From the IMG/VR virus record IMGVR_UViG_3300045973_000166, positions 1-45,047 of that record: a stretch of DNA of 45,047 nucleotides. One strand, given 5' to 3'. The notes under the pieces were generated by a model. That model saw only the letters and a list, made by a program, of their open reading frames with translations, did no database searches and was not told the DNA's origin. This document shows, piece by piece, positions 1 through 45,047 of this stretch. Made by a program: the position numbers and the translations under genes. Each line of letters begins with the position of its first letter. Position 1 is the first letter of the stretch. This stretch comes from a virus.

Positions 1-121
1 GGTACACCTTCCAGTATGTGTTGTCCTCAAACGGACTCAATCAGGCGTGGCTCTTGAAAGACGTCACCCTCATGATGAAAGTGAAGGAGTTGAAGTAATG
101 GTTATCACACTGTTCAAGGGC
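1..121. repeat. Terminal direct repeat, left copy
   Basis: Bases 1-121 repeat as 44927-45047 with a single difference (T at 102, C at 45028). This is what a linear contig of a circular, circularly permuted or terminally redundant phage genome looks like. The repeat covers the end of the nozzle-associated gene (stop at 96-98) and the first codons of the next gene. The single mismatch changes codon 2 of that gene (Val versus Ala), so it is either strain variation or an assembly error. A true biological terminal repeat this short and placed mid-gene is less likely than assembly overlap. Confidence 0.9.
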
Positions 122-718
122 GCAGTCACAGGAAAGACGTTCCGACCTGCGGATTTCAACGGGAACATGAGCGTCATTGAGACGGCGATCAACGACCTGC
201 AAGAGGCGGGTGCTGATGATGCGCTTGTCGGTCGGATTGAGGATCTGGAGTCCGTCGTTGGCGGTTCAGGGTCGGGTCTGGTACACGACCTGAACGACTT
301 GGAGACTGTCGTTGGGGGAACGGGAACGGGTCTTGTCGGAGACGTCTCCGAACTCCGGGATGACGTTGATGGCATGCTGAGCAATTCTGATATGATCCTG
401 TCCGATGACAACTCGAACGCGACGGGCGGTAGCATCCAGATGCACGAGTTTTCCGGGATGGTCTTCGCCAACATCATCTTCGAGGCATCGGGTGGGTTTG
501 ACGACCTCACCGACGAAGTGGTAAGCCTTCGTCTTGCCTCAGCCTTCCGACCCGGTTCCGACATCCACTTCCCCGCCATTTTCTGCACTGATCCGAATGA
601 TGGTGCGACAGCGATCCCCGGGATTGTCAAGGTGAGCGCAAGCGGATACGTCAGTGTGTCCCCGATCTCCGCAGGGAAAACCCTGATGTTCGCAACCGCC
701 TTCTGGGAAAAAGCATAA
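98..718 (+). CDS. Putative tail appendage/fibre protein with short tandem repeats
   Basis: A 206-residue protein. The start is ATG at 98, overlapping the previous stop (TAATG) and preceded by GAAGGAG at 83-89. An in-frame start at 47 lies inside the preceding gene and is rejected. Residues ~45-85 contain two near-identical units of about 19 residues (DLESVVGGSGSGLVHD and DLETVVGGTGTGLVGD), a pattern of repeating coiled-coil or trimeric fibre stalks. The C-terminal ~110 residues look like a beta-rich globular head. It sits between nozzle genes and internal virion proteins, so a virion role is likely. I do not recognise a specific family; a tail-needle or fibre role is inference. Confidence 0.6.
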   Translation: MVITLFKGAVTGKTFRPADFNGNMSVIETAINDLQEAGADDALVGRIEDLESVVGGSGSGLVHDLNDLETVVGGTGTGLVGDVSELRDDVDGMLSNSDMILSDDNSNATGGSIQMHEFSGMVFANIIFEASGGFDDLTDEVVSLRLASAFRPGSDIHFPAIFCTDPNDGATAIPGIVKVSASGYVSVSPISAGKTLMFATAFWEKA

Positions 719-731
719 GAGAGGTGACAGC

Positions 732-2018
732 ATGCCATACATCAAGGAGAGTCCGACACTCGACAAGAAGACAGTCGCCCAGATGTGGGAGGCGGCAAAC
801 GCACCTGCGCCAACCGCATACCCCGGGAGAGGAACTACCCCGGGGTCTAGTTCTGGTTCTATTGCGCCAGACGTCAATCCGTATCCCGGGAACCCATATA
901 TCCAACACAACGGAGGAGGGGGTATACCGTTCACTCCTCCTGCCACGCCCGTCGATTCCTCTGCGTGGGTCGATCCTACCGCAGGCGCAGGGCTGATTCA
1001 GGAATCGTGGCAACATGGGGTTGCCGCAACCGCCATACCCGCTGTCGCCCCGGTATCCGCTCCACAATCCCCGGCGGGTTCGGGAGGCTCGGTGTCCTCC
1101 CCGGCAGGCGGACGCGCTCCTGCGGCTTCCGGCGCACCTGCACCGTCAGCAACGCCATACAGCGGCATGAGCGAAGATGCCTATCGCCAGAAACTGGTGG
1201 ACGCCGTTCGTGGCGGTGTCATGTCGGAGTACGAGGCGAACGCCAGTGTGATCCGGCAGAACCTGAACGCCGCCCTGTCCAATCTGGACGCCGAGAACGC
1301 CGCACTCGATCCTCTGTACCAGAAGCAGTTGAAGACCATCAAACAGAACACCTTCGACACGAAGGTCAGGCAGACCGAACTGATGAACCAAGGCGGATGG
1401 AACGCCTCTAACAGCGGTCTTGCCGTGGGTGAGCATACCCGGATACAGAACCAAGGCAATCAGCAGGCGGCAGACGCCGACGCGACGCACATCCAGTACG
1501 AGAACGACATCCTGCGTCGCAGGACGCTTGCCCAGACCCAGTCCGGGGAGCAGTTGACCACTGCCGAGAAGATCAAGAACGAGAAACTGGCAGGGGCTGA
1601 AGCGACCGCCATGATTCAGGCGGACGACCGCAACCGCCAGATCTTCGAGTCTGACAGGGGATTTGCCGAATCTGTCCGGCAGTGGAGTGCGAACTTCAAC
1701 CTCGACACCCAGAAGTTCAACGAGTCGGTCAACCAGTACTACACCTCGAGATCCGACTCTCTCGCCCAGAAGGCGGCTGACCTGAAAAACAATGCGATGT
1801 TTGACACTCAGATGACTGACAACATGGTGACCAAGACGTTTACGCAGATCATGTCATCGAGTGATCCGTACAAAACGCTCGACAACATCCTGAAGGATGA
1901 CAATCTCCCTCCTAAGGTCTACCAACAGGTCTTGTCGCTCATGCAACAGAACAAGACGCTGAGAAGCACTTCCGGGTCTGGCGGAATCGAACTCGATACG
2001 ACAGGAATCTACAACTGA
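732..2018 (+). CDS. Putative internal (ejected) virion protein
   Basis: A 428-residue protein, start ATG at 732 after GAGAGGTGA. The N-terminal ~130 residues are Pro/Gly/Ala/Ser-rich and probably disordered. Residues ~135-400 are strongly helical, rich in Gln, Asn, Ala and charged residues, with no cysteines seen. The gene lies directly upstream of the giant polyvalent protein (11-base gap). In podoviruses, helical and disordered proteins next to the large ejection protein commonly form the internal core and are ejected with the DNA. That role is inferred from position and composition; no catalytic motif is visible. Confidence 0.6.
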   Translation: MPYIKESPTLDKKTVAQMWEAANAPAPTAYPGRGTTPGSSSGSIAPDVNPYPGNPYIQHNGGGGIPFTPPATPVDSSAWVDPTAGAGLIQESWQHGVAATAIPAVAPVSAPQSPAGSGGSVSSPAGGRAPAASGAPAPSATPYSGMSEDAYRQKLVDAVRGGVMSEYEANASVIRQNLNAALSNLDAENAALDPLYQKQLKTIKQNTFDTKVRQTELMNQGGWNASNSGLAVGEHTRIQNQGNQQAADADATHIQYENDILRRRTLAQTQSGEQLTTAEKIKNEKLAGAEATAMIQADDRNRQIFESDRGFAESVRQWSANFNLDTQKFNESVNQYYTSRSDSLAQKAADLKNNAMFDTQMTDNMVTKTFTQIMSSSDPYKTLDNILKDDNLPPKVYQQVLSLMQQNKTLRSTSGSGGIELDTTGIYN

Positions 2019-2029
2019 CGGAGGAAACG

Positions 2030-5000
2030 ATGGCAAACTTCTGGGAAAAGACACCTCAGGAAAGATACGCCGAAGCAATGGCAAAGTACGGCGGACAAAA
2101 CGTGGGAGGGGTCAATCAACAGGTTGACCCCAACGATTATCAAGCGCGTTATGCGGCGGTCATGGGGACGAACTATCAGCCGACAGCCACGCCCACCATC
2201 TCCCTACAGCCCACCAACGCGCAGGAAGCCGCCCGTCGCGGTCAGCCTCCCACCACCGCATTCGACAAGGACTACTCGAAGAACGGCATCGGTGCGGCTC
2301 TCGTGGGTTCCGCCGGGGCAGGCATCGTCAACACGGGTAGGCAGGCGGCGTCCTTCATTGAGCGTGGTCTTGCCAATTCGATGGGTCAGGGCGGAGGTAG
2401 CATCACCGATGCGTTCGCGAACGCCAAGACCAAGGAAGAGGAAGACCGCCAGTACCTCAAGGACAACGGCTTCTTCAAGTACCTTGGGAAGAAATTCTCC
2501 GAGATAAACTGGGGTGAAACTGCCGGAAAGGCTGTCCTGTCACCCGGGTTGTACAACGTCGGCAAGGCGGCTCTCGACACTGGCGTCACCGATGTGAACA
2601 AATTAGTGAAACCCGTTGAGGACAAGATCAACAAGTGGGCGGACGTGGACAACGAGGGTTGGGTCGTGAAGATGGCGGCGGGTGCGTTGCAGTCTATCCC
2701 CCAGACCCTGTTGACGGCGGTCAACCCGGTGGTTGGCATCCCGATCATGTTCAACAATGCCTACCAGAACACGGCGGAGCAGTTCAAGGCGCAGGGCAGG
2801 GATATCAACGACCCTACCGTCAAGGCGAATATGCTTGGCACGTCCGTCGTAGAGGTGGCGACTGAGTACATGTTCAACTTCGCCGCAGGAATGAAGGGTG
2901 CGGCAGGCGCACTGTCCGCAATGGGCGCAAAGACCGGGGTAGCAAAGCCCCTTATTGCAGGAACGAAGGGATTCTTTGAGCAGTTCTTCAAACAGGAAGG
3001 CAAGATGATCAAGCCGACCATCGGTGCGTTCCTCGTTCATATCGCCAAACAGGGTGCGGAGGAAGGCGTGGAAGAAGTGTTCTCTGAGATCGGCGGGGGC
3101 TTGGTCGCACTTGCCACTACCGACAAGGGAAGGAAAATCATCACCCTTGGCAACACCGTAGACCCGGTAACTGGAGAAGACACGTCCGGTGCGATGACTG
3201 TAGAAAACATGGCGATGGCGTTCGGGTCAGCGTTCCTGTCGGTCGGGTTGATGGCGACCGTAAACTCCCACAAGCAGTTCGTCACTGCGAAGAAGTTCGT
3301 CACCGACAACTTCAGCGACAAGTCGATCAACGAGATTACCCAAGCGGAACTGGATGCGTTCATCGAGGCTGTCAAGACCGACACCCTGAAGAGTCCAGAA
3401 CTCCAGAAAATCGCACAGGATGGTCTGGGCAACGTCCTTAAGGATGCGGTGGCGTCCACGTTCGACGGAACCATCTACACCAACACCGAGGGCGGGGACA
3501 CGCTGACCGCACACTACGACACCAAGACCAACGAGTACGTCATGGAGTCGGCTACCCTGAAGGACATCGTCCGTCTCACCCCGGAGCAACTCGAAAAAGG
3601 CATCTCCGAGGGACGGTATCAAGCGCAGACCACCGCTCAAGCCCCACAGACGCCCGTAGAGGCTCCTGCAACCCCGGGGACAGAGAATATCACTCCTGCG
3701 ACCGCAGAGGCTCCTGCGCCCTCTAGGGGGGCTTCAGACGCAGTCCTGACCAAGAACGAGACGGGGATCTCATTCGCCACGCCAGACGGAGCATCGCACC
3801 CGGTCACCGTGACCGAGACCCCTGCGGTAGACGGCACAACGTCGAAGTCTTATTCGGCTATGCTAGTCGGCGCAAAAGGCACGTCCGACGTCGAGGCGCA
3901 CATGCTCCCCGGCGGAAAGAAGATGAGCGTGTCCGTGATGACCCCCGCGAGGGACACGACCTTCGAGGTTGACGCCAACGAGTATCTCGCCGCGCCCAAC
4001 AAGGCGATGTTCCTGAACGAGAAGTCCGATCCTGTCGGTTCCCTGTCCAGAGCCTACACCGATCACGGCGAACCCGGAATCTACGAGGCGGTCACCGCTG
4101 TCACCGACTCCGCTGTGGAAGCGCATGTGGAGACGGTCGTTGCCGAGGAAAAGGCAAAGCAAGAAGAGAAGGATGCCAAGGACGCCAAGAGTGCCAAGGA
4201 TGCCAAAGACCAAGCCGACATCAAGGAAGAGGTCGAGATCAAGAAGGCGACCAAGGGCAAGGAGTCCCGGGACATTCCTGCCGACGTGATCGAGCGCACC
4301 AAGAAGCAGAGGGAACTCGTCCGTACTGTACAGGAGCGGTCGTTCTCCAAGGAAGACATGGCGGCTCTCCGCGCCGTTGACAAGGACATGGACAAACTGG
4401 GAATGGTCGGGTGGCTCGTCCCTGTAAGCGAGGACGGAAACTCCCCGAAGATGAAGTGGATCTCCGACATGCTCAAGACCGAGACCGGGAAGCGGATCGT
4501 GTTCGTCACGGCTGTCGGTTCCCTCGAGATCAACGAGTTCGTGAGCGACTTCTCCAAGGACACAGTGTTCGTGAACATCTCCGGCAAGTCTGACAAGAGT
4601 GTCGCATGGGCAATCGGTCATGGCTTGTATCACCTGATGGTCAAGGACGGCAAGGGCGAAGTGTTCGCCGATGCTGTGCGGAAGTTCCTGCCAGAGAACG
4701 CAGTTGCAGACTACTTGGCGACCTACGACTCCATGCCTGCGTACAAGAGGCAGTTGGAAGACTCCGGCATTGCGATGGAAGAGATAATCGCCGACCATGC
4801 AGGCGAGGCGTTCGCATCCTCCAAGTTCTGGGAAGGTCTGATTGCTCCTACCGTCGGCAAACAGAAGAAGTCCCTGCGGAAGATCATCGCTGACTTCTTC
4901 GCACGGCTCAACAAGGAACCCGGCATTGCTGAGTCTGAGATCACGGCATTTACCGAGGCGTTCAACGAGTACAAGGAACCCGCCCCCGCTCCGGCAGTTG

Positions 5001-8000
5001 TTGCAAAATCCGAAACAACTGAAAAGCCAGTTGTGAGCAACAAGGTGGAACTAACCAACCCGGATGTGGTGGCAAAAATCATCAAGGGCGTCGAGTTCAC
5101 TGCGACCATGACACAGGAATACGATGCACTGAAAGCGGAGTCCCGACAGTTGGCAAGGGAACGCATTGTAGACCTGAAACCGGGCGAAAAACTTGGTCAC
5201 CCCTCTTCGTTCGAGGCGGAGGATAAGTACACCAACAGGATCTCCCCCAACCGAAAAAGAGACGAAATAGGGCATCAGTGGGACGATAGGATAATCAAGC
5301 AGTTGGCGATCTACTCCGCCCTTGTCAAACGACTGGCGGCGGACGTCGTTACCGACACAAGGCTTGGAATCGAGACCCCCGAAAACGCCCGGATGACGGA
5401 ACAGCAGATCGGCATGCTGAACAGCCGCATAAACGCCCTCGCGAAGGACTATCTGGACTTTGCCCCCGAGCCTGTTGCCAAGCCCAAGACCCCCATGCCC
5501 AAGATCCCCAAGGGTGCGGAGAACTACATCGCTACCGCCCAGATGTCTGTTCCGGGGTCAACCAAGACTCAGACCGCTTACATCATGAAACGATTCAAGA
5601 CGTACTTCATGGCGATCATGGAGTCGACAACCACGGGATCTGAGACCCGGTACAACTACAGCCAAAACGAAGGGGTCTACCGCAGGTGGAAGGGCGACCT
5701 GAATTGGATTCAGCCCAACAGCATCAAGGAGCGCGAGTCGGATGAGGTTGAGACGAAGTTCTCAATTTCCCCAAACCTGTCTGAGATCGAACAAAAGGCT
5801 ATCGACTACTTCGGCACGACATACCGCCTGTCAGAGGCGGGGTTTGTTCTGCAAGACGGAACACTGCTCGACCTGTCGGAGAAGAAGAACGGCGGTCAGC
5901 CCGGAACACGGAGTCAGGATCACCGGGAGGTGTCGGCATTGTACCCTTCCGGGACGGGGCAGACCGAGTCCTTGGACAAGTTTCTTATGGAGACGAACGC
6001 ACTCAGGATGGCTTATCTGCCAAACTATGCGCTGTTTACTGCAATGGGAAGCACCCCCATATCAGATGCCCAGAGGTCAATCATCATGAGGTCTGCGGTT
6101 CATAAGGAGTCGGTGGTATTCGACTACTACGCAACCGACATGGACTCGTCCGCAACTCAGGTGTGGGAATTCGACATGCCCTCGGTGGCGACCGTGAAAC
6201 GCATGATCGAGGAGATCAACGAGGCGAAAGCGGCGTCCGTTGTACAACCCGTTATATCTGAAGAGATCACCAACGAGCAGGCGCAAGCACTTGCCGACAT
6301 CGGGGCGCAGGTGGACGAAGCGTCCGAGTCCGTTGCTCCCACGTTGTACAGTTTCCCGTCGCTTCAGCGGTCGGATCTTGTCCTCGAGCGGGAAGCCGCA
6401 TCGATCTCGATTCAGAATGCGACAGGCGTGACCAAGGCGCAAGCGGACAAGTGGATCGAGGACGTCATGAGCGTCGCATCCATCGTCCTAGCAGGGCGAG
6501 ACCGTCTGTTCTTCGACCCGAGTCCCCATGTCAGTTTCTTCAAAACAAACGTGGAGTACTTCGGGTCTTTGGACTCGTCCACCATTTGCGCCAAGCGCAG
6601 GCTTGCGATGGGTACGTTGGACGCCATCCAGAAGAGATTCCCTACCATGCGGATAGCGTCAGAAGACCTGATGAAAGTCCGACAGATCATGCAGAGAAAA
6701 GAACTCCAGATCGCCTGCGGGATCTGCTACGTCGAGTCCACCCGCAAGGATCTGGGCAAGTATGTGGACATGTTCATCGACCTGTACAAGGAGTCGCAGA
6801 AGTCCGGTCAGCCTATGTTCAAGGCTCCTTACAAGGAGTTCGTCCCCGACCCCAAGAAGCCAGACATGAAGGAACAGCCGAGAGCCGTGCTGACGTGGGA
6901 CAAGAGCAAGGCGAAGAATAACCCCGGAAGAACTTACACCGCCGACAAGGACTTCACGCCCACCATCACGGACCTGAACACCACGGACGGGATCGAGAAC
7001 CTGCGAGACACGCACCCCGAAGTCTACGAGGCTTTTGTGGGCGTTATGAACGGTCTCAATCAGCAGAAGCCCAAACTGCTTGAAAAGCGCACCGAGTATC
7101 GGAACGAGATCTGGGATCAGTTCGACAGCATCGAGAAGGTTGAAGAGATGAATCGCAACGGCGGTATCCGCTTCAACTCGTTCTCCGACTTCGAGGTTCC
7201 ACACGCGCTCGACATGATGCAGGCAGTGATGGACATGGCGCGACGAGGGCTTAAAGGGCAGGCGTTCACCAAGGTGATCAATTTCTCGATGCTCCTTGGC
7301 GGAACCGGAGTAAAGATAAACATCGGAGTGATCCCTCTGGGACTTGGAGTGGACGCCGACGGCAACCTGATCTTCGATGACATCGAGGGGGCAAACCACA
7401 AAGAGGCGATCAGGGCGAGGGAAAAGAACCCTAAGGATGTCGGGCTGATCATGGTCGGCAAGAACGATATCCACATTCGTGCCTCGATGAAATCGGGCAT
7501 CATCGACTTCATCATTCCGTTCCACAGAAGCCAATGGTCAAAAGCACAATACGAGGCACTGGGGATCGCCGGGTATTCGGACTACACAATTTTCCAGAAC
7601 GAGTCGTATGTCGTTCCCGTTCTGAGCGAAAGCGGGAAAAAACTGCGCCCGGAGAACTTCAGACCGAATGACTACTGGGACTTCTCCTTGACCGGAGAGC
7701 AGAATGCCGACGCCTACATCGAAATGTGTACAACCGGGAATCGGATTCCCAAGTTTATCCAGTTCGCTTTCTCAGATGCGGACATTCGCAAATTCCTTTC
7801 TACCCCCGACGGGAATAAGTTCACGCTTGAGGACTTTACCGACACGAAAAAAGCGTGGAAGATGGTGAGATACCAAAAGGCAACGGTGGACAAGTTCGCC
7901 AAGTTCATGGTGATGATTAAGGCGAAAACCAACCCCGGATACTGGAAGCAACTTGTCGACTTCAAGATGTACGACAACAACGGAATCGGCTCTCCCCAAC

Positions 8001-11000
8001 AGCCAGTAGTCCCGCAGTTCGACATAGTCGAGGCAGAGCGCATGCTCGACGAATACCACGACGATCCGAACACGTTCCCCGTGGCGCAGGATGTTGTGGA
8101 CGAGTTCGCCGCATGGAAGAGCGGAACCAAGTACTCCATCAACAACGCCCTTGAATTCGGCGGAGAGGTAGCGGGACATCCCGCCTTCATGAGTCCTATG
8201 GGCAACTGGCTCGTCGATCAGGTAGACGTAAAGACCACGCCCGTTCAGTGGCTCAAGAAGTTCGCATCCGCCCCGTTCAAGTCGGAGCATGAGTTTGAGT
8301 TCCTTGGCATCAAGGACTGGATCGAGTCGCAGACGGAATCGCTGACCGGGGCGCAGATCCTCGACTACTACGAGGAACACAACGCGCTGTTCACGGAGGA
8401 GGACGATCTCGACTCGATGAGACGTCCGAGGTGGGCTACCTACTCTCCGGGGCAGGAAATCGTCAACGGGCATGAAGACCTGTTCGAGAACTACCGAATG
8501 AAGTCGGTGGTCATGGACACGGCGTCGATCCCTGCACCTTTCACCAACAACGACATGATGGCGCACAACGCATGGAAGTCCGTAATGATGTTCACCCGCA
8601 TGGAAGACGTCAAGGCGGGGGCTGTTCCCGCCTACCCCAACGGCGCGGTCTACGGCGTCGAGGTGCAGTCCGACGCGCACTCCGAGGCGCAGAAGGAAGG
8701 CGGACTGGGATACGCCAAGAAACTGATGCCGGGTGAGATCGGCAAGGCTCCCGAACTGAACCAACGTCTCGTCGCCGCTCAAGCCGCATACGACGCTGCG
8801 CACGACAGGGAGATTGCGGCGGCAGTCGAACTGACCAACATGGGCGAACGACTTGGCAGGTGGAACTCGGAAGCCAAAATACAAAAGTGGAACAGGGAGC
8901 ATGCCAAACGGAGTTACGAACTCCGGCGGGACGGATACACCAGTTTTGATTTATCTACGGACAACCGTCTAAGATCGCTTGACCTCGCAAAGGCGGTTAT
9001 AATCCCGATCCGAAACTTTGAAGACCCGACGGAAGTCTTGGAAATGCAAGACGCCCTGAAGTTCTACGCCCTCAAAACGGACGTCGAGCATCTTGAAGGC
9101 GTTGCAGGATCGTACCTCGTTGAGGTGACCGACGAGGATGGCGTGACGTCATACGAAAGCGACCAAGAGATTTTGGACGTTGTCGAAATCGGGAAACGCG
9201 CCGTGGAGTACGCCGGAATATATCGCGCCGCCAACAGGGATTCTGCGGAAGCGCGGATAAGCATGAGAGCCGCCGAAAAGGCGGTCGACAAACAGCAGAC
9301 CCCCGACCTGCCCTTCAAAAAAGACTACCCGCTCCTTGGCTTCAAGATGTGGCTCAGGGATGCTATCGCCACGGGCAAGGATGCCGTCATGTGGGCAGGT
9401 TGGATGCATGCGAAGCGGTGGATGGTCAAGGAAAACTACGCTTTCCTGCGTGTGCTTGATGTTCAAGAGGTCGAGTCCAAGTTCGGTCTCAAGATTCGCC
9501 ATTGGGATGTCGAGTACTATGGAAGATCTCCCGACGAAAGCAGTTACTCGCTCAGAACAGTAAAATTGTCTGCAAATCGTCTCGACACGGAACTTGGGAA
9601 GTGGATGTCGGACAAGGTTTTCGCTTCCAAACCCGGCGATGTCTTCTATGGTCAGGCTCCCGGTCAGACCAACGGGTTCATCCCTAACGTGTACGACGTC
9701 ACGCTCGTCAACTCCGTCAACAAGTACATCAAGAAGTGGGGTGTGAAAGCGGAGTACAAAGAGGTCGAGAACCTGCCCGGCATGCACTGGGTGGTCGAGA
9801 TCAACGACGCCATGCGCTTTGAACTGGAACAGGTTCCGCAGGTGCTGTACTCCATCACCGCCGAGCATCTGTTCAACAAGAACTTCACCCCCGAGAACTT
9901 TGAGAAGCCGACCCTCGACAACATCACGATGGCGGCGAAGTTCTATCAGGTGCAGGGACACAGGGAAACGTGGCGCAAGGTTGCCTCCATGATCCAGAGA
10001 GACCCGGCAGGGACTCGTATGGACGCCTCCGACATCACCAAGATCTCGCCCGAGATGACTGTTGCCCGAATGGTCTACATGTACATGGATCAGGTTCGCG
10101 GTCGCCATGCCGATGCGGCGCAGTGGGCATACGTCATCAACAAGGCGAACAAGGGTGGAGGTCAGGCGATTGAAGCGGTCAAGATGTTCCAAGGACTCGC
10201 TCCGGCAGGCATCCTGTCGTTCGCCCTCAAGCGCATCCAGTCGTTTCTCAAGGAAGACGATCTGAAGCGCATCGAAGCCAAAGCAGTCGAGGCGGCAGGG
10301 GTAATCACGCAAGCGGATCTCGACGCACTCCGTAAACTTTTGTCCGAAAAAGACGCAATAGTAAACGCCCTGAAGAACGAGAACTCTGCGCTCAAGAGCA
10401 AGATGACTGCGGCAGAAACCCTCGAGGAGCGCATCAAGAAGTACATGCGCGAACTGGGCGAGTTCGATGCCGACCCGGTCAAGGACTTCGTGGATATCCT
10501 GCACGGCGTGGCGACCACGGTATTTCCTGCGACCAAACTGCCGAAGACCCAAGACCCGGTGCAGTTCATGCGGTGGGTGCTGAAAAACAACGACAACCTG
10601 AACTCCCTGTGGAAGACTGCAATGGAGATGTTCAATCGGCTGTATGCCAACGATGCCGTCGGTCGTGCCGAGGTCATGGCATATTTCAACGAGTTCATCC
10701 CCGGCGGATCGAAGATCGACCCGGCAAACTACTCCGCACAGATGCTCCGCAACATCGGGCATGCGCTCGAAGCCGAGTACTCCTCCGAGTTTCACACGTT
10801 CCAGTCGATGGTCAAGCGTCTTCTGGAACTGGGCGTCACCGATAGGGATGCTATCACCCTCGCTAGACACTTCCAGAAGGCTGTAGGCGACCTTTCCCGT
10901 GAAGAGAAGGTACGGACACTCAGGAAGATCCTGCCACGTTCTGGCGAGTCTGGGGCGCGTCTGGTGATAGAGCGGATCATCAACATCTCCAACGAGCGAG

Positions 11001-13078
11001 GTCTGACATCCACGGAGATCCAAGGATACGTCGCTCACCTGCTTGGTCTGCCGAGCCTATCTCCCGAACTGGCGAAAGAACTGATGGACATGGCGCAGAA
11101 GATCGCCGACATTAACGAGGTCGCCGCAAAGGCGGGTCGGGTCCTGACCGCCGAGGAACAGCGCGAAGTGGACGTGCAGACTGCCTTGATCATGGCGAGG
11201 ATCGCAAGCCAACGCCCCGTCAACTGGACGGAGAAGGTAGACCTTATCCAGTCCATGTCGATGCTGTCGATGTTCAAGTCCTCCATCCGAAACATCCTCG
11301 GCAACACGGGCTTTGGCGTAGTGGACACGCTCAAGGACTACATGTCGGTCGCCATTGACCGTGCGACCTCTGTCTTCACCGGGCAGAAGACCATCCCGCT
11401 TCCTCAGTGGAATGCGGCGATCCACGGTGCGATCACCGGGGCCAAGCACTCCGCCCAAGATATCATGATGGGCATCGATACCTCCGTCCTCGACACCGGG
11501 TACTCCGTTGAGAAGGGCGACATCCTGAAGTCCAAACTGGGCAAGTTGATGATGAAGGTCTTCCGGTTCAAGATGTCCCTGCCCGACCGTGTGGCACAGG
11601 GTGCGTGGTACGAGTCGCACCTCAAGGGGCTGATGAAGATGAAGGGCGAGACGGAAGCCTCGCAGGACTCCATCGATGCGGCTGTCGCATTTGCCGAGTA
11701 CAAGACCTTCACCGATGACAACCCGGCGTCCACCGCCTTCGGAACGCTCCGCTCCGTCCTGAACGGCAATATCACCAAGGCAAGCAGAAGCAAGGGAAAC
11801 GGACAGATCAAGTGGGGCTTGGGTTCCATCCTGATCAAGTTCCCCAGAGTCCCCGGTGCGCTTCTGATGCGTACAATCGAGTACAGCCCGATCTCCCTTG
11901 CCCGTGCGCTCTGGACGCTTGCCAAGCCGATCTACGAGTCCAAACGGTTCGGTGGATCATACAAGGAGAACTTCGCTCCCGCCCAGAAGAAGTTCGCAAC
12001 ACAACTGGCGAACGGCATCTTCGGTACGGCGATCACCATCGGCATGGGACTCCTGCTGACAGCCCTCGGACTCATGTCGGGCAGGGAGCCTGAAGACAAG
12101 AAGAAGCGCGACGCCAACGCCGCAATGGGAATCACCGGATACCAGATGAACTGGGACGGACTGTGGCGGTTCGTGTCGTCTGGATTCAACCCGGATGCGG
12201 CGAAGATGGAGAAGGGCGACAACCTGACCACGTTCGAGTGGATGTCCCCCATGTCGCTCGGACTGGCAATCGGAGCCAACCTGTATCAGGAGACCAAGAC
12301 CCTGCAAGGCGCGGACATTGCACCGTTCGAGAAGTTCTCCCAGATCGCTCTGGTGGCATCGCTGTCCGGTCTCGAGTCCATCACCGAGATGTCCCTGATG
12401 CAGGGGATCTCGGCACTGTTCGACAACACGGGATACCGCTCGTCTATCGCCTCTGCCGACAGGGAACAGCCGTACTTCGGCGAACGCCTGATCAATGCGG
12501 CGGTCACCGTGCCTGCATCTTTCATCCCGAACGCCCTCAAGGTCACCCGGGAACTTCTCGACAACACCCGGAGGTACACCTACTCCACGAGCGCGTTGGA
12601 ATATGCCTACAACGTCATGCTCAACAAGATCCCCGAAGCCGAGAAACTCCTGCCGCCGTCTGTTGATGTGTACGGAAACCTCAAGGAGATCTATCAGGCG
12701 AACGGCAACAACTGGGGCAACGTGTTCTTCAACCCGTCGGTGGCAACCAAGTACACGCCGTCCTACGAAACCATGCTCGTGCTGAACACGATGGTCGAAA
12801 AGGCGGGGACGAAGTACGACTCCTCCAACGTGTCGCCCTCTTCCGTCAAGACCACCATCGACGTCACGGTGAACGGTGTCAAACAGCAACTCGTCCTCGA
12901 CGCCAAGGAGCGCATGGAGATGCAGGAACTGGTCGGGAAGAACGTGGTAGCCAACTTCAAGCGCATCCCGGCTTCCGCTACAGTGGAGCAAAAGGTCAAG
13001 GCGATGCAGGAGATTATGAGTCAAGTGTCAGCCGCCGCCAAGGAGTTCATGGCAAAGAAGAAACTGGGATTGGACTAA
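2030..13078 (+). CDS. Giant large polyvalent (internal virion/ejection) protein, 3682 aa
   Basis: One uninterrupted reading frame with RBS GGAGGAAACG and ATG at 2030. In order: (i) Gly/Ala-rich N-terminal ~400 residues with hydrophobic helices; (ii) Pro/Ala linkers and a Lys/Asp/Ala low-complexity stretch near 700-745; (iii) a zincin-like domain ~790-940 with HGLYH at 864-868 and EEIIAD at 917-922; (iv) a segment near 1275-1310 with the DGTLLDLS...DHR pattern typical of phage polyvalent proteins; (v) a domain with CGICYVE at 1563-1569; (vi) EVQSD at 2211-2215 and the FKMWLRDAI...KDAVMWAGW segment near 2437-2458, also familiar from polyvalent proteins; (vii) a coiled coil ~2758-2806; (viii) a C-terminal domain with a membrane segment near 3328-3352. 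Such proteins are packaged and thought to enter the host with DNA. N4 virion RNA polymerase is similar in size, but I see no polymerase motif. Confidence 0.85.
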   Translation: MANFWEKTPQERYAEAMAKYGGQNVGGVNQQVDPNDYQARYAAVMGTNYQPTATPTISLQPTNAQEAARRGQPPTTAFDKDYSKNGIGAALVGSAGAGIVNTGRQAASFIERGLANSMGQGGGSITDAFANAKTKEEEDRQYLKDNGFFKYLGKKFSEINWGETAGKAVLSPGLYNVGKAALDTGVTDVNKLVKPVEDKINKWADVDNEGWVVKMAAGALQSIPQTLLTAVNPVVGIPIMFNNAYQNTAEQFKAQGRDINDPTVKANMLGTSVVEVATEYMFNFAAGMKGAAGALSAMGAKTGVAKPLIAGTKGFFEQFFKQEGKMIKPTIGAFLVHIAKQGAEEGVEEVFSEIGGGLVALATTDKGRKIITLGNTVDPVTGEDTSGAMTVENMAMAFGSAFLSVGLMATVNSHKQFVTAKKFVTDNFSDKSINEITQAELDAFIEAVKTDTLKSPELQKIAQDGLGNVLKDAVASTFDGTIYTNTEGGDTLTAHYDTKTNEYVMESATLKDIVRLTPEQLEKGISEGRYQAQTTAQAPQTPVEAPATPGTENITPATAEAPAPSRGASDAVLTKNETGISFATPDGASHPVTVTETPAVDGTTSKSYSAMLVGAKGTSDVEAHMLPGGKKMSVSVMTPARDTTFEVDANEYLAAPNKAMFLNEKSDPVGSLSRAYTDHGEPGIYEAVTAVTDSAVEAHVETVVAEEKAKQEEKDAKDAKSAKDAKDQADIKEEVEIKKATKGKESRDIPADVIERTKKQRELVRTVQERSFSKEDMAALRAVDKDMDKLGMVGWLVPVSEDGNSPKMKWISDMLKTETGKRIVFVTAVGSLEINEFVSDFSKDTVFVNISGKSDKSVAWAIGHGLYHLMVKDGKGEVFADAVRKFLPENAVADYLATYDSMPAYKRQLEDSGIAMEEIIADHAGEAFASSKFWEGLIAPTVGKQKKSLRKIIADFFARLNKEPGIAESEITAFTEAFNEYKEPAPAPAVVAKSETTEKPVVSNKVELTNPDVVAKIIKGVEFTATMTQEYDALKAESRQLARERIVDLKPGEKLGHPSSFEAEDKYTNRISPNRKRDEIGHQWDDRIIKQLAIYSALVKRLAADVVTDTRLGIETPENARMTEQQIGMLNSRINALAKDYLDFAPEPVAKPKTPMPKIPKGAENYIATAQMSVPGSTKTQTAYIMKRFKTYFMAIMESTTTGSETRYNYSQNEGVYRRWKGDLNWIQPNSIKERESDEVETKFSISPNLSEIEQKAIDYFGTTYRLSEAGFVLQDGTLLDLSEKKNGGQPGTRSQDHREVSALYPSGTGQTESLDKFLMETNALRMAYLPNYALFTAMGSTPISDAQRSIIMRSAVHKESVVFDYYATDMDSSATQVWEFDMPSVATVKRMIEEINEAKAASVVQPVISEEITNEQAQALADIGAQVDEASESVAPTLYSFPSLQRSDLVLEREAASISIQNATGVTKAQADKWIEDVMSVASIVLAGRDRLFFDPSPHVSFFKTNVEYFGSLDSSTICAKRRLAMGTLDAIQKRFPTMRIASEDLMKVRQIMQRKELQIACGICYVESTRKDLGKYVDMFIDLYKESQKSGQPMFKAPYKEFVPDPKKPDMKEQPRAVLTWDKSKAKNNPGRTYTADKDFTPTITDLNTTDGIENLRDTHPEVYEAFVGVMNGLNQQKPKLLEKRTEYRNEIWDQFDSIEKVEEMNRNGGIRFNSFSDFEVPHALDMMQAVMDMARRGLKGQAFTKVINFSMLLGGTGVKINIGVIPLGLGVDADGNLIFDDIEGANHKEAIRAREKNPKDVGLIMVGKNDIHIRASMKSGIIDFIIPFHRSQWSKAQYEALGIAGYSDYTIFQNESYVVPVLSESGKKLRPENFRPNDYWDFSLTGEQNADAYIEMCTTGNRIPKFIQFAFSDADIRKFLSTPDGNKFTLEDFTDTKKAWKMVRYQKATVDKFAKFMVMIKAKTNPGYWKQLVDFKMYDNNGIGSPQQPVVPQFDIVEAERMLDEYHDDPNTFPVAQDVVDEFAAWKSGTKYSINNALEFGGEVAGHPAFMSPMGNWLVDQVDVKTTPVQWLKKFASAPFKSEHEFEFLGIKDWIESQTESLTGAQILDYYEEHNALFTEEDDLDSMRRPRWATYSPGQEIVNGHEDLFENYRMKSVVMDTASIPAPFTNNDMMAHNAWKSVMMFTRMEDVKAGAVPAYPNGAVYGVEVQSDAHSEAQKEGGLGYAKKLMPGEIGKAPELNQRLVAAQAAYDAAHDREIAAAVELTNMGERLGRWNSEAKIQKWNREHAKRSYELRRDGYTSFDLSTDNRLRSLDLAKAVIIPIRNFEDPTEVLEMQDALKFYALKTDVEHLEGVAGSYLVEVTDEDGVTSYESDQEILDVVEIGKRAVEYAGIYRAANRDSAEARISMRAAEKAVDKQQTPDLPFKKDYPLLGFKMWLRDAIATGKDAVMWAGWMHAKRWMVKENYAFLRVLDVQEVESKFGLKIRHWDVEYYGRSPDESSYSLRTVKLSANRLDTELGKWMSDKVFASKPGDVFYGQAPGQTNGFIPNVYDVTLVNSVNKYIKKWGVKAEYKEVENLPGMHWVVEINDAMRFELEQVPQVLYSITAEHLFNKNFTPENFEKPTLDNITMAAKFYQVQGHRETWRKVASMIQRDPAGTRMDASDITKISPEMTVARMVYMYMDQVRGRHADAAQWAYVINKANKGGGQAIEAVKMFQGLAPAGILSFALKRIQSFLKEDDLKRIEAKAVEAAGVITQADLDALRKLLSEKDAIVNALKNENSALKSKMTAAETLEERIKKYMRELGEFDADPVKDFVDILHGVATTVFPATKLPKTQDPVQFMRWVLKNNDNLNSLWKTAMEMFNRLYANDAVGRAEVMAYFNEFIPGGSKIDPANYSAQMLRNIGHALEAEYSSEFHTFQSMVKRLLELGVTDRDAITLARHFQKAVGDLSREEKVRTLRKILPRSGESGARLVIERIINISNERGLTSTEIQGYVAHLLGLPSLSPELAKELMDMAQKIADINEVAAKAGRVLTAEEQREVDVQTALIMARIASQRPVNWTEKVDLIQSMSMLSMFKSSIRNILGNTGFGVVDTLKDYMSVAIDRATSVFTGQKTIPLPQWNAAIHGAITGAKHSAQDIMMGIDTSVLDTGYSVEKGDILKSKLGKLMMKVFRFKMSLPDRVAQGAWYESHLKGLMKMKGETEASQDSIDAAVAFAEYKTFTDDNPASTAFGTLRSVLNGNITKASRSKGNGQIKWGLGSILIKFPRVPGALLMRTIEYSPISLARALWTLAKPIYESKRFGGSYKENFAPAQKKFATQLANGIFGTAITIGMGLLLTALGLMSGREPEDKKKRDANAAMGITGYQMNWDGLWRFVSSGFNPDAAKMEKGDNLTTFEWMSPMSLGLAIGANLYQETKTLQGADIAPFEKFSQIALVASLSGLESITEMSLMQGISALFDNTGYRSSIASADREQPYFGERLINAAVTVPASFIPNALKVTRELLDNTRRYTYSTSALEYAYNVMLNKIPEAEKLLPPSVDVYGNLKEIYQANGNNWGNVFFNPSVATKYTPSYETMLVLNTMVEKAGTKYDSSNVSPSSVKTTIDVTVNGVKQQLVLDAKERMEMQELVGKNVVANFKRIPASATVEQKVKAMQEIMSQVSAAAKEFMAKKKLGLD

Positions 13079-13081
13079 GGG

Positions 13082-13087
13082 TATAAT
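13082..13087 (+). promoter_or_regulatory. Possible -10 element (TATAAT) after the giant gene
   Basis: A perfect TATAAT lies in the 41-base gap between the giant gene stop and the lysis block. No convincing -35 hexamer sits 16-18 bases upstream, and no TGn extension is present. It may serve a late or middle promoter that needs a phage factor, or be chance. Similar TATRAT hexamers occur in the gaps before scaffold and after the capsid gene. Confidence 0.3.
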
Positions 13088-13119
13088 TCAGGGAAACAGA
13101 AGGCGGAGGCACATGAGTT

Positions 13120-13593
13120 ATGGTTGCAACCCAACTAACACAGGCAACGATCACATGGATGGAGGGCTTAATCGGGTTCATCGTCGTCCTGCTTATCGTC
13201 CTGAACTTCTGGTCGAATCTGAGAAAAGCAAGGTACGAAGCGGAAGCCACAAAGACAGCGGCGAAAGTAACGTCAGACAAGGAGAAAGAGGAGGCTGTTC
13301 AAAAGGCAATCATCGAGGCGAAGAAAGAGACCGCTTCGGAGATAGCGTTCCGCGATTTGCAGAGTACCGTAGAAAAGATGAACGACACGGTTCGGTGCAT
13401 GAGCGATACTGTGACCAAGGACATCAACTCGATCCGGGCAACGGACGTAGAGCGAGTGAGGTGGATGACCGAGATCGATGCGTCTGCAAAGGCGGCGCAC
13501 AAACGGTTGGACGTCCACAGGATTGCAGAACACGGCGTGGCAAACGATGCACATTTCAAGTTCAACGAAACCGCAACCGCAGAAAGCACATGA
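13120..13593 (+). CDS. Membrane-anchored coiled-coil protein of the lysis block
   Basis: A 157-residue protein. ATG at 13120 is chosen because GGCGGAGG ends about 10 bases before it; an ATG at 13113 is in another frame. Residues ~13-31 form one hydrophobic transmembrane helix (MEGLIGFIVVLLIVLNFW), followed by a Lys/Glu/Ala-rich helix (~35-85) and more helical sequence. It precedes the holin by 11 bases. The layout resembles small membrane proteins that accompany holins in Gram-positive phages, but no family such as XhlA (whose membrane helix is C-terminal) fits well. Role inferred from position. Confidence 0.6.
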   Translation: MVATQLTQATITWMEGLIGFIVVLLIVLNFWSNLRKARYEAEATKTAAKVTSDKEKEEAVQKAIIEAKKETASEIAFRDLQSTVEKMNDTVRCMSDTVTKDINSIRATDVERVRWMTEIDASAKAAHKRLDVHRIAEHGVANDAHFKFNETATAEST

Positions 13594-13604
13594 GGAGGAT
13601 TACC

Positions 13605-13823
13605 ATGCCAGAACTTCAGACACAGGTACAGTCCCGTTGGAAGAGCAAAGCATTCTGGATTCTGCTTACCGGGCAGATCATCGCCCTGATCGAACTGCTT
13701 GGCGGATTCAAGGCAATCGGCGTCGACCTTGGGACAGCGGGAACGGTAGTCGCAATGGTCATCGAGATCGTCTTCTCTGTCCTGAACGGAGCGAACAACC
13801 CCACCAATCCCATCGGAGCGTAG
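13605..13823 (+). CDS. Holin
   Basis: A 72-residue protein with a strong RBS (GAGGAGGATTACC) before ATG at 13605. After a basic N-terminus (SRWKSKAFW) there are two hydrophobic segments, ~17-33 and ~43-60, and the protein ends in NGANNPTNPIGA. The K-x-FW start, two membrane helices and NNPTNP end match small Gram-positive phage holins of the phi-LC3/XhlB type. Holins form inner-membrane lesions that release or activate the lysin. Its place just upstream of the M23 lysin block supports this. Confidence 0.8.
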   Translation: MPELQTQVQSRWKSKAFWILLTGQIIALIELLGGFKAIGVDLGTAGTVVAMVIEIVFSVLNGANNPTNPIGA

Positions 13824-13824
13824 T

Positions 13825-14268
13825 ATGGTTGACATCGTCTACTCCAGACCTGATCTCAGCGAGTATCACGAGAACCTTGTGGGCGAGACCCTCAGGGTTC
13901 AAGTCATGTCAACGACCTCGGAGTTCGATGTCGGCAACGTGATCACGTCCGGGGACGAGGGTGCCTACTTCCTTGAGATTGAGTTCATGGATGCGGGCTA
14001 CCTCGACCAGTATGTGGATTGCGTCCTCCGATTTGTCCGGGGCGATGGCGAGGTTATCGACGTCTCCGCCGACATCGACGGGAACAGGCTGATCTACCTG
14101 CTCGACCACTACTTGTACGAGATTCCCGGTCTCACCTGTTGGGTGCGGCTGACTGCGATCCCTCAACAGGCGTCGTGGACGGAGGGCTACAGCATCATCA
14201 CCCCGCTCAAGATTTACTTCTCGAACATCCGACTCAGCCCACCTGCCCCGGTGGGTACGCCTGCATAA
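13825..14268 (+). CDS. BppU N-terminal-domain-like appendage protein
   Basis: A 147-residue protein starting one base after the holin stop. It is paralogous to the first ~120 residues of the protein at 16028-16876: both have a beta-rich domain, an FVRGDGE/FVRGDGQ motif, GLTCWV near residue 100-110, and ITPLKI(Y/S)F..IR near the end. This is the pattern of the N-terminal domain of baseplate upper proteins (BppU) in Gram-positive phages, which attaches receptor-binding proteins to the tail. Here it stands alone, so it may be an adaptor between tail and fibre. Its position inside the holin-lysin pair is unusual. Confidence 0.6.
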   Translation: MVDIVYSRPDLSEYHENLVGETLRVQVMSTTSEFDVGNVITSGDEGAYFLEIEFMDAGYLDQYVDCVLRFVRGDGEVIDVSADIDGNRLIYLLDHYLYEIPGLTCWVRLTAIPQQASWTEGYSIITPLKIYFSNIRLSPPAPVGTPA

Positions 14269-14277
14269 GGAGCAACT

Positions 14278-15234
14278 ATGATCAAGTGGTGGTTCGCGCC
14301 GTTCCTAGAAGAAGCAGAGGTTACCGGGTGGGCAGACAACCGCACTGTCCAAGAGCCGGGTCAGGACTACTGGTCTGATGCGAACATCAAGGCGGGTCTG
14401 ATCTGGTCGAAACATCCGGGACTGGACTTGGTTCGCGGGGGCGTTGGTACGCCCATCTACTCGATCTCTTCCGGGTACGTTCTGGAAGCGATGGAGTGTC
14501 CCGTTGGGGCAAGTGGGAACTTCGGCGGATGGGAGTCTGGCACTCGCGTGGCGATCACCGCAGGGAAGTACAAGGGCAAACCCTCCGCATGGGGATACAA
14601 CCACCTCAACTCATTCGTGGTCAACAAGGGAGACTGGGTGGAAGCCGGACAGTTGATCGGCTACATGGGCAATACCGGGGACAGCAAGGGGGCGCACCTG
14701 CACCTCGTGTTCTACGTTGGGACTCCCGGCGTGGACATGAAAAACTACGATCCGCTTCCGTTCTTGGACGGGCGGAGCGTGACTATTCCTGACTCGCCTC
14801 CCGCTCCTCCGTCGGTCGCGTTCAACATGCCGATCATCGCACGGTTCAGGAACACGGAGAAGAACATCATCAATCTCCGCATGTCCCCGGACAAGGACTC
14901 CGCAGACATTGGCGACATCAAGCCCGGAGACGAGTTCGAGATCAGTGAGATTTACGACAACCCATCTCAGGGCATCATCTTCGGGAATACTGGAAAAGGG
15001 TATGCCGCTCTGACGTATCAGGGTGCTGTCTGGTGTACGCCAATCGCGCCCGTAGCGGTGGTAGACCTGACACAGCAACTGGCGGAGGCGGACAACGAAA
15101 TCGTCAGGCTCGATGCGCTCGTGGATGAGATCACCCTCTCCAACAACAAACTCATGGATGCGAACGTCTCCCTGACGGGAACGGTTGTAGACTTCAGCAA
15201 CAGGCTCAACGAGATCAAAGCCCGTTGCCCGTAG
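14278..15234 (+). CDS. M23-family peptidoglycan endopeptidase (endolysin) with SH3-like and coiled-coil domains
   Basis: A 318-residue protein with RBS AAGGAG. Residues ~25-170 form an M23 (lysostaphin/LytM-type) zinc metallopeptidase: KHPGLDL supplies the first His and the Asp, GYNHL the catalytic-type His, and HLHL near residue 141 the last ligand. A Pro-rich linker leads to an SH3-like wall-binding domain (~185-260, with NLRMSPD and GDEFEI). The last ~55 residues are a heptad-like coiled coil. No signal peptide is seen, consistent with holin-dependent export. It could also be a virion-associated lysin, but adjacency to the holin favours endolysin. Confidence 0.85.
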   Translation: MIKWWFAPFLEEAEVTGWADNRTVQEPGQDYWSDANIKAGLIWSKHPGLDLVRGGVGTPIYSISSGYVLEAMECPVGASGNFGGWESGTRVAITAGKYKGKPSAWGYNHLNSFVVNKGDWVEAGQLIGYMGNTGDSKGAHLHLVFYVGTPGVDMKNYDPLPFLDGRSVTIPDSPPAPPSVAFNMPIIARFRNTEKNIINLRMSPDKDSADIGDIKPGDEFEISEIYDNPSQGIIFGNTGKGYAALTYQGAVWCTPIAPVAVVDLTQQLAEADNEIVRLDALVDEITLSNNKLMDANVSLTGTVVDFSNRLNEIKARCP

Positions 15235-15258
15235 GGGTAACATCGAAAGGAGACCAAC

Positions 15259-15531
15259 ATGGCGAGGTACTGGGAAGAACAGCCGGGGGTGCAGACGCAG
15301 GCTGACGATGTCGCCACAAGCATCCCACTCAGAGGCAGACGGATCTACATGGTCTGTCTGTCAGGAAACTTGTGGGTTGATGGAGACAAAACAGCCGTCG
15401 CCGCCACAGGATGGAAACTCCCCGCAGGTTCGGGGCAATGGTTCACGGCAAGACAGGATCTGAGCGTTGTGTCCGATGCAAACGGAGCGACGTACCAGTA
15501 CTTCAAGCCGGACGAGAAGGGGGTCGTGTGA
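15259..15531 (+). CDS. Small virion-associated hypothetical protein
   Basis: A 90-residue protein with RBS AAAGGAGACCAAC before ATG at 15259. The leader (TCGAAAGGAGACCAA) is identical over 15 bases to that before the major capsid gene, suggesting strong translation. The sequence looks beta-rich with Trp and Gly (RIYMVCLSGNLWVDGDK, ATGWKLPAGSGQWF), like a small beta-sandwich capsid decoration or fibre-tip protein. I do not recognise the family. It lies in the lysin/fibre block. Confidence 0.55.
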   Translation: MARYWEEQPGVQTQADDVATSIPLRGRRIYMVCLSGNLWVDGDKTAVAATGWKLPAGSGQWFTARQDLSVVSDANGATYQYFKPDEKGVV

Positions 15532-15544
15532 TATGGAAGGTGAT

Positions 15545-16012
15545 ATGCAGATCGTATCCCTCGATCCCGTCATGGATGCTGTCAACTCGCTGAAGGCGGA
15601 GGTCATGAAGATCCCCGTAACCGGGACGATCACCAACAACGCCGGAGACACCCCCGCCGTGTCAAGCCATCGATCCGGCACGAGTATCCACGTCGTTCCC
15701 GCCGCCGGGTATACCGACGGGACAGACGATGCCTCCGTCATCACGGACGCCGACTTCGTTGCCGGGAAGATCAAGGCAGGAGAGAACATCTTCGGTCTTG
15801 CCGGGACGTATGTAACGCCCATCACCGGGGACGCCGTTGTCGCAGATGTCCGGGCGGGTAAATTGTTTTACAAGGACGATGCCACTGCTCAACTCGAGGG
15901 AACGGCAACGCACTTCGAGGATGGCACGGCTGACGCAGTCGCGGGTGACATCGCCTTGGGCAAGATCGCCTACGTCAACGGAGTCAAGATCGTCGGAACC
16001 TACGAAGCGTAA
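15545..16012 (+). CDS. Putative tail-associated protein with turn-rich repeats
   Basis: A 155-residue protein if started at ATG 15545 (GGAAGGTGAT just upstream). An in-frame ATG at 15533 would add four residues and follows the previous stop directly, so the start is uncertain. Past residue 60 there are spaced units of the type ADFVAGKIKAGENIFGLAGTY and GDIALGKIAYVNGVKIVGTY. This G-K-x-x-x-x-G-x-x-I-x-G-T-Y pattern is common in tail and baseplate appendage proteins. Inferred to be structural; exact role unknown. Confidence 0.55.
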   Translation: MQIVSLDPVMDAVNSLKAEVMKIPVTGTITNNAGDTPAVSSHRSGTSIHVVPAAGYTDGTDDASVITDADFVAGKIKAGENIFGLAGTYVTPITGDAVVADVRAGKLFYKDDATAQLEGTATHFEDGTADAVAGDIALGKIAYVNGVKIVGTYEA

Positions 16013-16027
16013 CACAGGGGAGAGCCA

Positions 16028-16876
16028 ATGACGCCACCGTCTTCGGTCAACGTCACCACTCTGCCGATTGTGGTATCCGCATCGACGAGGGACTACACCC
16101 TTGGTGACACGATCAGTTATGGCGATACCAACGCCTACCGGATGGAGGTCACGTTTGCGGACGTGGTCTCCATCTCGGGGGCGTGTAACCTGCACTTTGT
16201 GCGGGGGGATGGGCAGACCACCGATGTTCCCGGCGTCGTTGTCGGGAACAAGATCTCATACACTCTAGCCGCCGCGCTGTATGCGCTGTCCGGGTTGACC
16301 TGTTGGGTGCAGTTCATCAACGGAGAAACGATCTTCACCCCGCTCAAGATCTCGTTCGCCGGGATCAGGAGCATCCCCACCGGAGATCCCATCGTGGATC
16401 TCGACCCGTACCCGGACTGGCTCACGGCTATTGCCGATGCGAACGATGCGGCTGACCGGGCAAACGAAGCGGCGCAAACACTGGAGGATCTCCTCGCAGG
16501 AGGAGGACTGGGAGAGGGAACTCCTCCACAGGTAATGACCCAGATGACGGGTCTTACGATTGATGGCACATGGCGCGATTGGACGCCGACAGGGATCGTC
16601 CTTGCAGACCAAACCGTCTACCAACTATGGTTGAGAGTCACCGTGGGAGCGGACTTTATAATAGCCACCGGGCAGTTCATCTGGAGCGCGGCATCGCCCA
16701 CCGTAGCATGGTCAAACGAGATCGTCCTGCACATGCTTCCAGTGTTCGCTTCGGCTCAGAAGCCAGTCTTTGTCAGGGTGATGTCGCCCGGGGGATCGGC
16801 GTTCAAACTCCAGATCGCATCCACGGACACGATGACCGACCCTGTTGTAGACGCAAAGTTCAAGGCACTCTTGTAA
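16028..16876 (+). CDS. BppU-like baseplate/appendage protein
   Basis: A 282-residue protein with RBS GGGGAGAG. Residues ~1-120 form a BppU-type N-terminal domain, paralogous to the stand-alone protein at 13825-14268 (FVRGDGQ, GLTCWV, TPLKI..AGIRS). A helical linker (~135-160, ANDAADRANEAAQTLEDL) is followed by a Gly-rich stretch and a C-terminal beta domain of ~110 residues. That last domain resembles the C-terminus of the next protein: both start near MTQMTG or MTQKTG, have W..FDPT/W.DWTPTGI and a metal-binding-like beta pattern. It probably links fibres to the tail tip. Confidence 0.65.
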   Translation: MTPPSSVNVTTLPIVVSASTRDYTLGDTISYGDTNAYRMEVTFADVVSISGACNLHFVRGDGQTTDVPGVVVGNKISYTLAAALYALSGLTCWVQFINGETIFTPLKISFAGIRSIPTGDPIVDLDPYPDWLTAIADANDAADRANEAAQTLEDLLAGGGLGEGTPPQVMTQMTGLTIDGTWRDWTPTGIVLADQTVYQLWLRVTVGADFIIATGQFIWSAASPTVAWSNEIVLHMLPVFASAQKPVFVRVMSPGGSAFKLQIASTDTMTDPVVDAKFKALL

Positions 16877-16889
16877 GGAGGACACCCCA

Positions 16890-18233
16890 ATGGCAATTAT
16901 GATGAAGGACAAACTAGGCATTGATGTCGATCTGCTCGACGGGAACCACTCGACAGCATTTCAGGCGGCGGGCAACGAACTCTCCGCATTGCAGGCTCTG
17001 TCGGATTCCGCCGGGTACATCTACAAGTCTGGCGATGGCGCATACGCCATCCAGACACCCTCTGTGGGTGCGGCTGTCGCGGATCTTACCGGAACGGCGA
17101 TGGCTGTCGGTGATTCCGCTACCGTGGGTGTCGCCGCTACTGCCGCGAGATCCGATCACAAGCATGCGTTCACCAACCCGAAGATCGATGATCTGTCCGC
17201 CGCAGATGACAACACCGACCTCAACGCATCCACCACGGCGCACGGACTGCTGATCAAGGCGGTCGCTCCCGCCGCGACAATGATCAGCGTGGTCGGCATC
17301 GGCAACGGCGAGACGATCTACTCGCTGAAAGCCCTGTTCGATGCTACCGTACCTGCGGCACTTGGCACGGCGGCAGTCGGCTCGTCCACCTCGGTAGCCA
17401 GACGTGACCATGTCCACACGTTGCCTGCTCTCGATGCGATGGCGGCGGCTACGGACATCACAACGGCGAATGCCTCTACGACCGCCCACGGATTGCTTCT
17501 GAAAGCCACGGCTCCGGCGGCGGGACTTATCAATGTCGTGGGGATCGCCAACGGAGAGACGGCGTACACCTGCAAGGCGTTGTTTGACGCCACCACTCCG
17601 GCGGACGTCTCCATGTCTGCGGCGGCGGTCGGCACTGCGGTTGCGGCGGCTCGTCGCGACCACGTCCACTTGCTTGCCGACGCCGCCGTCACCTATGCCA
17701 AGATGCAACACGTCTCGGCAACAGACATGGTTCTCGGACGATCCACGGCAGGATCTGGGGACGTTGAGGAAATCGCATGCACCCTGTATGGTCGGAACCT
17801 GATCGCGGCGGCATCCCTCGCGGCGCAGAAGACCATCCTCGGTATCGACAACTCTTCCTACCAGACGATGACCCAGAAGACCGGGCAGACAGTCAACACA
17901 AACTGGGCGGCGTTCGATCCTACTTCGTCCGGCGTGACTCTGGTCGATGGCGGCGTGTATGCCTTCAAGATCAAGGTCACCGGGACAACCACGACCACGA
18001 TCATCGAGGCGGTCGGAATGTTCGTCTGGAAGACAGCGGGTTCCGGCGCGGCGGCGAACAACGAGTTGCTCCTGCACACGGTTTCCCAGACGGCGGGTGC
18101 GACCGCGGATTTGAAAATCTTCGTCCGGCAGATCACCGCAGGAACAGGCGCGGCTTGGACGCTCCAGTTGGCGGCGGACTCTGATCTTGGCGCGACCGCC
18201 AAAATCGACGCGATCTTCCACCGAATCCTCTGA
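16890..18233 (+). CDS. Tail fibre protein with DHxH repeats
   Basis: A 447-residue protein with RBS AAGGAGGACACCCC. It is Ala/Gly/Thr-rich with three repeats, each ending in an R(S/R)DH(K/V)H motif (residues ~90, ~172, ~258) and containing NASTTAHGLL(I/L)KA and (V)VGI.NGET. DH-x-H motifs are typical of phage fibre shafts. The N-terminal ~55 residues are paralogous to those of the next protein (DLLDG/DKLDS, AAGNELSALQ). The C-terminal ~110 residues resemble the C-terminus of the preceding protein. Expected to be a trimeric fibre of the adsorption apparatus. Confidence 0.75.
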   Translation: MAIMMKDKLGIDVDLLDGNHSTAFQAAGNELSALQALSDSAGYIYKSGDGAYAIQTPSVGAAVADLTGTAMAVGDSATVGVAATAARSDHKHAFTNPKIDDLSAADDNTDLNASTTAHGLLIKAVAPAATMISVVGIGNGETIYSLKALFDATVPAALGTAAVGSSTSVARRDHVHTLPALDAMAAATDITTANASTTAHGLLLKATAPAAGLINVVGIANGETAYTCKALFDATTPADVSMSAAAVGTAVAAARRDHVHLLADAAVTYAKMQHVSATDMVLGRSTAGSGDVEEIACTLYGRNLIAAASLAAQKTILGIDNSSYQTMTQKTGQTVNTNWAAFDPTSSGVTLVDGGVYAFKIKVTGTTTTTIIEAVGMFVWKTAGSGAAANNELLLHTVSQTAGATADLKIFVRQITAGTGAAWTLQLAADSDLGATAKIDAIFHRIL

Positions 18234-18248
18234 TCGGAGGCTTGAACG

Positions 18249-19934
18249 ATGGCACTAAAACTCAAAGATCCCACCGGGATCGATGCGGACAAGTTGGACA
18301 GCCTCGACTCTACCGCCCTTCAGGCGGCGGGGAACGAACTGTCTGCGCTCCAGTCCCTTGCTGACACTGGCGGGTACATGAAGAAAACCGCAGACGGGAC
18401 ATACGCCCTCAAGACCGCCGCCGAGATTGCCACCGAGGCATCAGGTTCCATGCAGTCCGTGGACGTTGTCCTGCCCATCGGCTACATGGGCGCATGGGGA
18501 TCTGACACTCCGCCTACCGGATGGATGCTGTGCGACGGCACAGCGATCAGCAGATCGACCTATGCCGAGTTATTCGCGATCATCGGCACGGCATACGGTG
18601 TTGGCGACGGCTCGACCACGTTCAACCTGCCCAACTTAAAAGGGAAGATGGTAGTCGGAAAGGACTCCACCCAGACGGAGTTTGACACCCTTGGCGAGTC
18701 AGGCGGGGCGAAGACCGTTACGCTCGACACCACCATGATCCCCTCCCACACCCATGTGCAGGACAGTCACAACCACACCCAGAACGCGCACGGGCATACC
18801 CACTCCGCAACCACGTTCGCGCCCAGAATCATCAACTCCGGTACTGCCGGAACTGTCGGCGTACAGGGTGCATCCGCCGCCTCCAATGCCAATGCCTCCA
18901 ACGCCGCCACCACTGTCCCGACCAACTCGGACGCCACGGCTACCAACATTGCCACAACTGCTACCAATCAGGCTACTGGCGGCGGTCTGGCACATGCCAA
19001 CCTGCCCCCGTATCTTGTTGCAAACATGATCATCAAGGTCAGCAATTCGGTCGGGTCGAATCCGTTCAACTTCGGAATAGCACAGGGCAATGCGGTCAAA
19101 GTCAGTGCCGCAGGTGTCGCATCAGGGCAATATGCGCGGTTTACCTCGACCGGACTGGAGGGCAGGACTACCGCGCAGGTGTTGGGTGATATCGGAGCGC
19201 AGGCGTCAGGGACAACGATTCCTATTGATGGATTGATTTATGGTTCGGGTACATGGGAGTACGTTTCTGCCGCCGCGCCCTCTTTTGTGTTGCGTGTAAA
19301 CGCCGATATCACCGGGCTATTTTCGGCGGGAACTAGGTTGCGACTTTTGCAGACAACATATAAGTGGTTCATCGTAACGGCAATGGGCGTCTACTCGGGT
19401 GGATATACTCCTGTAACGATATATGGTGGTACGGACTATACACTCACCAATGCCGCTATAACAGATGTTAGGTATTCGCTCGAAAAGGCTCCGGCAGGAT
19501 TCCCGCTTGATCCTGCCAAATGGACAATAGAAACTGTCAATTTAACCCAAATATATCAAGCATCTCCCACTAATGGTACATGGTATAACTTGGGATCACT
19601 ATCAATCGCCATTCCGGTAGGAGCATGGAGAGTGCAATATGAGGCTTCCTTGCAAACCTTAATAGCCGCAACCGGAGGTTCGGCGGCTAAAATTACGCTG
19701 TCCACGGGCAATAACAACGAAACCGACATCCACTTTTCAGCAATAAAAAGTGGATATGGTTCAGGTGTCAATTTCTCATTGATAAGCACGATGTATCGCG
19801 AAAAACACCTCTTAATAGCCGCCGCTACGACGTACTATCTTAACGCTCAAGTCGTTGATACCAACTGTGGATATCTGGAAATTCGTGGAGATTATGCGGC
19901 AACAATCATTCGTGCGATATGTGCATACTTGTAA
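18249..19934 (+). CDS. Tail collar/fibre receptor-binding protein
   Basis: A 561-residue protein with RBS GGAGG. After the N-terminal segment shared with the preceding fibre protein, residues ~75-140 form a phage tail-collar domain (PIGYMGAW, PPTGWMLCDG, FNLPNLKGK). Next come a His-rich metal-binding-like segment near 160-180 (HTH..DSHNHTQNAHGHTH) and a Thr/Asn/Ala-rich stretch. The C-terminal ~240 residues have no recognisable fold. The DNA for that last third (about 19190-19930) is visibly AT-richer than the rest of the late region, suggesting an exchanged receptor-binding tip. Confidence 0.75.
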   Translation: MALKLKDPTGIDADKLDSLDSTALQAAGNELSALQSLADTGGYMKKTADGTYALKTAAEIATEASGSMQSVDVVLPIGYMGAWGSDTPPTGWMLCDGTAISRSTYAELFAIIGTAYGVGDGSTTFNLPNLKGKMVVGKDSTQTEFDTLGESGGAKTVTLDTTMIPSHTHVQDSHNHTQNAHGHTHSATTFAPRIINSGTAGTVGVQGASAASNANASNAATTVPTNSDATATNIATTATNQATGGGLAHANLPPYLVANMIIKVSNSVGSNPFNFGIAQGNAVKVSAAGVASGQYARFTSTGLEGRTTAQVLGDIGAQASGTTIPIDGLIYGSGTWEYVSAAAPSFVLRVNADITGLFSAGTRLRLLQTTYKWFIVTAMGVYSGGYTPVTIYGGTDYTLTNAAITDVRYSLEKAPAGFPLDPAKWTIETVNLTQIYQASPTNGTWYNLGSLSIAIPVGAWRVQYEASLQTLIAATGGSAAKITLSTGNNNETDIHFSAIKSGYGSGVNFSLISTMYREKHLLIAAATTYYLNAQVVDTNCGYLEIRGDYAATIIRAICAYL

Positions 19935-19946
19935 GGAGGATTACCC

Positions 19947-20366
19947 ATGATCACAAATTTGAGGGAGGCAAACATGATCACACTGAAACTTGGCGACCTG
20001 AACGAAATCAACCGGGGGCTGACTGAACTCATGGGCAAGGAACTTCCGCCGAAAGCCGCCTACTGGGTCGCCAAGATCCTCAAGAAGATCGTGGCTGAGA
20101 ACACGGACTTTGAGGAGGCGCGTCTCAAACTCATCAAGAAGTGGGGAGTGCTTGGCGAGGACGGCGAGGTCATCGTCAACCCCGAAACCAAGAGGTTTAC
20201 CCTGACGGACGAGCCTGCGTTCGAGGTCGAGTATCGCGATCTTGCCGATGGCGACTTCGAGATCGAAATGCGGATGATGAGACTGTCCGAGCTCGGCGGG
20301 ATCTACATGAAGCCCGCTATTCTGTTTGCGCTGATGGACAAGATCATCGAGGAAGACCCAGAGTAA
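19947..20366 (+). CDS. Hypothetical protein at the end of the late unit
   Basis: A 139-residue protein (130 if the second start is used). Both ATGs, at 19947 and 19974, have their own strong RBS (AAGGAGGATTACCC and GAGGGAGGCAAAC) and both encode M-I-T. It is charged and mostly helical (LTELMGKELPPKAAYWVAKILKKIV...). It resembles small phage proteins of about 140 residues found near fibre genes, but I cannot name a family. It is the last gene before the bidirectional terminator. Confidence 0.6.
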   Translation: MITNLREANMITLKLGDLNEINRGLTELMGKELPPKAAYWVAKILKKIVAENTDFEEARLKLIKKWGVLGEDGEVIVNPETKRFTLTDEPAFEVEYRDLADGDFEIEMRMMRLSELGGIYMKPAILFALMDKIIEEDPE

Positions 20367-20376
20367 TTCCAGACAC

Positions 20377-20419
20377 AAAAAAAGACCGCCACCCGATGAG
20401 GGCAGGCGGTCTTTTTTTT
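20377..20419. terminator. Bidirectional intrinsic terminator
   Basis: A perfect 14-bp stem (AAAAAAAGACCGCC with GGCGGTCTTTTTTT) encloses a 14-base loop with inner CCC/GGG pairing. T runs on both strands let it end both the rightward late unit and the leftward early unit. It overlaps the stop codon of the last leftward gene. Confidence 0.92.
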
Positions 20420-20732
20420 AATAGCCGTAGTGTTCCTTGAAGTAGCGTTCCATGTCCTCCGCGTCCGTTCTCCGGGCATTGGCTACTACTATCGTGTCGT
20501 AGCACTCCCTGTGGTACACCACCGTCACCGTCCTCTTCGGCGGCACTTTCCCCTCAGTGAGCGGTTCCGGTGGCAGCCAGCGCATGAACGTGGTTGACTC
20601 CATGTGTCTCACTTCCTTGCCGCAGAGGTTGCACTTGCCCACGATCTTCTTGCCAACATGGGCTTGGTAGAACTTGAACCGGAACAGAAAGTCACGGACA
20701 TCCCTCTTGAGCGTCTTGATCAGTTTGCTCAT
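20418..20732 (-). CDS. Small zinc-binding hypothetical protein
   Basis: A 104-residue protein with RBS GGAGAAGAGG and ATG at 20732, overlapping the upstream stop by 4 bases (ATGA). The N-terminus is basic and helical (KLIKTLKRDVRDFLFRFKFYQ). CNLCGKEV near residue 34 and HREC near residue 74 could make a CC-HC zinc site. It is the terminal gene of the early unit; function unknown. Confidence 0.65.
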   Translation of the reverse strand: MSKLIKTLKRDVRDFLFRFKFYQAHVGKKIVGKCNLCGKEVRHMESTTFMRWLPPEPLTEGKVPPKRTVTVVYHRECYDTIVVANARRTDAEDMERYFKEHYGY

Positions 20733-21045
20733 CCCTCTTCTCCTTTGTACTTGTCCCCAAGTCTCTTTGTGATCAGCTTCAGCATCTCGATGGCGATCAG
20801 CCGTTCATCCCCCTTGCACTTGTGGCTGATCCGCTTCTCCTCTTCGGACACGACGGCGTAGTACATGCGATCCGTTGACGGTCTGACCTCCGCACACTTC
20901 CGACAAGAGTTTCTCGTCTTAAGGGGGAACGGCATAAGCGCCGCTCCGACCGCCATCCCAATGGGGTTGAATGGGGGAGTGATCGGGAGAAAAAAACCTC
21001 TCCCTCTGCTCCGCACTCAGTGCATATACCTATCCTCGGCATCAT
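20729..21045 (-). CDS. Zinc-ribbon protein read across a -1 frameshift
   Basis: Translation starts at ATG 21045 (GGAGGGGACTTTCAT upstream, overlapping the previous stop) and gives MMPRIGICTECGAEGEVFF, then runs 64 residues of unlikely sequence to a stop at 20797. If ribosomes slip back one base at T TTT TTC (20995-20989) the product continues ...LPITPPF...NSCRKCAEV... to 20729. The result is a coherent ~105-residue protein with two CxxC pairs (CTEC and CRKC), which overlaps the next gene by ATGA as its neighbours do. Either programmed -1 frameshifting, a real mutation, or a homopolymer sequencing error explains it. Confidence 0.6.
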
Positions 21046-21380
21046 ATGAAAGTCCCCTCCAATCCTTCCAACAGGTGATTGCATGCGGTTGCCACCGACT
21101 CCTTCACGACGTCAACCACCACATCGTCAAACTTAGTCTTCAAAATCTCCAAGTTCGTTATCATGATATTCGTTCCGTACTTTAGCCGATTGTGGTAGGT
21201 CGTCAACCGGATAACAACGTGCCACCGTCTGGGTCGCTTCGACTCCTCCGTTGCGTACTCGTTGTACTTTGTGATGGTGGCGTGGATTTCGGGGCGTCCC
21301 ACAGCCGCATACTCGTTCAAGGCGTCCTGCACGGACTTGATGACCGAGGACTGCACCCATCTAGCTTTTTTGGTGATCAT
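21042..21380 (-). CDS. Hypothetical early protein
   Basis: A 112-residue protein, RBS AGGAGGGGG and ATG at 21380. It has mixed helix and strand and no cysteine cluster (one Cys near the C-terminus). Residues ~35-80 (EIHATITKYNEYATEESKR...WHVVIRLTTY) look like a beta-sheet with a basic loop. It lies just after SSB in the replication/repair end of the early unit, overlapping the next gene by ATGA. I do not recognise the family. Confidence 0.55.
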   Translation of the reverse strand: MITKKARWVQSSVIKSVQDALNEYAAVGRPEIHATITKYNEYATEESKRPRRWHVVIRLTTYHNRLKYGTNIMITNLEILKTKFDDVVVDVVKESVATACNHLLEGLEGTFI

Positions 21381-21389
21381 GTCCCCCTC

Positions 21390-21848
21390 CTACTGATCGA
21401 GATCGAACGGCAGGCTGATATCCTCGTCCGATATCGGAACAAACCCCGTTTGCGCTCCCGGCTTCTCATCTTTGTAGAATTTAGGCTCGTACTCCCCACC
21501 GGATGCCTGTGTGGCTTCGTGTGGGGCTTGTGACGCGCTTTCAGCGAAATAAACGTCCTCACATACTACTTCGGTCGCCGTGCGCTTCTTGCCCTCGCTA
21601 TCCTCGTAGGAGCGCACCTGAATCCTGCCGGAGATGGCGATCCGCGATCCCTTGTGGAAGTACTTGGCAACGAACGTCGCCTGCTGTCTCCAGAACACGA
21701 CGGGGACGAAGTCAACCTCGCGTTTGCCGTCCTCCTTTTTGGTACGCCTGTCCACCGCAAGCGATGCGGAGCAGACCTCTACTCCGTTGTTCAGGGTTTT
21801 GAGTTCCGGGTCTCGGGTCAGCCGACCCATCAATACTACTTTGTTAAT
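21390..21848 (-). CDS. ssb: Single-stranded DNA-binding protein, probable ATT start
   Basis: An OB-fold SSB: NKVVLMGRLTRDPELK, then VDFVPVVFWRQQATFVAKYFHKGSRIAISGRIQVRSYED, a flexible tail, and the acidic tip DISLPFDLDQ that in this family recruits partner proteins. The first beta strand needs NKVVLMGRL. The only codon that begins it with good RBS spacing is ATT at 21848-21846, 8 bases after AGGAGG. An ATG at 21830 or a TTG at 21833 would delete most of that strand. The ATG nearer the RBS is in the frame of the upstream HNH gene. Length with ATT is 152 residues, normal for phage SSB. It coats ssDNA for replication and RecT-like annealing. Confidence 0.9.
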   Translation of the reverse strand: MNKVVLMGRLTRDPELKTLNNGVEVCSASLAVDRRTKKEDGKREVDFVPVVFWRQQATFVAKYFHKGSRIAISGRIQVRSYEDSEGKKRTATEVVCEDVYFAESASQAPHEATQASGGEYEPKFYKDEKPGAQTGFVPISDEDISLPFDLDQ

Positions 21849-22393
21849 AGCATTATCCTCCTATGCTTCCAGTAGGCGTACATGTGGTATGACATGTGCG
21901 CGCTTGCTGTCATGACAACCATGTTTTCGATTCGGTTGTCAGTCCTGTTTCCGTTGATATGATGAACGACCTCTCCCGGAGAAAGCGATCTCCCGAGGTG
22001 CGCTTCCATCACGAGCCTGCGAGCCATGATGTATCCGCCGATTGATGAGTTTGGATGATCTGGGTAGTAGATGGACTTGTATCCATCCCTCCGAAGCTTG
22101 GAATGTCCAGAGGTATGAATCTTGTGTGCCTCCCCGATCTTCGCCTTTGTTTCTGACGACAAAACCTTCCCTTTTTGGAACTTAGACATTTTCACAAGGT
22201 CTTCCGGGGTGTGCTTGCGCCCCTTGTAGGTGAAGGTCTCCTTTTGAGGGCGGCTCTGAATCCCAAACCGGTGTATGCGGTTGAACACGGTTCCGATGGA
22301 CACGCCCAACAGGTCTGAGATCGTGTGCATCGGAAGACATTTGTCACAGTACAGTTCCCGAAATTTACTCTCGGTTGGGATCGTCTTGTTCAT
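21836..22393 (-). CDS. HNH homing-type endonuclease
   Basis: A 185-residue protein, ATG at 22393 overlapping the previous stop (ATGA). N-terminal ~60 residues look like a helix-turn-helix (FRELYCDKCLPMHTISDLLGVSIGTVFNRIHRFGI). A NUMOD-like middle (KGRKHTPEDLVKMSKFQKGKVLSSETKAKIGEAHK) follows. The C-terminal HNH domain has GYIMARRLVMEAHLGR, EVVHHINGNRTDNRIENM. This is the usual build of free-standing phage homing endonucleases. Its last codons overlap the RBS and start of ssb, suggesting insertion right at the ssb start. Confidence 0.9.
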   Translation of the reverse strand: MNKTIPTESKFRELYCDKCLPMHTISDLLGVSIGTVFNRIHRFGIQSRPQKETFTYKGRKHTPEDLVKMSKFQKGKVLSSETKAKIGEAHKIHTSGHSKLRRDGYKSIYYPDHPNSSIGGYIMARRLVMEAHLGRSLSPGEVVHHINGNRTDNRIENMVVMTASAHMSYHMYAYWKHRRIMLLTK

Positions 22394-22725
22394 CAGTACC
22401 ACTCTCCCTTTCGCACTATCCACACCGGAAACCATCCGGGCTTAGGTTTCCCGGTCTTCCTGTTTGCCGGTCGCTTTCCCATCTCGTACACCTGATACCC
22501 TCCACACTGATCGTCGGTATTCTCCCAGTCAGAACGACATTGGTATGCACACCATCCTTCATGCACCGCTTCCTCCGGTGCCGTAGAAACATCGACGGTG
22601 TCTACCTCGTCGATGTACGCCATGACCTTCGCCCGATCCGGGCATTCGTCCTTTGCGATGATATACGCTTCGCCGTCGCAGTCAAAGTCCCATGCTTCCC
22701 ATGTAAATTTGCGCTTCTTAGCCAT
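22393..22725 (-). CDS. Conserved-type hypothetical phage protein
   Basis: A 110-residue protein, ATG at 22725 overlapping the upstream gene by 8 bases; its RBS (GGCGGCG) is weak, so translation is probably coupled. It has several cysteines (DFDCDGE, DECPDRA, WCAYQC, DDQCGG) and ends in PGWFPVWIVRKGEWY, an aromatic C-terminus familiar from small Gram-positive phage proteins of unknown function. Role unknown. Confidence 0.6.
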   Translation of the reverse strand: MAKKRKFTWEAWDFDCDGEAYIIAKDECPDRAKVMAYIDEVDTVDVSTAPEEAVHEGWCAYQCRSDWENTDDQCGGYQVYEMGKRPANRKTGKPKPGWFPVWIVRKGEWY

Positions 22726-22906
22726 TGGGCATCGCCGCCTTGCTGACTTCGCAGAACATCTTCTCCAGACACCGATGTTTCCGGTAGGTCTTCCGCTTGA
22801 ACAACTTTTTGCAGTACAGGCACTCGAGAGCGATCGCCTCCACGGTGTCGCTGATCGTGATGGGGAATCCTCTAGAGACATTACTGACTGGCATCTTCTT
22901 TTTCAT
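22718..22906 (-). CDS. Small putative zinc-finger protein
   Basis: A 62-residue basic protein, RBS AAGGAGACCGGAA and ATG at 22906, overlapping the preceding stop (ATGA). Residues ~29-53 contain CLYCKK, KHRC and MFC, enough for a single C2HC or C4 zinc site. Probably a small nucleic-acid-binding protein; function unknown. Confidence 0.6.
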   Translation of the reverse strand: MKKKMPVSNVSRGFPITISDTVEAIALECLYCKKLFKRKTYRKHRCLEKMFCEVSKAAMPNG

Positions 22907-23136
22907 TTCCGGTCTCCCTTCCCGAACTTGGTGTCCTCGTCGTACCACTCGTTTGCCTCCGCACTCCTGTTTGCCAGTATCCGCTCTGCCTGATGCTGTG
23001 TTTCGTTCTTCCAGATTTTCCTGTCGATACGCCTGCGATCCCAAGCGTCGTAGATCAGCATCCCGGCGATGGCGAGGACGAGGATCGCGAGCAGGGCGAG
23101 AAAAAAGTAGACCACGAATATTCTCAGATTTTCCAT
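22903..23136 (-). CDS. Small single-span membrane protein
   Basis: A 77-residue protein, RBS GGGAGGATTCACCT and ATG at 23136. Residues ~5-28 form one hydrophobic helix (IFVVYFFLALLAILVLAIAGMLIY) followed by a charged helical tail, predicted cytoplasmic. Small early membrane proteins in phages can serve in exclusion or host takeover, but nothing here identifies the role. Confidence 0.65.
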   Translation of the reverse strand: MENLRIFVVYFFLALLAILVLAIAGMLIYDAWDRRRIDRKIWKNETQHQAERILANRSAEANEWYDEDTKFGKGDRK

Positions 23137-23157
23137 AGGTGAATCCTCCCAGATTCG

Positions 23158-23580
23158 TTACTCGAATTCGCTGTGTTCTGTGATTATGACGTAGGTTTCG
23201 CTTTTTGCCTCGTAGAATTTACGGCAAGAGTTATTGTAAATCTGGCTGTCGTCCTTGTAGACAATCCCTCGCATGGCATCCCAGATCGCCTTCTCGATGT
23301 TGTCGTTGTCCGGCTTGCTCAGATACGGAGTGTCAAAAAAGATCGCCTTGGCGCGCCTCTTCTTCGACCACGACTTTGGCGGTTCCACATAGACCTGTAT
23401 CCGGATCTCCATAGGCTTCAGTGACGGCTCCCCCGCCCACGCCTGCTTCGCAAGCCATCCGACCTTGTCCTCGTAAGAGCGGGTCTTGTTTGTCGTGTAG
23501 TGATGCCCGGTTCTGGTTGACCTTGCTCGATCTTTGCCTTCCGCCTTATCCGGAATGACGAAGGTGACTACCCTATTCAT
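23158..23580 (-). CDS. rusA: RusA-family Holliday junction resolvase
   Basis: A 140-residue protein, start ATG 23580 after GGAGGTGG (an ATG at 23586 is too close to the RBS). The RusA signature is clear near residues 85-112: KPDNDNIEKAIWDAMRGIVYKDDSQI, with the conserved acidic residues of PDxDN and DDSQ that bind metal. RusA cuts four-way junctions made during recombination or replication. Its place with RecT-like, SbcC-like and SSB genes fits processing of branched DNA before packaging. Confidence 0.93.
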   Translation of the reverse strand: MNRVVTFVIPDKAEGKDRARSTRTGHHYTTNKTRSYEDKVGWLAKQAWAGEPSLKPMEIRIQVYVEPPKSWSKKRRAKAIFFDTPYLSKPDNDNIEKAIWDAMRGIVYKDDSQIYNNSCRKFYEAKSETYVIITEHSEFE

Positions 23581-23917
23581 CCGCATCCACCTCCGCACCC
23601 ACTGCCGCCGCAGGCATCGACGCCTCCATCGCCTGTTCCCGGAACATTCCCTCGTCCTTCGGGAAGATCGCCCGGAGCCTCGAGATCTCCCGGTCGATGT
23701 GTTTCCGCAGATCGGAGAGCGTCTCCACCTGAGGAGAGTCAATCCTTCGCCGGATCAGGATTTTCAGAAGCGTCTCGAACACATAGTCCAGTCTCTGGAT
23801 GTACATGCTCCTGCTTCTGCTCATCGATCCGTCTTTTCTGAACGTACCGTCCCATTCAAACATCGCATACTGGCGGTCATCCGCCTCGAGGTAAAAATTG
23901 TCTATCAGCCTCACCAT
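23573..23917 (-). CDS. Hypothetical early protein upstream of rusA
   Basis: A 114-residue protein starting at ATG 23917, or GTG 23920 directly before it, overlapping the preceding stop. It has an N-terminal strand-rich part (MVRLIDNFYLEADDRQYAMFEWDG) and a long helical region with many Arg, Asp and Glu residues, then an Ala/Glu-rich tail. It overlaps rusA by 8 bases. Unrecognised. Confidence 0.55.
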   Translation of the reverse strand: MVRLIDNFYLEADDRQYAMFEWDGTFRKDGSMSRSRSMYIQRLDYVFETLLKILIRRRIDSPQVETLSDLRKHIDREISRLRAIFPKDEGMFREQAMEASMPAAAVGAEVDADE

Positions 23918-24114
23918 CACGCCTTACCTACCCCTCTGTTCTTCGGGATCACCGTCCCGGCAACGCCCTTCTTCTCCAAAACGTCCCGCAGTGTGCAGTA
24001 GTCGATAGAATGCAGTTTCATGATTTTGCTGTTCGGCATTCCCTGCATCGCCTTCTCGTTGATCTGTTCGCACTCGTCTCGTGTGAACCGCCTCGACCTG
24101 ATGACTTCACTCAT
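23917..24114 (-). CDS. Small putative HTH protein downstream of the helicase
   Basis: A 65-residue basic protein, RBS GGGAGGAAGG and ATG 24114 overlapping the helicase stop (ATGA). Residues ~12-45 (FTRDECEQINEKAMQGMPNSKIMKLHSIDYCTLRDVLEKK) could form a helix-turn-helix of the kind that reads DNA. No close family recognised; a regulatory or helicase-loading accessory role is speculation. Confidence 0.5.
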   Translation of the reverse strand: MSEVIRSRRFTRDECEQINEKAMQGMPNSKIMKLHSIDYCTLRDVLEKKGVAGTVIPKNRGVGKA

Positions 24115-25220
24115 ACGCCTTCCTCCCACTTGTATTTGTCGATCGAACTCCCGTCCATAGAAACGAGTCTCCTCGAGTCAGCCTCGTACCTCATGTTGAT
24201 CTCGCCCAATCTGCCGAACTCCCGGTTTTTGGTGATCTGGACAATGGAGTCGCACCCCTCCGCCGCTTTCTCCTTGTCCGTCGCTCTGCGGATGCGGATG
24301 ACGTTACTCGCCCTGTTGGTAATGTCCCCACTGCCTCCAACTTGGTCGTTCAGGTCGCCCTCTTCGCCCTTTCTGGGGTGTGCGACCAACACCACATGTG
24401 TGCCGTACTGCTGTGCGAAGTCCGCCAGATCTCCCACGAAGTTGCTCTGGGCGCGGTAGTAGTCCTGCTCCTTGTTGACGGCGTACTTTGCGGTCATCAG
24501 GTTGTCGATGAAAACAATCTTGCATCCATAGGTTGCCACCGCGATCTTGCATCTCTCCAAAATGGCGTTCTTCTCAGATGACTTCACGATGGTATTGTCG
24601 TACAGGATGAACCGCTTTCCCAACCACGACGAGATGCGTCCCCTAGAAAACTCATCCGCATGATGCCGTGGCTCCCCGAACCTGTCAGGGATCGTCACAA
24701 GCCAGTTGTGTCCGGCGGCTTGGCAGTACGTCCAGTCAAAGAACGTGCGCTTGTTCAGTTCCCCGCTGTAAAAGAAAACCGGAACGTCCTCGTTTACCGC
24801 CGCTAGTGCAAGTTGTGAGGCGAACGTACTCTTTCCGTCGCCTCTTTTCCCCGTCAGAACGGTCAGCATCGTCTCCTCGAACCCGCCGATGCTTCTGTCC
24901 AACTGCGATATCCCGCTTGGGATTCGGTGGTGGGACTTCTCAGGGACATACTCGGAAAGCACAACCAGTCCCTCTGGAGCGTCGATCTTTCCGATGTTGG
25001 CTAGTTTGTCCCTCCACTCATACTGTTGCGACAGCGTGTCGATCAGAACCTTGAAGTCCGTGAGCCGTTTGGTGCATACGGCGCAGTCCCACAGCCCCAC
25101 GCCCCCGATGAGTTTGAATGTCCAAGTCTCTCCACACAGCGGGCAACGCTCGAAGATCGTGTATCCTTTCGCCTCCACACAATCGCCGAAGATCTTCTTG
25201 ATGTCGTTTATCTGTGCCAT
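24111..25220 (-). CDS. DnaB-like (SF4) replicative helicase with N-terminal zinc finger
   Basis: A 369-residue protein, RBS AAGGATGA, ATG 25220. Residues ~26-50 hold CPLC...CAVC, a zinc ribbon like that of phage primase-helicases. No primase catalytic domain follows. The RecA-like ATPase begins near residue 100: Walker A GKRGDGKST (~123), a SGE motif, Walker B IVFIDNL (~235), and HVVLVAHPRK (~275). The C-terminus has VIRIRRA and ITKNREFGRLG. It should unwind DNA at the phage fork and, from its zinc domain, resembles a T7 gp4/Twinkle-type protein that has lost priming. It lies directly downstream of the initiator gene. Confidence 0.88.
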   Translation of the reverse strand: MAQINDIKKIFGDCVEAKGYTIFERCPLCGETWTFKLIGGVGLWDCAVCTKRLTDFKVLIDTLSQQYEWRDKLANIGKIDAPEGLVVLSEYVPEKSHHRIPSGISQLDRSIGGFEETMLTVLTGKRGDGKSTFASQLALAAVNEDVPVFFYSGELNKRTFFDWTYCQAAGHNWLVTIPDRFGEPRHHADEFSRGRISSWLGKRFILYDNTIVKSSEKNAILERCKIAVATYGCKIVFIDNLMTAKYAVNKEQDYYRAQSNFVGDLADFAQQYGTHVVLVAHPRKGEEGDLNDQVGGSGDITNRASNVIRIRRATDKEKAAEGCDSIVQITKNREFGRLGEINMRYEADSRRLVSMDGSSIDKYKWEEGV

Positions 25221-25224
25221 CTGG

Positions 25225-26025
25225 TCATCCTTTCAGTTTTGGCAGTTTTGGCTCGTCTGGCGGCTGTTGCGCCTTCCCATTGGATTTGAGTTCAAATAGT
25301 CCCTGCCACCCATTGACAACGCTCTGCTCGACAATCTTCAGCATTGCCTCGTCCTGATACGAGCCAAGTTCGCGCAGGTTTTTAACCACCAGAGTCAACG
25401 ACATTTGGTTGAGTGGTTTTTTTATCACCGCCCTATGGTCGATGTACATCTGGACAGCCTCTTTGCCCTTGTCAGTCAATGCGTATTCATCCAAAGACAA
25501 GGCGACTTTTTTCTTGCGAGAGGGTTCAGGAGTGTCAGCGACTACTATTAACTCTCTTTCTTTATCTAGTTCTGCTCCACTAACATTAGATTTACCGTTA
25601 GATTTACTGTTAAGTTTACAGTCAATTTCCCTTACTGCTGTGCGTTGTTTCTCCCTTCGCTCTTGCATATATGTCCGCATATACTCCCTGTTTGCCTCGA
25701 TCTGGTCGAGATTTTGGTGCTTCGACCAATTTGGGATGGTGATCGTACCTTCGATGATATCGATCATCCCGAATCGCTGAAAAGTCTGTAGTGCCATGCG
25801 GACGGTATTGACTGGTCGCCTAAAAATAGTTGAAAGCATTTCGTCTGTGAATGCGATCCTGTTGTTGAGCAGTAGGACGCCGTTCGTGCTTACTCTTCCT
25901 GCCAGACACAGGAGTTTGAACCAGATGCACAGCACTGCGTCGGCATCAGGCATCGATTCGATGAGCAAAATTTTCTCATCGTCAAAAATGTTCGTCACGA
26001 TTTTGATCCATTTGACGTCCGTCAT
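25225..26025 (-). CDS. Replication initiator / replisome organizer
   Basis: A 266-residue protein, ATG 26025 with GGGGAGGAAG upstream. Residues ~1-125 match the phage replisome-organizer N-terminal winged-helix type: VKWIKIVTNIFDDEKILLIESMPDADAVLCIWFKLL..., RIAFTDEMLSTIF, NTVRMALQTFQRFGMIDI. A variable Lys/Ser/Asn-rich linker (~140-165) is encoded by tandem 12-base repeats. The C-terminal part (~185-250) is a DnaD-like helical domain with ELKSNG near the end. Such proteins bind iterons in their own gene and load the helicase, which is encoded immediately downstream. Confidence 0.88.
   Translation of the reverse strand: MTDVKWIKIVTNIFDDEKILLIESMPDADAVLCIWFKLLCLAGRVSTNGVLLLNNRIAFTDEMLSTIFRRPVNTVRMALQTFQRFGMIDIIEGTITIPNWSKHQNLDQIEANREYMRTYMQERREKQRTAVREIDCKLNSKSNGKSNVSGAELDKERELIVVADTPEPSRKKKVALSLDEYALTDKGKEAVQMYIDHRAVIKKPLNQMSLTLVVKNLRELGSYQDEAMLKIVEQSVVNGWQGLFELKSNGKAQQPPDEPKLPKLKG
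25584..25631. repeat. Iteron array, probable origin of replication
   Basis: Three tandem 12-base units (cattagatttac, cgttagatttac, tgttaagtttac) and a decayed fourth (agtcaatttccc) lie inside the initiator gene. The tract is conspicuously AT-rich against the GC-rich surroundings and is flanked by an AT-rich stretch at 25541-25570. Origins within the initiator gene, at the segment coding the linker, are the rule for lambda-O-like and Gram-positive replisome organizers. Confidence 0.65.
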
Positions 26026-26392
26026 CTTCCTCCCCCCCCCTCTTCCCGGCGAGGACACCCTTGTCGTAGACCGTCTGGAGAAGTTTTTCGTAACGAGTCG
26101 CCAGTTGGATGGCTTCTTCCGCGCACCGGACTGCGTCGACCCAAATCTCCGACCCTGTGAACCGGATGACCATATACCCATGACGCATTAAAAACCGTGC
26201 TTTTACACAATCCGCATATCGTTGCTCTTTGGTCTTGTGGGTTTCTTGTCCATCGCATTCAATGATAGCCGGTACGAAGAACTTCGGGAATATGAGAAAG
26301 TCGGCGACGTAAATCCCCAGTGGGAACTGTGGGATGACGTCCCCCGGCTCTTCGATAAGATCGGCGAGGGCGACGTGAAGCAATTTCTCCAT
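25982..26392 (-). CDS. DUF559/Vsr-like PD-(D/E)XK endonuclease
   Basis: A 136-residue protein. ATG 26392 is chosen (GGAGGTGAGG upstream); an in-frame ATG at 26416 would add 8 residues. The core VADFLIFP..VPAIIECDGQETHK...RYADCVKARFLMRHGYMVIRF is the Vsr/DUF559 type fold: D of VADF, E of IIECDG, then the H, D and R that follow. Family members are nicking or repair-like nucleases. Its place between an excisionase-like HTH and the initiator suggests a role in replication or recombination. The 3' end contains a run of nine G on the coding strand. Confidence 0.75.
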   Translation of the reverse strand: MEKLLHVALADLIEEPGDVIPQFPLGIYVADFLIFPKFFVPAIIECDGQETHKTKEQRYADCVKARFLMRHGYMVIRFTGSEIWVDAVRCAEEAIQLATRYEKLLQTVYDKGVLAGKRGGEEDDGRQMDQNRDEHF

Positions 26393-26393
26393 G

Positions 26394-26576
26394 TCATTCA
26401 ACTGCCTCACCTCCATTCTTCAGGCGATCCACTTCACTTTCGGGTATCCGTCTCATTGACCCCATCTTGATGCTCTGGATCTTCTTCTGCCCGATCCACT
26501 TGCGGACGGTGATTTCGGCAAGCCCCAGTCGGTCTGCAAATTCCTTGACGGTTATGAGCCTTTCGTTCTTGGTCAT
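26394..26576 (-). CDS. Excisionase/MerR-like helix-turn-helix protein
   Basis: A 60-residue protein, RBS GAGGAGGAGAG and ATG 26576; an in-frame GTG at 26615 is upstream of the best RBS and would overlap the promoter start region, so it is rejected. TVKEFADRLGLAEITVRKWIGQKKIQSIKMGSMRRIPESEVDRL is the compact winged-helix of HTH_17/Xis type. It is preceded by the best promoter in the early region and a palindrome across its -10, so autoregulation is likely. Its first eight residues (MTKNERLI) equal those of the protein at 34413-34826. Confidence 0.85.
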   Translation of the reverse strand: MTKNERLITVKEFADRLGLAEITVRKWIGQKKIQSIKMGSMRRIPESEVDRLKNGGEAVE

Positions 26577-26607
26577 TGTCTCTCCTCCTCTTTTGACGAT
26601 GAAAAAC

Positions 26608-26627
26608 GGATACACCTAAGTATATCC
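26608..26627. promoter_or_regulatory. Operator-like palindrome over the -10 element
   Basis: The sequence ggatacac-ctaa-gtatatcc is an 8-4-8 inverted repeat with one mismatch and overlaps the leftward -10 hexamer. A repressor bound here would block RNA polymerase. The HTH protein encoded immediately downstream is the natural candidate. Confidence 0.6.
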
Positions 26628-26647
26628 ATCCATATGGGACAGGTCAA
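26619..26647 (-). promoter_or_regulatory. Leftward sigma70/sigmaA promoter
   Basis: On the minus strand TTGACC (26647-26642), a 17-base spacer and TATACT (26624-26619) give a near-consensus promoter. The predicted start is about 26612, some 35 bases before the HTH gene ATG. It would drive the HTH, nuclease, initiator and helicase genes independently of the upstream early promoter. Confidence 0.8.
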
Positions 26648-26659
26648 CAAAAAGTAGCA

Positions 26660-26854
26660 TTATCCCTTCGGGGGTCTTCCTATTCGTGGAGCGGGAATGA
26701 TGTCGGACGCCTTTCGATTGATGGCGTCCAGACATCGCTCCATCCTCCCGTACCAGACACATGAGTTCCCTGATTTTCGTTTGTCGAGACAGGCGTCACA
26801 ATCGTCCAGAAACGCCGAAACGACCCGGTAAAGATCGTCTTGCTCTTTTGCCAT
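26660..26854 (-). CDS. Small hypothetical early protein
   Basis: A 64-residue protein with RBS AGGAGGAATC and ATG 26854. It is helical with four cysteines near residues 19-41 (DDCDACLDKRKSGNSCVWYGRMERC), a spacing that could bind zinc. It ends in basic RIGRPPKG. It follows the MBL-fold gene by 8 bases. Function unknown. Confidence 0.6.
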   Translation of the reverse strand: MAKEQDDLYRVVSAFLDDCDACLDKRKSGNSCVWYGRMERCLDAINRKASDIIPAPRIGRPPKG

Positions 26855-26862
26855 GATTCCTC

Positions 26863-27618
26863 CTAGAACGGAGTCAGATTGAGGTCGATGTCCATCCCCG
26901 CCTCTGCGGCAACGGTATCCACCCCGGTTGCCTCAAGAACCTCGCTGACCATGCGCTTTGCATCGCTGTTTCCCGCTGACAAATGCACCAACACGATTTT
27001 GACACATTTCGTCAGGTTTGTGGAACGCAAAAACGAGATCACGTTTTCGAGGCTGAAGTGGGAATTGAGCAGACGCTTCTTCATGGCGGGATCTACCAGA
27101 CCGTTCTCGATATTGCGGTACAGGATGTCGGTGCAATAGTTGCACTCGATGATGATGTGGGTCAGCCCGACAAATTTGTACTTCAGGTAAAACGTGTCCG
27201 TGGCATACAGGACGTTGGTCATCCAGTTCGTCAGGAGGTAGCCCACAGGCTCCACAGCGTCGTGCTGAGTGGGAAATGGTAAAACACGCCATCCCCCGAG
27301 GTCAAACGCGCTGTAGCCCCCGCCACACGCGATAGCGACGGGGTGCGTGTCCGATCCATAAGGGAATGACGTGCCGAACATTGTGCCTGCGGTCATCCAC
27401 ACCGGAATCCCGCGAGTGGCGAGATCCCGTGCGGATTTCATGTGGTCTTGGTGTTCATGCGTCACCAGAACACCGTCCAGATAGGCGGTCTTATAACCGA
27501 CCGCCCTCTGGATGATGCTTGCCGCCACCCCTGCATCCAGAACGACGGTATGCCCATCGTCTGATTGCAGGAGGTAGCAGTTGCCCTTTGATCCGGTGGC
27601 GAGTACCCGGAGCCTCAA
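26863..27618 (-). CDS. MBL-fold metallohydrolase (nuclease-like partner of RecT)
   Basis: A 251-residue protein starting at TTG 27618, overlapping the RecT-like stop; no ATG lies before the conserved LRVLATGSKGNCYLL start, and RBS is poor, so translation is probably coupled. Metal motif THEHQDH near residue 53-59, DAG near 28-30, QHD, and DTFY around 140 match the metallo-beta-lactamase fold (YycJ-like group). In many Gram-positive phages an MBL-fold protein sits beside RecT and is thought to act as the 5'-3' exonuclease partner; this is established context, not proven here. Confidence 0.85.
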   Translation of the reverse strand: MRLRVLATGSKGNCYLLQSDDGHTVVLDAGVAASIIQRAVGYKTAYLDGVLVTHEHQDHMKSARDLATRGIPVWMTAGTMFGTSFPYGSDTHPVAIACGGGYSAFDLGGWRVLPFPTQHDAVEPVGYLLTNWMTNVLYATDTFYLKYKFVGLTHIIIECNYCTDILYRNIENGLVDPAMKKRLLNSHFSLENVISFLRSTNLTKCVKIVLVHLSAGNSDAKRMVSEVLEATGVDTVAAEAGMDIDLNLTPF

Positions 27619-28697
27619 AACTCTTGGTCGCCGAGTGCGACCTGCTTGGAGGTATCGATGATGTTTGTGACGGTGTCGGTGTCGATCTTTACGAAGCCCA
27701 CTTCCGGCGTGATCTCGATGACCTCTCTGGATGCGTTTGCGGCGATCTCCAGTTGGGCAGATCGGTAGGTCTCATCCATCCCCGCATAGTCTTCGGTCGC
27801 CAAAACGCTCCCGAAGTCCTTGGGGTACTTCTTGATGGCGTTGTTCCGCATCTTCCTGATGAACATCGCCTCCTGATTCTGCGCCTCCGACCACGTCGAG
27901 CCGACCCACGGTTGGATGGCGGGGACGTTGACGATCTGCTCCAAGGCGAGATCCTTGATCTGCGTGATCAGCGCACGTTTGCTCTCGTCGATCTTTTTCT
28001 TCTGCTCCGCGCTTGCCTTGAAACGAGACTCGGCGATACCGAAAGTCTCGTTCATCATGTTGTTGCTGATGTGGGCAAGCAGGTTGTTGCGGACGTCCTC
28101 GCGCTCGGCGATCAGGTAGACCTCTCTGTTGTCATCGAGCAGGACGGGGTAAACGACCCGGATGACCTTGCCCGAACCCGTCTCCGTCCATTCGGGCGGC
28201 TCGGTCGCCAAACCCTTGTGGGACGGGAACTTGAAGGGATCGTTCTCGCGGACGAGCCAAGGCAGGAAGACTTTCGCCACGTTCAGCCCGAAGTTCCGAA
28301 GCAGGGCGTCGTTGCCATCCCCCTCGATTCCCGCCTCGATTTTCTTGACCCACTTGTCTGGGGAACCCTTCGCGGCGCGGTTCTCGCTTCGGATCTGGAA
28401 ATAGATCTCCCTCGGCGTGGCGGCGGCATTCAACTTCAGAGATGCCGCCTGCCGGAGGATGCCTGAGAGACTGGTCTGGTCGAGCGACGGATCGTCGAAC
28501 CGCATCCCCGCCTTTTCGAGCATGGTCTGGATCGCCGAGATGGCGTTCATGACACACTCTTTGGCGTAGGAGTCGAGGTTGATCCGGTGGGTGGAGAACT
28601 GATCCTCCACCATTTTGAGATACTGATCCTGCATGCGGAAAAGATTGGTCTTGAATTCCGGCTTTGGGGCAATCGCCCCGCCTTTGTCATACTCCAT
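27615..28697 (-). CDS. RecT-like single-strand annealing protein (putative)
   Basis: A 360-residue protein with RBS GGGAGGAATAATTC and ATG 28697. The N-terminal half contains YAKECVMNAISAIQTMLEKAG and SLSGILRQAASLKLNAAATPREIYFQIR, which has the general RecT layout (a helix, then the conserved 'A..L.L.......YF..R' segment). There is a helical middle and an acidic C-terminus. It is divergent, so the call rests strongly on the gene order SbcC-like ATPase - RecT-like - MBL nuclease - SSB. It should anneal ssDNA during phage recombination. Confidence 0.55.
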   Translation of the reverse strand: MEYDKGGAIAPKPEFKTNLFRMQDQYLKMVEDQFSTHRINLDSYAKECVMNAISAIQTMLEKAGMRFDDPSLDQTSLSGILRQAASLKLNAAATPREIYFQIRSENRAAKGSPDKWVKKIEAGIEGDGNDALLRNFGLNVAKVFLPWLVRENDPFKFPSHKGLATEPPEWTETGSGKVIRVVYPVLLDDNREVYLIAEREDVRNNLLAHISNNMMNETFGIAESRFKASAEQKKKIDESKRALITQIKDLALEQIVNVPAIQPWVGSTWSEAQNQEAMFIRKMRNNAIKKYPKDFGSVLATEDYAGMDETYRSAQLEIAANASREVIEITPEVGFVKIDTDTVTNIIDTSKQVALGDQEF

Positions 28698-28700
28698 GAA

Positions 28701-30698
28701 TTATTCCTCCCGTGTGACTGTGAGCGCGTCATCTCTGGTGACGAGCAGTTTAATGGTCTGTGCAGGGATCTGGATCAGGTCGTTGATGCTCTCCAGACGG
28801 TCTACGAACACAGGAACCGATGTGTCCGTGTACGCCCCGATGGCACGGATGATGTCGAGTCCGGCGTTGACCTGCGCGGCGGTGTTTGCCTTCCCAAAAG
28901 TGGTCTGACCGACGATGGCTTCACAGGTTTCCGTGATGCCGCCGTTGATCTGTTCGCTGAAGAGTTTGAAGCCCACCTTGCTGAACAGTGCGTTGATCTT
29001 GCCCTCCAACTTGGCGGTGGTTGCCATTGCGAACCGACCGATCTGGTAGAGGTAGCCCTCGAGAGCGGACTTGTTGTCGGAATGCTCACGGAGAAGTGCG
29101 CGGAGTTCATCGATGCGAACCTGCGCCCGTTTGGCGTACTCCCGTGCCTCCAGTTTGAGGGTCAGGCTGTCGATGGTCTGCCGGATCTCACGTTTCTTGG
29201 CGGCGAGTTCAGAGGCGCGATCCTCGACCGGAGCAGACAGGTAGGCTTCGAGTTCGGCGATCTGTTGGTCGAGTTCCGGGGTGTTGATGGGATTTAGAGC
29301 GGACTTGTCGTGGTCGGCGATTGCCTTTTCTGCGGCGGCGGTAAGCGTACTCAGGGTCTCGTTCGCCACGACGAGCGACTGTTGCATCTCTGTCAACGCA
29401 ACCTTGGCGGAGGCGCGGATGCTGACGTCGTGTTCCCAAGAGGACTTGGTCGTGTTCCCGACCGCGATGATCTGGTCGATCCGGTTGCCGATGGCGACTA
29501 GGGAAACCGCTTTCCGAGAGTCGTAGTCGAAGCGCATGTCCTCGATTTTGCCGTCAAGCATGTCCGCCGGGAGTGACTGTTTGCAGGTCGGGCAGACCCG
29601 GTCGAACACGGCGGTCTCGCCGTGGAACTCCCCCGAGGACAACTCCGCCTTCTTCGCCTTGGCGTCAGCCAGATCACCCCGGAGAACGCCGAGAGACTGC
29701 TCGAGCCGTGCAATGCTCACGTCGTATCCTTGGATGTCGGATGCAATCGATCTGATCATCTGGCTCAGAGCGGCTACCTTGCCGGATGCGTCGGACAGCG
29801 CGCTCAAGGCGTCCGTCTTGTTCTTCCCAGTTGAGAACCGGAGTTCTCTGGACGCATTGTCCCGGTCGCGCTTTAGCCGCAGGAGTTTGTCCTGCGCCTC
29901 GAGCATGGGGCGCATGGCGGCTTTGGCATTGCTCTCATCATGCTCGATGATCATGAGAGCCTCTTTTAGCGTCTGAATCTGAGCCTCGACAAGGGTGAAA
30001 TCGACGGCGGAAACCAGATTTCGGGACTGCTCATCGATCCTCGGTTGGATCGCCACGATGTCAGCGTTCAGCATGCGGATCTGCTCGAGAAGCATTTTCT
30101 TGGCGTCCTCGATGGGTTTGTTGCCAGAGTGGTCGAGCAGGGTGTTGAGACCCTCATCGTCCCCGGCGATCTCGCGGTTCGTGATGCCACCGCAGAGGTC
30201 TTTCAGGAGCCTGAACCGCTCTTTGTAGGGCAGTTCGGTCGAGAAGTATAAGGGGTCTGTGAGGATCAGGAAAAGTTCCTGAGGTGCGAGTTCTGCGATC
30301 TTGGCATCGTAGTCCTTCTTCTTCATGGGGACATCGTCAATCCAGAAATTGTTGTTGTTCCCGTCCATCTCGGCGTCCTGCTGACCGCGCTTTTTCACCC
30401 AGTTCTCGGAGAGTTCCTTGCGGAGATGGTACTTGACGAATCCGACGGTGATCTCTGCCGCAACGCTGTGGGTCAGATTGTGGGCAAACGATGCCCCGGT
30501 CGTGGTCTTGCAGGCATCTGCGCCCTTGTGTCCGGCAGAATCCCTGTCGAAAAGAAGCCACAGCCATGCATCCATGACGGTGGTTTTGCCCGTGCCGTTC
30601 GCACCGGAGATGGTGGCATCAGATCCGCCAAGGTGTGCGGCGGCGAGTTTGACGCCCTTGAAGTTGGTCAGGGTCAGGTCGGTAATCGTGATTTTCAT
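28701..30698 (-). CDS. SbcC/Rad50-like ATPase
   Basis: A 665-residue SMC-type protein, RBS GGGAGGG, ATG 30698. N-terminus ITDLTLTNFKGV, Walker A GANGTGKTT (~33-41) and WLWLLFDRDSAGHKG; long coiled coils on both sides of a zinc hook CPTCKQSLP (~370-380); C-terminal Walker B region VPVFVDRLESI near 630. Its short length and hook match phage-encoded SbcC-like ATPases that process recombination ends. No SbcD-like nuclease is adjacent; the MBL-fold protein two genes downstream may provide nuclease activity (inference). Confidence 0.88.
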   Translation of the reverse strand: MKITITDLTLTNFKGVKLAAAHLGGSDATISGANGTGKTTVMDAWLWLLFDRDSAGHKGADACKTTTGASFAHNLTHSVAAEITVGFVKYHLRKELSENWVKKRGQQDAEMDGNNNNFWIDDVPMKKKDYDAKIAELAPQELFLILTDPLYFSTELPYKERFRLLKDLCGGITNREIAGDDEGLNTLLDHSGNKPIEDAKKMLLEQIRMLNADIVAIQPRIDEQSRNLVSAVDFTLVEAQIQTLKEALMIIEHDESNAKAAMRPMLEAQDKLLRLKRDRDNASRELRFSTGKNKTDALSALSDASGKVAALSQMIRSIASDIQGYDVSIARLEQSLGVLRGDLADAKAKKAELSSGEFHGETAVFDRVCPTCKQSLPADMLDGKIEDMRFDYDSRKAVSLVAIGNRIDQIIAVGNTTKSSWEHDVSIRASAKVALTEMQQSLVVANETLSTLTAAAEKAIADHDKSALNPINTPELDQQIAELEAYLSAPVEDRASELAAKKREIRQTIDSLTLKLEAREYAKRAQVRIDELRALLREHSDNKSALEGYLYQIGRFAMATTAKLEGKINALFSKVGFKLFSEQINGGITETCEAIVGQTTFGKANTAAQVNAGLDIIRAIGAYTDTSVPVFVDRLESINDLIQIPAQTIKLLVTRDDALTVTREE

Positions 30699-30715
30699 GC
30701 GAACCCTCCCGTTCG

Positions 30716-30931
30716 TTAGTTCTCGGTGATTTCCTCACCGAGAACGTCTTCGATCCGACGCTTGTAGCCGGGGAACAACTCCAGTTTGCCCCGTTCCATG
30801 CGAGAGATAACCCCTCGCTGTATGGGTTTCAGAGGCTTGCCATCCGCACCGACCTGTTTGCTGAGAGCGACTTCCAGTTTCCGCAGGCTGATGCCCTTGC
30901 CCTCGCGGATCTCCCTCATGTTATTGGGCAT
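30716..30931 (-). CDS. Xre-family helix-turn-helix regulator
   Basis: A 71-residue protein with RBS AAGGAGATTGAAG and ATG 30931, overlapping the preceding stop. MREIREGKGISLRKLEVALSKQ...PIQRGVISRMERGKLELFPGYKRRIEDVLG is an HTH_3 (Xre/Cro) fold with a short insert between helices. It lies at the head of the recombination genes inside the early unit, so it could tune those genes. No lysogeny cassette accompanies it. Confidence 0.8.
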   Translation of the reverse strand: MPNNMREIREGKGISLRKLEVALSKQVGADGKPLKPIQRGVISRMERGKLELFPGYKRRIEDVLGEEITEN

Positions 30932-31427
30932 CTTCAATCTCCTTCCTGATGGCGCAGGCGACTCTGCCATCGAACATGTGCGTCCTGTGGGTCTTGTAGC
31001 AGGTGATCACTTCCATCCGTGCGAGAGCATTGATGTCGGTGTAGGTCAGCCCGGAAACCGTGCCGAACTGCTCCGCCGTGATCTGCGTCGGAATGAGGTC
31101 ATCTGCGATCCGAGGGAAACCGTTGCCGAGCCTTTTCCTGCAATTGGGGATGTTGACGGAAGTCCCCTTCAGGACGGACGCCTCGGCTCTGGCTTTCGCC
31201 TCCTCGGCTTCGCGCTTGAGGTCTGCGTCGATTGCCTTGCACTCGTCCGAGCAGAACCCCAAGGGGTTGGTGGGGTTTTCGACGAACGGAAGCGCACAGG
31301 CTTCGCACTTGCAGATGGCGGCCAACAACCCGCCGATTCGGATTGTCTCCTCCACTGCCGCTCTGGCTTCCGGGTCTGTCTGAGACCGGAGATGCACCGT
31401 CATTTTGTTGTACCGTTCCTGAGTCAT
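30921..31427 (-). CDS. Zinc-finger hypothetical protein
   Basis: A 168-residue protein with RBS GGGAGGTAGAAAGCC and ATG 31427. CKCEACALPF...GFCSDECKA (residues ~39-64) makes a Cys4-type zinc finger. A charged helix (~65-85) and a C-terminal winged-like region (ITAEQFGTVSGLTYTDINALARMEVITCYKTHRTHMFDGRVACAIRKEI) resembling a MerR/HTH reader follow. Probably a DNA-binding early protein. It is the first gene after a structured leader element. Confidence 0.6.
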   Translation of the reverse strand: MTQERYNKMTVHLRSQTDPEARAAVEETIRIGGLLAAICKCEACALPFVENPTNPLGFCSDECKAIDADLKREAEEAKARAEASVLKGTSVNIPNCRKRLGNGFPRIADDLIPTQITAEQFGTVSGLTYTDINALARMEVITCYKTHRTHMFDGRVACAIRKEIEDAQ

Positions 31428-31506
31428 GGCTTTCTACCTCCCTAGTTTGTTGTGGCGGCTTCTGACCGTCCTGACCACCGCTGTACGAGACAGCGGCAGA
31501 TGGAGT
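31428..31506 (-). promoter_or_regulatory. Repeated structured RNA element, copy 1 (79 bases)
   Basis: The whole gap between two early genes. In mRNA sense, CCGCTGT (31496-31490) pairs with ACAGCGG (31484-31478) around CTCGT. A second hairpin GGaCGG / CCGCC (31471-31454) has loop TCAGAAG. The RBS GGGAGG follows. The second hairpin shares its sequence pattern with copies at 32.9, 33.3, 34.3 and 34.8 kb. The closing CGCA/TGCG helix of copies 2-4 is missing here. Confidence 0.6.
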
Positions 31507-31779
31507 TCAGATGTCCCCTGAGATGACAAAGTCGTCGTTCGGGAAATCGCCGAACAATGTGTCGAAAAAGCGGACGAACTCGATGGTGTCGTTATTCCGG
31601 CTAAACACTGGCTTTTGGACTTCAAGTGAGAATTCCTCCGTCAGACCGATTTTGACCTTGTTCGGGATCGAGCCGCTTTCGGTGCGCTCGATCAATTCAA
31701 CGCAGATGATTTTGGACACCGGGATGACGAGGGTGTTGAGTCTGCCCTTGGAGGCGGAGATGATTTTCAGGGTCTGCAT
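31507..31779 (-). CDS. Hypothetical early protein
   Basis: A 90-residue protein, RBS GAGGAGGAAACACAC and ATG 31779. It looks like a beta-rich fold (LKIISASKGRLNTLVIPVSKIICVELIE) with a helical end (FVRFFDTLFGDFPNDDFVISG). No cysteine cluster and no membrane segment. Unrecognised; expressed with the small early genes. Confidence 0.55.
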   Translation of the reverse strand: MQTLKIISASKGRLNTLVIPVSKIICVELIERTESGSIPNKVKIGLTEEFSLEVQKPVFSRNNDTIEFVRFFDTLFGDFPNDDFVISGDI

Positions 31780-31792
31780 GTGTGTTTCCTCC

Positions 31793-32008
31793 TCATTTAA
31801 CTTTGATGATGTAGCCGCCCTTGAGGACGACCTGTGCGTACCAACGGTGCGGTTCGGGGTAGTGGGGAGCCTCGATGAAGCCGACCCCGTCTCTGGGGCA
31901 TACCGCCCCGGTAAGATCGCTGTTGGGCTGATAAACGGTGATCAGGTCGCCCCGCTTCACAGCCTCGACCAAGGCTTTCTTTGTCTTAAAATTGATTGTG
32001 GTATACAT
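31793..32008 (-). CDS. Small conserved-type phage protein
   Basis: A 71-residue protein with start ATG 32008 (RBS GAGGAAAAG) inside the end of the previous gene. FKTKKALVEAVKRGDLITVYQPN...GFIEAPHYPEPHRWYAQVVLKGGYIIKVK is a pattern I know from small proteins of many phages, where 'K..L.EAV..G' precedes a HYP.PHRWYA strand. Function is unknown in the family. Confidence 0.7.
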   Translation of the reverse strand: MYTTINFKTKKALVEAVKRGDLITVYQPNSDLTGAVCPRDGVGFIEAPHYPEPHRWYAQVVLKGGYIIKVK

Positions 32009-32366
32009 CACGCTTTTCCTCCTCGTCCTCTTTCTCCCACTTCGTTTTGGCGGGGGCTTCGATCGCCTCCAGTCCGGTGGGTATTCCCATCTCATCGATG
32101 GATTTCCTGAGTCCTTCGATCTCCCCAACGGTGAGGGGGCGACCGAGCAAATAGGTCTGGTTCTGGAGCCGGAGCATGCCCCGGATCGCTCGGAGGAATG
32201 CGGAGGAGCCATAGGCGTGGAGCCTCTGCATTTCGGTGAGGTCTTCCGGGGAGCCACGGAAGTTGAGTGAGCGTTCGATGTACGGCACGGTGTAGGTCTT
32301 GTCCCCGATGGCGGCGATGACCGCCTTTTCCTGATCTGTGAGATTCACAAATTCGTTCAACTTCAT
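31986..32366 (-). CDS. Hypothetical early protein
   Basis: A 126-residue protein with RBS AAAAGGAGGGC and ATG 32366, overlapping the upstream stop (ATGA) and the downstream start by 23 bases. Helical and charged, ending in a Lys/Glu/Asp-rich tail. LTDQEKAVIAAIGDKTYTVPYIERSLNF suggests a small helical domain. No recognised family. Confidence 0.55.
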   Translation of the reverse strand: MKLNEFVNLTDQEKAVIAAIGDKTYTVPYIERSLNFRGSPEDLTEMQRLHAYGSSAFLRAIRGMLRLQNQTYLLGRPLTVGEIEGLRKSIDEMGIPTGLEAIEAPAKTKWEKEDEEEKRDVYHNQF

Positions 32367-32758
32367 GCCCTCCTTTTGAAGTGCAAGGTCTGCTGTTCGA
32401 TGACGTTTTTGATCCCTGCGGCAAAGCACACGGGATCTCCGCAAGTGAGCAACGCATGGTCGCGTGGGCAGAGCAGTTGGTACTCGCCCCATTTACCCTT
32501 GGGCTGATCTACGACGATGGTCTGCCACCAGAGCCTCGCTCCGCAGTCCATCCAACACTCGCCGAGACGGTAGAATTCGCCCGTGTAGACAAACAACTCG
32601 TTCAGGGCGTCGCAGACGGCGAGAAGCATCAGAGCCTCGTGTGCCATGTCAGGGGTGTAGTGGACTCGAGACGATGCCGGGAACATCAGGTTGTCGTCGG
32701 TTTTTGTCCAGAGTGTTTTCGGAAATTCCTTGATCGTGGTGGTGTCCTTGGTAATCAT
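32363..32758 (-). CDS. Cysteine-rich hypothetical early protein
   Basis: A 131-residue protein with RBS GGGAGGAATCGCAA and ATG 32758, overlapping the preceding stop (ATGA). The C-terminal half holds GECWMDCGARLWW and LLCPRDHALLTCGDPVCFAAG, enough Cys/His for one zinc site. Function unknown. Confidence 0.55.
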   Translation of the reverse strand: MITKDTTTIKEFPKTLWTKTDDNLMFPASSRVHYTPDMAHEALMLLAVCDALNELFVYTGEFYRLGECWMDCGARLWWQTIVVDQPKGKWGEYQLLCPRDHALLTCGDPVCFAAGIKNVIEQQTLHFKRRA

Positions 32759-32895
32759 TTGCGATTCCTCCCATTCCTGCGCTTCCAGTAGACGCGCTCC
32801 AACCCGACGATCAGTAGACATGTCAGGATGGCAATGCCGAGTACGATGGCGATGGTGACTAGGACGACCTGTCCTGCAATTGGCAGTGTGATCAT
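32755..32895 (-). CDS. Tiny single-span membrane protein
   Basis: A 46-residue protein with RBS GGGAGGTATCAC and ATG 32895. Nearly all of residues 8-30 are hydrophobic (VVLVTIAIVLGIAILTCLLIVGL), followed by a basic tail (KRRNGRNRK), predicting N-out, C-in. Too short for most gene finders but clearly framed by RBS and overlap. Could be a toxin-like or exclusion peptide; unproven. Confidence 0.6.
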   Translation of the reverse strand: MITLPIAGQVVLVTIAIVLGIAILTCLLIVGLERVYWKRRNGRNRK

Positions 32896-32977
32896 GTGAT
32901 ACCTCCCTATGCGTGGACACCGGGCTTGTGACCGGGCTTGCCGCATTAACCCCGCCGGGTTGGCGGGTCACTCTGCG
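32896..32977 (-). promoter_or_regulatory. Repeated structured RNA element, copy 2 (82 bases)
   Basis: Begins right after the upstream stop. In mRNA sense, outer CGCA (32977-32974) pairs with TGCG; inner CCCGCC pairs with GGCGGG. A second hairpin is CCGG / CCGG with loop TCACAAGC. The RBS GGGAGG follows. The outer helix sequence is identical to copies 3 and 4 while inner stems differ by compensatory changes. Confidence 0.7.
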
Positions 32978-33307
32978 CTAGATCAGAGGCATGATCAGGT
33001 CGCCGTGCGAGATGGTGACCTGTCCGTCATCGATGGCTTTGACGATCTTGCGACCGAGGTCAGCCGAAGCCTCGTTCCTGCCGTCGTAGTTGTATTCGGG
33101 CGATCCGCACGTCCTCAACCACGTCAAACATTGCTTGGTGAACAACTGTTGGATGGTGCGATGCTCATGGGTCATGTACTCGATGAACGCCTTCTGGGCT
33201 GTGCCGCCCATGCCGTTGAGCATGTGAGAGACTTCCTTGGCGACCGCCTCTCCGTCCTGCCGTGCCTTGTTGTCCCGAACGATATTGTCCTTTTCCCACT
33301 GTTCCAT
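32978..33307 (-). CDS. Hypothetical early protein
   Basis: A 109-residue protein with RBS GGGAGGACAATATC and ATG 33307. Charged and helical (AVAKEVSHMLNGMGGTAQKAFIEYMTHEHRTIQQLFTKQCLTWL). It sits between two copies of the structured element, so is transcribed with the early block. No recognised motif. Confidence 0.55.
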   Translation of the reverse strand: MEQWEKDNIVRDNKARQDGEAVAKEVSHMLNGMGGTAQKAFIEYMTHEHRTIQQLFTKQCLTWLRTCGSPEYNYDGRNEASADLGRKIVKAIDDGQVTISHGDLIMPLI

Positions 33308-33388
33308 GATATTGTCCTCCCATAATGCTGATCGGGATACGAACCGATCCTCCGCATTTCACCCCGTTGCCGGGGTGTCGCCTGCGAT
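33308..33388 (-). promoter_or_regulatory. Repeated structured RNA element, copy 3 (81 bases)
   Basis: In mRNA sense, CGCA (33386-33383) pairs with TGCG; inside, CACCCCG pairs with CGGGGTG under a GCAA (GNRA) tetraloop. The second hairpin GATCGG / CCGATC has loop TTCGTATC, resembling a tRNA T-arm. RBS GGGAGG follows 15-20 bases later. This is the clearest copy. Confidence 0.75.
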
Positions 33389-33742
33389 TCAGAAGGAAAA
33401 GTCATAGTAGCGTTCGCGGCGACCGAGGATGCATCCCCGACCGTTCCGCATGCCACCTGAGGAGTAGAACTTGCCGTTCTTGGCGCGGCGGAAGGTTGTT
33501 CTGACGTGAGCGTCGGGGTTGGACGTGTACTTGTATTCTTGGCACTCGCTCATGCCGTTGCTGTCGATGCGCTCCCAGTCATCGTGGGTGGCGACGAATT
33601 GGTTGCCGGAGGCGTTTACTTCTACGATTGTCATGGGCATGCGATCCGTCCACCCTAGGCAGGTGATGCCCATGCCGACCACGGGCTTCTGGGCGTTGCC
33701 TGCGCCCTCTTGGATGAGATTGACCAATGAACCGCACTTCAT
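33389..33742 (-). CDS. Conserved-type hypothetical phage protein
   Basis: A 117-residue protein. ATG 33742 has RBS GGGAGGACAAGGGG and overlaps the preceding stop; an in-frame start at 33784 is inside the upstream gene. VVGMGITCLGWTDRMPMTIVEVN, then QFVATHDDWERIDSNGMSECQEYKYTSNPDA, matches a small phage and bacterial family I recognise by the 'GMG.T...TDR....I.EV' and 'R.D.NG.S..Q.Y' patterns. No known function. Confidence 0.65.
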   Translation of the reverse strand: MKCGSLVNLIQEGAGNAQKPVVGMGITCLGWTDRMPMTIVEVNASGNQFVATHDDWERIDSNGMSECQEYKYTSNPDAHVRTTFRRAKNGKFYSSGGMRNGRGCILGRRERYYDFSF

Positions 33743-34065
33743 CCCCTTGTCCTCCCTAGGCTGACCTTGTACAGTTTCCTGCACATGCTGATGCGATAGC
33801 CGACCGAGCGACCGGGCAGGCAGGTGGCACAGGTTTTGACCGAGAACACGATGGCATCGATGTGGCGTTTTGCCTCATGTATCCAGTGGGCGATTGTCCC
33901 TCTCGCGATGCACACCAGACAGACGTCATCGCTCAGGGAATCTTCCCACTCGGCTCCCACGTTGAAATGTTCGGTGTAGGTGCGGATGATCAGTGGGGTG
34001 CGGTGGCAGGTGTTGCAGGCGCAGTGGAAGCGGTTGATCCGGGTGGCGATGTCAATTCGGTTCAT
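33739..34065 (-). CDS. Cysteine-rich (zinc-binding) early protein
   Basis: A 108-residue protein with RBS GGGAGGACAGCCAA and ATG 34065, overlapping the upstream stop (ATGA). CACNTCHRTP near 15-22, CLVC near 50 and CATCLPGRS near 80 suggest a four-Cys zinc site or two half sites. Helical in between (GTIAHWIHEAKRHIDAIV). Function unknown. Confidence 0.6.
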   Translation of the reverse strand: MNRIDIATRINRFHCACNTCHRTPLIIRTYTEHFNVGAEWEDSLSDDVCLVCIARGTIAHWIHEAKRHIDAIVFSVKTCATCLPGRSVGYRISMCRKLYKVSLGRTRG

Positions 34066-34304
34066 TTGGCTGTCCTCCCCATGTACGATCCATCCTCGTC
34101 GCAGTTCTGCACGTAGCAGGTGACGTGGGACAGGGTGACCTTGTAGCGCGGCTCGGGGAACTTTTCCTTGATGGTGCGGAAGAGGTAGGCGGCGGCTTCT
34201 TGGTTTTGGCACTGGGTATCGGTGTTGAAGAGGTGGTGGTAGCACTTGTCGTAGGTGGTGAGTTCGGCGACGTTGACGTAGTAGTGGCACGGTAGCATAG
34301 GCAT
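34062..34304 (-). CDS. Hypothetical early protein
   Basis: An 80-residue protein with RBS GGGAGGTATCCAA and ATG 34304; the in-frame start at 34382 lies within the structured element and is rejected. The sequence is Cys/His/Tyr-rich (MPMLPCHYYVNVAELTTYDKCYHHLFNTDTQC) and beta-like afterwards. No recognised family. Confidence 0.55.
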   Translation of the reverse strand: MPMLPCHYYVNVAELTTYDKCYHHLFNTDTQCQNQEAAAYLFRTIKEKFPEPRYKVTLSHVTCYVQNCDEDGSYMGRTAK

Positions 34305-34412
34305 TTGGATACCTCCCGCCTTTCGGCTGTTTGTGTGGCTTCGTTGGTGCGACGGGCTATGAACCGTCCTGCCGCATTTCACCCGGCGTACCGGGTGTCA
34401 CCTGCGATTGTC
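34305..34412 (-). promoter_or_regulatory. Repeated structured RNA element, copy 4 (108 bases)
   Basis: In mRNA sense, outer CGCA pairs with TGCG; inner CACCCGG pairs with CCGGGTG under a TACG (UNCG) tetraloop. The second hairpin GACGG / CCGTC has loop TTCATAGC. A third small hairpin GCC-GAAA-GGC lies just before RBS GGGAGG. Copies 3 and 4 share the frame AGGxGACACCC...GGGTGAAATGCGG. Confidence 0.75.
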
Positions 34413-34826
34413 TCATCTCGTGGGGTTGGGGGCGATGTAGCCGCTCCGGTCAACGATGTAGTAGGTGGTCGGGGTGTCGATGATCAGGTCGCCGTTGTCC
34501 ATCATGATGTCGGTCGCGATCACGGTCTGTTCAGCCTTGATGAGGTCGAGGGTCTGTTGCTGTGATGCTGTCATGGTGTTCTCCTCCTGTCGGTTTGCCA
34601 TGTGCGGGTTGACGTCTTCCATGTAGTCGGAATTGAAGCAAGCGTGTCCGGTCTCCTGCGCCCAGTTCTCGATGTCGTCGTAGCCCTGCTCACGAGCCAT
34701 CGCGTCGTTGATCTCCGCCCTGTCCGCCCACTCGATGATCTCGGCAGTGGTCATGTCCTCAGGAATCGACAGCAGGCTTTTCTCGAGATAGTTGATTGCC
34801 CAGATAAGCCTCTCGTTCTTGGTCAT
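34413..34826 (-). CDS. Hypothetical early protein with an internal start
   Basis: A 137-residue protein with RBS GGGGAGGAAAAC and ATG 34826, beginning MTKNERLI like the HTH protein at 26394-26576. The first ~84 residues are acidic and helical. An in-frame ATG at 34574 is preceded by a near-perfect RBS (AGGAGGAGAACACC), so a second product of 53 residues (MTASQQQT...) is likely to be made too. This looks like two genes joined in frame. Functions unknown. Confidence 0.6.
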   Translation of the reverse strand: MTKNERLIWAINYLEKSLLSIPEDMTTAEIIEWADRAEINDAMAREQGYDDIENWAQETGHACFNSDYMEDVNPHMANRQEENTMTASQQQTLDLIKAEQTVIATDIMMDNGDLIIDTPTTYYIVDRSGYIAPNPTR

Positions 34827-34904
34827 GATGTTTTCCTCCCCATTTCGCTCTTGCTCATTCGGATCACCGGACTTCTACCGGGTGATGGGGGAGGGGAGAC
34901 ATGC
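34827..34904 (-). promoter_or_regulatory. Structured leader with possible anti-RBS (copy 5, divergent)
   Basis: A 78-base gap. In mRNA sense, ATCACcCGG pairs with CCGGTGAT around loop TAGAAGT, matching the second hairpin of the other copies. The first hairpin is replaced by C-rich CTCCCCTCCCCC (34898-34887), of which CCTCCCC can pair perfectly with the RBS GGGGAGG at 34841-34835. The nonamer GAATGAGCA flanks the hairpin on both sides. Confidence 0.55.
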
Positions 34905-35144
34905 TCATTCGAGTCCCGCTTCTGTTTGCGCTTCTTGCTGATCCGGCTGTGCGTTTATCCCCGACAGTGCGATCCATCGACCTCGTCGATTGTGGATCTG
35001 CCACCCACCCGCTTGGGGTGTTGCCGTGATGCCGTTGCACCGGGTTCCTCCGTCTGTGATCCTCATGACCCGTGACGGGATTCGCGACTCCCTTAGGATG
35101 TCCTCGCCCTCTTTTGCGACGTAGCCTCCGGCTCTCGATCTCAC
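34905..35144 (-). CDS. First gene of the early unit, hypothetical
   Basis: A 79-residue protein. GTG 35144 is preferred because AAGG lies 6 bases upstream; TTG 35150 is in frame but touches that RBS. The sequence is Gly/Arg-rich and beta-like (RITDGGTRCNGITATPQAGGWQIHNRRGRWIALSG) with an acidic, Gln-rich tail. It is promoter-proximal in the leftward unit. No recognised family. Confidence 0.5.
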   Translation of the reverse strand: MRSRAGGYVAKEGEDILRESRIPSRVMRITDGGTRCNGITATPQAGGWQIHNRRGRWIALSGINAQPDQQEAQTEAGLE

Positions 35145-35298
35145 GATCAACCTTAGGCTTCGTTTAAGTTGTCAATGTCCACTACTACCAAGATACGGGT
35201 GTCAAACCCATTTTGCAACATGGTTTCACCCACCGAGCAAAACATAGCAACATGCACAAATGAGTTTATGCAGTTTGACATCGTGTTAGAATCAGGTC
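35145..35298. promoter_or_regulatory. Divergent early/late control region
   Basis: A 154-base AT-richer gap between the first leftward gene and the terminase unit. For the rightward unit an extended -10 TGTTAGAAT lies at 35284-35292. Three TTGACA-type hexamers are present: rightward at 35275-35280, leftward at 35205-35200 and 35175-35170. None has a good -10 at 17 bases. GTGTCAAAC (35199-35207) and its inverse GTTTGACA(T) (35273-35281) form a spaced inverted pair that could be operator sites. Leftward start is not resolved; TTGCAA-17-TATCTT near 35221-35193 is one candidate. Confidence 0.55.
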
Positions 35299-35988
35299 AT
35301 GAAGAGAAAAGCACCATTCATTGGCAAAATCCCTACGGAGAAGGACTGGACATTGATCCGGGACGAGTTCGTGAGGACTGATATTACTATAAAGGATTTA
35401 GCATTGAAGTATGGTCTAGGGCAGTCGGTAATGTTTGCCCGGAAGAAAAAAGAGAACTGGACTGAGGAGCGGGCGTCGTGGAGAGTTTCCATATGTGCCC
35501 AATCAGGCGAGATCATCCGGCGACAGCAGATCGAGGATCACGTCAGGGTCTACGATGCCACCAGAGAGGTTGTAGACCTGTTTGTAGCCTCTGCAAAGAG
35601 GTTCGCACAGGATCGAGACGGACTGTTCAAGCACCTCATCCAACGGGAGACATCACAGCAGGATGGGTCTGCTCGGGCGACTGAGAAGTGGGCGGAGGAG
35701 ATGACCTTCACCATGCTCAACGGCAAGAACTTTGCCGACGCCGCCAAGGGTCTGAAGGATCTCAGCCTCATTGCCCGTACTCTCGACGGCATACTGGACG
35801 CCAAGGACAGAGCCAACATCGACCTGCAACGCGACAAGTTGGAACTCGACCGCAAAGTCAGGGGTATGGACAGCGACACGGAGAGCGAGTCTGGCATCGC
35901 CTACATGCCTGTGCGGGATAATACTCTACTAGAGGGCGCACTGCCTGACCCGGGTGATTCGGTGCAGTCGGCGGGTGACGCCAAGTGA
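35299..35988 (+). CDS. terS: Terminase small subunit
   Basis: A 229-residue protein. ATG 35299 follows the extended -10 by only 6 bases and has just a weak CAGG behind it, so the mRNA may be leaderless. Residues ~12-50 (PTEKDWTLIRDEFVRTDITIKDLALKYGLGQSVMFARKKKENW) are a DNA-binding helix-turn-helix of TerS type. The middle is a helical oligomerisation region and the end is acidic. TerS recognises the packaging site and recruits TerL, encoded next with a GTGA overlap. Confidence 0.85.
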   Translation: MKRKAPFIGKIPTEKDWTLIRDEFVRTDITIKDLALKYGLGQSVMFARKKKENWTEERASWRVSICAQSGEIIRRQQIEDHVRVYDATREVVDLFVASAKRFAQDRDGLFKHLIQRETSQQDGSARATEKWAEEMTFTMLNGKNFADAAKGLKDLSLIARTLDGILDAKDRANIDLQRDKLELDRKVRGMDSDTESESGIAYMPVRDNTLLEGALPDPGDSVQSAGDAK

Positions 35989-37532
35989 TCGAGTACATCA
36001 ACGACCTGATGCTCCTGCGGTTTGCAGAGCATGATGCTCCTGCCCATCCCCACGCCCCGTATAAGGCTCCACAGCGCATTGCAGTGGTCAGGGACGCTCG
36101 TGTTGACCTACGCATCGTATGGCGTCCACAGCCCCGTCAGGAGGCATTCCTCAGGCGTCCTGAGTACGAGGTGCTGTACGGTGGTGCGGCGGGAGGTGGG
36201 AAGACGGACGCACTGCTGATGTGGCTACTCGAGGACGTCCGAATCCCGTGGTACACAGGGCTTTTCCTGCGGAAGACGTTCCCTGAGTTGGAACAGGCGA
36301 TGACCAGATCGATGGAGTTGTACCCACGCATCGTCCCCGGCGCGCGGTGGAATGACAACAAGAAGGTCTGGAGATTCCCGAGCGGCGCACGGATCTACAT
36401 GGGATCGTGTCAGCATGAGCGGGACATCCTGCGGTATCAGGGACGTGCTTTCGACAGGATCGCAATGGATGAGCAGACGCACTTCTCGTTCTACGAGTAC
36501 TCCTACATGTTCTCCCGCAATCGTCCCTCAGGCAAAGGCACGTTCGTTGCCATGAGATCGGCAAGCAACCCCGGCGGCATTGGACATGCATGGGTCAAGG
36601 GCAGGTTCATCGACAATCGCGTTCCCGGGCAGTCGTATAAGTACGAACTGTCCATCACTGATCCCAATGGCAAGTCAGTGTCCTATACGCGACACAGAGC
36701 GTTTATCCCTGCCACTGTGTTCGACAACGCGATCCTGCTCGAGAACGATCCCAACTACGTTGCGGCAATGGCAATGCTCCCTGAGGCAGAGCGCATGGCA
36801 CTGCTGTACGGCTCATGGGACAGTTTCTCTGGTCAGGCATTCCCTGAATGGCGCGACAACCCCAATGGCAGAGTCGTTCGGCAGTGGTCGCATGTGGTCG
36901 ATGACTTCACCATCCCCGTCAACTGGAAGATCTTCCGCTCGTTCGATTTTGGGTACGCAAAACCGTTCAGTTGCAACTGGTATGCTATGGACAACGACTC
37001 AAGGTTGTACAAGATCAGGGAGTTGTACGGTTGCACAACAACACCCAACACGGGCATCAGGTGGCATCCGGGCGTGATCGCCGCCAAGATCAGGGAGATG
37101 GAGCAGACGTACTACCCGGGGGCAAGGATCATGGGCGTGGCTGACCCTTCCATCTGGGATGCGTCTCGAGGCGAGTCCATTGCCGTGATGATGGAGCGAG
37201 AGGGCATCCATTGGATACCGGGCGACAACAAGAGGATACCCGGCAAACAGCAGATGCACTACCGCTTGGCGTTCGATGGCGAGGGCTACCCGATGTACTA
37301 CGTCTTCGCCTCCTGCAAGCACACAATCAGGACGATGCCCAGTCTGGTGTACGACCTGTTGGACGTCGAGGACATCGACACGGACGGAGAGGATCACATC
37401 TACGACGCAGATCGCTACCTGATGATGGAGCATCCCCTAGTGGCACGAGAGCATCATCAGCCACCGATACAGTTGTTCGACCCGCTCAACCTACATACCA
37501 AGGCGTCTGCGGTCACGTTTTTTGACATGTGA
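35985..37532 (+). CDS. terL: Terminase large subunit
   Basis: A 515-residue protein starting at GTG 35985 (overlaps terS stop). ATPase: RPQPRQEAFLRRPEYEVLYGGAAGGGKT with Walker A GGAAGGGKT near 67-75, LRKTFPEL, Walker B RIAMDEQTHF near 158-167, and the coupling SNPGG. RNase H-like nuclease: SFDFGYAKPF near 322, GVADPS near 384 and HIYDADRY near 470, giving the acidic triad. TerL pumps DNA into procapsids and cuts it. Full length and all motifs are present. Confidence 0.95.
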   Translation: MIEYINDLMLLRFAEHDAPAHPHAPYKAPQRIAVVRDARVDLRIVWRPQPRQEAFLRRPEYEVLYGGAAGGGKTDALLMWLLEDVRIPWYTGLFLRKTFPELEQAMTRSMELYPRIVPGARWNDNKKVWRFPSGARIYMGSCQHERDILRYQGRAFDRIAMDEQTHFSFYEYSYMFSRNRPSGKGTFVAMRSASNPGGIGHAWVKGRFIDNRVPGQSYKYELSITDPNGKSVSYTRHRAFIPATVFDNAILLENDPNYVAAMAMLPEAERMALLYGSWDSFSGQAFPEWRDNPNGRVVRQWSHVVDDFTIPVNWKIFRSFDFGYAKPFSCNWYAMDNDSRLYKIRELYGCTTTPNTGIRWHPGVIAAKIREMEQTYYPGARIMGVADPSIWDASRGESIAVMMEREGIHWIPGDNKRIPGKQQMHYRLAFDGEGYPMYYVFASCKHTIRTMPSLVYDLLDVEDIDTDGEDHIYDADRYLMMEHPLVAREHHQPPIQLFDPLNLHTKASAVTFFDM

Positions 37533-37552
37533 CCCATAAGGAGGACAGTGAG

Positions 37553-39478
37553 ATGGCTAAGAAGAAGACAGACATCCCCGAGATGGAGAAGGCACTGACA
37601 GCCAAGGTTGGGAAGGGGCAGGGAGCGTCGGACTCAGGCAAGAAGCGCGCCCAGACCCTGACCGACATCCTGCTCAAATACCAAGAGGGCAAGCGTCTGC
37701 ACGATCAGCGCATCGTGGAGAACGACAGGTGGTACAGGTCACAGCAGTGGTCGATCATGCGGAAGCAAGCCAACAAGGGTGAGCCTGAGCCTACGTCCGC
37801 CTACCTGTGGAACACGGTGGCAAACAGGCACGGTGACTTGATGGATGCGTTCCCGGAGCCTGTGTTCGTCGAGCGTGAACAGTCGGATGAGCAGGAAGCA
37901 AAGACGCTGTCCAAGATCGTCAAGGTCGTACTGGAACGGCAGAAATTCCACAGTGTCTACAGTCGCAACGCATGGTACAAGATCAAAGCCGGGACGTCCT
38001 GCTACGGCACGTTCTGGGATCAGAGCCTCGAGAACGGCGTGGGTGACATTGCGGTGCGGAAGATCGACGTCCTGCGTATTTTCTGGCAACCCGGCATCGA
38101 GGACGTCGAGGACAGCCCCTACCTGTTCATCCTGAGTCTTGAGGACACCGAGAAGGTCAGGAAACTGTACCCGGACTATGCCGAGGACATCAGCGAGAGC
38201 AAGGAACTGACATACGAGACCTACGAAGAGACCGATACGTTGGACACTACAGGCATGACGATGGTCATCGACAGTTATCGCAAGGAATGGCAACCGGATG
38301 GCAAGACTATCCTGCATCTGGACAAGATCTGCTCCGGCGTGATCGTGGACAGAAGCGTGTGGAAAGAGGGCGGGGAGAAGGGGCTGTACACCCACGGCTG
38401 TTACCCGGTCACGTTCGACGTCATGTTCCCGGAGGAGCATTCGATTCTGGGCTTCGGTCTGGTGGACGTGATCAAAAGCCCTCAGATGTACATCGACAAA
38501 CTCGACCAGATCCTGACCCGCAACGCAATGGTAGCAGGCAAGTTCAGGTATCTGGTGAAGAAGAGCGGTGGTATCAACGTCGAGGATTTGATGGATCTGT
38601 CCAAGGACGTCGTGCAGTGCGAAGGCAATGTGCGTGAGGGCGAAGACTACGCCGCATTGCAGGCGAGTGCGTTGCCTGCGTCCGTGGTTGCCCACCGGGA
38701 TGCCAAGATCGCGGAACTCAAAGAGGTGTCCGGTGCTAACGACTTCAACCGGGGAAGCGCAGGCAATGGCGTCACTGCGGCAAGCGCGATCATGGCGTTG
38801 CAGGAGGCAGGGAACAAACTGTCGAGGGCAATGGTCACCGGGACGTATGAGGCATATGCCCGTATCTGCTATCTAATCATGGAGTTGATCGCACAGCACT
38901 ACGACGATCCCCGCAAGTTCCGCATAACCAACGAGGAGGGGGAGACAGAGTACACGTCGTACAGCAACGCAGGACTGCAACCACAGCCCATCATCACGGG
39001 CAATGAGGTGGTTGATGCCATGCCTGATCAGCAGATGCGTAAGCCCATCCTAGACGTGTCTGTCCATGCTGAGAAGCACAGCCCATATGCGGCTCTGGCA
39101 CAGAATGAGATGGCAAAGGAACTGTTCGCGGCAGGCATGTTCTCACCCGAGATGGCTCCTGCGGCGATTATTGCCCTGAACATGATGTCATTCGATGGTA
39201 AGGACAAGATCGTAGCCGCCGTCCAGAAGGGCTATGCCGATGCGGTTGCCATGCAGAACGCCCAGATCGAGGCGCAGAAGGAAACGGCACAGGATCAGGA
39301 GATCGTGCAGAAGATGAATCAGGTCATCATGGGTCTAGGCGGAGGCGACATGCTCCGTGGAGCCAATATCACGGCAGGAGGGGCGCAACAGCCCCAACAG
39401 GGACAGCAACCGCAACAGCAGGCACAGGTAGCCCCGAAGGCGGCACAGCCCCAGAGGATACAAACGGGAGGAATGTAA
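37553..39478 (+). CDS. Portal protein
   Basis: A 641-residue protein, RBS AAGGAGGACAGTGAG and ATG 37553. Its place after terL, N-terminal DILLKYQEGKRLHDQRIVENDRWYRSQQW and DAFPEPVFVER, the long helical stem region (VDVIKSPQMYIDKLDQIL), and a disordered Gln-rich C-terminus (QPQQGQQPQQQAQ) match the large portals of short-tailed phages. Twelve copies form the DNA channel at one capsid vertex and dock the terminase, then the connector. Confidence 0.85.
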   Translation: MAKKKTDIPEMEKALTAKVGKGQGASDSGKKRAQTLTDILLKYQEGKRLHDQRIVENDRWYRSQQWSIMRKQANKGEPEPTSAYLWNTVANRHGDLMDAFPEPVFVEREQSDEQEAKTLSKIVKVVLERQKFHSVYSRNAWYKIKAGTSCYGTFWDQSLENGVGDIAVRKIDVLRIFWQPGIEDVEDSPYLFILSLEDTEKVRKLYPDYAEDISESKELTYETYEETDTLDTTGMTMVIDSYRKEWQPDGKTILHLDKICSGVIVDRSVWKEGGEKGLYTHGCYPVTFDVMFPEEHSILGFGLVDVIKSPQMYIDKLDQILTRNAMVAGKFRYLVKKSGGINVEDLMDLSKDVVQCEGNVREGEDYAALQASALPASVVAHRDAKIAELKEVSGANDFNRGSAGNGVTAASAIMALQEAGNKLSRAMVTGTYEAYARICYLIMELIAQHYDDPRKFRITNEEGETEYTSYSNAGLQPQPIITGNEVVDAMPDQQMRKPILDVSVHAEKHSPYAALAQNEMAKELFAAGMFSPEMAPAAIIALNMMSFDGKDKIVAAVQKGYADAVAMQNAQIEAQKETAQDQEIVQKMNQVIMGLGGGDMLRGANITAGGAQQPQQGQQPQQQAQVAPKAAQPQRIQTGGM

Positions 39479-39910
39479 GTGGTCAAGGCGCAGATAGCAA
39501 CCATCAGGAATGAATCAGGAGGGAAACACCACTACTACTCGTCCTGTGGACACACCAAGTCAGACGATTGCCTGAGGCTGTCGTTTCTGGAGGCGGCGGT
39601 AAGCACGTTTCTGGTCAACATCGTCGAGGACGACCAGTCCATGTTGCAGGTGCAGGTGATGAGCGGAGACGGGAAAATCGCCATCGACGCGCACTACTCC
39701 ATGTTCGCATGGCAGTCCACCAAGGAACGGGTGATTGCGGCGTTCCAGATCCTTGAGGCGGGCATCGAACACCTGAACTTTGAGGCGGGAGGCGACACGG
39801 TCGTATCCCTCATGGTGGACGTGTCTGACTTCAGGGACGTGATGCGCTTCAGGAACTCCAACGCCATCGACTGTCTGACCTGCAAGCCAGTGATTCCAGT
39901 GTCCAATTAA
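39479..39910 (+). CDS. Hypothetical head protein, possible Prp-like cysteine protease
   Basis: A 143-residue protein starting GTG 39479 immediately after the portal stop; the RBS is GGGAGG inside the portal 3' end. It sits where a head-maturation protease often lies (between portal and scaffold). CGHTKSDDC...SFLEAAVSTFL followed by FQILEAGIEHL recalls the GH...C..AVSAL pattern of Prp proteases, with His and Cys closer than usual. The match is weak; it may simply be a structural protein. Confidence 0.4.
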   Translation: MVKAQIATIRNESGGKHHYYSSCGHTKSDDCLRLSFLEAAVSTFLVNIVEDDQSMLQVQVMSGDGKIAIDAHYSMFAWQSTKERVIAAFQILEAGIEHLNFEAGGDTVVSLMVDVSDFRDVMRFRNSNAIDCLTCKPVIPVSN

Positions 39911-39929
39911 ATACCCAGTGAGCCTGTGA

Positions 39930-39935
39930 TATGAT
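39930..39935 (+). promoter_or_regulatory. Possible extended -10 promoter before scaffold
   Basis: TGA-TATGAT forms an extended -10 in the 64-base gap before the scaffold gene. TTAAAT 17 bases upstream is a poor -35. It could boost scaffold and capsid expression relative to terminase and portal. Confidence 0.4.
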
Positions 39936-39974
39936 TTCAGCAAGAGACGCGAGGGAGAGACCTCTGGAGGAAGC

Positions 39975-40853
39975 ATGAATCGGAAATGGAATCTTGTTTT
40001 GAACCCGTACTTGCACGAGGACGGCACGGTAGTAGAAGGAACCAGTGATACAGGGTCGGCAGGCGGTTCCCCGACAGCAGAAGCACCGGAAGTGATCTAT
40101 GGCAAGCCCGGCGGCGGTCAGGCGGCTCCAACAGGCACACCGGGTAGCGAGTCCTCAACGGCACAGCCAGACATTGCTGTCAGGTTGGAGGCTTACAAGG
40201 CTTCCCGGGATGCGTACAAGGATCTGTACGAAGCGGATTTCAAGACACAACTCGGGCAAAGACTGAAAGGGCATCAGAAGGATCTTGCCGCTTACAAGGG
40301 CATCGCGGAACCGCTCATGGCGTACTTCAATCTATCCGACATCAGCGAGTTCCAGAAGTTCATCGAGGGAGAGATCCTGCCCCAAGTCAAAGACGGTGAG
40401 CAGTACCAGTCATTGATGGCAAAGGTGAAGGAAATGGGCGATGGATCGGGTGCGTTGCCACCCGAAGAAGCGGCTTTCACCCCGGCTGATCTGGTTACGC
40501 AGGGATTGTCGCTCAAGGATACCCTGAAAGCCTACGGAGTCGAGTTCGACCTCCCAAAGGCGATGAATGACCCCAAATTCGCGGGGTTGTTGGACAAGGG
40601 AATCCCGGTAGATCAGGCATATTTTGCGCTCAACCACAAGGATATGCTGTTGAAGGCAGGACAAACTGCGGCAGAGGCACAAAAGGCGGCTGTACTCGAG
40701 TCTATCAGGACAAAGGGCATCAACGCAGTGACCGAAAGTGCGGCAAGGTCTACGCCACCCGTTATCGTAAAGGACAACCCCGCAGACTGGACGCCGAAAG
40801 ACATGGACAATGTCATCAAGCAGGTCATGGCGGGAAAGCAAATTGCACTTTGA
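39975..40853 (+). CDS. Scaffolding protein
   Basis: A 292-residue protein with RBS CTGGAGGAAGC. It has a Gly/Ser/Thr/Pro-rich N-terminal region (~15-60), then a helical, Lys/Glu/Gln-rich body (YKASRDAYKDLYEADFKTQLGQRLKGHQKDLAAYKG), and a basic helical C-terminus (DWTPKDMDNVIKQVMAGK). This composition, lack of cysteine, and place directly before the major capsid gene are typical of scaffolds. It should guide procapsid assembly and then leave. Confidence 0.8.
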   Translation: MNRKWNLVLNPYLHEDGTVVEGTSDTGSAGGSPTAEAPEVIYGKPGGGQAAPTGTPGSESSTAQPDIAVRLEAYKASRDAYKDLYEADFKTQLGQRLKGHQKDLAAYKGIAEPLMAYFNLSDISEFQKFIEGEILPQVKDGEQYQSLMAKVKEMGDGSGALPPEEAAFTPADLVTQGLSLKDTLKAYGVEFDLPKAMNDPKFAGLLDKGIPVDQAYFALNHKDMLLKAGQTAAEAQKAAVLESIRTKGINAVTESAARSTPPVIVKDNPADWTPKDMDNVIKQVMAGKQIAL

Positions 40854-40874
40854 GGTCGAAAGGAGACCAAATTT

Positions 40875-42158
40875 ATGAAGTTTCAGAAGTTCATGCTCAT
40901 CCCCGCACTTCTCCACGTCTTCCCCCCGGACACGAACCTGAACGTCACGACCGACGGCGGGATGTCCGTAGAAATGAAGACGTTTTACGACAAAAACCTG
41001 CTGAAGAACGCCTTCCCCAAACTGATCCACAACAAGTTCGGTCAGAAGCGTCCGATCCCGGCGGGTGGCGGAAAGATCATCGAGTTCCGCAAGTTCACTC
41101 CGCTTGCCAAGGCTCTCGACCCACTGACCGAGGGCGTTACGCCGATGGGGCAGAAGTTGGCGGCGACCTCCATCAACGCCACCATCGCCCAGTACGGCGC
41201 ATACCTGACCTTCTCTGACGTCCTGCGTGTGACCACCATAGATCCGGCGTTGGTCGAAGGCACAAGGATGCTCGGTCATCAGGCAGGCGAGACCCTCGAC
41301 ACCATCACCCGTGAAGTCTTGAACGGCGGAAGCACCGTCATGTACGGCGACGGAACCGTCCTCAACCGCGCCTCGCTCGTGGGTCAGGACGGAACGTACC
41401 TGAACAACGACTACTTCGGCGCAGAGACCATCCGTCGGGCGTTGCTCACCCTCCGCATCAACAAGGCACAGCCTGCCGAGGGCGGCGACTATGTCTGCAT
41501 CATCCACCCCGCGCTTGCCTACTCCCTGAAGCACGACAGCGAGTGGATCGAAGCGAATAAGTACAACAACGCCGACAAGATCTTCGACGGCGAGATCGGT
41601 CGCTATGACGGATGCAGGTTCTACGAGTCCACCGAAGCCAAGGTCTTCGCGGCTCCGTTCCTGATCGCCTCGTCCAAGACCCTCACGGAAGCCTCCCTCA
41701 ACACCAAGACCTTCACCATCGACGAGGCTCTGACTGCGGGTCAGGCGACCGCGCTTGTCGGACGTAAAGTCTCGATCAAGGGCGTCCGTTACACCATCGC
41801 CTCCGCTGCCGCAGGTTCCGCCGGAGCCGCGACCTTCACCGTCACCGAGAGCGTCACCGGATCTCCCGCAGACGGCGAGATCGTATACCCTGCCGACATG
41901 GGCGCAAACCTCGTCGAGATGCCCCTCAACGGCGTGGACGTCGCCACGGCACTGTTCTTCGGTGCGGACGCATACGGCGTCACCGAGATCAGCGGACTGG
42001 GTCTGACGACCATCGTGAAGCCTCTGGGCGCGGGCGATGACCCGTTGAACCAGAGATCCACGGCGGGTTGGAAAGCCACCCACGTCGCAGTGCGTCTCTC
42101 CGAACTCTGGATGGTTCGGGTCGAGGTCGCCATCCCTTACACTCTGGGCGCGAACTGA
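40875..42158 (+). CDS. Major capsid protein, N4-gp56 family
   Basis: A 427-residue protein with a strong RBS (AAAGGAGACC). The family signature is clear: MKTFYDKNLLKNAFPKLIH, FGQKRPIPAGGGKIIEFRKF, LAKALDPLTEGVTP, INATIAQYGAYLTFSDVL, and LGHQAGETLDTITREVL. A C-terminal insert (~270-330) has a beta-rich, Ala/Gly-rich composition. Such proteins have the HK97-like fold and are used by N4 and many other short-tailed phages. A hairpin follows the gene. Confidence 0.93.
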   Translation: MKFQKFMLIPALLHVFPPDTNLNVTTDGGMSVEMKTFYDKNLLKNAFPKLIHNKFGQKRPIPAGGGKIIEFRKFTPLAKALDPLTEGVTPMGQKLAATSINATIAQYGAYLTFSDVLRVTTIDPALVEGTRMLGHQAGETLDTITREVLNGGSTVMYGDGTVLNRASLVGQDGTYLNNDYFGAETIRRALLTLRINKAQPAEGGDYVCIIHPALAYSLKHDSEWIEANKYNNADKIFDGEIGRYDGCRFYESTEAKVFAAPFLIASSKTLTEASLNTKTFTIDEALTAGQATALVGRKVSIKGVRYTIASAAAGSAGAATFTVTESVTGSPADGEIVYPADMGANLVEMPLNGVDVATALFFGADAYGVTEISGLGLTTIVKPLGAGDDPLNQRSTAGWKATHVAVRLSELWMVRVEVAIPYTLGAN

Positions 42159-42205
42159 TCGTAAGGTCGGAACAAGCCTAGATACGAATCCTCCCGTTCG
42201 CAGTG

Positions 42206-42235
42206 AGAGCCGATGGAATAAACCCCATCGGCTCT
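42206..42235 (+). terminator. Hairpin after the capsid gene (weak terminator or processing site)
   Basis: A perfect 11-bp stem AGAGCCGATGG / CCATCGGCTCT around AATAAACC lies in the 132-base gap after the capsid stop. The T-tract behind it is poor (TTGCTGT), so it may only partly end transcription or may shield the 3' end of capsid mRNA. Confidence 0.6.
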
Positions 42236-42240
42236 TGCTG

Positions 42241-42246
42241 TATAAT
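42241..42246 (+). promoter_or_regulatory. Possible -10 element after the capsid gene
   Basis: TATAAT directly follows the capsid hairpin and precedes the connector genes by about 45 bases. No -35 hexamer is evident at 16-18 bases. It may restart transcription after partial termination. Confidence 0.35.
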
Positions 42247-42290
42247 CGGACTCAAGCACCGGTCCCACATATCGTACAGGAGGAACCCAT

Positions 42291-42812
42291 ATGCCCAGAC
42301 AGCCGATAAACCACGAGATCAAGCCCCTCAATCAGCCCATAGCGAACGCACCGCTGATCAGCACCCCGGGCGAGACCCACGAGGTGATCATGCACACGGA
42401 GGCGGTTCGCTCTGACACCTCCGAAATCGCGGCTCTCCGCAAGCGTCTTGCCGAACTGGGGGATGTCCCGGTACACGATCAGACCGTAGTCGATATCCCT
42501 GCGGGCAAAACCGTGACCATCTCCGCCCCTGTATCCTCGGTCAAGACCATGTCCGACCTGCTTGCCGAGGATCGCGAGAAACAGCGTCTCCGCATGGAAG
42601 AGAAGGTCATGATCCACCTGTTCAAGGACAACAACACATACAGCCAAGACCTGTCGGTGCAGGTCAACGGCAAGACGTGGCTGATCCAGAGGGGCAAGGA
42701 TATCATGGTTCCCCGCTCGGTCGCCGAAGTCCTCACCGGGTCACAGCATCAGGACATGCTTGCGATGGAGATGGCGCAGAGAGCCGCAAACGTCGACCTT
42801 GGCGAACGCTAA
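42291..42812 (+). CDS. Hypothetical virion protein after the capsid gene
   Basis: A 173-residue protein with RBS CAGGAGGAACCCAT. N-terminal ~40 residues are Pro-rich and extended, then a helix (SDTSEIAALRKRLAEL), a beta-rich segment, and VMIHLFKDNNTYSQDLSVQVNGKTWLIQRGKDIMVPRSVAEVLTGS. The last part (NGK...I.RG..V.VP..V.E.L) is a pattern common in small head-associated proteins of short-tailed phages. Likely a head or connector accessory protein; no firm family. Confidence 0.6.
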   Translation: MPRQPINHEIKPLNQPIANAPLISTPGETHEVIMHTEAVRSDTSEIAALRKRLAELGDVPVHDQTVVDIPAGKTVTISAPVSSVKTMSDLLAEDREKQRLRMEEKVMIHLFKDNNTYSQDLSVQVNGKTWLIQRGKDIMVPRSVAEVLTGSQHQDMLAMEMAQRAANVDLGER

Positions 42813-42831
42813 TCCCTGGAGGTAGCACGGA

Positions 42832-43350
42832 ATGACTCTTCAGCAGATCTACGAACGGGCGAACGTACTGGCAGAGAATAACTTCGCAGAACTTGAAGAC
42901 GTAGTGGGACATCTCAATGCGGCGCAGTCGATCATCTCCCGGTTCGATCCCATCAAGTCCGAGCCGTATTACACGATGGTTACAGAAAATGGGATCATGC
43001 TCCCGTCGGATCTGCTGAAGGTCTACCGGATCTACGTCGATGACGAGCCATATCAGCCCATTGAATCGGCATGGGGAAGCACGATCCCCGACTTGCACCT
43101 TCCGCTAGGTGCAGTGGTCAAGATCCTCTACTACGCCAAGCCGCCGGATCTCATGGCGTCCGCACCATACATGGAGCCAAGGGTTTACAGGCACTACCAC
43201 GAGGCAATGGCGCAGTATGCCGCCAAGATGTTCTACCTGATCGACGATGACCCGCCTCTTCGCGACGCATTCAATTCCGAGTTTATGACAATGCTTGGTT
43301 CGCTCAAGACGAGCGACGGAGTGGTACAGAGGTTCTCCAACTACTTTTGA
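42832..43350 (+). CDS. Head-tail connector (adaptor) protein
   Basis: A 172-residue protein with RBS CTGGAGGTAGCACGG. It is helical with YVDDEPYQPIE, LPLGAVVKILYYAKPP and EPRVYRHYHEAMAQYAAKMFYLIDDDP, a layout like the gp4/gp11-type adaptors that bind the portal in short-tailed phages. Position before the nozzle-like genes supports this. Confidence 0.65.
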   Translation: MTLQQIYERANVLAENNFAELEDVVGHLNAAQSIISRFDPIKSEPYYTMVTENGIMLPSDLLKVYRIYVDDEPYQPIESAWGSTIPDLHLPLGAVVKILYYAKPPDLMASAPYMEPRVYRHYHEAMAQYAAKMFYLIDDDPPLRDAFNSEFMTMLGSLKTSDGVVQRFSNYF

Positions 43351-43358
43351 GGTGAAAG

Positions 43359-44522
43359 ATGCAGAAGTACCAGTTGCCTGTGCCGCTTCCGACAATGGGC
43401 ATCAACTGCCTTGATGACAGTCTCATTGCCGACAACGAAGCGGCACAGGGGACTGTCAACATCTCGTTTAAGAACGGTATGCCCCAGACCCGCAAGGGCT
43501 ACTCGAAGCAGACCATGTGTCCCGATGCGGGAGCCACGTCCCCCATCACCCGGATTTATTTCAGGCGTGTTACAAACGACAAGCGGATCGACTATGCGGC
43601 AGGCGGGTATCTGTTTGAGATCGACGCTCTGGGGACGAAGACGGCAATAGGACTTGTCGATATCCCCAAACCTGCACTGATCCCATATACCGGAGCGATG
43701 GACGGCGTCGCATACGGCGACCATGCGCTCGTCCTGACGGGGAGCAAGTTCCAGTTCTTTGGCGTCTCCCCTATTGCCGATGTCCCAATATACTCTCCGA
43801 CACAGGAAGAGGTGGCGCAGTGGGGGACGAATGTCCTGACAGACGCTCCTGATGAAATCAATCTCCAGAGATGGATCGTCAACGACGACAACCGCTACTG
43901 GGTGGCAGGGTATAAGAATCTGGTCAGGGTAGGTCACCTGTCGGAGACTGGCGCACAACCCGGCTACTTCCCCTCGCTTCAGGTGTTCAAACTGGACGAA
44001 GACTGCACGGGAATCGCCCGGTACATGGGTGAGGTCATGCTGTTCACAGAGAACTCCGCGACGCTTGTGGAGGGGTCTACGCCACTGTCCACCATAGAGG
44101 GGTACTACAGACGCAAACCACTGCCCGGAGGGTACGGATGCTCTCAGGCGGAGTCCATCGCCATAGGCGACAACTCCCTGTACTGGGCGAACAGGAACGG
44201 CGTGTTCCGCTACACCTACATGCCCACGGGCTATTCGATCCCCGAATGCGTATCTGAATTTGCGATCAAGGATGCTACCGGGCAGGTAAGGACTCGCTCG
44301 GTCAAACGGAAAATCAGCGAGATCACGGACTGGACGAAGGTATTCGCCACGTTCTGCGATCACGAATACAGACTGTATATCGGCAACGGAGAAGTGCTTT
44401 GCTTCGACACCATCATGAACTCGTGGGCGTTCTACCGTTACGCAAACGAGTTCGCCTGCGGTGCTGTCGATGAGGGTAGACTCTACTACGGAGGGGCGGA
44501 TTCGTTCGCCTTCGGGGTTTAG
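43359..44522 (+). CDS. Tail nozzle/stabilization beta-propeller-like protein
   Basis: A 387-residue beta-rich protein with RBS GAGGTGAAAG. NFISFKNGMPQTRKGYSK-type start (here NISFKNGMPQTRKGYSKQ) and repeated short strands with W, Y and G turns (e.g. YTGAMDGVAYGDHALVLTG, SIAIGDNSLYWANRNGVFRYTY) resemble beta-propeller nozzle proteins of short-tailed phages. The C-terminus ends in YYGGADSFAFGV at a stop only 4 bases before the next ATG. In relatives I recall, this strand continues into the next gene's sequence, so the gene may be split. Confidence 0.65.
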   Translation: MQKYQLPVPLPTMGINCLDDSLIADNEAAQGTVNISFKNGMPQTRKGYSKQTMCPDAGATSPITRIYFRRVTNDKRIDYAAGGYLFEIDALGTKTAIGLVDIPKPALIPYTGAMDGVAYGDHALVLTGSKFQFFGVSPIADVPIYSPTQEEVAQWGTNVLTDAPDEINLQRWIVNDDNRYWVAGYKNLVRVGHLSETGAQPGYFPSLQVFKLDEDCTGIARYMGEVMLFTENSATLVEGSTPLSTIEGYYRRKPLPGGYGCSQAESIAIGDNSLYWANRNGVFRYTYMPTGYSIPECVSEFAIKDATGQVRTRSVKRKISEITDWTKVFATFCDHEYRLYIGNGEVLCFDTIMNSWAFYRYANEFACGAVDEGRLYYGGADSFAFGV

Positions 44523-44526
44523 ACCG

Positions 44527-45024
44527 ATGGCGACGATTGGCGGGATGAGTTACGTCTACGAGATGGACAAATACTTCGACCCCGAGGGATCGAACTACGA
44601 CGGGCTGTCCGACGACGGCGTCGCCTTCGACGCGATCCTGCGGTCGAAATCTTTCGACTTCGGCAAGGCGGCTAACCGGAAACGGTTCACCCGGTTGTAC
44701 CTGACCCTATACTCCGACATGCTTTCGTTCGACATTGATGTGGACGTCAACATGGACAACGAGGAACAGGCGATTACAGACCGCGTCGTGTCAAACAATG
44801 CCTCCCGATGGGGCAACGATGATCCTGCCGATGACGCAACCGAGACGGGGTTCCAGTTCGGGGACGTGATCAACGCCGAGCGCACCAACCTGAATTTCCC
44901 GATCAAATTGGTTCATCGGGGCAAGCGGTACACCTTCCAGTATGTGTTGTCCTCAAACGGACTCAATCAGGCGTGGCTCTTGAAAGACGTCACCCTCATG
45001 ATGAAAGTGAAGGAGTTGAAGTAA
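44527..45024 (+). CDS. Nozzle-associated protein (possible split C-terminal domain)
   Basis: A 165-residue protein from ATG 44527, 4 bases after the preceding stop and without an RBS; ATG 44545 (after GGCGGG) is an alternative. YVYEMDKYFDPEGSNYDGL...DAILRSKSFDFGKAANRKRFTRLYLTLYSD and a C-terminal KDVTLMMKVKEL are what usually forms the C-terminal part of the nozzle/stabilization protein. It may be made by stop-start coupling. Its end recurs at 1-98. Confidence 0.6.
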   Translation: MATIGGMSYVYEMDKYFDPEGSNYDGLSDDGVAFDAILRSKSFDFGKAANRKRFTRLYLTLYSDMLSFDIDVDVNMDNEEQAITDRVVSNNASRWGNDDPADDATETGFQFGDVINAERTNLNFPIKLVHRGKRYTFQYVLSSNGLNQAWLLKDVTLMMKVKELK

Positions 45025-45047
45025 TGGCTATCACACTGTTCAAGGGC
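44927..45047. repeat. Terminal direct repeat, right copy
   Basis: Same 121 bases as 1-121 apart from one mismatch (C at 45028). Marks where the circular genome was opened. Bases 45024-45047 are a second copy of the first 8 codons of the gene annotated at 98-718 (here M-A-I-T-L-F-K-G). Confidence 0.9.

Follow-up and report, generated by a model that had tools for sequence, protein, structure and literature searches.

A giant polyvalent-type phage protein with a predicted radical-SAM-like domain and an internal-virion-protein-type C-terminal module

Introduction

Radical S-adenosylmethionine (SAM) enzymes carry out hard chemistry with a fragile iron–sulphur cluster and work without oxygen. Their cluster cysteines are usually, though not universally, spaced CxxxCxxC, ThiC and PhnJ being exceptions. 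These enzymes are already known and so, separately, are the polyvalent proteins of phages. We found no radical SAM enzyme in a polyvalent protein in the open literature, preprints and supplements lying outside the scope of the search. The paper that founded the polyvalent class (Iyer et al. 2017, PMC5512222) does not use the term 'radical SAM' anywhere in its main text, and papers that contain both this term and 'polyvalent protein' use the two, in the parts available, in unrelated passages.

Two further systems are close to the protein described here. The virion RNA polymerase (vRNAP) of phage N4 is about 3,500 residues long, and radical SAM figures in the accessible part of the N4 paper only as a class that shares HExxH, not as a domain (PMC12633501). 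The gp16 proteins are described, in the accessible part of a review, as components of the virion; they refold and traverse the inner membrane, with one domain on the cytoplasmic side (PMC8954989). In this work, we analysed a giant open reading frame (ORF) in a viral genome of 45,047 bases, the whole of which is called the window below, and compared its product with these systems.

Results

The genome and the giant ORF

The giant ORF and the structural genes of the window are as follows.

2030..13078, + strand: giant polyvalent protein ORF (ATG start, 3682 aa, 0 internal stops)
18249..19934, + strand: tail fibre or collar protein, downstream of the giant (PHROG 9116, E 6e-43)
35985..37532, + strand: terminase large subunit (PHROG 979, E 6e-51)
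37529..39478, + strand: P22-type portal protein (PHROG 156, E 4e-68; PF16510, E 7e-20)
40875..42158, + strand: major head protein (PHROG 1357, E 3e-68)
43359..44522, + strand: possible internal virion protein (PHROG 511, E 5e-7 over 87 residues)

The giant ORF occupies 11,049 of the 45,047 bases (24.5%) in one uninterrupted frame, as stated by a first-pass annotation, which had assigned a quarter of the genome to a single protein of 3682 residues. Its GC content is even (0.55–0.58 in 2.5-kb steps) and similar-sized homologous giant ORFs are present in independent contigs, indicating that it is neither a chance frame nor a chimera. The two ends of the window are near-identical over 121 bp (1 mismatch), and the genome is therefore probably complete, either terminally redundant or circular.

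The terminase, P22-type portal, major head and tail-fibre genes, together with a peptidase/endolysin-like protein found by profile search, identify a short-tailed phage. Read across the genome ends, the gene for the possible internal virion protein precedes the giant. Replication proteins (DnaB-like, Phage_rep_org_N) are encoded on the minus strand. This strand also encodes a metallo-beta-lactamase-fold protein (26863-27618; PF12706, E 2e-10) with a weak match to Anti-Pycsar Apyc1 (7e-4, below cut-off), which by its sequence is possibly a nuclease or an anti-defence phosphodiesterase, and an SbcC/SMC-like ATPase (28701-30698; PHROG 77, E 1e-46).

Segments whose partners vary from one relative to another

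Searches of Pfam, PHROGs and NCBIfam with the whole giant and with its segments gave sub-threshold matches only. Those to Deltameth_res and DAHL were taken as chance; the former overlies the sole hydrophobic stretch. A PDB sequence search with the giant (P0001) returned nothing.

With the whole giant as query, IMG/VR yielded 10 loci, all of which match inside residues ~1383-2040 (33-42% identity), a region that we refer to as the core. The ORFs of these loci range from 1963 to 6957 residues, some being interrupted by contig ends. All 10 pattern matches of this whole-protein query encode core relatives, and an alignment-based scan found core relatives in 64 of 110 pattern matches from IMG/VR and in 3 of 42 from bacterial genomes.

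Outside the core, the giants differ from one another. MuF_C is found in L001, a C5 DNA methylase in L002, ART-PolyVal in the core-bearing giants L004, L005 and L009, LPD23 in L009 (and, slightly below the cut-off, in L004), and LPD3, in a later scan, in L014. The segments of the giant itself have different partners in different relatives, which makes it a large protein of several unrelated domains and bears out the mosaic, polyvalent-type giant that had been proposed from the letters alone. Judged by sequence, its build is that of the polyvalent proteins as described in the available text of Iyer et al. (2017, PMC5512222). It is a giant mosaic ORF with a zincin-like segment and predicted delivery with the DNA, and its core-sharing relatives bear ART-PolyVal, LPD23, LPD3, MuF_C and a DNA methylase. 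Unlike the proteins described there, it has a degenerate zincin and a radical-SAM-like core, and the named polyvalent domains, present in the homologous giants, do not reach the Pfam cut-off in it, so that of the described set it shows a degenerate zincin motif only.

Two of the relatives deserve mention in their own right. In L002, the C5 cytosine methylase (residues 598-894) lies C-terminal of the core in the same giant ORF, a fusion that is possibly a DNA-modification pairing. In L010, an 81-kb viral contig, nt 2-20872 encode 6957 or more residues in one ORF, which carries the core and, twice, the DGTLLDLS domain described below.

Predicted structure of the core

The features of the core are as follows.

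6317..8149, + strand: radical-SAM-like domain (residues 1430-2040, with CGICYVE), with evidence from homologues, alignment, AlphaFold model and stand-alone relatives
6587..6589, + strand: Cys1520, first proposed cluster ligand, following a predicted strand (invariant, 59/59 rows)
6590..6715, + strand: 42-residue insertion separating Cys1520 from Cys1563, mainly helical in the AlphaFold2 secondary structure
6716..6727, + strand: CGIC, with Cys1563 and Cys1566 as second and third proposed cluster ligands (invariant, 59/59 rows)

The AlphaFold2 model of residues 1420-2060 is a confident barrel-type enzyme fold (pLDDT 85, pTM 0.84). A stand-alone homologue, L151, was modelled as well (pLDDT 73). 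Plain Foldseek searches of the PDB with either model gave no match at E 0.001 or better, and their best ranks were other TIM-type barrels. Against a viral library, there was one strong match, phage protein A0A6J7VNV5_2 (5e-18).

When Foldseek chains (the top 1000 for the core model) were re-aligned with VIA-align, radical SAM enzymes occupied all of rows 1-20 for the core model, and rows 1-37 and 45 of 50 rows for the L151 model, with enzyme classes in both lists presumed from entry titles. The core aligned best with spore photoproduct lyase (Z 8.5 over 229 aligned residues, rmsd 4.2), and L151 with QueE (Z 8.7), both Z values lying near the level that the tool calls common for unmatched models. 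For the core, these were followed by QueE (Z 7.6), PFL-AE (7.5) and viperin (6.8), with anSME, TYW1, GDGT-MAS, LIAS and NifB also among rows 1-20, and the first fold other than radical SAM appeared at Z 4.9. For L151, viperin (7.7) and lysine aminomutase (7.5) came next. The predicted fold is thus a radical-SAM-type (beta/alpha) barrel, with a plain Foldseek similarity that is not significant. A single repeated fold with no enzyme would have spoken against the first-pass annotation; the model of residues 1420-2060 gives a radical-SAM-matching barrel instead.

Conserved residues of the core

Alignment A2 of the core has 59 rows, namely the window and 58 of the 77 loci; L076, L077, matches of fewer than 350 model positions and near-identical copies were left out. 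Core residue numbers are the A2 column plus 1419. In the AlphaFold2 model, Cys1520 lies 6 residues past the strand at domain residues 92-95, and the core thus has three cysteines after the first strand, as radical SAM enzymes do, with cluster binding by these residues being predicted. The similarity to the superfamily therefore consists, in the giant, of a partial barrel and three invariant cysteines in the modelled core and, in the stand-alone homologues, of a strand motif VNxSxD that aligns with VNISLD. Unlike the superfamily, the core has a long insertion between the first and second cysteines and is part of a giant phage protein. In place of the canonical CxxxCxxC, the spacing is C-x42-CxxC in the giant and C-x8-CxxC in the stand-alone homologues, and we therefore use the wording 'radical-SAM-like' rather than that of a proven member.

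Stand-alone homologues link the core to radical SAM enzymes

Since a Z value near 8 can reflect a common arrangement, independent support was sought in the sequences. The giant core itself scores only 2.6% against a PF04055 radical SAM profile, and the sequence case consequently runs through three small stand-alone homologues. One is WPA89565.1 of the Moorella phage MTATph1 (L078:3965-4660), a protein of 231 residues whose resemblance to the core reaches 98.3% in hhalign and E 0.3 in tblastn; the other two come from bacterial genomes. The profile of all three, A3, matches A2 at 99.4% in hhalign, and a search with A3 picks up a polyvalent copy in genome G003 (E 9e-9).

Against the same profile of 30 PF04055 domains, A3 scores 34.4 (59%), with the cysteine triads in register and VNVSVD placed on VNISLD; the maximum among 100 column shuffles was 21.4, and the reversed alignment scored 26.6. 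In NCBIfam, the Moorella protein matches radical SAM models only (StsB 0.001, viperin 0.001) and the second homologue viperin only (0.004), all far below the curated cut-offs; the third has no NCBIfam match. Pfam radical SAM models match neither the giant nor any relative scanned, and PDB sequence searches with P0002 and with profiles A1 and A3 gave chance-level matches only.

The cysteine spacing also forms a series. L151, encoded in a 200-kb viral contig, has C-x8-CxxC, and the polyvalent L152 has an equally short spacing; the polyvalent L153 and L154 have a longer insertion, and the same scan gave two proteins like that of the window. From L151 through L152 and L153/L154 to the giant, the spacing grows from C-x8-CxxC to C-x42-CxxC.

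Two other identities were tried and rejected. A HisF-type barrel, which as the control of the PF04055 comparison gave 0.1%, reaches 0.1-0.3% overall. A bridge through DUF5131/GP88-type proteins reaches 0.6% at most in hhalign with A3 or the core, the PF17338 search having matched in 4 of 199 genomes.

WPA89565.1 is encoded three genes downstream of an integrase and has a Cys-rich tail, which, by its sequence, may hold an auxiliary cluster.

Is the core an active enzyme?

Taking the model and the profile comparisons together, the core is very probably radical-SAM-like in identity, with a putative catalytic activity. Against the radical SAM reading stand the unusual spacing, the Foldseek searches, the Pfam searches and the low score of the core against the profile. 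We consider it unlikely that the core keeps a radical-SAM-type fold with zinc or only a structural cluster bound to it and, without radical chemistry, contributes to the ejection apparatus as a scaffold or by binding nucleic acid. The long insertion between the cysteines would suit such a role, as would a fourth, nearly invariant cysteine (domain residue 481, aligned with Cys214 of L151), which might be the fourth ligand of a Cys4 site or belong to an auxiliary cluster; the degenerate zincin of the same giant, moreover, indicates that enzyme decay does occur here. However, the further invariant polar residues of the core (D1515, S1717, S1719, D1720, K1748, K1762, N1764 and H1832) are what an active site would lead one to expect, and the radical SAM enzymes that the re-alignments retrieved are catalytically active.

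Other segments of the giant

Three further segments lie on either side of the core.

4247..5059, + strand: degenerate zincin-like region (residues 740-1010), with HGLYH at 4619-4633 in place of HExxH
5762..6103, + strand: DGTLLDLS...DHR domain (residues 1245-1358; iterated HMM, 8/64 proteins, the giant included)
8486..9853, + strand: EVQSD domain (residues ~2153-2608, motif at 2211), weakly similar, in collinear order, to the EIQSD domain of L014

The motifs listed in the first-pass annotation were all located: HGLYH at residue 864, DGTLLDLS...DHR at 1245-1358, CGIC at 1563-1566 and EVQSD at 2211. The zincin is degenerate, as it had been called, HGLYH having replaced HExxH with loss of the catalytic glutamate; EEIIAD is kept ~53 residues downstream. 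In 31 of 63 core-bearing giants, an HExxH and an E..AD-type motif are kept upstream of the core. The zincin region of the giant has no significant profile match in the other giants.

The segment HMMs were compared across 64 proteins, 63 of which bear the core because the loci were fetched for it, a proportion that is not a prevalence. Residues 1262-1327 of the DGTLLDLS domain are 43.5% identical to part of a giant ORF of the Rhodobacteraceae phage OP947163. LPD23 was rejected as the identity of this domain, since its HMM finds no match in the stretches that Pfam assigns to LPD23 in L004 and L009. The EVQSD domain is probably, by sequence, a diverged version of a domain that is clearer in L014 (best piece E 0.007, one pair). 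The EIQSD domain of L014 finds only itself among the IMG/VR matches and, elsewhere, one cyanophage record. In IMG/VR, no relatives of the EVQSD and zincin regions were confirmed, and none of P0002 were found.

Iterated searches among the 64 proteins gave no match for residues 1-740 or 2680-3010; short windows of residues 401-650 match L030 (E 6e-5) and L049 (4e-4). The N-terminus had been described as hydrophobic, a property that is weak, since its Kyte–Doolittle value peaks at 1.47 (19-residue window, residues 394-412), below 1.5. The suggestion that the giant holds several anti-defence or takeover activities fared less well: we identified one probably active, putative enzyme domain next to a zincin that has lost its glutamate, and found no evidence specifically for anti-defence in the giant.

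The C-terminal module and probable delivery of the giant

Two features mark the C-terminal part.

11105..12679, + strand: C-terminal module (residues ~3026-3550), common to podovirus internal-virion-protein-type proteins
12005..12061, + strand: strongly hydrophobic segment (residues 3326-3344), the sole segment of the giant above Kyte–Doolittle 1.5

The module is matched pairwise in L005 (4e-25) and L008 (2e-17), and its HMM is found in 16 of 63 core-bearing giants, the giant of the window included. Outside these, with Z set to 1e6 for the E-values, the HMM matches podovirus MW202801 (1e-19), gp34 of CRP-403, named 'internal virion protein D' (6e-13), and gp34 of CRP-118 (4e-11), the last two being Roseobacter phages and CRP-403 a marine podovirus. 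Approximately 400 residues of the module align with gp34 of each of the latter two phages, and the giant is three times as long as these proteins. In CRP-403, the gene for internal virion protein D sits between the tail-tube and tail-fibre genes, as does T7 gene 16; the giant likewise lies in a structural block before the fibre gene, so that it resembles the internal virion protein D type (T7 gp16) in position. In sequence, no similarity to either T7 gp16 or P22 gp16 was detected: with these two, the module HMM gives no hmmsearch match and 0.2% each in hhalign. The C-terminal module and the gene order suggest that the giant is an ejected virion protein, and they fit the delivery with the DNA that the first-pass annotation had assumed, packaging being an inferred step.

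It is improbable, to much the same degree as a core without radical chemistry, that the giant is made early or late in the cell as a multi-domain regulator outside the virion, without being ejected. The lack of similarity between its C-terminus and the two gp16 proteins would agree with such a regulator. Against it speak the module shared with internal virion protein D in a T7-like gene position, the plus-strand block in which the giant lies with lysis-type and tail-fibre genes, and the giant L044, which ends in ~100 residues common to podovirus structural proteins. In some relatives, moreover, head and packaging genes like those of the window lie near the giants.

The end of L044 (residues 3224-4151, nt 11001-13784) is 46-58% identical to podovirus proteins over its last ~100 residues. 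Its partners are structural or hypothetical proteins of the Gram-negative podoviruses SPN1S, CVT22 and Klyazma, which makes it a striking case of exchange between distant phages. For the giant of the window, comparison of its last 130 residues with this end revealed no match.

The giant resembles the N4 vRNAP, as described in the accessible part of the N4 paper, in size and expected ejection, and an HExxH-type segment of that enzyme corresponds to a degenerate one here (PMC12633501). The observation in the first-pass annotation that the giant has the size of the N4 enzyme without its polymerase motifs agrees with our searches of Pfam, PHROGs, NCBIfam and PDB sequences, in which no polymerase family was found in the giant, and the model covers residues 1420-2060. 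That the giant is an N4-type polymerase too divergent for profiles is very hard to credit despite the similar length and virion-type C-terminus, given these searches and the different fold predicted for its best-conserved segment.

Discussion

We regard it as somewhat more probable than not that the giant is an ejection protein borne in the virion of a podovirus with a P22-type portal, and that it also carries a radical SAM enzyme. On this explanation, the giant would be packaged and enter the cell together with the DNA, and its C-terminal module would anchor or thread it at the membrane during DNA entry. By analogy with gp16, an enzyme fused to a gp16-like module would reach the cytoplasm first. 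The degenerate zincin suggests that this domain does not cleave the giant, which may act whole or be processed by another protease. The three core cysteines would hold a [4Fe-4S] cluster that splits S-adenosylmethionine, and the resulting radical would modify a nucleic acid, a nucleotide or a host protein in the cytoplasm within the first minutes of infection. The enzymes nearest in fold have nucleotides, RNA, DNA and peptides as their substrates, and this analogy favours a nucleic acid or a nucleotide only slightly.

In a sample of one phylum, the domain occurs in 3 of 299 bacterial genomes, one of them the centre genome, picked for the domain, and two with stand-alone forms; the stand-alone profile matches in 4 of 398 bacterial genomes, again including the centre genome, chosen for the domain. 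Named matches of the core family are Clostridia MAGs and a Moorella phage, which agrees with an oxygen-sensitive cluster. It would be surprising for a virion to contain a radical SAM enzyme, and this would point to hosts that live anaerobically. The small stand-alone versions of the family can be expressed and assayed directly, making the question testable.

We see an about even chance that a large podovirus lineage carries a radical SAM enzyme in the virion, fused to an ejection protein and injected with the DNA, so that radical chemistry precedes phage gene expression. If true, this chemistry might act, for instance, on nucleotides, tRNA or DNA, as that of viperin, QueE, RlmN and spore photoproduct lyase does, and would bring to the ejected effectors of phages a catalytic class that is new among them and requires an oxygen-free host.
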